A stretch of 64,000 nucleotides of DNA from Mycoemilia scoparia. Lineage: Eukaryota > Kickxellomycota > Kickxellomycetes > Kickxellales > Kickxellaceae. The DNA is taken from the NCBI GenBank assembly GCA_027575805.1, contig JANBPU010000087.1, forward strand, positions 1 through 64,000. Reading direction: 5' to 3'. The notes below the pieces were generated by a model. That model was not told the DNA's origin. It searched no databases and worked only from the letters and a program-made list of their open reading frames with translations. The position numbers were made by a program, and so were the translations under genes. Shown here piece by piece: positions 1 to 64,000 of the stretch (the stretch's first letter is position 1; each line of letters begins with the position of its first letter).

Positions 1-167
1 TATATCTCGATACCTAATTCTAAAATATTGTAACCACCAATTATAATTTGTATAGTTAATATAAAACTATATAATAATATTAATATTATTATTCTATTTA
101 ATAGAAATGGTTTTAAACTTTTAAAACATATTACAAAAATTACATATAAAATACTTAAACTTAACAT
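1..167 (-). CDS. nad2: NADH dehydrogenase subunit 2, N-terminal part (cut by window edge)
   Basis: Partial gene; only the first 55 codons are inside the window and the frame runs off the left edge. The start is the ATG at 167. The visible protein begins MLSLSILYVIFVICFKSLKP and contains two hydrophobic stretches, then GGYNILELGIEI, which lines up with the variable N-terminus of fungal ND2 (usual pattern GSGIGIYGG). It would be a membrane subunit of complex I. The call rests on this weak N-terminal similarity and on nad2 being otherwise absent from the window. It lies downstream of cob on the same strand. Confidence 0.6.
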   Translation of the reverse strand, partial: MLSLSILYVIFVICFKSLKPFLLNRIIILILLYSFILTIQIIIGGYNILELGIEI

Positions 168-423
168 TATACTCCCTTATCCAATATATATATATGATAA
201 ATATTACATATATTCTATATATGTAATATTAAAATTTATGTGTATTTAATAATATAAATAAAATTTTACACTATTTATTGAAAAATAAAAAAGAAAAAAA
301 TATAAGGATGGTATAATTTATTATTTTTAATGAAAAATGACTAATATACAATAATAATTTTATATTACTTAATTTTATTTTTAATTATCGAATTATTATT
401 TTATTATACTATTTATATTATTT
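168..423. other. AT-rich intergenic region (nad2 leader side)
   Basis: No gene recognised. It contains an AT palindromic stretch around 195-235 and homopolymer runs. On the minus strand it would be the 5' leader of nad2. Confidence 0.5.
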
Positions 424-958
424 ATGAGTTGAAAGATACAAAAAGTTTTTGATAATATTATAAAAGAATTAACAAGTAGTGCTGGTACTACTGTTATTTA
501 TAATAGTATTATGAAAAATTATACAAAAAATTACTAGTAGTAGTAACATTAGTAATAATAGTAATAATAGTCATAGTAAAAGCTATACTAAAGATACGAA
601 GACTACTAATAATTCAAAAAGTAATAACACAAAAAGTAATTTTATATTTCCATTTATTTTACAATATTTAAGTATCACTATACCATCAGAATCTGAACCA
701 TATATACAATATGCTTTCGGAGTATTTTTAATAAGTTTAGTATGTTTATTTTGTATTATTAATATTTTATTTTATTTTTTTTAGTATTTATTTAATAGAT
801 AAAAAAAATTTAATAAAAAAAATGACCAAATTTAGAGTGATTCATAAATAAATATAAGAATACTATATGAATATTTATTTTAATAGAAGCAATAATATGT
901 TTAGGATTATTATTATTCTTAATTATTACAAGTTTAATAGTAATAAGTGTTATTATAT
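424..958 (+). pseudogene. Degraded member of the two-helix membrane ORF family
   Basis: The ATG at 424 opens a frame of 37 codons (MSWKIQKVFDNIIKELTSSA...) that ends at a triple TAG near 535. A +1 shift restores a Ser/Asn/Lys-rich linker, then a membrane helix (YAFGVFLISLVCLFCIINIL) that ends at a TAG near 783. Another frame then encodes a charged loop and a last helix (LIEAIICLGLLLFLIITSLI) ending near 958. The layout (linker, helix, loop, helix) matches the ORFs at 7756, 34663 and 60774. Several frameshifts and stops make this a relic. Function unknown. Confidence 0.5.
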
Positions 959-1503
959 AATAATATATAATATTTAATTCCATTATTAAAATTATTCAGT
1001 CAATATATTATATATTTAACTACATTATTCAATAATATACATATATAGAATATTATAAATTTAACTATATTATTACCTATAATTAACTTTTTAAATAATA
1101 TAATATATTAAATTTCCATTATATTTATATCATAATATTTAGTATCATTTTTAATATTTTTATATATTCTATTATATATATATAATATATGGGAATTAAC
1201 CATATCATTAAGATGATTTATATTTAAATCAGCTAAAATATTTTTAAATAATACACGAATAATTAGAGTAAAAATAATAAAAAATAAGAAAGATTGATAT
1301 TTATTATTATTTGAATAACATTAGTAAAATTTATTAACAATATATATTAATGATATATGTTTATAATCTAAAGATTATAATAGTATTAATAATAATGTTT
1401 ATTAAATAATAATTAATAGTATTTAAAAATTAATATTATTAATTTTTTTTATACTATTTCTATTAAGAGCTTTATCAACATATATTTCATTAGATAAATT
1501 TTT
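959..1503. other. AT-rich region with a small ORF fragment on the minus strand
   Basis: On the minus strand about 66 codons stay open from roughly 1305 to the TAA at 1108, with one hydrophobic helix (FLFFIIFTLIIRVLF). This may be the tail of the ORF upstream at 1504-2109. A TAATTCC motif (minus strand, 1192-1198) falls inside it. Nothing else is recognised. Confidence 0.35.
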
Positions 1504-2109
1504 TTAAGCTTCAATTCTATCTTTTATAGTTTTACCTTCACTATCCTTAATAGATAATATATTACAACCTTCTAAATTAGGATTTTTAGTACATAGATTT
1601 AAATAATCACTAAATTTATTTTTGTAAATAATAAAATCCTTTTCTAATTCAGAAATCTTAATTATTTCTTGTTTAGGATTAGGTAAAGATTCTAAGATTT
1701 TTCCCATTTTGGGAGTAAATATTGGTTTAGCACCTATATTAGTTAAAATATGATCATAACCCAAACCAACAGTTAAAATAGTACCTACGCCTGTAACACC
1801 ATAACATACACCTTTTATACAATATATACTATAACCTAATATTGTACTTACATAATTAGTAGGACTATTACGTACAATTAATGAGCCTTTCAACATTATA
1901 TTAATCATAAATATTATTCGAATAATATTTATGATTAATATATATATACATAAAAACATACCATTAATTATGATTATATAATTTATTACTATATAACCAG
2001 AATCATATTTATATAAAAATAAAATAAGACATATACCTCCGAGAATCCTTAAGATTCTCATAATTATATGATTATGAAATTGTTCTATAGATTGCGGTAA
2101 AGTATTCAT
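1504..2109 (-). CDS. Hypothetical mitochondrial membrane ORF (plasmid-type)
   Basis: A 201-residue ORF starting at the ATG at 2109, 45 bases after the cob stop. Two hydrophobic helices (about residues 18-35 and 42-70) are followed by a short motif LKGSLIVRNSP, a Cys/Gly-rich hydrophobic stretch (YCIKGVCYGVTGVGTILTVG) and a hydrophilic tail with PIFTPKMGK. From memory this pattern resembles uncharacterised ORFs found in fungal mtDNA and linear mitochondrial plasmids. The frame reopens for about 30 codons beyond the TAA. No function can be assigned and no captured leader was recognised upstream. Confidence 0.6.
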   Translation of the reverse strand: MNTLPQSIEQFHNHIIMRILRILGGICLILFLYKYDSGYIVINYIIIINGMFLCIYILIINIIRIIFMINIMLKGSLIVRNSPTNYVSTILGYSIYCIKGVCYGVTGVGTILTVGLGYDHILTNIGAKPIFTPKMGKILESLPNPKQEIIKISELEKDFIIYKNKFSDYLNLCTKNPNLEGCNILSIKDSEGKTIKDRIEA

Positions 2110-2153
2110 TTTATAACCATTATAAAAACCTTTAATAACACTCTCTTTAAAAG

Positions 2154-5100
2154 TTATTTTTTTTCCAAAATAATTTGGGAATTATTAGAAGTGGCTATAT
2201 TAGCTAATGTATTTTCAATAATACTTATTAAAGGTAAAATTATTAAAAAATAAGAAAAATAATAAACAGAAGCAATTTGTCCTATAAAAATAAAAGGAGG
2301 TTCAGCATGATTAGAACCAATTCACATTAAAATAAAGAAATCAGCAATAAATAATCAAAAGAAAAATTTAATAATAGGTCTAAATTGCATAGATCGGATT
2401 CTAGACATATCAAGGAATGGTACAATAAATAAAATTACAATAGCTGCAAACATAGCAATAACACCTAATAATTTATGAGGAATAGATCTTAAAATAGCAT
2501 AAAAAGGTAAAAAATAAAATTCAGGTACTATCGAAGGAGGAGTAACTAATGGGTTACCCGGAATATAATTGTCTGGTTCACCCATAAAATTAGGTATAAA
2601 ACATACAAAAAATGATAAAATTAAAAAGAAAAAGAAAAATCCTACATAATCTTTATAAGAATAATAAGGATGAAATGGTAATTTATCTATATTACTAGAT
2701 ATACCTAATGGATTATTAGCAAGGAACAAGTTAATAATAACCTATTCATTCGACTGTACATTAAGAAATCATATAATGAATCCCCACCAGTGACCCAGTC
2801 TGTAGCGATCATTTAAAATAACCGACGGTCTTAAAAATAAATTTCTTTAACCGTTTTCACTAGTATTGCCAAATAAAAATTTTTATTATATTTCTTTAAA
2901 ACCACTGTCATGGTTTTGGATATATATATTATATTTTTTTATCCCTAATAAATTTATATTTGTATAAATATTATTATAATATTATATATCTGACTACTAA
3001 TTTAAAATCTTTACTGATTTTTATATATTTAAACCTAATTTATAATACATAGATTTATGAAAATAAGGTAAAACTAGATTTCTAAGATTAGTAATAGATT
3101 TATTTTTTATATAAAGTTGATATTGTTGTGATTTAGAAAATATATTTATAGAACATTTTAAATTAAATTTATTTTCTAAACTATATTTTAATAATTCAAC
3201 TTCTTTAAAAGTAAAACTATTTGTAGCTATTCTAACTCCTGAAGTTTTTCAAGTACCATCATCTTGAATTCAAATTGCTAAAGCTAATGGTGTTATATAT
3301 TCTTCAATATTAATAGGTATAACTTTTTTTTTATTATGATTATAAAATAATTTATATAATCATATTAAATTTTTATAACTATAAGTATTAAATCTATAAG
3401 CTTCATAAGTTTTATTACCAATTTTTTGTTTTATAAAACTAGGTAAATTATTATTAGTATAACCTCGTTTTAATAGATACTCATATAAAAAAAATAAATA
3501 ATCTTTATGATTAAAACTTTGCTTAAATCTAAATCTTACACCTCCATTCATTAATCTTTCACCATGACAATCTCCTAATAATGAACCTACTAAAAATGAG
3601 ATAACATCCTCATTGTGAGGACCTATTCTTTTATTAGCTCTTGTATTAGGTAATATAAATTTTAATGAAGTACTATAAAATTGTTTAAATATATAATAAT
3701 TAAATTTTGGGCCAGTACACATAATTTCTCCTTTAGGAGAAATTACATCATTTAACCCATATTGATGTAATCCTATTAAATGCATAACAGCTAAAGCTGC
3801 TAAAATAAATGGTAATAAAAAATGTAAACTATAAAATCTATTTAATGTAGAATTAGCTACACTAAAACTACCTCAAATAACAATAATATATAATTTATTT
3901 AAAAATTATTTTATCTTTCGATACTATTAAGACTATTTCTTCAACCTTGATATATAGTATCAAGGTTGTAGGGTTTTCGTGGTAAGATTATTGTTGATAA
4001 AACTCACTTACTAGTCGTTGAACGTTTATATTTAATAAAAATATCTAAATATAGTTCGTTACAGATAATCAATATAATTGGTAGCTTATTTATATAGATA
4101 TTTTCTGAAATTTACCCTATTTACCTCCGACACATTACCGTGTCGAGGAGCCTAAAAAATTTTTATAGAATTAACAATTAGGAAAATTTAATTTATCATA
4201 TCTTTTATTATTTTTTAAATTATTAATTCATTTTTGATAAGATATTAATTTTAAACCTATTAAAGGATGATTACCAGAAAATGAAAAAAAATTTATTACT
4301 TTTTGAATATCATTTTTGGATGATATACTAAAATAAGAATATTTATTTTTTTCTATATATATATTAAAATTTTTTGTATTTAAAATTAATAATATATTTT
4401 CTAGTAATTCTTTATGTAATGAATGTTTTAATTGAAAAATTGCTGAATTATTTGATTTTATAAAAAATGAACCTTCAGCTATTGTAAATCCTATAATTCA
4501 ATTTTTAAAATATGATAAATTTAAATAATTTATTGTTGAAGAATAAAAAGAAATATAAGGTATATTTAATGGTATTTTATTAAAAATTTTAATGTTATTT
4601 TTAAAAATATATAAAGCTTTATTAAATTGATTTATTCGTCTATCCGTTAAAGGATACAGATTATGATGTAATAATAATGGAAAAAATATTTCTTGTAAAT
4701 CTGTTTTATTTATTATATATTTACATATATTTTTTTTAGGATATTCATATATTTTTCCTAATTTTAAAACTGAATAAATATATTTTAAAGTTAATAAATC
4801 TTTTATTTCTAACATTATAACTAAATTAATTCTAATATAATTTTTAGGAGTTTTATGTATTAAAATATAACCATCACCATCTATAAAACCTATTAACATA
4901 CTTAAAAAAGAAAATGGAATAGATAAATAATAATCTTTATCTTTAATTTTTCTTTTTTTATGTAAATTTCAATTTATAATACCTATACAAGGTAATGTTA
5001 ATTCTATAATATTTGTTGACTCAACTAAATCATTACCTATTCAAGGTATAGCTGAAAATAAATTTGTAATAACAACAGCCCCTCAATGGCTCATTTGACC

Positions 5101-7636
5101 GTATGGAAGAACATAACCCAAGAAAGCTGTAGCCATCATAACTATAAATATTATGATACCTATGTATCATAATAATAATCTAGGTTTTCTATATGAACCA
5201 TAATATAAAGCTTTACCTATATGTATGTATACAAAAATAAAAAAGAATCCAGCTGTATTAGAATGTAAATATCTAATTATTCAACCATTATTTACATCTC
5301 TCATGATCAATAAAGATTAATAAGAAATTTTATTAAATATTTATTTTAAACCTATAAAATAAATATTTATTTTTATATAATTTATTAGTATCTATATATC
5401 TATTAATGGTTCTATTGCCTTTTATATTTAATATTTTTGAACTGCATTATAAGATTTAAAAGGTGAACCATTTATCAATTTATTATTTTCATATATATAT
5501 ATACTTTTAATCCATATCTTGAACTTTTATCTTTAGAATTTTTTTTTGAGCTAATTTAGTATGATTTAATTAATATATCAAAAGGTGGTTTTGTATTAAA
5601 TATACGGTCAACTGTAGTTGACTCTAAAGAAATATTATTTACTGTGCTATATCTTTTTTTATAATATTAGATATATTTTTTATATTATTAGATATATTTT
5701 TTTTATATTTTTACCTTCAAATAATAAATAAAGACCGTAATTACTATAAAATAGTAGTGAATAACCTAAATAATATAAATTAAAACATAATTAAATAAGT
5801 AATATTTGTAATCAAATACATTATAAATAATAAATTTATTTATAATTTTCTTCCAAAATTCCTTTTTTATTAATAAAATTTTATTTAAGCTGTGATCGTA
5901 CAAATCAGCTTTATTTTCCATTAAATTTACAACTATACAAAATTTTTTGAAATCCAATAATTTTGAACTTTGAAGAGAATAATTATTTAAAAATGGTATT
6001 ATTTTATTGTTAATAATTTAGATACAACATAATGTATTTGATTATTCTTAGGTTTTTCATATAATTTTCCACAATTAAAATAATTTATTCATTAAAAAAC
6101 AATTACGTGAATGTTGAACTAAAATAAAATTCAACTAGATATCCTATTTTGTAGGCTTACCTTTCTTTATTTTAACAAAAAAAAAGCTTCACTATCTATA
6201 AAATCAGATAGCCTATTAAGATTAATATTTTGTACTATTTGGACTAAAGATCTTATTATTGGTTAAATATTAGAATAATTTAAAGTTAATTCTTTAGATA
6301 AACCCTTATTAATTGAAGCTTTTATACTAATAATTCTTTTTATACCTTCATTAGTAAGATGTTCTTTACAATTTATTATTTCAATCACTAATTTAAAAAG
6401 TTTTAAATCTGTTTGTTTTTGAGTTAATTTTATATATTTATCAAAATGAGGTATTATAACATTAGTTAAATCTTTTACAAAATTAACATAATAAATAGCA
6501 GACTTACTAATATTATTTTCATGAACGTTTTCTACTCCAAAAAATGATTGAATACTATTAAATAAAGCTATATCTTTAATATATAAATGTATTGAAAAAG
6601 AAGGTATAATATTAAACCCTGTTTAATATTTATCATTTTTAGAAATATTTATTTGAAAGCAACCTTAAGCATCACTTAATCCACTAAATCACTCTAAAAA
6701 TTCAATAGATTTATGAAATAATATTATGATAAAACTTTTTATAGTTAATAATCATATTATTTTAAATTATATAATTATCTAAATTTCCATTAATCTTATA
6801 TCTTAATTACTTTCGTGATTAATTGGACTATATTATAATAGTAATAAATTTTTATTACTATTCTTTACGTGTAGTCTCTGAAGATTCTACTCAGTCATAA
6901 AAAAGACCTTTGGTTTCCTGCTGATTTTCCATTGTTATATTTTTAATATTTTTACGATTATAAATAATTCGTACTTAATACTTAAGGAGTTCCCAGCATA
7001 TAGTAAAGTTTAAAGAACACATCTAGAGAAAATATGCTCTACACTAGTAAAAGCTAAGTCTATATTAGGACAATAATGCCATTTTATCAATAAAAAAAAT
7101 ATTTTTTTATATTTATTAGATTACAATGTTTAATAAAGTTTAATTTAATAATATTAAATTTATTTAAATAACATACTAAGCATGAATATATGAAATATAA
7201 ATTTTTAATATTTTAATATATATTTGGACTATATTTTTATTATTTTATATATATTTATTTAGGTGTAAAAATAAAATGTATATTTAAATACAAAATAAAA
7301 TAAGTATTTTACGTATAGTCTCTGAAGATCCCATAAATTTATGATTTCTTGCTGATTATCTATAATTATATCCTTAAATTTTTTACCATTATTAATTTAA
7401 TATATATAATTTAATAAGTAGGGTATTTAAGGCTTTAAGAATTTCCAGCATTTAGTAAAATTTTATAGCTACGCAATTATCATAGCTAAAGTTACACCTG
7501 TTATAATTTGGATAACTAAACATACACCTAATAAAGATCCAATACCGAATATATATGATATATTACTAGGAGCTGGTGAATCTATTATAAAATCATTAAC
7601 TAAAGATAAAATTGGATGTTTTTTTAAATTTTTCAT
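2154..7636 (-). CDS. cob: Apocytochrome b (5 exons)
   Basis: Central subunit of the inner-membrane bc1 complex. Exons: 7636-7482, 7079-7034, 5307-5019, 3880-3755, 2719-2154, giving 393 residues. The product begins [20 protein letters not shown] and contains the conserved quinol-site PEFYF-type region and the Q-loop. His ligand regions fall in exons 3-4 (GQMSHWG, FLLPF). UGA encodes Trp (for example GWIIRYLHS and WGSFSV). Every junction obeys U|intron|G and restores conserved residues: [37 protein letters not shown] leader of about 90 bases, copied twice further upstream, precedes the ATG. Confidence 0.95.
2720..3754 (-). mobile_element. cob intron 4, group I
   Basis: A 1035-base intron between HQYG and SNNPLG. 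The 3' core (2725-2880, minus strand) contains AAGTGAAAACGG-like, AAGACCGTCGG and GTACAGTCGA blocks that recur in cox1 intron 6 and cox2 intron 1. Confidence 0.8.
3021..3754 (-). CDS. LAGLIDADG (type 2) homing endonuclease in cob intron 4
   Basis: In frame with cob exon 4, about 243 intronic residues to the TAA at 3021 when TGA is read as Trp. Motifs: [20 protein letters not shown] followed by LLGDCHGE, and later LALAIWIQDDGTW. This is the single-chain family with a VGSLLGD first motif and a W-DDG second motif. It is very similar to the ORF in cox2 intron 1, which shares [10 protein letters not shown] and ATNSF. Likely homing enzyme or maturase of its intron. Confidence 0.85.
3881..5018 (-). 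mobile_element. cob intron 3, group I, with intact LAGLIDADG ORF
   Basis: A 1138-base intron between LVE and FIWGSF. The endonuclease frame fills the 5' part and the core is near the 3' end (about 3900-4150). Confidence 0.8.
4171..5018 (-). CDS. LAGLIDADG homing endonuclease fused in frame to cob exon 3
   Basis: The frame continues from exon 3 through the intron to the TAA at 4171, about 281 intronic residues. Two catalytic motifs are visible: [12 protein letters not shown] near residue 33 of the intronic part and [13 protein letters not shown] about 140 residues later, both with an acidic residue at the metal-binding position. This is a double-motif monomeric enzyme, probably released by proteolysis of the exon-intron fusion as in other cob introns. 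It would cut intronless cob and may assist splicing. UGA codons encode Trp. Confidence 0.85.
5308..7033 (-). mobile_element. cob intron 2, group I, with decayed endonuclease gene
   Basis: A 1726-base intron between VEH and IMRDVNN. Core elements (ATATGCTGGGAACTCC, CAGCAGGAAACC, TTCAGAGACTACACG) lie in its first 200 bases, followed by a degraded LAGLIDADG frame. Confidence 0.8.
5766..6715 (-). pseudogene. LAGLIDADG endonuclease relic in cob intron 2
   Basis: Reading the minus strand gives EWFSGLSDA, then TAA where the catalytic acidic residue is expected, then [11 protein letters not shown], another TAA, and a clean stretch ending [19 protein letters not shown] second domain ([20 protein letters not shown]...) follows after a stop and a frameshift near 6020. 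Two LAGLIDADG domains are therefore recognisable, but in-frame TAA codons and at least one indel break them. Relic of a homing endonuclease; no activity expected. Confidence 0.75.
7080..7481 (-). mobile_element. cob intron 1, group I, no ORF
   Basis: A 402-base intron between LAM and HY codons. It holds group I core elements in order: ATGCTGGAAATTCTTAAAG, AATCAGCAAG and TTCAGAGACTATACG. No open frame. Its core closely resembles that of intron 2, suggesting the two are paralogous. Confidence 0.8.
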
Positions 7637-7733
7637 TTTTTTTTGTGTTAAAGTTTTTATGTAACCTGCATGTGCTAGGATTTATAGTTTTTAATATAGA
7701 TATATTATTATATTTTGATTATTTTATATAAGG
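7637..7733 (-). promoter_or_regulatory. cob 5' leader (original copy)
   Basis: The block 7654-7723 ends 17 bases before the cob ATG. Seventy bases are identical to 8644-8713, and a shorter, slightly diverged copy is at 9499-9541. In each case an ATG follows at 17-19 bases. It probably carries signals for cob mRNA processing or translation. A GGAATTA (TAATTCC on the minus strand) at 7732-7738 marks the end of the upstream ORF. Confidence 0.6.
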
Positions 7734-7755
7734 AATTATAAACTAATTATATAAA

Positions 7756-8442
7756 TTATGTATATAATATTAAGTATATACAATATTTAGAAGTTATTAC
7801 TAATAAAAATAAACATACTCAAGATATTATAAATAAAATATTTTGAGATTTAGATCAAATAGAGATATATCTATTTATAAGTTTTTTTATAAATTTACCA
7901 GAAGTATTATCTGGTATATATTTATAAATATGATCTATGTTTTTATATAAAATAAATGAAATATATACATTTAATATAATCATTAACCCTAATATTTGTA
8001 AATTTATTAATTCATATATTTCAGGTAATAAATTAATTGGAAATACAGTAAAATCTAAATTTGAATTTGGATTTTTATCTAATGAATTAATATATTTACA
8101 AGTTAAATAATTGGTTTTATAATTTTTAGTTATATCATTAATGATATTACCTATATGATTTTAAGTTTGAGCGGTAGTAGCTGTTAATACAATTGCTGCT
8201 ATTTTACCACCAACACTAAGTATTTGTTTCGCTAACCTAATACCTGCAGCTACACCCGCACTAATAGATAATGCATTATTAACATATTTAATGTTATCAT
8301 TTGAAAAACTAACCTTAAAATCTGGATTGTTAATATTAATACTATCAGCTATCTTTGTTTCTATTTTTTTAGATACATTTTCAATTGTATCATCAGGATT
8401 TAAATTAGATATTAATAAGTTAATATCTATATGATCATACAT
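7756..8442 (-). pseudogene. Membrane ORF with Gly/Ala-rich helix, one internal TAA
   Basis: A frame of 229 codons from the ATG at 8442 to the TAA at 7756, interrupted once by TAA at 8161-8163. Before the stop there is a hydrophilic start, then a Gly/Ala-rich segment (ISAGVAAGIRLAKQILSVGG). After it the same frame gives a helix (LQILGLMIILNVYISFILY), a basic loop (GKFIKKLINRYISIWSKSQN) and a final helix. It lies between two copies of the cob leader. Similar to the ORFs at 36718 and 60774; from memory the loop pattern resembles ORFs of fungal linear mitochondrial plasmids. Either a recent nonsense mutation or two separate peptides. Confidence 0.6.
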
Positions 8443-8462
8443 GAAATATAAGTATATAAATA

Positions 8463-8624
8463 CTATGATAAATCGAAAAAAAAAAATATTAATATTAATT
8501 TATATAAATTAATATTAATATATGTTATAATATTACTTAGTTTATTAGGTAGATAATTATTATCATTAAGGTAACCTAAAATAATTCCTATTGAAATAGA
8601 AAAGAAAAAAATTGTGTTAAACAT
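8463..8624 (-). CDS. Small two-helix ORF downstream of cob leader copy 2
   Basis: A 53-codon ORF (MFNTIFFFSISIGIILGYLN...) whose ATG lies 19 bases after the duplicated cob leader. Two hydrophobic stretches. It precedes the Gly/Ala-rich ORF at 8442, just as the 67-residue two-helix ORF at 36501 precedes the Gly/Ala-rich ORF at 36718; in the ORF at 60774 the two parts are fused. This parallel suggests it is the N-terminal partner of that ORF. Confidence 0.5.
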   Translation of the reverse strand: MFNTIFFFSISIGIILGYLNDNNYLPNKLSNIITYININLYKLILIFFFFDLS

Positions 8625-8643
8625 TTTTATTATTTTGTTAAAA

Positions 8644-8713
8644 TTTTTATGTAACCTGCATGTGCTAGGATTTATAGTTTTTAATATAGATATATTATTA
8701 TATTTTGATTATT
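8644..8713 (-). repeat. cob leader copy 2
   Basis: Seventy bases identical to 7654-7723, placed 19 bases before the ATG at 8624. Confidence 0.85.
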
Positions 8714-8901
8714 TATAAACAAAAAGATTTAAATATATATTTTATAAATATCGGTTAATATTTATATAAGAATATAATTTATTTATAGTATTATAAAAAT
8801 ATTATATAGGTATATATATTTTAATATATGGAATTATAAATAAAAATAAGAAATATATATTCATAATATTAATATTGTATATATATTTAATAATAACTAA
8901 A

Positions 8902-9481
8902 TTATAAATTATATATTCAAGGATATGTATATATTAAATAATATATAAAAATTAAAGCACTAATAAATAAAAGATACGTAATTTTTATTAATATATTTAA
9001 AATAGGTCCTCTTATTCAATTTAAAAAATTTAAATATTTATTTTGATTTAATTATAAATAAATCAGGATATTTTAAATTTATAATAACGACTGTAAATGT
9101 ATATAAACCTACAAGAATTAATATAAAAGAACAAACTAAAATAGCTAAATAACTATCATTAATATGATATATAAATTCTAATGGAGATTTAATAACAAAT
9201 TCTTATTCATTAATAAATTTATTGATTTCTTCATCTTTTAAAATACTTTCTATAAATTTACAATTTTCATTATTGAAAATTTTTTTTTACAAATTTCATA
9301 AATTCTGTCCCATCTCTCTTTTTTAAAATTTAATTCTAATTCTTCATTACAAAATATTATATAATCATTTTAAAAATGAGGTATATATATTTTAAAATTA
9401 TAATATAAAATCAAAATACCTATGTTAATTATAATTAATAAAATTAAAAATAAAATTGGATGTTTTTTTTTTATTTTTCAT
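8902..9481 (-). pseudogene. Membrane ORF relic fused to the cob start
   Basis: The ATG at 9481 follows cob leader copy 3, and the first codons imitate cob itself (MKN, then KKHPIL after a poly-A slip). A hydrophobic helix follows (LILLIIINIGILILYY), then TAA, a charged region, another poly-A frameshift, TAA, and SPLEFIYHINDSYL with two helices and YPDLFIIKSK, a shift, and WIRGPILNI to the TAA at 8902. The tail closely matches the ORF at 34663 (YPDLFIIKNK, YIRGPLLKI). Two stops and two or three frameshifts mark it as a pseudogene. Confidence 0.65.
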
Positions 9482-9498
9482 TTTTTTTTGTGTTAAAG

Positions 9499-9541
9499 TT
9501 TTATGTAACCTGTATGTACTAGGATTTATAGTTTTTAATAT
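9499..9541 (-). repeat. cob leader copy 3 (diverged)
   Basis: Forty-three bases matching 7654-7696 with about three differences, 17 bases before the ATG at 9481, the same spacing as in cob. The duplication extends into the first codons of cob. Confidence 0.8.
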
Positions 9542-9790
9542 ATATTAATTTCCGATGATTCGAGTAAATAATATATGGTAATCTATTATAAATAAAGTTT
9601 TATTAACATAGATGATATATAATAAAGTATTATTATAAATATATAACTTTTTTTATTAAATATATGTTTAACATGATTATATTGTTATTAATATTATTCT
9701 ATTGATTAATATATATATAATAAATAATCTGTTATTTGATTATTTATTATATTTAATAGGAATTAATATATAGATATATAATAAATATAT

Positions 9791-11940
9791 TTAATTATTA
9801 GTTGAAATATACAAAGATGGTAAATTAGATGTATAGAATTCAGTAATGTCCAATAAGACGTTCGGAAATATACCTATATAGATAATAGTTATTAATAATG
9901 GTAATAATAAAGAGAATTCTCTAAAATTAACATCTAAAGTTGGTTTTAAAAATAATGAATAAGAACCAAAAACTACTCTATTATAAAATCAGATTGAATA
10001 ACTACCTACTAATATTATACTTAAAGAAGCTAAAATAGCTAAAATAGGATTTTGATTGAATATACCTAAAAAACATAAAAATTCACCTATAAAATTACCA
10101 GTTAAAGGTGTAGCCATATTAGCTAAAGTAAATATAAAGAATATAATAGAAAATATAGGCATATATATAGTAATACCTCTATAATATATAATAGTTCTAG
10201 TATGGAATCTATCATATAAAATACCAGCACATATAAATAAACCAGGAGAAGTAATACCATGTGCAATAGATAAAAATAAAGCACCTTGAATACTTTGAAA
10301 TGAATATGAAAATATAGCCATTATTACTATAGCCATATGCTCTTAACATTAATAAATGTAAAATTGGACTATATCTTAATTTACTTATTTTAATAAAAAA
10401 CATTTTTATAAATTTATTTCTATATTAAAAATTTTTATTATTAATATACTCGATTAATTTGATTAAAATCTTTAATATTTTCTCCATTATCAGAGTTAAT
10501 AAAATTAATTAAAGATTTAGAGAAAATAATATTTTTTTTATAACCTATTTAAATAATTTTCTTTTTTTATCATATAAATATAAATATTCTTTCATATAAA
10601 TTTATTAAAAGATATTAATTCATGTAAAACATCTAAATAAAAAATATTAGAATTAATTTATATATATAATAGCGTATATATATAAATTAAATTTGTTAAC
10701 TAGTCATTAATTTAATATTTTTTTATAAAATTTTTAATAGAAATAATATATATTAATTAAATTAATAATTTAATTAATATTCTTTAAGGTTTTATATTTT
10801 TAAGTAAATTACAAACATATAGTCTCTGAGATTTCCATTTAAGTACTAAATACTTAGGTTATCTGCGAATTATTTAAATATATAATAGAAATTCTAACTA
10901 AAACGAAATATTTTAATTTTAGTATTCTATAATATTGAAAAATTAAACATTTAATATTCATTAAATTTCTCGCATATAGTTTGTAACAATGAACATATAA
11001 TATTCATTGGGCCATTATGACCTATAGAGCTATAAGCTATAATTTTTTTAATATCAATTTGTCTTAAAGTAGTAAAAGATGAATATATAATACCTATAAC
11101 ACATAATACATATACTAATGGTGTAAAATAATAAGATGCTTCTGGAAATAAAAAAATAGAATATTTTATAAAACCATAAGTTGATAATTTTAACAATAAT
11201 GCTGCTAAAATTATTGATCCACTTAAAGGTGCTTCAGTATGTGCTAATGGTAATCATTGATGAAAAGGCACTATTGGTGTTTTTATAGCAAAAGATATAA
11301 AGAAAGCCAATCAAATAATTAATTGATTAGAAGGTGAAATATACGATGTAGAAATTAAATAATAATTAGTAGTTCCAGTTTGAGAATATAAAACTAATAT
11401 AGCTAATAACATAAATAAAGAACCAGCTAAAGTCATTAAAAAAAATTGATAAGAAGCATATATACGAGTTGATACTGGTTTAGTACCATTTAAAGGTAAA
11501 CCTTGTGGTTTACTACCAAATAAACCTATTAATATAAACATAGGTATTAATGAACTTTCGAAACATACATAAAATATTAATATATCTAATACTGTGAATA
11601 CACCTATTAATATAGATTCTAAACATAATATACATATATTAAAATATTTTATATTACTTTTAGTAGATCATCCTGCTAATATTGATATAGGCATAATAAA
11701 TGTTGTTAATAATATAAATAACATTGACATACCATCAATACCTACACTTATATTTTCAGTATATTTTATCATAAATTGTGGATAAGGATTACTATAATCA
11801 AAATTTATTCATATTAATATAGAAATAAATAAAGTTATCATAGAACCAATTAATGCTATTATTTTTATAAATTTTTCATTTTTTATAGTTAATATAAATA
11901 AACTTGTTAAAATAGGTAAAATTAATAATAAAGTAATCAT
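9791..11940 (-). CDS. nad4: NADH dehydrogenase subunit 4 (2 exons)
   Basis: Exons 11940-11020 and 10339-9791, 489 residues. Proton-pumping membrane subunit of complex I. Recognised from FYVCFESSLIPMFILIG, PIVPFHQWLPLAHTEAPLSG and, after the splice, AYSSIGHMAIVIM and ILYDRFHTRTIIYYRG. The intron splits SIG|HMA with U before and G at its end. The leader upstream of the ATG, together with trnL, is duplicated around 13049-13191. TAATTCC lies on the minus strand about 30 bases after the stop. Confidence 0.95.
10340..11019 (-). mobile_element. nad4 intron, group I, no ORF
   Basis: A 680-base intron. Core blocks include AATTCGCAGATAACC and TCTCAGAGACTATATG. No endonuclease frame is visible. Confidence 0.75.
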
Positions 11941-11960
11941 CGTATTATTATATTTTTTAT

Positions 11961-12103
11961 ATAGAAATACTATTTAATATATTATATACAAATTTTTATT
12001 AGTCTGTGGATGACAAGATTTGAACTTGTATGGTTAAACCGTCATAACCTAAATATGATATGTATACCAAATTTCATCACATCCACTAATATGGAATTAA
12101 AAA
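11961..12103. repeat. Direct repeat copy 1: nad4 leader plus trnL plus flank
   Basis: About 143 bases repeated at 13049-13191 with roughly three differences. It includes the whole trnL(UAG) gene, the upstream part of the nad4 leader and a TAATTCC motif. The two copies flank the ORF at 12114-13028. Confidence 0.85.
12005..12086 (-). tRNA. trnL: tRNA-Leu(UAG), copy 1
   Basis: Class II cloverleaf with GTGGATG/CATCCAC acceptor stem, anticodon loop TTTAGGT (TAG) and a long variable arm. It differs at one position from the copy at 13093. Confidence 0.9.
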
Positions 12104-12113
12104 ATATATTTTA

Positions 12114-13028
12114 TTATACTGGTATATAAAAATATATTAATATATATATAAATATTAATGAACTAATAAAACATAAATAAGATAAAATTATAATATAATT
12201 TATTAAAGCTCCTCTAAAATAAGAAATTAATTCTAAAAATTTAGATAAAAATTTAATTTTTGTTTTATTAATTAAATTTAAATTTTGATATTTAAAATTA
12301 ATTATTGCAACTGTCATTAAATATATACCTAATAATATTATTAAAAATGTTACACATAACATACCTAAATATGGATCATTTAGATTATAAAATATTTCTA
12401 ATGGAGAATAAGCTTAAAAATCTTTAACTAATTTTTCATAATCATTAGATCTAATAATATCTAATAATCAATCACATTGATAATTATTTTTTATACAATT
12501 ATCAATTTTTATATTAATTATCTCTTTATGAGTTTCTAATAATAAATCTATTTTTTCTTGATCTAATTTATTTATTAATTCAATTTTTATTAAATAACTA
12601 TGTTTTAAACCATAAATATATTTAATACTACTCATTCATAAACTAAAAAAACTAATAGTACCTATAATAGTAGCTAAATTTATATTATTTAAAATTCTAT
12701 AAATTTTAGGTTTACTTATATTAGGATCTGAATATTTGGTTTTTATTATTGAAATAATAGTATCTTTATTAATTACATTATTCGTAAAAATTTTACCAAT
12801 AATTCAACTAACATTTAAAATACCAACATTACTAACACTATTTAATAATTCTCTAAATGTTAAACTTACAATAGGTTTATTTTTAGGACCTAAATAAAAT
12901 ATTTCATAATTTGTATAGTCTATTAATTGATTATCTTTATCTTCACAATAAATAATATTAAAATAATTATAAATTTAAGCTATAATAACTAATAAGATTC
13001 TGATTTTTATAAATTTTTTAAAGTACAT
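12114..13028 (-). pseudogene. Large membrane ORF with two in-frame TAA codons, inserted in a trnL-nad4 leader duplication
   Basis: The ATG at 13028 follows a copy of the nad4 leader. The frame is coherent for 305 codons but contains TAA after LLVIIA (codon 18) and after LVKDF (near 12415). Parts: N-terminal signal-like helix, a hydrophilic domain of about 190 residues with one helix, then SPLEIFYNLNDPYLGMLCVT, a helix, a charged loop with YFRGA and a last helix (CFISSLIFIYILIYFYIP). The tail matches the ORFs at 8902 and 34663 (SPLE, RGP, SALIF). Stops without frameshifts suggest recent decay; readthrough cannot be excluded. Confidence 0.6.
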
Positions 13029-13092
13029 TAGTATTTTATATAGATTATATAGTAATACTATTTAATATATTATATATAAATTTTTATTAGTC

Positions 13093-13174
13093 TGTGGATG
13101 ACAAGATTTGAACTTGCATGGTTAAACCGTCATAACCTAAATATGATATGTATACCAAATTTCATCACATCCAC
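13093..13174 (-). tRNA. trnL: tRNA-Leu(UAG), copy 2
   Basis: Same structure as the gene at 12005-12086, anticodon TAG. One base differs in the variable arm or T arm region. Confidence 0.9.
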
Positions 13175-13180
13175 TAATAT

Positions 13181-13187
13181 GGAATTA
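13181..13187 (-). promoter_or_regulatory. TAATTCC motif embedding the nad5 stop codon
   Basis: The nad5 TAA is the first part of TAATTCC; the same overlap is seen at atp8, atp9, cox2 and two rnl intron ORFs. Putative mRNA 3' end signal. Confidence 0.45.
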
Positions 13188-16100
13188 AAATATTATAAAT
13201 ATAGATATAAAAAATAAAATATATTTTAAATCTTTAAAAAATAATATTATATATAAAAAAGAAAATAAACCAAATATAATATATGTAGCATAATTAGGTA
13301 TTATACCAGAATCTAATTTAGAAAAATTTAAACTACTATGTCATAATGTATTAGTTAAACCATAAGGTCCAATAATTTCTATAATACCTCTATCTATAAT
13401 TTTATTAGTAATATTAGCAAAATTAAAAGCAGAATATATTATTAATTTTTCATATATAGAATCTAATCAATATCCATTAGCTAAAAATTTTTTAATAGTA
13501 ATTAATATATTAAATTTTTGAATTAAATTAAAGAAATGTAAAGGTATATAATAATATGATATAAATGCTATTAATGCACCTATTATACTTAAAATAACAG
13601 GTAATAATTTATATAATATAGGTAAAGAGAATTCAGCATCTATAATATTAATATGTTGAGGTAACATAAATATAGAATTAACTCAAAAATCTGTACCTAA
13701 ACCTATAAATAAATCTTTAAATATATAACCAAAAAATATACTAAATATAGCTAATAAAATTAAAGGACTACTCATTATATATGAAGGTTCATGAGAATGT
13801 TTATATATAGATATAGGTCCATTAGGTGTTCCCATAAAAGTTAATATTAATATTTTTATTGAATATATACTAGTTAAAAAAGCAGTTAATGTACCTAATC
13901 AATAACCTATAGAACCACCTAATAAATATTGACCATAACTTACTTCTATTATTAAATCCTTAGAATAATATCCAGTTAAAAATGGTAAAGCCATTAAACT
14001 TAATGAACCTGTTAACATTACAGTATATGTAAAAGGTAACATATGTATTAAACCACCCATTTTACTAGTATTTTGTTCATCATTTATAGCATGTAAAACG
14101 ACACCTGCAGACATAAATAATAAAGCTTTGAAGAAGCCGTGATTAACAATATGAAATATAGCTATATCATATTGACTAATACCACAAGCTAAAAAAGTAT
14201 ATCCTAATTGCAACAACTTCTCACTATATATAAATTTTAAGATTCTATACATAGTGAATATATTTCACACGTATATTATTATGAAATAATTAAGAAGTTT
14301 TGGACTATTTCTTTATTAATCCTTATATTTATTCCATTTTTCAATTAAATTAATTCATTTATTATATTCATTTAAAGTATTAACATTAAATTTACGATAT
14401 TTTTTATAGAGATATAGATCTTTAATTAATAATAATCTATTTTTTTTTTGAGTTCTTAATGGATAATTAGTAAAATAATTATCTATTAAATTTAATATTT
14501 CCTTTTTTCTATAAATTAAATGTCTGTATGCATCTATTTTAGGACTTACTATAGAAACTCTACCTCCATATAAATTTATTAAAGGTTCTAATAAATATTT
14601 ATTTTTTTGTGTTACACCTATTTGAATTCGTTGTTGAGAATCTACATAAAATATAGATCCATCACTATCTATAAATCCACTATATCAGCCATTATTATAT
14701 GTTAAAGGTTTAGGTTCTATTAAATTTATTAAATATTTTTTACATAATTTATTTAATTGTAATAAACGTATAGGATTTCTAATCTCTCCATTTACAGCAT
14801 TTATTAAATTTATTAATCCTTTTTTATCCCTTAACACATATCTAACTGCATTTGCTCCTGATATTTTTTTTATAGATCCCCCATATTTATGTACTATTTC
14901 ATATAATGCTCCTTGATCTCTAATATCCATAGTGATTTCACAAGTAACATAACCTTTTTTTGTTAATAAAAAATATCCATCACCATCAATTAAACCTGCC
15001 AATCATTGATTAAAATTTTTCAAAATTTCCTTATTATCCGCTTCTTGAAGAGTGATTTTATTCTTTAATATATCTTTATCTATAGTTTTTATAGGTACTA
15101 ATTTAATATTTTGTAAATTATTGCACTTTAATAAATTATTAATTATTAATATATTACTTAATAAATTATAATAAAAAATTGAATAAAATTTGAATAAATA
15201 TAATTTATATATTATATTATATAGATTATTTATAATATATATTAATATCAAACGTATAGTCTCTGAGGTTCCTATAAACTTGCTTATAATAATAAATTTG
15301 GAATTACGTTCCTTTAAATTAAATTTATTATTAATGTAAGAATATATCCAAAATATATCCTTACGAGTTTTTGTTACCTGCGAATTATAACACATTATTA
15401 TGTGAAATTTCTCGCATATAGTTTGATTTATGATTACACTTTCATAAAATATATGATCAGGGTAATCTAGAGCCAATTGACTCATTGTAGAATATGCAAT
15501 AACTTTTTTAATATCATTATGTACTAATGCTATTGAAGCAGCAAATAAAGCTGTACAAGAACCAACAATAGTAACAATAGCTAATGTAGTAGAACTATAT
15601 TCTAAAATAGGTGAAGCTCTCATTAATAAGTATACACCTGCTGTTACCATCGTGGCAGCATGCAATAGAGCTGAAACAGGTGTTGGCTATAATTGTTGAT
15701 ATTTATTATATATAAAATAAATATACCCAAATACTTTCGTATTTGATAGGACTATGTCTTTATATAATGGTATTACTCTTATTTAATTTTTGTTTTAGGA
15801 TTTTATTTAATCCTCCAGGTTTAAAATGTTCTTTATTAATTGTTAATTTATAAATTTTTAATCAATTATAGAAACTTATATATTTTTTACTTTTTAATTT
15901 ATTCACAGAAAAATAATATACAACTTGTTTCAATTTAGTTAAATTAACTGTCATATTATATCCATTATAGCTTTTTAGAAAATGAACTTTACCTCCTAAT
16001 GATATTGCTATCTCATTTAATAATTCAAACTCATTTTTTTGAGATAAAATATATCTTACTTGTATTTGTGTACTATTATATTTTAAACTTTCAATAATAT

Positions 16101-18626
16101 TAACAGTAAAACAACCTTCTGCATCTGTAAAACCACATAGTCATGTATTATTAAGATTAAATTTATTATTATTTTCTATAAATATAATGTTTTCATTATA
16201 TTTTATATTAAAAGCTTCTATTCAAAGTTTAAATTGTAAATTTTTATATTTAGTTAATAGATTGCCATTAAAAATTTGTATTAATTTTAAAATACCTTTT
16301 TTGTCTCTTACTCTATAATGATAAGTTTTATTATTCTTATCTTGTAAAGAAACAGTACCAAAACCTATTTGTTTTTTAATATAGAATAAAATTTGTAAAT
16401 CTATAGAGGATTGTTACTTTAAATTCTAAATAACCATTCTTATTAATAATAAAAGAACCATCTCCTTCTGTAAAACCTATAAATCAATATTTAAAATCGC
16501 TATCATTTATATATTTAGAGTTAATATCATTATATATTTTATATATAGTCTCTGAAGATCCCATTGAAATATAATTTTTAATTTCATAGTTTCCTGCAAA
16601 TTGTCTAATTAATAGAATTTTTCCATGCGGCATCTGGCACCGGTCGGATCTATTAATTTTTAAAGAATTTTTTTGCATATTATAAAATTTTAGAAGGGCC
16701 CATTTAAAAAAACCCTCCATAGCTTGTGGTAATCATGTGTTAAGTCCTAATTGAGCACTTTTAGCCATTGAACCTATAAATAATAGTATACAAATTATTG
16801 TTATAATATTTTCATCATTTATTACATGTGATATTGCAAAAATTGAAGCAAAATCTAATGTACCAAATACTAAAAATATTAAATATATACCTATACTAAA
16901 TCCTCAATCACCTACTCTATTCATTAATATTGCTAACATAGCTGATTTATTAGCTTCTAATCGTGTAAATCAAAAATTAATTAATAAATATGAACATACA
17001 CCTACGCCCTCCCAACCGATAAATAGAAATAAAAAATTATCAGCAGATATTAATAATAGCATAAAAAATGTAAATAAAGATAAATATGAAAAAAATCTTT
17101 GTGTATGCAATGCAATCAAATTTATCATACAATTAAATCTTAACAAATTTTTCTATTTTTATTTATTCCTAATTTTATTTTTAATATTTTATCTATACCT
17201 TCAAATATTAAATGTTATCCTTAAATTATAAATTTATTCATAAATTTTTATAATCTTTTTATTTTACATCTTCTATAGGATATTTTAATAATATTTTTAT
17301 TTTAGTTATATCTCTTTATTTTATTATATAAAATTGTTTTATTAGAATATTTTATCAGTTTCTAAATAATTTTTATTTTTTTATATTAATTTTAAATTAC
17401 TATATTAAACTACTTTTAATCTTAATTAAGTTTGTTTACTGATTGGTTTTATTTTTTTTTATTTACTATTATTACATCAAAATTTACTATTTCATTTATA
17501 AAACCTAATATTTTAACTAAATTCAGTGATATATTTTAATATTAATAAATCATAGATCTTTATAAAAATAAATTTTCGATTGCTTATTATATATTTAATA
17601 GGCTTTAATTAATAAATATGAATAGAAATTAATATTAAAAAATCTTTATTTTATAAAATTCCTTTATTAAATCTTATACAAGTTTTAATATGTAATGATT
17701 GATTATTTTTTGATTTAATAGATATTTATTAAAATATATTATTTTTTTTTCATTAAAGTTTATTACTTTATTTTATTAAAATTTATATGATTAATGATAT
17801 TTTACTTATATTATCTAAATATAATTATAATTTTTATTAATTTTTATTAAATATAACTTATTAAAAACTTTAATTAGATTCTCACAATTGCGAGATCAAT
17901 TAATTTTTCTATATTTTTTTATTATTATATTAAATAATCCTTTTATATTAAATCAAATTAAAATTAAGATTAACAGATTAAAAATTGAATTTTGTTTTAA
18001 ATTTAATTGATTAGAAAGGTTTTTGATATGATAATTTCTTTCGAAATCCATTAGAGTACATCTTAAATGTAAATTATAAATATTACATCAATTATCATTT
18101 ACTCGTTGCTCTTTACAATATTCGATATAATATTAATATAGATCCGCGATAACCCACTGCTCTTTCAATTATCTTATAGTTTATTACCATATCTGAGTAA
18201 TTATAAAAGTCACATATATTATTTGTTTGGTACTATAAGCTTTAGGGTGTTTCCGGAATTTGATAATTTATCCCCATAAAAATATTAACCCAAAATATAT
18301 AGAGGATCACCATTCATATAATCTATGGCATATAAATGTACACAAGCAGATACTATTAAAACTAAGATAGTCATAGAAATAGTTAAACTATCCATATATA
18401 AACCTCAATTAATTTCTAATATTTCGGAATCAATTCAATTACTAAGTATAAATGCGATAGGTGAACCATTAATACCTATTTCATAAAAACATAATATACT
18501 TAATAATGCTGCTATTGATAAACTTATACCAGTTATATAGAAATTACCTTTTTGTCCTATTTTTCTACCTAATAAACCTGATATAATACCATTAAATAAA
18601 GGTAATACTAATAAAGTTAAATACAT
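13185..18626 (-). CDS. nad5: NADH dehydrogenase subunit 5 (4 exons)
   Basis: Exons 18626-18303, 17107-16712, 15686-15480 and 14210-13185, 650 residues. Proton-pumping membrane subunit of complex I. Conserved blocks: [107 protein letters not shown]. All splice sites follow U|G. Trp is mostly TGA. The start at 18626 gives the normal [21 protein letters not shown]-terminus. Confidence 0.95.
14211..15479 (-). mobile_element. nad5 intron 3, group I, with intact ORF
   Basis: A 1269-base intron between YSTMS and QLGY. Core blocks AATTCGCAGGTAAC and CCTCAGAGACTATACG are translated as part of the ORF. Confidence 0.8.
14316..15479 (-). CDS. LAGLIDADG endonuclease fused to nad5 exon 3
   Basis: An open frame continuing from exon 3, about 387 intronic residues to the TAA at 14316 with TGA as Trp. 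Motif 1 [20 protein letters not shown], then ITMDIRDQ; motif 2 [12 protein letters not shown]. It is the intact relative of the decayed ORF in cox1 intron 7 (same [11 protein letters not shown] and TMDIRD blocks). Confidence 0.85.
15687..16711 (-). mobile_element. nad5 intron 2, group I, with frameshifted endonuclease
   Basis: A 1025-base intron between AMEG and PTPVS. Core elements (GTTTCCTGCAAATTG reversed, and TCTTCAGAGACTATAT) lie inside the 5' part of the ORF. Confidence 0.8.
15760..16711 (-). pseudogene. LAGLIDADG endonuclease of nad5 intron 2, one-base deletion
   Basis: In frame with exon 2 through the intron core to [20 protein letters not shown] and FKVT. There a single base is missing (about 16412): the frame then hits stops while the next frame continues [18 protein letters not shown]. 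The second domain ([15 protein letters not shown]) and the rest stay open to the TAA at 15760. A simple single-indel break in an otherwise well-preserved double-motif enzyme; sequencing error or slippage is possible. Confidence 0.8.
17108..18302 (-). mobile_element. nad5 intron 1, group I, no intact ORF
   Basis: A 1195-base intron. Its 5' part contains CCCTAAAGCTT, ATCGCGGATCTA, AAGAGCAACGAGTA and GTACTCTA, the same blocks in the same order as the atp6 intron (26440-26680), so the two are paralogous. The remaining 800 AT-rich bases hold no recognisable frame. Confidence 0.8.
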
Positions 18627-18661
18627 TAATATATATATATACAGCCCTATTTTTTTTATAA

Positions 18662-18733
18662 TAGGAGTTGGTTGATTCGAACAACCTCTTTTTATTTGTA
18701 AGATAAATGCTCTACCAATTAAGCTAAACTCCC
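18662..18733 (-). tRNA. trnV: tRNA-Val(UAC)
   Basis: Acceptor GGGAGTT pairs AACTCCT; anticodon loop CTTACAA. Lies about 35 bases upstream of nad5. Confidence 0.9.
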
Positions 18734-18770
18734 ATAAACATGTAGGACATGTTCATATTTATAATTAATA

Positions 18771-18843
18771 CAAGGAAAAAAGGACTTGAACCTTTAATTC
18801 TAGTTTTGAAGACTATTATTTTACCAATTAAATTATTTCCCTT
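18771..18843 (-). tRNA. trnW: tRNA-Trp(UCA)
   Basis: Acceptor AAGGGAA pairs TTTCCTT; anticodon loop CTTCAAA gives TCA, which reads UGA and UGG. Direct support for the UGA=Trp code. Confidence 0.9.
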
Positions 18844-18860
18844 TTAATAGATTTTTTATT

Positions 18861-18944
18861 CGGAAAAAGAGGGAATTGAACCCTCAAGGATAAAATATAT
18901 CCATAGTTTAGCAAACTATTGCCATACCATTAGGCGATTTTTCC
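18861..18944 (-). tRNA. trnS: tRNA-Ser(GCU)
   Basis: Class II tRNA with long variable arm; acceptor GGAAAAA/TTTTTCC, anticodon loop TTGCTAA. Confidence 0.9.
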
Positions 18945-18949
18945 TATAA

Positions 18950-19025
18950 ATACTCATTAAAGGATTTGAACCTTTAGTCTACGATTTAGAAGATCGATGC
19001 TTTATCCAATTAAGCTAAATGAGTA
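18950..19025 (-). tRNA. trnR: tRNA-Arg(UCU)
   Basis: Acceptor TACTCAT pairs ATGAGTA; anticodon loop CTTCTAA. Confidence 0.88.
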
Positions 19026-19043
19026 TATATTTAATATTATATA

Positions 19044-19418
19044 TTAATTTAAATAAAGGGAATTATTATTATTTTTTAAAAAATTTAAAATACCTACACT
19101 TAATTCATACATAAATCCAATAGTTAAAATAATAATAAATATAGTAGATATTCAAAAACCAAAAATAGATATTTCATATATAACAGATGCAAAAGGAAAT
19201 AAAAAAATAACTTCTATATCAAATATTAAATATAATATTGCTACTAAATAAAATTGAATATTAAATTTTTCTCTAGCAGTACCTATTGTATCCATTCCAC
19301 ATTCATATGGTGATAATTTTGAAAAATCTGGTTTATTCATAGATATTATAAAATTTAATATAATTAAAGCAGATAATAATAAAGGAGTAAATATAATATA
19401 TAAAATAAAAGTATACAT
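19044..19418 (-). CDS. nad3: NADH dehydrogenase subunit 3
   Basis: 124 residues, normal for ND3, when the TGA at 19149-19151 is read as Trp (IFGFWIST). Conserved SPYECGMDTIGTAREKFNIQ and FLVAILYLIFDIE-type core. Small membrane subunit of complex I near the quinone site. The start is the ATG at 19418. Confidence 0.93.
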
Positions 19419-19477
19419 AATATATAATACTTAAATAAATTATTTTATTTATTTATTTTCTAAAAATTTATTTTTTA

Positions 19478-19550
19478 TCGGATAGGCAAGATTTGAACTT
19501 ACAATCTTCTAATCCCAAACTAGACACGTTACCTATTACGCTACTATCCG
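19478..19550 (-). tRNA. trnP: tRNA-Pro(UGG)
   Basis: Acceptor CGGATAG/CTATCCG; anticodon loop TTTGGGA. Confidence 0.88.
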
Positions 19551-19554
19551 TAAA

Positions 19555-19644
19555 CGGGTAAAATGGGATTCGAACCCATGAGGGTTATTCATAACCCTTT
19601 TTCGTTTCAAGCGAAACACCTTAAACCAACTCAGTCATCTACCC
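19555..19644 (-). tRNA. trnS: tRNA-Ser(UGA)
   Basis: Class II tRNA with a long variable arm (AGGGTTATTCATAACCCT hairpin); anticodon loop CTTGAAA. Confidence 0.9.
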
Positions 19645-19762
19645 AAATAAAATAAATAATGGAATTAATATATGGATATATATATAAAATATTAATCATA
19701 TGTTTTTATATGTTTATTAATAAATAATTGATATTAGATATCTATAGATATCTCGTTCTAAA

Positions 19763-20740
19763 TTATATAATTACTATTAATATACTAAATACTAATACAA
19801 ATAAACCTAATACTATAGGTAATAATGATTTTCAACATAAACTTATTAATTGATTAAATTTAACTCTAGGTAATGTAGATCTTACTCATATAAATCCAAA
19901 TAGAATTAAAGATGTTTTTATACCTAAAGATAAAGGTTGTAAATATGATATATATATAAATTCATTATATAATGAATTTAATGGTATTAAAAATCCACCT
20001 AAAAATAAAATACTAGTTAAAGCAGACATTAATATCATAGCACCATATTCACCCAAAAATATTAAAGCAAAGGCAAAAGAGCTGTATTCCGTAAATGCAC
20101 CACTAACTAACTCTGATTCAGATTCAACTAAATCAAAAGGTGGTCTATTAGTTTCAGCTAAAGCTGATATATAAAATATTAAAAATAAAGGTAATAAAGG
20201 TAGAGCAAATATAGTAGATTCTTGAACATATATAATATCATTAATATTAAATGAACCTACTATAAATATAACTGTTAATATAATTAAACCAATAACTAAT
20301 TCATAAGATATAAGTTGAGCTGTAGTTCTTAAAGATCCCATTAAAGAATATTTTGAATTACTAGATCATCCAGCTAAAATAATACCAACTACACTTATAG
20401 AAGACATAGCTAAAATATATATTATACCTAATTCCATATCAATAATTTGATAACCTTTACTTAATGGTATAGGTCCTCATGAAAATAAATTAACTGTAAA
20501 TATTAATATAGGTGATCCTAATAATATTGCTTTATTACTTTGTGATGGTATTATTGTTTCTTTTAATAAAAGTTTTAAACCATCACTTAATGGTTGTAAT
20601 AAACCGAATAGACCTACTTTATTAGGTCCTACTCTTCTTTGCATCGAACCCATTATTTTTCTTTCAGCTAATGTTAAATATGCAATAGCTAATAATATAG
20701 GTACAATAATTGATAAAATTTCAATAATTGAAAATAACAT
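19763..20740 (-). CDS. nad1: NADH dehydrogenase subunit 1
   Basis: 325 residues, no intron. Membrane subunit of complex I at the quinone channel. Conserved [32 protein letters not shown], and [20 protein letters not shown]. The start is the ATG at 20740; UGA is Trp (FSWGPIPLS). A 25-base block at 20773-20797 in its leader recurs upstream of the I-SceI-like ORF at 33573 with the same spacing to ATG. TAATTCC lies after the stop at about 19660. Confidence 0.96.
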
Positions 20741-20772
20741 TTATATAGATTAAAAAAAATTTATTTATATGA

Positions 20773-20797
20773 TACATTTTTGAGATGATACCCATTA
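20773..20797 (-). promoter_or_regulatory. nad1 5' leader block
   Basis: Twenty-five bases (core GGGTATCATCTCAAAAATG) lying 32 bases before the nad1 ATG; an exact copy is at 33515-33539, 33 bases before the rnl intron 3 endonuclease ATG. Confidence 0.6.
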
Positions 20798-20800
20798 TTT

Positions 20801-20820
20801 ACTCAATATTAAGATTGAGT
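20801..20820 (-). repeat. Perfect stem-loop at the nad6 stop codon
   Basis: ACTCAAT and ATTGAGT flank ATTAAG, a 7-bp stem that spans the nad6 TAA. Possible mRNA end structure between nad6 and nad1. Confidence 0.5.
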
Positions 20821-21396
20821 AAATGATTTAAAACATAATATGATTGGTCCTATCATAGCTAATAATAATATATAACTAATATATATTAATCATATAGAAT
20901 ATGAAGTATATAAACAATATCCAATAACTTTTATTTGATTAGTACAAATTATAAAATTATCTCAAGATTTATAATATAGTGATGTTTTATTAATAAAATT
21001 ATTATGTATACCATTAATATTTTCAAATAGATTAATATCTATAATATCTATATTATTTTGATTTAAAATAATATAAAATATATATACACCTAAAATTATA
21101 CTACTTGCTGCTAAAGGTAAATGTTTAGTAAAAGATGTTGAAAATAAAGATGAGAATTCAGGATATTTAGTATCTAACATCATAACAGCAAATAAGAATA
21201 AAATACTAATAGCACCAACATAGATAATAAAATAAGATAATCCAATAAAATTAATAGAGATTAATAATAAATAACTACCACTTAAAATAAAAACCATGAT
21301 TAAACCAATAACTGAGTAAATAGGATTAATAGAAATTAATGTAAATATAGCGATTAATGAAATCAAACTAATTAAAAATAAATCTATATATAACAT
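20809..21396 (-). CDS. nad6: NADH dehydrogenase subunit 6
   Basis: 195 residues with TGA as Trp. Conserved SINPIYSVIGLIMVFILSGS and the FIIYVGAISILFLFAVMMLD block. Membrane subunit of complex I. The C-terminal part is poorly conserved, as usual. It lies upstream of nad1 on the same strand. Confidence 0.93.
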
Positions 21397-21460
21397 TTTA
21401 TATAAATATATGTATGAACCTTAATAAAAGGTTTCTAATAAAGTCTTATATAACACTTTT

Positions 21461-21532
21461 TGGAGACAAAGAGAATTGAACTCTTTCTTTAGGTTTGCAA
21501 TACCTATATACTACCATTTATATTATATCCCC
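21461..21532 (-). tRNA. trnA: tRNA-Ala(UGC)
   Basis: Acceptor GGGGATA/TGTCTCC; anticodon loop ATTGCAA. Confidence 0.85.
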
Positions 21533-21542
21533 TTTAATATAT

Positions 21543-21614
21543 TGCCAATAATGCGACTTGAACGCATATACTCCCTTTGGAAGAGGGATAGTTTACCAAT
21601 TAACCCATACTGGC
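21543..21614 (-). tRNA. trnG: tRNA-Gly(UCC)
   Basis: Acceptor GCCAGTA/TATTGGC; anticodon loop CTTCCAA. Confidence 0.88.
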
Positions 21615-21709
21615 TTATTAAATACATATATATATATGTATTAATATATATATAACTCTATAGATATATATATAAGAATCTATATAAGTATATATAAATA
21701 AAAAAATTA

Positions 21710-21792
21710 GCCCACTTGGAGAAATTGGTAAACTCAAACGACTTAAAATTGTTTGCACTATGTGCTTGTGCGTTCAAGTCGCACAGTGGGTA
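21710..21792 (+). tRNA. trnL: tRNA-Leu(UAA)
   Basis: Class II tRNA; acceptor GCCCACT/AGTGGGT, anticodon loop CTTAAAA, long variable arm. Confidence 0.9.
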
Positions 21793-21799
21793 AACAAAA

Positions 21800-21881
21800 G
21801 AGAAGCATGCATTTTGGTATTGCAATCACTCTGTAAAAGTGATGGTTTCGACCATTCTGGGTTCAAATCCCAGGCTTCTCA
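21800..21881 (+). tRNA. trnY: tRNA-Tyr(GUA)
   Basis: Class II tRNA; acceptor GAGAAGC/GCTTCTC, anticodon loop CTGTAAA, variable arm TGGTTTCGACCA. Confidence 0.9.
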
Positions 21882-21888
21882 ATATAAT

Positions 21889-21962
21889 AAGGGGAGATAG
21901 CTTAATGGTAAAGCTTACTGCTCATAACAGGAAAGATATAAGTTCGAATCTTATTCTCCTTA
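21889..21962 (+). tRNA. tRNA with CAU anticodon (Met or lysidine Ile)
   Basis: Acceptor AAGGGGA/TCTCCTT; anticodon loop CTCATAA. One of three CAU tRNAs in the window; which is initiator, elongator or Ile2 is not settled here. Confidence 0.8.
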
Positions 21963-21966
21963 TATA

Positions 21967-22039
21967 TGCGAATTAGTGTAATAGGTATGCATATGAGGCT
22001 CATGATCTCAAGGTGATTGTTCAAATCAATCGTTCGCAA
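21967..22039 (+). tRNA. trnM: tRNA with CAU anticodon (Met family)
   Basis: Acceptor TGCGAAT/GTTCGCA; anticodon loop CTCATGA. The 5' T with a 3' A at the top of the acceptor stem is a weak pair, as in initiators. Confidence 0.8.
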
Positions 22040-22051
22040 AATAATAAACCA

Positions 22052-22123
22052 GGTCTCTTCATCTAATGGTTAGGATTTGGCATCTTCATTGCCATCATGA
22101 TGGTTCGAATCCGTCAGAGATCA
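22052..22123 (+). tRNA. trnE: tRNA-Glu(UUC)
   Basis: Acceptor GGTCTCT/AGAGATC; anticodon loop TCTTCAT. Confidence 0.88.
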
Positions 22124-22135
22124 AATACTATATAT

Positions 22136-22207
22136 GGAATCGTAACTTAATGGTTAAAGTATTTGTTTGATAAGCAAAAAATAATGGTTCAATTCCATTC
22201 GATTCTA
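22136..22207 (+). tRNA. trnI: tRNA-Ile(GAU)
   Basis: Acceptor GGAATCG/CGATTCT; anticodon loop TTGATAA. Confidence 0.88.
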
Positions 22208-22220
22208 TTTTATATACAAT

Positions 22221-22290
22221 CGGCTTTGACCGTCTACGAAACGGCAACTTGGTATCTGACAAATACCTGCTTTCTTTAAGCTACAAAGCC
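22221..22290 (-). tRNA. trnD: tRNA-Asp(GUC)
   Basis: On the minus strand: acceptor GGCTTTG/CAAAGCC, D stem GCTT/AAGC, anticodon loop TTGTCAG, T stem CCGT/ACGG. The only minus-strand tRNA amid this plus-strand run. Confidence 0.85.
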
Positions 22291-22341
22291 TTAAAAATTG
22301 GAATAAAAATCACTAAATGATATATTTATATATATATTACA

Positions 22342-22414
22342 AGATTAGATATCTTAATGGTAAAGTATTGGGCTGCAAACCTAATTATGAGCGTTCGATT
22401 CGCTCTCTAATCTT
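22342..22414 (+). tRNA. trnC: tRNA-Cys(GCA)
   Basis: Acceptor AGATTAG/CTAATCT; anticodon loop CTGCAAA. Confidence 0.88.
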
Positions 22415-22419
22415 TAAAA

Positions 22420-22491
22420 GAGAGTATAGCTTAATGGTAAAGTATCAGACTTTTAATCTGCATGATTTGGGTTCAATTCCCAATACTCTTA
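22420..22491 (+). tRNA. trnK: tRNA-Lys(UUU)
   Basis: Acceptor GAGAGTA/TACTCTT; anticodon loop CTTTTAA. Only 5 bases after trnC. Confidence 0.88.
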
Positions 22492-22496
22492 TATAT

Positions 22497-22569
22497 GCCT
22501 CGATAGCTTAACTGGTAAAAGTATGGAACTGAAAATTCTAGGTAGGATGTTCGAGTCATCCTCGAGGCA
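22497..22569 (+). tRNA. trnF: tRNA-Phe(GAA)
   Basis: Acceptor GCCTCGA/TCGAGGC; anticodon loop CTGAAAA. Confidence 0.88.
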
Positions 22570-22577
22570 AAATTTAT

Positions 22578-22644
22578 AGCGGAAAAGGGTATGAATCCTT
22601 AATGTTCATGTATGAGATGAATGTTTTACTTTAAACTATTCCGC
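22578..22644 (-). tRNA. trnM: tRNA with CAU anticodon (Met)
   Basis: Acceptor GCGGAAT/TTTCCGC; anticodon loop CTCATAC. Short (67 bases) with a reduced D arm (GTTT/AAAC) and an unusual T arm. Third CAU tRNA. Confidence 0.75.
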
Positions 22645-22649
22645 CTATA

Positions 22650-22720
22650 TTGGATGAAGGGATTCGAACCCCTGTATATCGAATTCAAATTTCGATGCCT
22701 TACCTACTTGGCTACATCCA
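22650..22720 (-). tRNA. trnQ: tRNA-Gln(UUG)
   Basis: Acceptor TGGATGT paired with TCATCCA; anticodon loop ATTTGAA. Confidence 0.87.
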
Positions 22721-22721
22721 A

Positions 22722-22794
22722 TGCCGAATAAGTGACTTGAACACTTAATAAGTAATTTACAAAATTACTGCTTTACCAATTAAGCTAATCCGAC
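22722..22794 (-). tRNA. trnT: tRNA-Thr(UGU)
   Basis: Acceptor GTCGGAT/ATTCGGC; anticodon loop TTTGTAA. Confidence 0.87.
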
Positions 22795-22852
22795 ATTATA
22801 TATATTTATATATATATATCTATAGAGTTGAAATGAAAGATATCAAAGAAAA

Positions 22853-23683
22853 ATGGGATATTTACATCCATATAGTTTAAAATTAAATAAAATAGGTAAT
22901 TGATTAAATATAATTTATTTAGATTTTAATAATAGAATAAATTTAGAAAATATTATTACGAAAATCTTAAAAATATTTTTTCAAAAAAAATATTTAATTA
23001 GTAATCCTATATTTATTTATAAATATTCTAATAATATAAATATATTTATAGTTTTATTTGTATATGATATTAATTTTAAAGAAAATAATATTAATAGTAT
23101 TAATATTTTAGAAAAATTTTTTTATTCTAAATTAGGTATTAAATTAAAATTAAAAATTATTAAATTAAATTCACCTTTATATAATAGTGATATATTATCT
23201 CAATATTTAGCTTTAAATTTAAAAAAATATAGTTTATATAAAATATGAAGAAAATTAAAAAAAGTTATACGTATATTTAATTATGTTAAACATGAAAATA
23301 TATATTTTTCTATTAAAACATCTAAAGTTAAATGAAAAACTAAAAAAAATTCTAAACCTATACAATTTAATTATATGAAAATTAAAGAATTATATTTATC
23401 TAAAAATATTATTTCTAATATTGCTGGTATTAAATTAATTATAAAAGGTAGATTAATGAAAAGAAAAAATGCTAGTAGATCTAAAAAATATGTTTTTTCT
23501 AAAGGTGCTTTCCATTTTAATTCATCTGCTTCATTAATTGATTATAAATATAGTAATATATTAAATAAAGGTATTGGTGAATATTCTAATAATCTTTTTA
23601 ATTTATCTAAATTTAAATTAATACCTAAAAATGGTTCTATTGGTATTAAAGTATTTTTAAGTAATAATATTATTTTTAAATAA
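22853..23683 (+). CDS. rps3: Mitochondrial small-subunit ribosomal protein uS3m
   Basis: 276 residues, start MGYLHPYSLKLNKIGNWLNI at 22853; an earlier ATG at 22833 is out of frame and stops quickly. Two TGA codons are read as Trp (GNW, KIWRKL). Very Lys/Ile/Asn-rich, as fungal mtDNA-encoded S3 usually is. The C-terminal domain is recognisable: NIAGIKLIIKGRLMKRKNAS, RSKKYVFSKGAF, and NGSIGIKVFL, equal to the GR...R-A-RS...KG and GVKVWI signature. Component of the mitoribosome small subunit. Free-standing, between the tRNA cluster and atp9. Confidence 0.88.
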
Positions 23684-23866
23684 TAAAAATTAAATATTAT
23701 TTATTAATATTATAGATATATATAGTATATTATAATATCTATATATAATAATATTATATAATATTATATATATTTATATATAATGTAAATTATATTATAT
23801 ATATTTATTATAAATATATATAAATATATATGTATATTTGTTTTAAACGCTATATTCAAAATTAAA

Positions 23867-24088
23867 ATGTTAGCTTGTGCTAAATTAATAGCAGCTGGTT
23901 TAGCTGTATTAGCTTTAGGTGGTACTTCTTTAGGTATTGCTAATGTATTCTCATCATTAATATCATCATTTAGTAGAAATCCTTCATTAAAAGGACAATT
24001 ATTTAGTTATGCTATATTAGGCTTTGCGTTAACAGAAGCAATGGGTTTATTTGCTTTAATGATGGCTTTCTTATTTATTTATGGTTAA
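23867..24088 (+). CDS. atp9: ATP synthase subunit c (subunit 9)
   Basis: 73 residues: two membrane helices joined by the polar loop [14 protein letters not shown], with the proton-carrying Glu in [17 protein letters not shown]. Membrane ring subunit of F1Fo ATP synthase. The stop codon forms the start of a TAATTCC motif. Confidence 0.97.
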
Positions 24089-24092
24089 TTCC
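24086..24092 (+). promoter_or_regulatory. TAATTCC motif at the atp9 stop
   Basis: Stop codon TAA plus TTCC; see nad5, atp8 and cox2 for the same arrangement. Confidence 0.45.
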
Positions 24093-25855
24093 TTATATAT
24101 AAAAAATAACGAGTCATTATAAAAAATGTAACTATTATTCCATTTCTCTTATTTAATATATATTAAATATAACTATCTAATTAAAAAAAATTTTTCTTAT
24201 ATAAAAAATCCATTTAATATATAGTAATAAAACCTATATATATAAAGGTTAATATATATTTATTATATATATATATTTATTATATATGTACTATTTAGTA
24301 TTTAATTTATTTATATATTATATCATAAATATTCTTCAATCGTAAAAATTTTTTTATTATTTTATCTTGAATTATTCAATTAAAAAAATTTCTACCCAAA
24401 TTTATAAGAAAATATGGGCCATTATATATAAATTAAATACAAGAAACAATTATTAATAATATTATTAATATATAAGAAAGTATTAAATAATCGATTTAAT
24501 ATTTTCTTATAAATATATTACAATCATATAAATAATTATAATAAATTTATTAATATTACTATATCTTTAGATAAACATATATAGTATATTGGTGATTTAA
24601 TAAATTAAATCTTCGAGATATTATAATAAAATTGAAAAATAAATATATAATATGGTATAATATATTTATTTTCATAAATAATGTTATATCATTTATTAAT
24701 TTTATATAAATTAAAAATTCTTTAATATTTTTAGTTAATAGATCTATATTAATATTAAAAACTATTATAATAATTTTACTATTATTTACTATTATAATTA
24801 TAAACTCTAATTTATTTTTAACCTATTGGTTCAATTTGCTGTAATATAAGATTTTTATATTTTAAATTACTAGATCTCCGTTTACGGTGTTATATCAAAA
24901 ATAAGGTTTATTTATATATAGATCATTATTAAAAATGGCGTCATTGGTTTTTATTTTAATTTTATTAGTAAAATATAATATTTTGATAATTATTGATGCA
25001 TATTTATAGATATCCTCTAATATTTACCCATATTTTATTAAAAATTATATAAATTGTTTAATATATACTTAAAAAAAATATATAAAATTAGCTATAAAAA
25101 AAATAATCCTATATAATTTATGGATTAATCAAGTTAAACATGAATTTATATTTATATATTATTTCTATATAATATGAGATAGTTTAATTGTTCCATTTAT
25201 TGAACCCTGTTTTCTATATTATAAAAAAAATAATTATCTTTTTTAATTCTCGGTGACCCGAGATTATAATTCAATATATATATATATTTTAATAGCTATA
25301 TATTTCTTTTAATCAAAATATATATTTGAATAATAATAGATTATTATTTAATTTTAATATAATAAGTAGAACATATTATTATATATAGTATATAATTAAT
25401 AGAACATTATATATAAAAAATAGAATATTATTATATATAATTAATAGAATATATAATAATATTATATAAATATATGTAAATTTATATAAAAATACCTCTA
25501 TATATACATTTTTTATTCCATATAATATTTTACTATATTATATATATAAATTATTAATATTATTTCTAATTTTCTGTATATATATAAATTTAATAATATA
25601 ATTATCTATAATTCTTTCATTTTATAGAAATTCGGTATATTTAAATAACCTATTTAAATATATAATGACCCGTAAATTTATAAACATAGGAAAATATATT
25701 AATAGATTTAAATATTATTAATAGCAGTATTTCATTAAAATAATACATAACAATATATTGTAATTGTTATTAAAGTCATTTTAGAGTTAATAATCCATCA
25801 CAGCAGCGGCAGCAGTGGTTAATAAAAATAAAAGAAGAAAAACAATATATAATAT
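24089..25855. other. Long AT-rich non-coding region
   Basis: About 1.77 kb without a recognised gene in any frame. It holds dense AT runs, a hairpin TCTCGG-TGAC-CCGAGA near 25237, a fragment CTCCGTTTACGGTG (24877) related to the palindrome family, and a GC cluster of CAG/CGG triplets (25801-25817) just before atp6. A replication or transcription start region is possible but not shown. Confidence 0.5.
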
Positions 25856-28183
25856 ATGTATATATTTAATCCATTAGAACAATTTGAAGTACAAAATTTA
25901 TTTTACATATCAAGTCCATTAGGAACATTTTCAATTACAAATTCAGCATTATATTTATTTATTGCAACTATTTTTAGTTATATTATATTAAAAACGGCAT
26001 CTAAATCACAAAATTTAATAATAGGTAATAATTTTATAATATTAATAGAATCATATTATAAATCTGTATCATCTATAGTAAAAGATCAAATAGGTAAAGA
26101 ATATGAAATATATTTACCATTTATATTTGCATTATTTAATTTAATATTATTTTCTAATTTTGTAGGTTTAGTACCATATGGTTTTTCAGTTACAGCTCAT
26201 TTTGCTTTAACTTTAAGTTTTAGTATGGCTATAATAGCTGGTGTTACAATAATAGGTTTTGAGAAATATGGTTTAGGTTTCTTTGCTACTTTAGCACCTT
26301 CAGGTACACCATTAGGTTTAGTACCTTTACTAGTTGGAATCGAATTCTTATCATATTTAGCTAGAGCTTTAAGTTTAGGTATTCGATTAGCTGCTAACAT
26401 ATAAAAGTAAAAATAGGTTTTTACTTAATGTGTAAAAGAATCAAACTCCGGGGAAGCCCTAAAGCTTTAATAACTAAAAATAAAACGTAAAGTTCTTATT
26501 TGGCCCAGCTAATCACTGAGGGTATAGTAATATCATTAAAGATTCTAGTAATAGAAATGGGTGATCGCGGATCTAAATCAGCTAAATATAATAGTATACG
26601 CTGTAAAAGAGCAACGAGTAGACGGTTCTTCAATATTTTTTTATTGTAAGGTGTACTCTAGTCGCCGGGAAATCCGGTTCTCGGAAGAAATAAAGTAAAT
26701 CGAGATTAAAGATAACACAATAGCCTATCCTTATAATATTTTATGAAAAAAGTAAATTAAAATAGTTATATTATAAATTTCTATAATTTAATATTAAAGT
26801 TTATTTTATACACACCTTTAAAGAAAAGGTAATCAAGGTGGTACCTTAGATTACACTTTTAAAGAAAGGATAAAATTGTGAACGATTTATTACTAAAAAT
26901 TTAATAAAAAAATCTATAAATTCTCATAGAATAAATTTAAACAAAATAAGATCACATAGTTTATATTTTTCATCATCTGATCGCAGATTAATATCAACAT
27001 CATTAAATTTAATCATAGGTAATGAAAGAAAGATTATAAGATTATTTTCAACAAAGATTAATGATTTTAAAAATTCTTCTGATTTGATAGTATTTTCGAA
27101 TGCTGATAAAGATAAATTAGCTATTCTTAATTATATTAAAGGTAAAGCAGGGATTTATTTGTGAATTAATAAATTAAATGGTAAAAAATATATAGGTAGC
27201 TCGGTAAACTTAAGACGTAGATTATTGGAATATTATAATGTTAATAGATTATTAAATGAAAAAACTATGCCTATATATCTTTCATTATTAAAATATGGTT
27301 ACCAAAATTTTAGTTTTACTATATTAGAATTCTGTAAGATTGATAACCTTATATCTAGAGAAAAACACTTTTTTGATATATATTCTCCAGAGTATAATAT
27401 ATTAAAAACTCCTGGTAGTCCTAATAGAGGAAGGGGATGAACACATTCAGAAGCTACTATAGAAAAAATACGTATAGCTATTAATAAAAGAACTAAATTA
27501 CCTGAATTTTTAGCTAAAATGTCAATTGATCAATCTAGTGGTATTAAAGTAGAAGTAACTGATATAGAAACTCAGACTTCTACTACATATCATGCCATTA
27601 GAGCGGCAGCTCGTGCTTTATCCATTGACAAAAGATATATTGAACATTATATTTATTTAAATCAAGATAAACCTGTTTTAGATAAATATACTTTTAAATT
27701 AATTAGTAGTAATGATGAAAATTTTAATTCTTTTAATGACCCTTCAATTAAAATTCAAAAAACAAGTAAAAAGATAGAGGTTACTAATGTGCAAATTAAG
27801 AAGGTTACATTATATCCTTCTATAGGTGCAGCAGCTAGAGCCTTAGGTTATCATCAAGCTAGTATATCTTTATACTTAAAAAAAAATAGGACTAAACCTT
27901 TTAAAGGTTTATATTTATTTAAGTGTGTTTAAAATTACTGGTTATATAAAAATTTAAGGATAAATTTGTGTGACGAACAGCTGGTCATATTTTATTAAAT
28001 ATAATTTCTAGTTTTATATATAAATTTATTTCAATGGGTATAATAATTAGTATTTTATCTATTATACCTTTTACATTATTTATAACATTAGTAGGATTAG
28101 AAGTAATAGTAGCTATATTACAAGCATATGTATGATGTGTATTAACATCTATATATATAAAAGATTCTTTAATTTTACATTAG
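25856..28183 (+). CDS. atp6: ATP synthase subunit a (subunit 6), 2 exons
   Basis: Exons 25856-26400 and 27976-28183, 250 residues. Proton channel subunit of the Fo sector. The conserved SLGIRLAANI|TAGHILLNI contains the essential Arg in exon 1 and is split by the intron; C-terminal LVGLEVIVAILQAYVWCVLT is in exon 2. The join follows U|G. The start MYIFNPLEQFEV is at 25856. TAATTCC occurs about 28 bases after the stop (28209). Confidence 0.95.
26401..27975 (+). mobile_element. atp6 intron, group I, with GIY-YIG ORF
   Basis: A 1575-base intron. Core blocks (CCCTAAAGCTTTAATA, GATCGCGGATCTA, AAGAGCAACGAGTA, GTGTACTCTAGT) occupy 26440-26690 and match nad5 intron 1. Confidence 0.85.
26868..27932 (+). 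CDS. GIY-YIG homing endonuclease with NUMOD-type repeats
   Basis: The frame is open from about 26868 to the TAA at 27932 (TGA = Trp), but has no ATG before the catalytic domain, so it probably starts at a non-ATG codon. GIY-YIG domain: KAGIYLWINKLNGKKYIGSS, VNLRRRLLEYY, then REKHFFDIYSPEYNILKT and GSPNRGRGWTHSE. Two repeats with AAARAL (ITDIE..., YPSIGAAARALGYHQASIS) look like NUMOD1 DNA-binding modules. Upstream residues are Ser/Arg-rich (RSHSLYFSSSDRRLISTS, IIRLFSTK), reminiscent of a mitochondrial presequence. Confidence 0.8.
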
Positions 28184-29327
28184 ATATTATTTTTTTTTAT
28201 AATAAAATAAATAATTCCTTTTTATTTATATAGAATATAATTATAAATTCAAATGTGTATATATTGAATAGTGTATAAGATATATAAATAAAAATCAAGG
28301 AAAAAAAGAAATTATAGTGGATGACTAGCCATTATATTTAAAGAGGTTAAAACCAAAATACTATATAAAAAATAATGAAATAGTAGAATCTTAATAACAT
28401 ATAATATATTATAATATATTATAAAGTAAAAACAATTGTTATAAAAACCTACATAATTGAAACATCTTAATAAGTAGAGGAAAAGAAATCAATCGAGATA
28501 CTTAAAGTAGTGGTGAGCGAAATAAGTAATAGTCTGGATATATATCCAACTTAATATATATATATTTATCAAAAAGTTGGAAAACTAAATCCATAGATGG
28601 TAATAGACCAGTGAGAAAAAAAATATATTAAGTAAAAAAGTAAAATGAGAGAAAACTTGTTTGAAAATAGGGAAACCATTCTCTAAGACTAAATATAATA
28701 TAATGAGCGATAGAGTAAAGTACCGTGAGGGAACAGTTGAAAAGAAGTAAAAAGGAAACTTTGTAGATAACTAGTGAAATAGATCCTGAAACTGTAATTT
28801 TATAAGTAGTGAGAAAATATATATTATATATCACATACCTCTTGCATAATGGGTCAGCAAGTTAATAATAGGAGCAAGAATAAATTCTTAGTGAAAACAA
28901 GTTTTAAAAAGCGATAAGTTCCTATTATTAGACCCGAAACCAAGTGATCTTTCTATGATCAAGTTATAAGACTGAACTGAAGTTTGTTGCAATAAACTCA
29001 GATGAATTGTGGAAAGGGGTGAAAGTCCAATCTAACTTGGAAATAGCTGGTATTCTGCGAAAACTATTTTAGTAGAACATTCTTTGTAAATTATATATAA
29101 TTTTGCTATTGATTTCATACTAATGGTTTAATTGGGGGAGTATTATTCTTCTATCATTGGAATCTAACCATAAAATAAAATTATAAGAAATTTAAAGAAT
29201 AGTCAGACTTATTGTGATAAGATAGTAAGTCAAAAGGGAAATAGCCCAGAACCTAATTTAAGGTCCCTAATTAATAACTAAGTGAAAAAAAGAGAGTTTT
29301 GCTTATTATTCAATCCTGTAGTGGGCT

Positions 29328-30727
29328 TGGAAATTCAGGCCCTCATTATTAAAATGATAAAAATACGGCAATGTGCTGGGAATTCCTAAAGCTTTAACTA
29401 TATATTAAATATATTTAAATATTTTAATTGTAACAAAGTTAACATTTCACATAGCTTGATTATGGGAAATGGGGCGTAGCCTAGATATAACAATGGATAA
29501 TCAGCAGAAAACCAAAGGAATATATATTCTGAGTAGATTTTTTAACGACTATACGCCGTAAATTTTATATATTTATGAAATATAAGAGATACCGTAGAAA
29601 AATATTAGTAAAAGTATTAATTGTGGCAAAAATTAATATATTAATATAAACGAAGTGTCAAAAATATTAAAAAATGTAGGAAATAAAAAAATTTTTGAAC
29701 CTTATTATATAACAGGTTTAACTCAAAGTGATGGATCATTTTTTGTAACAATCAGTAAGAATAAGAAATCAAAATTTGGAATAAGAATTAGACCTACTTT
29801 TACTATAACTCAAGATTTAGATTCTTTATCAATATTAGAAAAAATAAAAGCTTATTTTAATTGTGGTTATATAAGTATAAATAAAAAAAGAAATTCAGCA
29901 GAGTATGTTGTAAATTCTAAAAATGATTTACAAAATATAATCATAAAACATTTTAATAAATATCCATTATTTTTATCAAAACAAAAATCTTTTTTAATAT
30001 TAGAAAAAATAGTCAATATGTTGATTAATAAAGAACATTACGATATAAAAATATTAGCAAATATAATTAAATTAAAATATTCTATGAATATATATACTCC
30101 TACGGAGATTATTGAACAAGAAAAGGCTATGTTTAAATATTTAGGATTAAAATATGACTATTTAACAGAAATTTCTAATATTCCAAATATAAAAGATTAT
30201 ACATTAAATGAAAATTATATTATAGGATTTATAGATGGAGATGGTAGTTTTCATATATCATTTAAAGAAAATTTTAATATTCAAATAGGATTTCATATTA
30301 CTCAACATTATTCAGAAATTAAATTATTAGAAAAAATAAATTATTTTAATTGTGGAATTATTAAAAATAAAAGTAATACAGAAATTAGATATCAAATAGA
30401 TAATTTTAATGATATATGTACAATATTAATACCATTTATGGATAAATATACATTATATACAAATAAGATTTATCATTATTTAATATTTAAACATGTATGT
30501 GAAATAAAAAAAAATAATGATATTTTATCAGATATTAAAATGAAAGAAATTATTGAATTAGCTTATAATATGAATAAAGAAGGTAAAAGAAGGAAATTTA
30601 CAAAAGAGGAATATATACAAAAATATATATCTCTATAATTCCATTATATTATTTCCCCTAAATGGGTATATTTATTATATAAAATTATGATATAGTCTAA
30701 ACAATAATGAAAGTTATTGAAAATTTG
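29328..30727 (+). mobile_element. rnl intron 1, group I (domain II)
   Basis: A 1400-base intron between GGGCT and TGGAAGCAGCC. Core: GTGCTGGGAATTCC, AATCAGCAGAAAACC, then the ORF. Confidence 0.82.
29655..30638 (+). CDS. LAGLIDADG endonuclease in rnl intron 1
   Basis: 327 residues from a GTG at 29655 (no nearby ATG in frame). Motif 1 YITGLTQSDGSFFVTI near residue 20, motif 2 [16 protein letters not shown] near residue 190: a complete double-motif enzyme. A block TATTAATTGTGGCA 26 bases before the start is also found before the rnl intron 2 ORF. The stop is embedded in TAATTCC. Confidence 0.88.
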   Translation: MSKILKNVGNKKIFEPYYITGLTQSDGSFFVTISKNKKSKFGIRIRPTFTITQDLDSLSILEKIKAYFNCGYISINKKRNSAEYVVNSKNDLQNIIIKHFNKYPLFLSKQKSFLILEKIVNMLINKEHYDIKILANIIKLKYSMNIYTPTEIIEQEKAMFKYLGLKYDYLTEISNIPNIKDYTLNENYIIGFIDGDGSFHISFKENFNIQIGFHITQHYSEIKLLEKINYFNCGIIKNKSNTEIRYQIDNFNDICTILIPFMDKYTLYTNKIYHYLIFKHVCEIKKNNDILSDIKMKEIIELAYNMNKEGKRRKFTKEEYIQKYISL

Positions 30728-31436
30728 TGGAAGCAGCCATCTATTAAAGAAAGCGTAATAGCTCAAGGAGAGAACATATATATGTGTTCTGTTGTAAAGC
30801 ATCAAAAATGTAAGGGTCTAAGTTATTAACCGAAAATAGGTAAAAGGTAGCAGAACATTCAGTAAATGATATGAAAAAGAATATATATTTTTTTTCTGTA
30901 TCTGAAGAGATAATGCTGACATGAGTAGCTATAAGAAATATAATAAATATTTCCGCCGAAAATTAAAGGTTTTTAAAAAAATTGTTAAACGATTTTAAAA
31001 TAAACGGTCTCTAAGATTTAAAGCAAAAGGTTTAAATTGATGAGTATATATATATATAATAATATATATATATATATCTTTTAGAGTTATATATATATAT
31101 ATTATCTGGAAAATAATATATTTTACCGTACTAAAACCGACACTGGTAAATAGGTTGAGTATACTAAGGCGTTTGAGAGAATCATCTTGAAGGAACTCGG
31201 CAAAATACTTCTGTAACTTAGGGATAAAGAAGGGTATATATATATACTGACACAAAATAGAAGAGAGCAACTGTTTACTAAAAACACAGGACTTTGCAGA
31301 GACTATTGTCTAAGTATAAAGTCTGATACCTGCCCGGTGCTAGTCAGCTAAAAAATAATAGTCAGAAAATATATTTTCTATTGCTATTATTATAACCTGT
31401 AGTAAACGGCGGTCCTAACTATGAGGATCCTAAGGT

Positions 31437-32780
31437 AGAAAATTTGCTGCCTCGTGTATTAGAAATAATACATAGAAAAAAATATCAAAGAAAATTAAAA
31501 ATTCTTTTGATATAACTAACTCATAACGGTGAAGCCTAAGGTTTTTATAACTATGGTAATACCGTGGGAAGATATATTTATATATCCCCGTAACGACTTT
31601 GAATATATATATTCGGGATAATTTAAGATTATTAGAAATTAAATTATAATACGTTAGATTTTAATTAAATAAATAAAATTTATATGATATAAATATAGGC
31701 ATATATAAATATTAATTGTGGCATATATATAAATATTTATAAATGAATTTAAAATTATTTGATTTACACCCTGATTGAGTAAGTGGTTTTACTCAAGCAG
31801 ATGGTTGTTTTAATATAAGTTTTAGAAGAACAAAAAATTCTAAAAAAGTAAAATTTTTACCAAGAGGTAGATTTATAATATCACAACATATAAAAGATGA
31901 ACAATTAATATTATCTATTAAAAATTTTTTTAAATGTGGGATAATAATAAAAAATAAAAAAGAAATACACTTTGTTGTAAATTCTATAGATGAATTATTA
32001 TCAATTATTATACCTCATTTTATTAAATATCCTTTAAAAAGTGGAAAATATATAAGTTTTAAATATTTTGAAAAAATTATAATATTAATGAAAGAAAAAA
32101 AACATTTAACTGAAAAAGGTTTAATAGAAATAGTAAAATTAGCATATAATATGAATCCATTAGGAATAAGAAAAATAAGTAAAGAAGAATTATTATATAA
32201 TTTAAATTTAAAACAAAATGATTTAAATCAAAATAATCTAAATTTAGATATTCAAAAAATAACATCTAAATCAATAAATTTATGATTTATTGGAGGATTG
32301 ATTCAAGGAGATGGTTGTTTTAATATAAGTTTTAAAAAAACAGGTATTTGTTATTTAAGATTAATAATAGTTCAAGATATATATTCGAAGAATCTTTTAT
32401 ATGAATTATTAAAATTTTTTACAGTTGGTAATGTAATAGATTGTAAAGTTAATATGTTTAAATATACAGTTTTAAAAATTGAAGATTTAAATAAAAAAGT
32501 ATTACCAATTTTATCTAATGAACCAAATCTTTTATTTTTAGATAAACAAAAACAATTTGAAATATTTAAAAAAATTAATTCTTTAATGATAAATAAAAAA
32601 CATTTAACTAAAGAAGAAAAATTAAATATAATTGAATTAGCATATAATATGAATTGATATGGAGGTAAAAGAAAATTAACTAAAGAAGAATTTATTTCTA
32701 AAATAAATATGAAAATTTAAATTTTAATTTATTAAAATAAGGTATAGTCTAAATAGATAGGAAACTATATTAAATAATCG
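31437..32780 (+). mobile_element. rnl intron 2, group I (domain IV)
   Basis: A 1344-base intron between CCTAAGGT and AGCAAAATTC, the widely used site near E. coli position 1923-1925. Confidence 0.82.
31743..32720 (+). CDS. LAGLIDADG endonuclease in rnl intron 2
   Basis: 325 residues with TGA as Trp. Motifs WVSGFTQADGCFNISF (residue 12) and WFIGGLIQGDGCFNISF (residue 180). Both domains share the tail pattern LAYNMN. Gln replaces the first Asp in both motifs, but the catalytic Asp before Gly is kept. Start ATG at 31743. Confidence 0.88.
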
Positions 32781-33514
32781 AGCAAAATTCTTTGGCATCT
32801 AATTAGTGTCTTGCATGAATGGTGTAATGACCTCTCTTACTGTCTCCAAGATGAACTCAGTGAAATTACAATATCCGTGCAGATGCGGATTACCATTAGC
32901 TAGACGGGAAGACCCTTTGAAGCTTTACTATAAATAAGTATAGTTATATAATTTTTAAAGATGCAGTTTATAAGGTAGTTTATAAAACACAAGTGAGAGA
33001 CCTTAACTTTAAATTTTATTAACAAGGATATATATATCTTATATGCTTATTTGGTAGTTTATCTGGGATGGAGTCCTCATCAATAGTAACTGAGGAGTTC
33101 GAAGCTCAATATAAATAGGAGAGAAACCTATATATAACAAATGGTTATATATTAAAAGTGTAATGGCTAAATTGAGTTAACGGTAAAGATTACAATCTAA
33201 GCCGATACGTAAGTAGGACATAATGATCCGGTGATATCAGAATGGAATGGTCATCGCTTAACGAATAAAAGCTACTCTAGGGATAGCTAGTTGTCCCAGG
33301 GGACCTTTTGGTCCCCTATAAAACCGGGTGAATTGCAAAAAAAATGTATACATTTATATATATATGTAAATTTGCAGCGAAATCCCTGATGGTTTCTTTG
33401 ATAGTCAGGGAAACGTTCAAAGACTAAAAAGTGAGTTATACCTACAATAATCTTTTTATGAGCGCTCGGTAACTAAAATTATATCATTTTACAGATACAG
33501 AGTATCTTGTAATC

Positions 33515-33539
33515 TAATGGGTATCATCTCAAAAATGTA
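33515..33539 (+). repeat. Captured nad1 leader block before the omega-type endonuclease
   Basis: Exact 25-base copy of the minus-strand block at 20773-20797; 33 bases to the next ATG versus 32 in nad1. Confidence 0.8.
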
Positions 33540-33572
33540 AATAAAATTAAATATTATTAAAAAAATATTTTA

Positions 33573-34232
33573 ATGTATAAACCAAATTCTAAAGAATTTA
33601 AAGAGTATAAAAAAAATTTATATTTAACAAATACTCAAAAAGAAATATTAATAGGGTGTATGTTAGGTCATTTATATTTACAAAAAGTAAGTACATATAA
33701 TTATAGATTAAGATTTGAACAAGGTGAAGTTCATAAAGATTATATTTTTCATTTATACGATATTTTTAAAAGTTTTGTATTAAAAGAACCTACTAAAATA
33801 GAACGAATAAATAAATTAGGTAATTTAAATATAACTTATCGATTACAAACTATAACACATTCTGAATTTAGATTTTTAGCTGATTTATTTATTGATAATG
33901 ATGGTAAAAAATATGTCCCTAAAGGATTAATAGAAAATCATTTAACTGCTAGAGGATTAACTTATTGATTTATGGATGACGGCGGAAAATTAGATTATAC
34001 TATTAATGAAGGAAAAGGTATAGTTTTTCATACACAACAATTTAATGTAAAAGATGTTAATCAAATGAGTTTAGAATTAAATACTAAATTTCTTTTAAAT
34101 TCATGAGTAGGTTCTAATAAATCTAAACCAGTAATTAAAATATCAGGTAAAAATTATGAAAAAATGATTGAATATATGAATCCTTATTTAATAGAGTCTA
34201 TGTATTATAAATTACCATCATCAAGAAAATAA
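33573..34232 (+). CDS. I-SceI-like LAGLIDADG homing endonuclease
   Basis: 219 residues with TGA as Trp. Strong resemblance to the yeast omega enzyme: PNSKEFKEYKKNLY, IGCMLGHLYLQ, GLIENHLTARGLTYWFMDDG, KPVIKISG, and SMYYKLP at the end; it sits at the same rRNA site. Double-strand cleavage of intronless rnl and gene conversion are the expected activities. First motif has Gly-His where Gly-Asp is usual (MLGHLY): the catalytic Asp is absent there, so cleavage may be impaired. The stop is embedded in TAATTCC. Confidence 0.9.
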
Positions 34233-34662
34233 TTCCCTTATGAGAAATATAATTTTATGTTAATGACATAGTCTAAATAGATATAAAAGTATCTAAAAAT
34301 AATTAAAATATATTATTTTAATTACAAAATTGAACAGGCTGATTATTCATGAGAGTTCATATTGACTGAATAGATTGGCACCTCGATAAATAGATGTCGA
34401 GTATAAATTGGGTTAATTAACAAGAAAAGATTAAAAAAAAAAATTAACTTGTAGCGAAGTAAGTATTGGTATATTAAAAATACTTAAACGTTCAAAGACT
34501 AGAAAGTGAGTTATACCTATAATAATCTTTCTATGAATGCCCGACAATTAAAAAAAAAGATTATATATTAAATATATAAAATTAAAAATTATAAAAAAAA
34601 ATAATACAAAAGTAAATGGTATTAATTGAGATATTATAAAAATTAGGAAAAAAATAGAAACA

Positions 34663-35283
34663 ATGACAACACAAAACAAAAGAATATGTAAAAATGAAAA
34701 ATCATTTTATAATTTTAGTAATATAAATAATAATAAGGTTGAATTATCAAAATTAAACATAATATGTTCAATGATTATAGAAAATAAAAATCAAAACATT
34801 ATAGCATCAATTTCTAGTTTACCTGATTATATTGAAGTAGTAACAATTGAAAAATTTTTATATTTTAATGATATTATTAAAGATTGTTTTATAAATAATA
34901 AAAAATCAGAAACATGTGAATTATATAAAAATATAGTAAAAGAAAACAATATTAAGGTTATCGTAAATAAATCTGAAAATGATGTTTATATAAAATCTGT
35001 ATGAGAATCATTATCTCAAATAGATGATAGTTTTATTGTTATAATAATATTGGCTTTGTTTATGATAATTATATCTATCTATTTATTTACTATAATAATA
35101 ATAAATTTAAGCTATCCAGATTTATTTATAATTAAAAATAAATTTTAAAATAGATGAATTAAATCTTATATAGATATTATAAATTATATTAGAGGTCCAT
35201 TATTAAAAATAATAATTTTACTATGTTACGTAAGTATGTTTTCTGCACTTATATTTCTAAGTTCTATACTATATATATATTAA
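34663..35283 (+). pseudogene. Membrane ORF of the SPLE/RGP subfamily, one internal TAA
   Basis: The ATG at 34663 opens 161 codons (TGA = Trp): a hydrophilic domain, then VWESLSQIDDSFIVIIILAL with a helix, and YPDLFIIKNKF ending at TAA (35146). In the same frame 45 more codons follow: WIKSYIDIINYIRGPLLKII and a second helix to the TAA at 35281. This tail matches the relic at 8902 and the ORF at 12114. The stop falls between the two terminal helices, as in other members. Unknown function; membrane protein. Confidence 0.55.
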
Positions 35284-35340
35284 TATTAGATTAATTAATA
35301 AATATTATTAAATAATAACTATTTAATAAATATATAAAAT

Positions 35341-35378
35341 TTACCCATATAGGTATAAGTACTTTAATTAAATTAAAT
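35341..35378 (+). repeat. cox3 leader copy (in rnl intron 4)
   Basis: Thirty-eight bases identical to 60731-60768 and 61885-61922 (core TTACCCATATAGGTATAAGT), 11 bases before the ATG at 35390. Confidence 0.9.
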
Positions 35379-35389
35379 GAATAAAAATT

Positions 35390-35962
35390 ATGAAGAACTT
35401 TAAATTAATACCAGTTGCAACTACTGCAGCTGGTGCAATAGGTACATATTTCACATCGAAAAAATCACATGATTTAGAAAAATTAAGAATTGAAAGTACT
35501 GAACGAATGCATAGAGAAATGGAATTAGAGAAATATAAAATAGATCAACAGAATATTAATAAGCAAACTATAAATAATAATAAAATGGAACCTATTACAA
35601 ATAGTAATAATATAGAACCTACTGTAAATAGTAATAATATAGAACCTATTGTAAATAGTATATATGAAGATTATTTTAATTTTTTAGATATGTTGTCAAT
35701 AGATCAAATATATGGATTAACATTTTTATTATATAATTTAGGAATGGTTTCTTCAATAATATTTATATGATTAGAATTAAAAATATATGATTGAAATATA
35801 AATTCTGATAATGGGAACCCAAAATTTTTAATAAAAATACTAAATTATATAAAAAAATTTTTAAAATTTAGTTCATCTATTAGTATATATTATTTTATTG
35901 TATGTTTTTGTTTAAATTTAGGTTTAAGTATAGGAACATCTTTATTTTTATTTTTAAAATAA
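35390..35962 (+). CDS. Membrane ORF with coiled coil and repeat linker
   Basis: 190 residues with TGA as Trp; intact. N-terminal hydrophobic segment (LIPVATTAAGAIGTYFT), a charged helix likely to form a coiled coil (DLEKLRIESTERMHREMELE), three 9-residue repeats of the type NNIEPxVNS, then two membrane helices (LTFLLYNLGMVSSIIFIW and a C-terminal one) separated by a basic loop. Preceded by a cox3 leader copy. TAATTCC lies about 24 bases after the stop. Member of the two-helix family; function unknown. Confidence 0.65.
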
Positions 35963-36459
35963 ATTCAAAATAATCTATTTTATATAATTCCATTAAATAT
36001 GAATATTAAAAAAAATTATAAGTTATCTATATTAAAATTATATTTTTTTATAATTATTTTTTATTGAAGACATAGTCTGAACCCTAACGTGAGTTGGGGA
36101 AATAGAATAAACATCTATAAACAAAAACCATTTTTTTTAATATAAAAAAAATGTATTGGTCGACTCATCTTATCCTGGTTGTGTAGTAGCAGCCAAGGGT
36201 TTGGCTGTTCGCCAAATAAAAAGGTATATAAACGTGCCTACGACGATCTATAGATCGTGTGAATACTTCATTATATGCTGGAAACTCTTAAAGCTTTAAA
36301 AACATATGAATAACTACGTTTTCATAAAAATATTAAAGATGTAACAATAGACAATCAGCAGGAAACTATAATGAGATCTTAAACGAATGTTTTTTTAAAC
36401 AAGACTTTTATTTTTAGATTCCTCAGAGACTACATATGAAGTTTCAAAAATAAAAAGTT

Positions 36460-36481
36460 AAATAATTAAAAAGTAAAGAAA
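36460..36481 (+). repeat. cox2 leader copy (in rnl intron 5)
   Basis: Twenty-two bases (AATAATTAAAAAGTAAAG core) identical to 56870-56891, with exactly 19 bases to the following ATG in both places. Confidence 0.8.
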
Positions 36482-36500
36482 TATACAAATAAAGTAAAAA

Positions 36501-36704
36501 ATGAATAATTTAATAAATTTTTTTTCTAATAATATTATTTTTTTTATAAGTTTTACAATATGTTATACAATAGTTTATATAATATTAAATAATTTTAAAT
36601 TTTCTGAAAATAGATATATTAAAATTTTACAACTTTTATGTACTATAATATTTATCTTATTATTAAGTTTATATATAATATATTTAATTAAGGGTGGTTT
36701 ATAA
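36501..36704 (+). CDS. Small two-helix membrane ORF
   Basis: 67 residues, two hydrophobic helices (about 12-30 and 42-63), start ATG 19 bases after the cox2 leader copy. It is followed at once by the Gly/Ala-rich ORF at 36718. The arrangement mirrors 8463/7756 and the N-terminal part of the ORF at 60774. Confidence 0.55.
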   Translation: MNNLINFFSNNIIFFISFTICYTIVYIILNNFKFSENRYIKILQLLCTIIFILLLSLYIIYLIKGGL

Positions 36705-36717
36705 ATACTATGTGAAG

Positions 36718-37194
36718 ATGATTTCAAAAATTAAATACGGTATTAATGCTAATATAAATATTGATAAAGAAACTGGTAAAATTATAGGACGTAGTATTAA
36801 TAGTGTAGGAAGTCAAATTGGAATTGGTGCTACTGTTGGTAGTGTAACTGCTGCTGTTGCTACAGTTTTAAAAACAACATCAATACCACCTGCACAAAAA
36901 GTTGTAGGTGTTATAGGAGCAGCAGCAGTAGCCGGCGGTATTATTCATACAGGTGTTAGTGCTATTAATAGAGTATATAGTAATAACTATGATTTAGATA
37001 AATCTAATTTATTAGATAAATCTAAAAATAATATTATTAAAAATAATAATATAGATCAATCTGTTTTTAATAATGATAAATTTAATCCACCATCTATTTT
37101 AACATGATCTCTGATCATGAACAAATATAAAAATTTTCTTATATGATTTAATTCCTTTTTAATTATTAATTTTTTATTTTTGAAAAAAAGATAG
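36718..37194 (+). CDS. Gly/Ala-rich membrane ORF
   Basis: 158 residues from the ATG at 36718 to the TAG at 37192 (TGA = Trp); a GTG at 36694 overlapping the previous ORF is an alternative start. Central Gly/Ala/Val-rich stretches (VGSQIGIGATVGSVTAAVAT, VVGVIGAAAVAGGIIHTG) ending SAINR, an Asn/Lys-rich linker, and one C-terminal helix. From memory similar to uncharacterised fungal mitochondrial plasmid ORFs. The stop overlaps the intron's 3' core, so the tail may be truncated by the insertion. Confidence 0.6.
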
Positions 37195-37654
37195 TCCAAT
37201 TGATTATGAAAGTGATCATATTAATTGACGTGAGTTGGGTTAAGTACGTCGTTAGACAGTACGGATCCTATCTACTAATGGAAAAGAAATTAAAATATTA
37301 ATGTTGATCGTTGTACGAAAGGAATCGATTGAGTTAATCTCTGGTATACCAGTTATATAAACTTGAAGAGTTTTGTACGGCTGGAATGCTATATTAATTA
37401 AAGATAACTACTGAAAGCATATAAAGTAAGAAACTGATTAATTGAAATTTCTAAATAATAGATATGCAGAAGAATACTGCATAATAGGCTATTTGTATAT
37501 ATATCGAAAGATAAGAGCTAAATAGTACTAAAAATCAAGAAACTTGATTAAAAATTTATCATAAATATATAGACATTAAATTATAATGTCCTAAAAAATA
37601 AAAATTAATACATTAATATAAATTATAAAATTGTAATTGAATATATTTATTCTT

Positions 37655-39150
37655 TAATAGAAGAGTTTAATCTTAGCTCTGAATGAATGCTATCTATTAG
37701 CTTTACACATGCTAGTTGAGCGCTTGACGCAGCGTAAGGGTGAGTATTTATAATAATTTACCCAAAAGAATAGTTAAATACTAATAAAGAATATTATTCG
37801 CTTTTGGATAATTATTATTATTGGATTAGGTAGCTGGTAAGGTAATGGCTTACATAGGCCTATAATCCATAATTGATCTGAGAGGATGATCAATCACAGT
37901 GGTAATGAAAAAAGGACCACACAAAAATTAATTTGTCAGCAGTGAGGAATATTGGACAATGATCGAAAGATTGATCCAGCTAAATAGTATGAATGTGAAA
38001 ATCTTAGATTTTGAAATTCTAAATAGAAATTAATATATCAAATAGAGTATTTCTTTTTATTATATTCTGACTAATTTCGTGCCAGCAGTCGCGGTAATAC
38101 GAAAAGAATAAGCATTATTCTAAATAATTAGGTGTAAAGTGTAATTAGGCGGTAAATATAACTAAATAATTTCATAGATAAAAAATCTGTATATAGAAAT
38201 ATATATATATTATATTACTAGAGTGTTATAGAGGAAATTGGAATTTCAAATGTAGGGATACAATCTTTAGATATTTGAAAGAACTCTAAATAGTGAAGAC
38301 TGATTTCTAAGTTACACTGACGCTAAGGTACGAAAGTGTGGGTAGCAAAAAGGATTAGAGACCCTATTAGTCCACACTGTAAACGATGAGTGTAAATAAT
38401 AGCCTCTTATAAGTGGCTGTTATATAATTTACATATTAACACTCCACCTGGGGAGTACAAAGGCAACTTTGAAACCCAAAAGAATAGACGGTCTTTCAAA
38501 CGGGCAGTGAAGCATGTTGTTTAATTAGATGATCCACAAAGAATCTTACCAATCTCCCTTGAATAAATTAATATCTCTTATATTAATAATTACAGGTGTT
38601 GCATGGCTGTGTTCAGTTCTTGTTGTGAAAAGTTTGGTTAAGTCTTACTAAAGAACGCAACCCCTTTATAAAATATTTTCTTATTTTATAAATGTATAAT
38701 ATTATAAGATTTTTATTAATCTTACTATATATTATTAGGGATTAACACAAGTCATCATGACCTTCATGTGTTGGGCTATAGACGTGCCACAATAGTTTAT
38801 ACAAAAAGTTACATAAATTGTAAAATTTCGTAAATCTTTAAAATAAACTACGTACGGATGAAACTCTGAAACTCGAGTTTCTAAAGTTGGAATTGCTAGT
38901 AATCGTGAATCACTATGTCACGGTGAATTAGTTTATGAAAGATATACTAATCGCCCGTCAAGGGCTGATAGTGAATGGGATATGAAGCTATTTAAGTATA
39001 TATATATATATATTAGATATGACATATATACATTGTATATATATATAAACTTATATATATATTATATATAATAATTGTTAAATTTCGTTCATGATTGGTT
39101 CTAAGTCGTAACATAGTTGGAGTAGGGGAACCTGTTCCAGAATAGTTATT
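37655..39150 (+). rRNA. rns: Small subunit ribosomal RNA
   Basis: Uninterrupted gene. Conserved blocks: AGAGTTTAATCTTAGCTC at the start, GTGCCAGCAGTCGCGGTAAT (38081), GGATTAGAGACCC, AAGCATGTTGTTTAATT, GTTGCATGGCTG, CGCCCGTCA and GTAGGGGAACCTG near the end. Ends are approximate; the anti-Shine-Dalgarno is absent. AT expansions lie near 39000-39070. Confidence 0.95.
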
Positions 39151-39278
39151 TACAAGTTTATATATAACTCCATTAAAAAAAAATTTTTTTATATATATAT
39201 ATTTTCAAGAATTGCCCATTGGGTACATTACTATAATGTATTTTCTATATATTAATATAAATAAAACATAGAATTTAT

Positions 39279-39434
39279 ATGCCACAATTAATACCATTTA
39301 CTTTTGTAAACCAAGTATCATTTGGTTATTTATTTTTATTAATTTTAACATATTTAATATCTACATATTTATTACCTCAATTAATGTTAAGAGATAAATC
39401 TAGATTAATTTTATTTAATCCTATAAAATTATAA
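39279..39434 (+). CDS. atp8: ATP synthase subunit 8
   Basis: 51 residues beginning MPQLIPF, with one membrane helix and a short basic tail (LMLRDKSRLILFNPIKL), the typical fungal A6L form. Stator component of ATP synthase. The stop is part of TAATTCC (39432-39438). Confidence 0.93.
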   Translation: MPQLIPFTFVNQVSFGYLFLLILTYLISTYLLPQLMLRDKSRLILFNPIKL

Positions 39435-39438
39435 TTCC
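39432..39438 (+). promoter_or_regulatory. TAATTCC motif at the atp8 stop
   Basis: Stop TAA plus TTCC, ten bases before trnN. Confidence 0.45.
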
Positions 39439-39448
39439 ATTTATTTTA

Positions 39449-39520
39449 GCTGTAATAGCTTAATGGTTAAAGCGGGTCACTGTTAATGATTTGATCTCTG
39501 TTCGATTCAGAGTTACGGCT
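39449..39520 (+). tRNA. trnN: tRNA-Asn(GUU)
   Basis: Acceptor GCTGTAA/TTACGGC; anticodon loop CTGTTAA. Separate from the main tRNA cluster. Confidence 0.88.
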
Positions 39521-39775
39521 TATACATATATTAAATTTACAAAATATTGCTTTAATAATACAAAATAGAATTTTATAAAATTATTTATTAATCTTTAAAA
39601 AAATTAACATTTATTTGTTTAATTTTTTTTATTAACTTTATTAATTTTTTATAGAACTTTATTTATATAATCTATATATATTAATATATATTAAATCTAT
39701 ATTTGTATAATTATTAATCAATTTTATGTATAAATTTTTCAGAATTTATATACAAATTATATATATATATATTTA

Positions 39776-40087
39776 ATGAAATTAGGTTTATTTTTATTTT
39801 TAATAGGTATATATGGTTTTATATTAAATTTAAAAAATTATTTATTAATTTTAATTTCTTTAGAGATTCTTTTATTAGGTATAACTATTTTAATAGCTGT
39901 ATTCTCTTTATATCATGATGATATTATAGGTCAAATTTTTGGTTTATATATAATTGCAATAGCAGCTGCTGAAGCTGCTATTGCATTATCTATTTTAGTA
40001 TCTTTTAATAAATTAAGAGGTACTTTAGATATATATAAAGATATTAATTTAAATACAAAAACATTATCTTTTATTTCTAATAATTAA
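39776..40087 (+). CDS. nad4L: NADH dehydrogenase subunit 4L
   Basis: 103 residues, three membrane helices, conserved LISLEILLLGITIL and IIAIAAAEAAIALSILVSFN. Small complex I membrane subunit. Separated from nad5, unlike many ascomycetes. Preceded by 255 bases of AT-rich sequence without a gene. Confidence 0.94.
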   Translation: MKLGLFLFLIGIYGFILNLKNYLLILISLEILLLGITILIAVFSLYHDDIIGQIFGLYIIAIAAAEAAIALSILVSFNKLRGTLDIYKDINLNTKTLSFISNN

Positions 40088-40297
40088 TTTTTATATTTTC
40101 AGGTATATTTATATTAGGAAAGTCTGGTAATTTATATATTTAAACGTTAACTACGTTAAAGGTAGAAGCCTTGGTAATTTATATAGAAAATATTATATAT
40201 GAAATATATAATTCCTTTATTATTATATATTTATCATATAGATTAATAAAAAAACAAAATCCAGCTTATTTATATATTCTGAATTTTATAAAAATTT
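40088..40297 (+). ncRNA. rnpB: Mitochondrial RNase P RNA (candidate)
   Basis: Directly after nad4L. The 5' part has AGGAAAGTCTGG (40117), matching the universal P4 strand GAGGAAAGUC, and TAAAGGTAGAAGCC; the 3' part has ACAAAATCCAGCTTATTTA (40254), matching ACAGAAxCCGGCUUAU. The outer ends TTTTTATATTTTCAG and CTGAATTTTATAAAAA can pair as P1. The RNA would cleave tRNA 5' ends. Known in only some fungal mtDNAs. Ends inferred from P1. Confidence 0.75.
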
Positions 40298-40334
40298 TTT
40301 TTTGGAAATAATTCCATTTTAATATTCTATATAT

Positions 40335-56095
<15,761 letters not shown>

Positions 56096-56119
56096 GAGGT
56101 TATAATTTTATTTAATACA

Positions 56120-56126
56120 TAATTCC
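56120..56126 (+). promoter_or_regulatory. TAATTCC motif 3' of cox1
   Basis: Lies 24 bases after the cox1 stop. Confidence 0.4.
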
Positions 56127-56184
56127 CTTTTAAATATATATTTTTATTATGGGTCATACATACAATTTTATTATAAATAATAAA

Positions 56185-56210
56185 ATTAATTAAAAAAGTA
56201 AAGAAAAATA
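56185..56210 (+). repeat. cox2 leader copy upstream of the ORF at 56226
   Basis: Imperfect copy of the cox2 leader (AATTAAAAAAGTAAAGAAA); 19 bases separate its end from the ATG at 56226, exactly as in cox2 and at 36501. Confidence 0.75.
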
Positions 56211-56225
56211 TAAAAAATTCGTTTG

Positions 56226-56758
56226 ATGAAAAAATACTTAACCCATATTTCAGCTCCCGTTAGGAGTGTTGCTATTATTTCGACTACGGCTATTTTCAAT
56301 AATGAAAGAAGTCTTAATGCTCAAGAAAAACTAGTTAAATTACAAATAGAGTGGGATTTATCAAAATTAAATACCCCTCAACAAGATCATAAAAATATTA
56401 ATAATCTTAAGGATCACCTTGCCTACGGGGAGGAAGATCTTAAAAATATATAATAAAGCAGTCTTTTTGATTCTTTTATTTCATGTATTGATAATTTATC
56501 TATAACAATAATTTTGTATTAGTGTTGTTCTATTATCTATTGTAGGTATTATTAGTAGTTTTTATTATATATTATATATATTTTAATAAATGGAGATTCA
56601 TTATTTAATAAATTTTCTAAATTAAAATTTGTATTAAATTTTTATAAAAAATTTAATAAATATAGTAATATATATCATATTTCTATTATTATATTTTGTT
56701 TTATTTATATATTATTACTAGCTTTATATTTTTTTATAAGAGGTATAGCTAAATAATA
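56226..56758 (+). pseudogene. Degraded membrane ORF upstream of cox2
   Basis: The ATG at 56226 opens 75 codons: a short basic start, a hydrophobic segment (VRSVAIISTTAIF), then a charged helix (AQEKLVKLQIEWDLSKL) like the coiled coil at 35390. After two TAA codons, other frames encode a helix (VVLLSIVGIISSFYYILYIF) ending at TAA, a basic loop (NKFSKLKFVLNFYKKFNKYS) and a last helix to the TAA near 56756. The N-terminal part could still be made as a separate peptide. Confidence 0.55.
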
Positions 56759-56869
56759 AGATCTACAAAATAACTACCTATATAATTCTTATTTTAATTC
56801 TATGTATTAATATTATATAAGATCCCCTTATTAATGGGGGGAGATCGAAAAAATTTCCGTAAACGGAGT

Positions 56870-56891
56870 AAATAATTAAAAAGTAAAGAAA
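56870..56891 (+). promoter_or_regulatory. cox2 5' leader block (original copy)
   Basis: Twenty-two bases ending 19 bases before the cox2 ATG; identical copy at 36460-36481 and a diverged one at 56185-56206. Confidence 0.6.
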
Positions 56892-56910
56892 AATAAAAAA
56901 AAATTTATAT

Positions 56911-59900
56911 ATGTTAAATATTAAAAATTATATATTATTTAATGATACACCTGAACCTTGACAAATATTATTTCAAGATAGTGCTACAAAAATTATGGAA
57001 GGTATAGATAGATTACATGGATCTATATATTATTATGAAACAATATTATTTGTAATTACAGGATGAATTTTAATATCTATTTTATCTAAATATACAAAAA
57101 ATGAATTAAGATATAAATATCATAACCATGGTACATTAATTGAAGTTTTATGAACTTGTAGTCCTGCTTTTATATTAATGGCTATTTCATTTCCAAGTTT
57201 TAAATTATTATATTTAATGGATGAAATAATTGATAGTCAAATTACTATAAAAGTTGTAGGTCTTTTTTTAGGTGGCCTAATATTATATATATTAAATAAA
57301 AAGAAGAACACCCAATATTTATGAATTATGTAATATTAATAATATTGATAAAAAAAATAATATGTTTAATAATGAATTATTTAATTACCATATTTTTAAT
57401 TTTTATATTCCTAGAATAAGAGCTAATAAAAGAATAGGCCCACATAATCAAGATGTAATATCTGTAATAATTGGTTCTTTATTAGGAGATTGCTATGGTA
57501 ATAAAAAATCTATAGAGGGTATAAGATTAGTATTTAAACAAAGTACAAAAAATAAAAAATATTTATTTTGATTATATAATTTTTTTTATAATAGAGGATA
57601 TTGTAGTAATTTTGGTCCTAAATTATATATTAGAAAATTAAAACATAATAATCAAATAAAAGAATATTTTGGTTATGAATTTACAACTTTTACTTTTAGA
57701 AGTTTTATATGAATTTATGAAAATTTTTATAAAGAAAATATAAAATTTATATCATTTAAATTTTTAGAAGAATATTTAACACCGTTAGCATTAGCTATAT
57801 GAATTATGGATGATGGTTGTTGAGCTAAACCTGGAGTAAGAATAGCTACAAATAGTTTTTCTTTAGAAGAAGTAAAAGGTTTAAAATTTATTCTATATCA
57901 AAAATTTAATTTAGATTGTACTATACAAGAAATAGGTATTAAAGGTAGATTTTCAATCTACATTAAAGCTAATTCTATCCATCACTTAAGGAACTTAATA
58001 AAACCTTATATGATACCTGAAATGATTTATAAAATAGGTTTATAAGTAATTCCTTATTAAATATAAATAATAGATCTTATAGGGTCGATTATATAAAAGT
58101 TCTTTTATTTTAAAAATATATATATAATAGTCATGAGATCAAAAATAATTTTTTTTTTTATGGCGATACAAGTGAAAACGGTTAAAATATTATATAAGTT
58201 CAATATCTTTATATAACACAAGACCGTCAGTAAAAAATTATAAATTTTAGTATTTACTGCTACTGACTGGTTCACTTGTAGGTGTATATAAAATTAATTA
58301 TATACATACTTAATGTACAGTCGAAAATTAGCACCAATGGTATTGAAGTTACGAATATTCTGATTATGTTGATTCAACAGACGAGTCTGTTAGTTTTGAT
58401 TCTTTTATGATTCCTACAGAAGATCTTGAAATTGGACAATTTAGATTATTAGAAGTAGATAATAAAATTGTTGTACCTGTTAATACTCATATTAGATTTA
58501 TTTGTACATCTAGTGATGTAGTTCATAGTTTTGCAGTACCTAGTTTAGGTTTAAAAATTGATGCTGTACCTGGAAGATTAAATGCTACATCCGCATTTAT
58601 AGAAAGAGAAGGTACTTATTATGGTCTATCAATGATTGATTCATTGGCCATTACCATAGTGAACCTATGGTAATAAACCATCAAATTGACGGGGACTCCC
58701 TAAAAAAATCTTAACCAAGTAAGTATGGTAACATAACTTATGGCACAGGTAATGACTCGTGGTATGGTAAAATCAAGATTTATAATACAATGGGTAATCC
58801 GCAGCCAAGGGGCAGCATAGCTGCCATGCAGTTCATCGACTAAACGGTGGTTGGTGGGATCCGAAGGATCCTGCTTAAGATATAGTCAAACCCAGCCCGA
58901 AAGGGCTTAGAAGATTATGAAAAGTTAAAGTTCTTATAAGGCTTCTACGAAGCAAAATTGCCACTCTAGTGGCGATGTTCGGGGAATATGCTACAAAAGT
59001 TTGCTAAACTTATTATTTATATGTAAAAATTAATTTTAAAATCGTTATAACGAGGTTGAGATCTATACATAGATCAGAATTTTCATATTTCATATTTTCG
59101 CACTATTGTAGTATTTTTATTGCATAATATATTTAACAGAAGTATAAAAAAAATTTGGTTACTACGTAACCTTCCTAGTTATATAGTAACTGTACCTTTA
59201 TATAGATCTTTTAGTACGGCCCCCATAAGGCCAAAAGATCCAGTTAATAATCCTGAGTCGTTAACTATTGAACATATTAATGGTAGTGGTCAACCTCCTA
59301 CCATTAATTCAATAATTAATAGTATATTATTAAGGCAGAATATATCTGTTTCTGACAGTAAATTAAAAAAATTATTAAAGGTTAAAGGTGTAGAAATTAA
59401 TCTTCCTGTGGTTACGCCAGAAGATATAACACTTTTAGCTGAATTGACAGGTAAATCTAAATATAAAGGATTCTTTGGTGTATATATATTTATACATAAA
59501 AATACAGGTCAAAAATATGTTGGTTCATCTAATTTATTAAGACGAAGAATGGATTACTATTTTAAAGGAAAATTTCCTTTAGTTGGTAAATTTTTACCGC
59601 TGCTTCATAAAGAAGGATTAAAAGCTTTAAAATTAAAAATATTTAAATTAGATAGTAAAAAATTTAATAGTCAAGATGCTCTAATATTAGAACAATACTT
59701 ATTATTAAGTAATCAATTTAACTTAAATACTTTAAAAGTTGTTAATGCTGGATCTTCTAAAGAAAATGGTGTGTATGTATATGATTTAACTTGTAGTACT
59801 CTTTATTATCATGCTAAATCAAAAATAGAATTGAAAAGAGTTTTAAAAGTACATCCTGAAACAAGTAGAAAATATATAGATTCTAAAATTCCTTATTTAA

Positions 59901-60690
59901 ATAGATTTTTATTATTAAGTTGTTATATACCCACAGCTTTAAAAAGTGAAAGTCCCGTAAGGGACTTGGTAGATATAATGCAGAAAGAAAGACAAAGTAT
60001 ATATACATTAGGAACTCGTAGAAAGATTCCTGTCATTTTAGAAATTAAGAAAGGAAATATTTTTGTAGATTCTTCTATTATTGGTCATACTTTAAATTTT
60101 GATTCTTTAACATCTTGTGTAGAATATTTAAGAAAATTAGGTTTAGTCATAAAAAGAGATACTCTTACTAAATATATAAAAAATGAAAAAGTGTTTTATA
60201 ATTTTTTATGTAAGTATTCAGATATATCTTTACCTAATGATTTTAAAGAGGTAGGATTAATAATTGATGAATATAAAAAATTAAAAGTTAATTCAGACTC
60301 TTTAAAGATTAATAAAAAAAATAAACCAATATTAGTAATAGGAGAAAATCTTGAAAAAAAATTTGAAAGTATTACGAATTCAATTAAATATTTTAAAACT
60401 TTAGGTATAAAATTAGATCGAAAAACTTTATATATTCGATTAAGAGATAATAAAAAATATAAAGGTTATTATTTTTATTATGAATAATTAGTAATTTCTT
60501 TTGTGTGTTTTTAATAATGAGATAATAATTATAGTCTGTAGGGTTACTACGTAACCAATTACATATAAATATATGTAGCATAAGAATGCAATGTTCAGAA
60601 TTATGTGGAGTATATCATTTTGGTATGCCTATAGTAGTTCAAACTGTATCTTTAGAAAAATATTTAGAATGACTAAATGAACAAATTTAA
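56911..60690 (+). CDS. cox2: Cytochrome c oxidase subunit 2 (3 exons)
   Basis: Exons 56911-57261, 58332-58625 and 60589-60690, 248 residues. CuA subunit of complex IV, electron entry from cytochrome c. [20 protein letters not shown] at the N-terminus, two helices, [38 protein letters not shown], and the CuA loop [18 protein letters not shown] is restored across the second splice. Splice sites follow U|G. The stop is embedded in TAATTCC (60688-60694). Confidence 0.96.
57262..58331 (+). mobile_element. cox2 intron 1, group I
   Basis: A 1070-base intron splitting VVG|HQWYW. 3' core AAGTGAAAACGGTTAAA, AAGACCGTCAG, ACTGGTTCACTTGTAGG, TGTACAGTCGAAA, paralogous to cob intron 4. Confidence 0.85.
57362..58045 (+). 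CDS. LAGLIDADG (type 2) endonuclease in cox2 intron 1
   Basis: 227 residues with TGA as Trp, own ATG at 57362. [58 protein letters not shown]. Close to the cob intron 4 enzyme, as are the two intron cores, which argues for spread of one element between cob and cox2. TAATTCC follows two bases after the stop. Confidence 0.87.
59120..60487 (+). CDS. GIY-YIG endonuclease with presequence-like N-terminus
   Basis: 455 residues from a TTG at 59120; the frame is open upstream to 59051, so a longer form is possible. The N-terminus is basic and amphipathic and reads [13 protein letters not shown]...YRSFSTAP, like a mitochondrial targeting signal with an R-x-F-S cleavage motif. GIY-YIG domain about residues 117-215: [51 protein letters not shown]. 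Three NUMOD1-like repeats follow. A 16-base palindrome (59951-59966) is inside without breaking the frame. Intact. Confidence 0.85.
   Translation: MHNIFNRSIKKIWLLRNLPSYIVTVPLYRSFSTAPIRPKDPVNNPESLTIEHINGSGQPPTINSIINSILLRQNISVSDSKLKKLLKVKGVEINLPVVTPEDITLLAELTGKSKYKGFFGVYIFIHKNTGQKYVGSSNLLRRRMDYYFKGKFPLVGKFLPLLHKEGLKALKLKIFKLDSKKFNSQDALILEQYLLLSNQFNLNTLKVVNAGSSKENGVYVYDLTCSTLYYHAKSKIELKRVLKVHPETSRKYIDSKIPYLNRFLLLSCYIPTALKSESPVRDLVDIMQKERQSIYTLGTRRKIPVILEIKKGNIFVDSSIIGHTLNFDSLTSCVEYLRKLGLVIKRDTLTKYIKNEKVFYNFLCKYSDISLPNDFKEVGLIIDEYKKLKVNSDSLKINKKNKPILVIGENLEKKFESITNSIKYFKTLGIKLDRKTLYIRLRDNKKYKGYYFYYE
59951..59966. repeat. GC hairpin in cox2 intron 2 ORF
   Basis: AGTCCC-GTAA-GGGACT, 6-bp stem, encoding part of SPVRDL. 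Confidence 0.75.
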
Positions 60691-60694
60691 TTCC
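60688..60694 (+). promoter_or_regulatory. TAATTCC motif at the cox2 stop
   Basis: The cox2 TAA is part of the motif. Confidence 0.45.
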
Positions 60695-60730
60695 ATAATT
60701 TATAAATCATGTATAAAAAATATATAAAAA

Positions 60731-60768
60731 TTACCCATATAGGTATAAGTACTTTAATTAAATTAAAT
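60731..60768 (+). repeat. cox3 leader copy upstream of the ORF at 60774
   Basis: Thirty-eight bases identical to 61885-61922 and 35341-35378; 5 bases to the next ATG. Confidence 0.9.
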
Positions 60769-60773
60769 AGTCG

Positions 60774-61721
60774 ATGAAATTATTCAAAAATTTTAAATTT
60801 ATTTTTATTAAATATATAAATTTAAATATATTTAAATTATTATTTGTTATTATATTATTAAGTATTATTTTTTTTGTTGAATCTTTAAATTTTACACTAA
60901 TTTATTATAAATTATTTTTTTTAGGTTCTTTAATATTTTCTTTTTTATTGATTTTAAAAAACCCTATATATTTAGATTCTTCTGATAAAAATTCAGTAAA
61001 TGAAACTTTATCACAGGTTTCTTCTACTAATTTAAATTCTGGAGAATCTTTAAATAATACTAAAAATAGTATTAATAATTTACCTAATATTAAGGTAGAT
61101 CATACCCATCATGTTGACGGTACTACTTTATTAAGTAAGAGTTTAGAAACTATAGGTGAGGGTCTTTCCAAAATTGCTCCAGCTGCTACAGGTTTAGTTG
61201 TTGGAACAGCAGTAGTGAAAGGTATTAAAGCAATGCCTGGTTCTTCTAATCAAAAATTTGTTGCTGGTGTAGCCAGTGGTTTAATTACAAGTACTACTGT
61301 TATTTCTACGCAACTAATCCATAATTTAAAGGATGTTAAAGTTGATATTTCAAATGAACCATCTTCACTTTCGGAAAAATATTATATGGATAATTTTAAA
61401 GAATCCAATATTTTTTCATTTAATTTCGAAATATTAAATGAATATTTCGAAAAATTTACTCCATTTGAAGGTTTATTAATCTGTATTGTAATATATAGTT
61501 ATATCGCTTTAATTTTAAGTATTTATGTTATAATACCATAAATTATAGATTTATTAAATTTAAAAGAAAGATCTTTTATTAAAAATAGACCTTTTTTATT
61601 AAAATATATAAATTTTTATCTAAATTCTAATAAAATTATGGGTTTAATACTATTATTACTTATTATTATATGTTTATTTTGTATTTTAATTATATCATTA
61701 TATCTTTTAGGTAGTATTTAA
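60774..61721 (+). CDS. Gly/Ala-rich membrane ORF between cox2 and cox3
   Basis: The ATG at 60774 gives 255 residues to the TAA at 61539; the same frame continues 59 more codons to the TAA at 61719. Parts: two N-terminal helices (to residue 62), a Ser/Asn-rich linker, Gly/Ala-rich segment (ATGLVVGTAVVKGIKAMPGS, FVAGVASGLITSTTV), linker, helix FEGLLICIVIYSYIALILSI, TAA, basic loop and a last helix (LILLLLIIICLFCILIISL). It is the most complete member of the family. The TAA separates the two terminal helices as in other members. TAATTCC lies about 60 bases after the second stop. Function unknown. Confidence 0.65.
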
Positions 61722-61884
61722 TAATCATTTTATTTTAAGTATTATTAGACTTATTATATATGTTTATATTAAACATTAATTATAATTCCCCTCCTAAAAG
61801 GGGGGAGGAGATATTAATATAGGTAGCTATATTTTATATGATTTTTTTTTATTACCCCCCTTTAGGGTATGATATATATAAAAA

Positions 61885-61922
61885 TTACCCATATAGGTAT
61901 AAGTACTTTAATTAAATTAAAT
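61885..61922 (+). promoter_or_regulatory. cox3 5' leader block (original copy)
   Basis: Thirty-eight-base block 12 bases before the cox3 ATG; exact copies at 35341 and 60731. Confidence 0.65.
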
Positions 61923-61934
61923 TAAAAAAAAATT

Positions 61935-62553
61935 ATGAATATTCAATCATTTCCATTTCATTTAGTTCAAACAAGTCCTTGACCATTAGCTACATCTATT
62001 TCTTTATTAATAACAACTATATCAAGTGTATTATTATTTCAAGGTTTTAATAGTACATTATTATTAACTATTGGTATATTATCATTATTGTCTTGTATGG
62101 CTTTATGATGAAAAGATGTAATAGTAGAAAGTACATTTTTAGGTGATCATACAATAGAAGTAGTTAATGGAATTAAAATAGGATTTATATTATTTTTATC
62201 TACTGAAGCATTTTTTTTTATTTCAATTTTTTGAGCTTATTTACATTCTGCTTTAGCACCTTCTGTAGAATTAGGTGCTATGTGACCACCTATGGGTATA
62301 GAAAGTGTTAATCCATTTGGTATACCTTTACTTAATACTTTTTTATTATTATCATCAGGTGCTACAGTTACTTGAGCTCATTATGCTTTAATACAAGGTA
62401 ATAGAACTAATGCAATTAGAGCATTAGTTCTTACTATTATTTTATCTTTAATATTTACAGCTTTTCAAGGTTTTGAATATTATTATGCACCTTTTACTTT
62501 TGCAGATGGTGTTTTTGGTAGTGTTTTTTATTTTGGTACTGGGTTTCATGGAT
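61935..62553 (+). CDS. cox3: Cytochrome c oxidase subunit 3, exon 1 (gene continues past the window)
   Basis: About 206 residues before the intron: MNIQSFPFHLVQTSPWPLAT, LWWKDVIVEST, GFILFLSTEAFFFISIFWAY, WPPMGIE, SSGATVTWAHYALI, FTFADGVFGSVFYFGTGFHG. Membrane subunit of complex IV. The frame then enters a group I intron; the last exon (expected LHVIIG...) is not in the window. TGA = Trp at several conserved positions. Confidence 0.95.
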
Positions 62554-63816
62554 TAATAACAGTAGTCCTATTTATATATATATTGTATAAAACAAAAAAA
62601 AATTTACCTTTTAATATAAATGATTATAAATTATTAATAAAATTACCCGAAAAAAAAATAATATTATTATTATTTAGATACAGACTTTTAGAATAATTTA
62701 TAGGATTTATAAATGGTGAAGGTTATTTTATAATAAAATTAACAGATTTTAAAGAAAATACTTTTAAATATGTTCAATTAACATTTCAAATATGTCTTCA
62801 TAAAGATGAAATAAAGGTATTAGAATATATAATGAATACTTTAAAATGTGGACATATATCTAAATCTGGAAATAGATTAAATTATTTTATTAATAATCAA
62901 GTTTCATTATTAAATATAATTATACCAATATTTAATTATATTCATTTTAATAGTTCTAAATATTATCATTTTAAATTATTTAAAAAAGCATTAATATTAG
63001 TTAAAAATAAAGAATATTTATCTGAAAAGGTAAATTAAATATTATAAAATATAAAAAACTGCAAAATATTCTTGATAAATCAATACCTGATATAATTGAT
63101 AATATAAATGTCACTAAATTTTGATTAGCTGGATTTATAGATGTTGAGGGTATATTTTCTACTAATAAATATAGACCTAGCTGGATTTAAATTATAAAAT
63201 CATATTAAAGAATTAGGTTTATATTATAAAATTAAAGAAATTTTAGGTGTAGGTTATATAACATTTACTAAATCTAGAGAAAATAGAGTTTCTAGTGCTA
63301 TTGTAGTATTAGATATACATGATGTAAATATTCTAAATAGAACAATAATACCTTTAATTTATAATAATAATATTTTATTAAAAACTTTTAAACGTAATGA
63401 TTTTATATTATGAAAAAATTTAATTGATATATATTATTTAGGTTATCATTTAATATTAGAAGGTAAATATATATTTGATGCTATTTAATTACATATAAAT
63501 ATAGATTGACAATTAATGTAAATTTATTAAATAATATAAAACGTATTCCTATTTCTAAAATTGATTATTTATTAAAAAAACTCCGTAACGGAGTCCTTAT
63601 ATTATAAGACAAGGTCTTAGATATAATAGAAAAACTAATAATTTAGTTAAAAATAATATAAAAATTAGTGTTGCTATTAATAATAATAATAATATAAAAT
63701 TTATATATAATTCTATTTTAGAATGTAGTAATAATATAGGAATATCTAAAAATAAAATTAAATATTGTTTAAATACAGGTAAATCTTATAATGGATATTT
63801 TTTTGTTTTAGAATAA
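62554..63816 (+). pseudogene. LAGLIDADG endonuclease relic in cox3 intron
   Basis: In frame with exon 1 up to RLLE, then TAA where WFIGF is expected (TGA to TAA), then FIGFINGEGYFIIKLTDF and a clean first domain. Near 63030 the frame shifts; WLAGFIDVEGIFSTNKYRP follows, then another shift near 63180 and a clean stretch to DAI. A NUMOD-like tail (NSILECSNNIGISKNKIKYC) ends at 63816, separated by the palindrome ACTCCGTAACGGAGT. At least one nonsense and two frameshifts. Confidence 0.78.
63580..63594. repeat. GC palindrome in the cox3 intron relic
   Basis: ACTCCGTAACGGAGT, nearly identical to the element at 52888-52903. Confidence 0.85.
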
Positions 63817-64000
63817 TATATATATAAATATTAAATAAAGTTAATAGCAAGAAAATTTTTTAATTAAAAAATAATTTGCTGCCAAATTATAGACTTATAT
63901 ATATCGTCTATTTTAGGTTCAAAGACTAGCCAATAAATATTATATCGATTTCTAAATATCTAAAGAATGGCATAACGCTTTACTTATTAGTGATCCAATA

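What the first reader, a model, noticed from the sequence alone, without database searches (positions are those of the whole stretch)
60774..61721. A proliferating family of mitochondrial membrane ORFs with a shared two-helix tail
Loci near 424, 7756, 8902, 12114, 34663, 35390, 36501/36718, 56226 and 60774 share: a hydrophobic or Gly/Ala-rich segment, a linker, then helix-basic loop-helix. Three tail subtypes recur (SPLE...RGP; coiled coil; Gly/Ala-rich with AINR/STT). From memory these resemble unnamed ORFs of fungal linear mitochondrial plasmids, yet no plasmid DNA or RNA polymerase is in the window. Nine copies, in states from intact to relic, suggest ongoing spread.
Basis: partly seen in the sequence, partly recalled or inferred. 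Interest (0 to 1): 0.92.

Follow-up and report, generated by a model that had tools for sequence, protein, structure and literature searches.

The report
Mitochondrial membrane ORFs under borrowed leaders
In this fungal mitochondrial genome, most of a set of unknown membrane-protein genes sit directly behind copied start regions of respiratory genes, which suggests that foreign genes persist there by borrowing the cell's own start signals, much as sterility genes do in plant mitochondria.

Summary
All nine loci exist, on a 66,079-bp fungal mitochondrial contig. They are one family only in part: the tails at 8902, 12114 and 34663 are clearly homologous, 7756 and 60774 suggestive, the other four share only a layout. 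The stronger finding is upstream. Seven of nine begin at a duplicated 5' leader of a respiratory gene (cob two, cox3 two, cox2 two, trnL-nad4 one), start codons within 2 nt of register in six and 7 nt in the seventh. Five of the seven exceed all 1,818 control ATGs; the two cox2 cases are equalled or exceeded by 1 and 2 and lie inside a second, shuffle-based null. ORF type and leader assort independently, so leaders were captured rather than inherited with the ORFs. Three loci lie inside rnl introns read as group I, and one rnl-intron endonuclease ORF carries a nad1 leader. Only 35390 is fully intact. The plasmid link could not be tested: no plasmid polymerase was found (the DNA-polymerase search had no working control), and limited database searches gave no relatives. 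Best reading: foreign membrane ORFs that persist by capturing core-gene leaders, analogous to plant CMS ORFs. Expression and function are inferred.

The parts
60774..61541 (+). ORF L (255 aa, code 4): two N-terminal hydrophobic segments, linker, Gly/Ala-rich stretch, first tail helix; TAA at 61539. The frame runs on to 61721 with the second tail helix
60720..60768 (+). copy of the cox3 5' leader before ORF L (49 of 49 nt identical)
61874..61934 (+). genuine cox3 leader (cox3 ATG at 61935)
35390..35962 (+). ORF H (190 aa, intact): hydrophobic N-terminus, coiled-coil-like stretch (by eye), 27-nt repeats, two-helix tail; inside an rnl intron
35330..35389 (+). copy of the cox3 leader before ORF H (match 35330-35394, 94% over 66 nt, start codons within 1 nt)
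7756..8624 (-). ORF B/C: starts at ATG 8624; frameshift near 8466-8499; TAA at 8161; two N-terminal hydrophobic segments, Gly/Ala-rich stretch, two-helix tail
8626..8714 (-). copy of the cob leader before ORF B/C (95.5% over 89 nt)
8902..9481 (-). relic D: broken in several frames; begins with a copy of about the first 10 codons of cob DNA; tail homologous to 12114 and 34663
9482..9545 (-). copy of the cob leader before relic D (match runs 9545-9451, 93% over 96 nt, into the cob coding start)
7637..7724 (-). genuine cob leader (cob ATG at 7636)
12114..13028 (-). ORF E/F: starts at ATG 13028; two in-frame TAA (12975 and 12414); tail homologous to 8902 and 34663
13029..13193 (-). copy of trnL(uag) plus the nad4 leader before ORF E/F (93% over 163 nt; start codons aligned)
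11941..12105 (-). second trnL(uag) plus genuine nad4 leader (nad4 ATG at 11940)
34663..35283 (+). ORF G: in an rnl intron; TAA at 35146 between the tail helices; no core-gene leader found
36501..37194 (+). ORF J/I, broken: two N-terminal helices (36501), Gly/Ala-rich part (36718-37191); its stop overlaps the P7' motif of the intron
36459..36500 (+). copy of the cox2 leader before ORF J/I (match 36459-36519, 79% over 61 nt; start codons aligned)
56226..56753 (+). relic K: coiled-coil-like N-terminus (by eye) open for 75 codons, then broken
56184..56217 (+). copy of the cox2 leader before relic K (91% over 34 nt; start codons aligned)
56869..56910 (+). genuine cox2 leader (cox2 ATG at 56911)
424..784 (+). 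locus A: broken ORF with one hydrophobic C-terminal segment (by eye); no leader copy found; membership unproven
33515..33561 (+). copy of the nad1 leader (20797-20750, minus strand; 85% over 48 nt) before the rnl-intron endonuclease ORF (ATG 33573)
34405..36160 (+). rnl intron holding ORFs G and H, read as group I (sub-threshold Rfam core match 34405-34545; complementary P7/P7' motifs at 34496 and 36073; bounds approximate)
36216..37222 (+). rnl intron holding ORF J/I, read as group I from complementary P7/P7' motifs at 36427 and 37192 only (no Rfam intron match; bounds read by eye)

Best explanation
These are foreign membrane-protein ORFs, probably accessory genes of mitochondrial plasmids, that entered this fungal mitochondrial chromosome repeatedly and survive as expressed genes only where they acquired a way to be translated. 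SHOWN: seven of nine begin at a duplicated 5' leader of cob, cox3, cox2 or nad4, with start codons in or near register; the same ORF type occurs behind different leaders and the same leader before different ORF types; copies range from intact to shredded. INFERRED: recombination (a leader-plus-ORF molecule integrating by one crossover in the leader, or template switching in break repair) gave the order leader-ORF-leader-core gene; the captured leader recruits the core gene's nuclear-encoded mRNA maturation and translation factors, so the ORF is made with the respiratory subunit and inserted in the inner membrane; ORFs G, H and J/I use the peripheral loop of rnl introns, where endonuclease genes normally sit. 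Copies decay once selection or transmission advantage ends, and new ones arrive.
For: Leader scores against 1,818 other ATGs of the contig: cob before B/C 88.4, nad4 before E/F 76.0, cox3 before H 61.4, cox3 before L 60.2, cob before D 53.6 (each 0 of 1,818 as high); cox2 before J 30.4 (1 of 1,818), cox2 before K 25.6 (2 of 1,818). Register shifts 2, 0, -1, -7, -1, 0, 0 nt. Motifs of 18 to 22 nt from the cob, cox3 and cox2 leaders (the cob and cox2 ones with one or two degenerate positions) occur 3 times each on the contig, once at the core gene and twice before ORFs, nowhere else, same strand. E/F carries a whole duplicated trnL with the nad4 leader. D copies about the first 10 codons of cob. 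Of 25 endonuclease-type spans (102 in-frame ATGs tested), 24 lack a leader copy (best 21.0); the exception is an rnl-intron ORF with the nad1 leader. Independent assortment: homologous tails lie behind cob, nad4 and no leader. The homologous tails diverged as coding sequence: differences by codon position 112/56/103, true frame best in 6 of 6 comparisons.
Against: No transcript or protein data. Only 1 of 9 ORFs is fully intact, so present function is doubtful for most. G and A have no leader copy. dN/dS is high (0.66 to 1.5), so constraint is weak. The plasmid origin has no database support. The two cox2 cases rest on 34-61 nt of AT-rich sequence, are equalled or exceeded by 1-2 of 1,818 controls, and their BLAST scores (52.7 and 45.5 bits), like that of the nad1 copy (52.7), lie inside a pooled null of 280 dinucleotide-shuffled leaders (95% at 63.5, maximum 85.1 bits), which only the cob, cox3 and nad4 copies exceed. 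A 10-nt core of the cox2 motif also occurs at 32177. One endonuclease ORF also has a leader, so capture is not peculiar to this set. The 5' ends of mRNAs are unknown, so 'leader' means the conserved block upstream of the start codon. The group I reading of the two introns is weak: one Rfam match below threshold (29.1 of 50 bits), not listed in the wider scan, which gave no intron match for the other.
Confidence: 0.6

Rival explanations
1. Neutral by-product: mitochondrial repair scatters short duplications of active gene starts, and plasmid-derived ORF fragments merely survive next to them; nothing is expressed to effect.
For: Most copies are broken. Other duplications exist: a cox3 3' end copied beside a downstream ORF and the antisense atp8 start upstream of rnl-intron ORFs. 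dN/dS is high.
Against: Leader copies end at or near the start codon of an ORF, on the same strand, in 7 of 9 loci; the cob, cox3 and cox2 motifs occur nowhere else on the contig. Random duplication would not choose start codons.
Confidence: 0.25
2. The ORFs were born in place: tandem duplication of the 5' part of cob, cox2, cox3 and nad4, followed by frameshift and fast divergence, gave orphan membrane ORFs.
For: The order leader-ORF-leader-gene in the same orientation at cob, cox2, cox3 and nad4; D still carries about the first 10 codons of cob.
Against: The D, E/F and G tails are homologous to one another yet sit behind cob, nad4 and no leader. H and J/I carry cox3 and cox2 leaders inside rnl introns. 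Similarity to the core genes stops at or near the start codon.
Confidence: 0.07
3. The blocks are promoters or integration signals that the mobile DNA itself carried (for example plasmid termini) and left beside the core genes, so the core genes acquired theirs from the element.
For: The same block is found at the ORFs and at the core genes; the string TATAAGTA, like the yeast mitochondrial promoter (recalled), lies in the cox3 block, though it occurs at 11 places on the contig.
Against: Four different blocks, one per core gene; the nad4 block contains trnL, an ordinary mitochondrial gene; core genes need leaders in any case.
Confidence: 0.05

Closest known systems
Plant CMS ORFs, e.g. sunflower CMS PET2 orf288 (PMC5877667, passages read)
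   Same: Small membrane ORF built on the promoter and first codons of a duplicated respiratory gene (orf288: first 53 bp identical to the 5' end of atp9); the paper calls use of flanking regions of respiratory/ATP-synthesis genes typical of CMS ORFs.
   Different: Fungus; several unlinked leaders in one genome; ORF types shared between leaders; part sits in rnl introns; no phenotype known.
Mobile endonuclease ORFs with duplicated gene ends in Glomus and Allomyces (PMC3630166, passages read)
   Same: Element inserted beside a core gene together with a duplicated part of that gene.
   Different: There the C-terminus is duplicated and the ORF is an endonuclease; here the 5' leader is duplicated and the ORF is a membrane protein without endonuclease match in the pieces scanned.
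[quoted passage not shown]
   Same: Duplication of the start of a core gene near an inserted element.
   Different: Exon sequence within introns of the same gene; here non-coding leader before a foreign ORF, sometimes in another gene's intron.
Unnamed ORFs of fungal linear mitochondrial plasmids
   Same: Recalled layout: Gly/Ala-rich segment, SPLE motif, two-helix tail.
   Different: No polymerase found here; terminal repeats not looked for beyond the repeat lists; no relative found in the searches made.

Membership tests
Fungal linear mitochondrial plasmid (integrated) | B-family DNA polymerase gene on the element | tested here: inconclusive
   PF03175 gave 0 matches in the 466-contig assembly, but rang in no control genome
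Fungal linear mitochondrial plasmid (integrated) | single-subunit RNA polymerase gene on the element | tested here: not met
   PF00940: 1 match, on a 1140-codon open frame of another contig (locus about 45% GC), read as nuclear Rpo41; none on the mitochondrial contig; the 14 control genomes did not ring, but this hit shows that the search works
Fungal linear mitochondrial plasmid (integrated) | ORFs homologous to known plasmid ORFs | tested here: inconclusive
   no hits (only the 8000 best candidates scored); 7756, 56226 and 424 not searched; no collection here is known to hold such plasmids
CMS-type chimeric ORF | ORF placed under the 5' region of a respiratory gene | tested here: met
   7 of 9 loci, five of them beyond both nulls
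CMS-type chimeric ORF | hydrophobic/membrane-spanning product | tested here: met
   hydropathy segments in 60774, 35390, 34663, 12114, 7756 and 36501/36718 (stops read as X); none in the first 75 codons of 56226
CMS-type chimeric ORF | phenotype and nuclear restorer | not testable with these tools
   sequence only
Homing endonuclease / intron ORF | LAGLIDADG, GIY-YIG or other endonuclease domain | tested here: not met
   no Pfam match over its cut-off for 9 pieces of the membrane ORFs; the GIY-YIG control ORF in the same call matched. The 36501 part and relics 8902 and 56226 were not scanned
   3 clear, 2 weakly suggestive, 4 not

The most novel reading that the evidence does not exclude
A class of selfish mitochondrial genes that spreads by leader capture: membrane ORFs repeatedly recombine onto the start-codon-exact 5' leaders of respiratory genes, or into introns, so that nuclear translation factors dedicated to cob, cox2, cox3 and nad4 also make the selfish protein. 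It would be a fungal counterpart of plant CMS genes, with successive captures dated by leader divergence.
Probability: 0.3. Interest if true: 0.88.

Novelty: new variant of a known kind. Interest (0 to 1): 0.7.

Why it matters
Unidentified ORFs fill many fungal mitochondrial genomes, and how a foreign ORF becomes expressed in an organelle whose translation depends on gene-specific leaders (general knowledge, mostly from yeast) is largely open. Here one genome offers eight cases of a leader copied in or near register before an ORF (seven membrane ORFs, one endonuclease ORF; five of them beyond both nulls), with internal controls that lack it. It gives a testable rule for annotating such ORFs and a possible link between plasmid invasion, mitochondrial translation control and CMS-like conflict outside plants. 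Leader divergence may also offer a relative clock for each capture.

Tried and rejected
Ten paper searches were answered. No listed title or abstract start dealt with leader duplication before foreign ORFs in fungal mitochondria; two searches listed only 20 of 107 and 12 of 14 papers. Novelty is judged on those searches alone.

Considered and rejected: code 16 (TAG as Leu), because the in-frame stops inside 60774, 34663, 12114 and 7756 are TAA; sequencing error as the general cause of the stops, because nad1, rps3 and several endonuclease ORFs are open over long stretches of the same contig; a duplicated rnl 3' end as the leader of ORF G (my first reading of that repeat), because searches show group I core similarity there and rnl continuing to about 37540; a contribution of the nad5 3' end to the 12114 tail, because similarity beyond the trnL block is weak.

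Results against the reading: leaders absent at G and A; the two cox2 copies and the nad1 copy lie inside the shuffled-leader null, and the cox2 cases are matched by 1 and 2 of 1,818 controls; one endonuclease ORF also has a leader; N-terminal and Gly/Ala parts show no homology above controls; the profile match of 60774 was beaten by 1 of 40 shuffles; Rfam gave only sub-threshold support for one of the two introns and none for the other. The 25 endonuclease spans were picked by eye (the last one); one span (5766-6622) covers two ORFs in different frames and was tested in one frame.

Full report
SETTING. The window is bases 1-64000 of contig C453 (66,079 bp) in a 21.16-Mb, 466-contig assembly. 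It is a fungal mitochondrial chromosome: tRNAs, rns and rnl, and cob, cox1-3, atp6/8/9, nad1/3/4/4L/5/6 and rps3, whose start positions I assigned by reading conserved N-termini. Code 4 fits. The species could not be named.

THE OBSERVATION. All nine loci exist, with one ORF, or the remains of one, at each. The headline ORF runs from 60774 to a TAA at 61539; the second tail helix lies beyond that stop. Only 35390 is fully open. 34663 has a TAA at 35146. The 12114 ORF begins at 13028 and has TAA at 12975 and 12414. The 7756 ORF begins at 8624 with a frameshift near 8466-8499 and a TAA at 8161. 36501/36718, 8902 and 56226 are more broken, and 424 lies in two frames.

ARE THEY ONE FAMILY? Pairwise scores were compared with shuffles that keep the pattern of hydrophobic, polar, acidic and basic positions, with core mitochondrial proteins as controls (105 pairs, best 40 printed). 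The three pairs among 8902, 12114 and 34663 gave z 8.4, 10.2 and 5.7. The next best, 60774 with 424, gave 3.9 against 3.4 for atp9 with nad4L. A profile of the three tails aligned over 62-64 residues with 7756 (HH probability 30%, 0 of 40 shuffles as good) and 60774 (20%, 1 of 40); 35390, 36501, 56226, 424 and 5 control proteins did not align over more than 22. N-terminal and Gly/Ala segments showed nothing above controls (136 pairs, best 22 printed). So three are homologous, two are possible distant members, and four share a layout only. The three homologous tails evolved as protein: differences at codon positions 1/2/3 sum to 112/56/103, and the true frame gives the best amino-acid identity in 6 of 6 comparisons, although dN/dS is 0.66-1.5.

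THE LEADERS. Repeat searches showed that ORFs are preceded by copies of core-gene 5' regions. cob: 7724-7637 (genuine), 8714-8626 (before the 8624 ORF), 9545-9451 (before relic 8902, including about the first 10 codons of cob). cox3: 61874-61934 (genuine), 60720-60768 (before 60774), 35330-35394 (before 35390). cox2: 56869-56910 (genuine), 56184-56217 (before 56226), 36459-36519 (before 36501). nad4: 12105-11941 with trnL (genuine), 13193-13029 with a second trnL (before 13028). Alignments show the blocks ending at or near the start codon, which lies in register within 2 nt, or 7 nt for 60774. The ATGs of the contig more than 100 nt from the listed starts were scored in the same way (n = 1,818; top control 31.0; a 600-ATG sample agrees). 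The ORFs scored 88.4, 76.0, 61.4, 60.2 and 53.6 (0 controls as high), 30.4 (1) and 25.6 (2). 34663 (12.4) and 424 (12.8) have none. A stricter, pooled null of 280 dinucleotide-shuffled leaders reached 85.1 bits (95% at 63.5): the cob (143, 135), nad4 (235) and cox3 (98.7, 89.7) copies exceed it; the cox2 copies (52.7, 45.5) and the nad1 copy (52.7) do not, and rest on position, register. Motifs drawn from the cob, cox3 and cox2 blocks occur three times each on the contig and nowhere else (a 10-nt core of the cox2 motif occurs once more, at 32177). As a further control, 25 endonuclease-type spans (chosen by eye; 102 in-frame ATGs) were scored: 24 gave at most 21.0; one, in an rnl intron with ATG 33573, carries a nad1 leader (36.2; 33515-33561 matching 20797-20750, 85% over 48 nt).

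WHERE THEY SIT. At cob, cox2, cox3 and nad4 the order is leader-ORF-leader-core gene, twice over at cob. The 34663, 35390 and 36501 loci lie inside rnl: its 3' part matches Rfam at 37291-37538 (E 2.4e-22), and I read further exon pieces by eye. Complementary P7/P7' motifs of group I introns bracket 34663+35390 (34496/36073) and 36501/36718 (36427/37192), as they bracket the endonuclease ORF of the preceding intron (33421/34269). Rfam support is weak: a sub-threshold core at 34405-34545 (29.1 of 50 bits), not listed in the wider scan, which gave no intron match for 36216-37222 either. On this reading the ORFs sit in the peripheral loop where intron endonuclease genes usually lie (last point from general knowledge). 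The stop of 36718 overlaps the P7' motif.

WHAT THIS MEANS. Homologous tails occur behind the cob leader, the nad4 leader and no leader; the cob, cox3 and cox2 leaders each precede two different ORF types. ORF and leader have separate histories, so the leaders were acquired. The simplest inference is that a foreign ORF in this organelle needs a gene-specific leader to be translated, and that only captures which supplied one gave a lasting ORF; endonuclease ORFs fused to upstream exons do not need it. The duplicated trnL before the 13028 ORF fits: excision of the tRNA would free the mRNA 5' end (inference). Leader identity to the core gene (60774: 100% over 49 nt; 8624: 95.5%; 35390: 94%; 13028: 93%; 8902: 93%; 56226: 91%; 36501: 79%, over different lengths) runs roughly with decay, with 35390 as the exception; seven points do not allow more than that remark.

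ORIGIN AND FUNCTION. No plasmid polymerase was found in the assembly, with the caveat that the DNA-polymerase family rang in no control genome. No relatives were found for 60774 and the three tails in the protein collection or for 12114, 36718 and 35390 in viral contigs; the other loci were not searched. A plasmid origin remains plausible from memory only. The closest documented mechanism is plant CMS: in sunflower PET2 an insertion uses the promoter and first 53 bp of a duplicated atp9 to make orf288, a small ORF with one predicted transmembrane domain, and the paper calls such use of flanking regions typical (PMC5877667, passages). Fungal mobile endonuclease ORFs with duplicated C-termini (PMC3630166, passages) and introns with N-terminal duplications (PMC7315562, passages) are relatives in mechanism, not the same thing. 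A survey of fungal mitogenomes reports 8.2 unidentified ORFs per genome on average and that 35.5% of those examined lack similarity to known domains (PMC8672057, passages).

VERDICT.

Noticed in passing
window 33515-33573: An rnl-intron ORF that looks like a LAGLIDADG endonuclease (by eye) starts behind a copy of the nad1 leader, so leader capture is not confined to the membrane ORFs.
   Followed up: yes
window 29619, 31714, 34605-34628: The reverse complement of the atp8 start (ATTAATTGTGGCA; at 34605-34628 an overlapping 24 nt of it) lies just upstream of three rnl-intron ORFs; unexplained.
   Followed up: partly
L004 1749-2044 (contig 65749-66044): A relic resembling the 36501/36718 ORF (contig 65832-66044 matches 36571-36802, 71.6%) lies at the contig end, outside the window; no leader found.
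   Followed up: partly
window 61539, 35146, about 9050: Three tails (60774, 34663, 8902) are broken in the loop between the two tail helices; chance or a truncated form is possible.
   Followed up: no
window 1507-2109: An open hydrophobic ORF of about 200 aa follows cob directly; it reminds me of an ORF of basidiomycete mitochondria (memory only); no homolog found.
   Followed up: partly
contig C453: No nad2 was found (all 5 PF00361 matches lie in the regions I read as nad4 and nad5) and the contig ends share no exact overlap of 15 to 2999 nt, so the contig may be incomplete.
   Followed up: partly
L004 180-257 and 814-891 (contig 64180-64257 and 64814-64891): The cox3 3' end is duplicated around a downstream ORF that looks like an endonuclease (86% over 79 nt), the known kind of mobile ORF with a duplicated gene end.
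   Followed up: no
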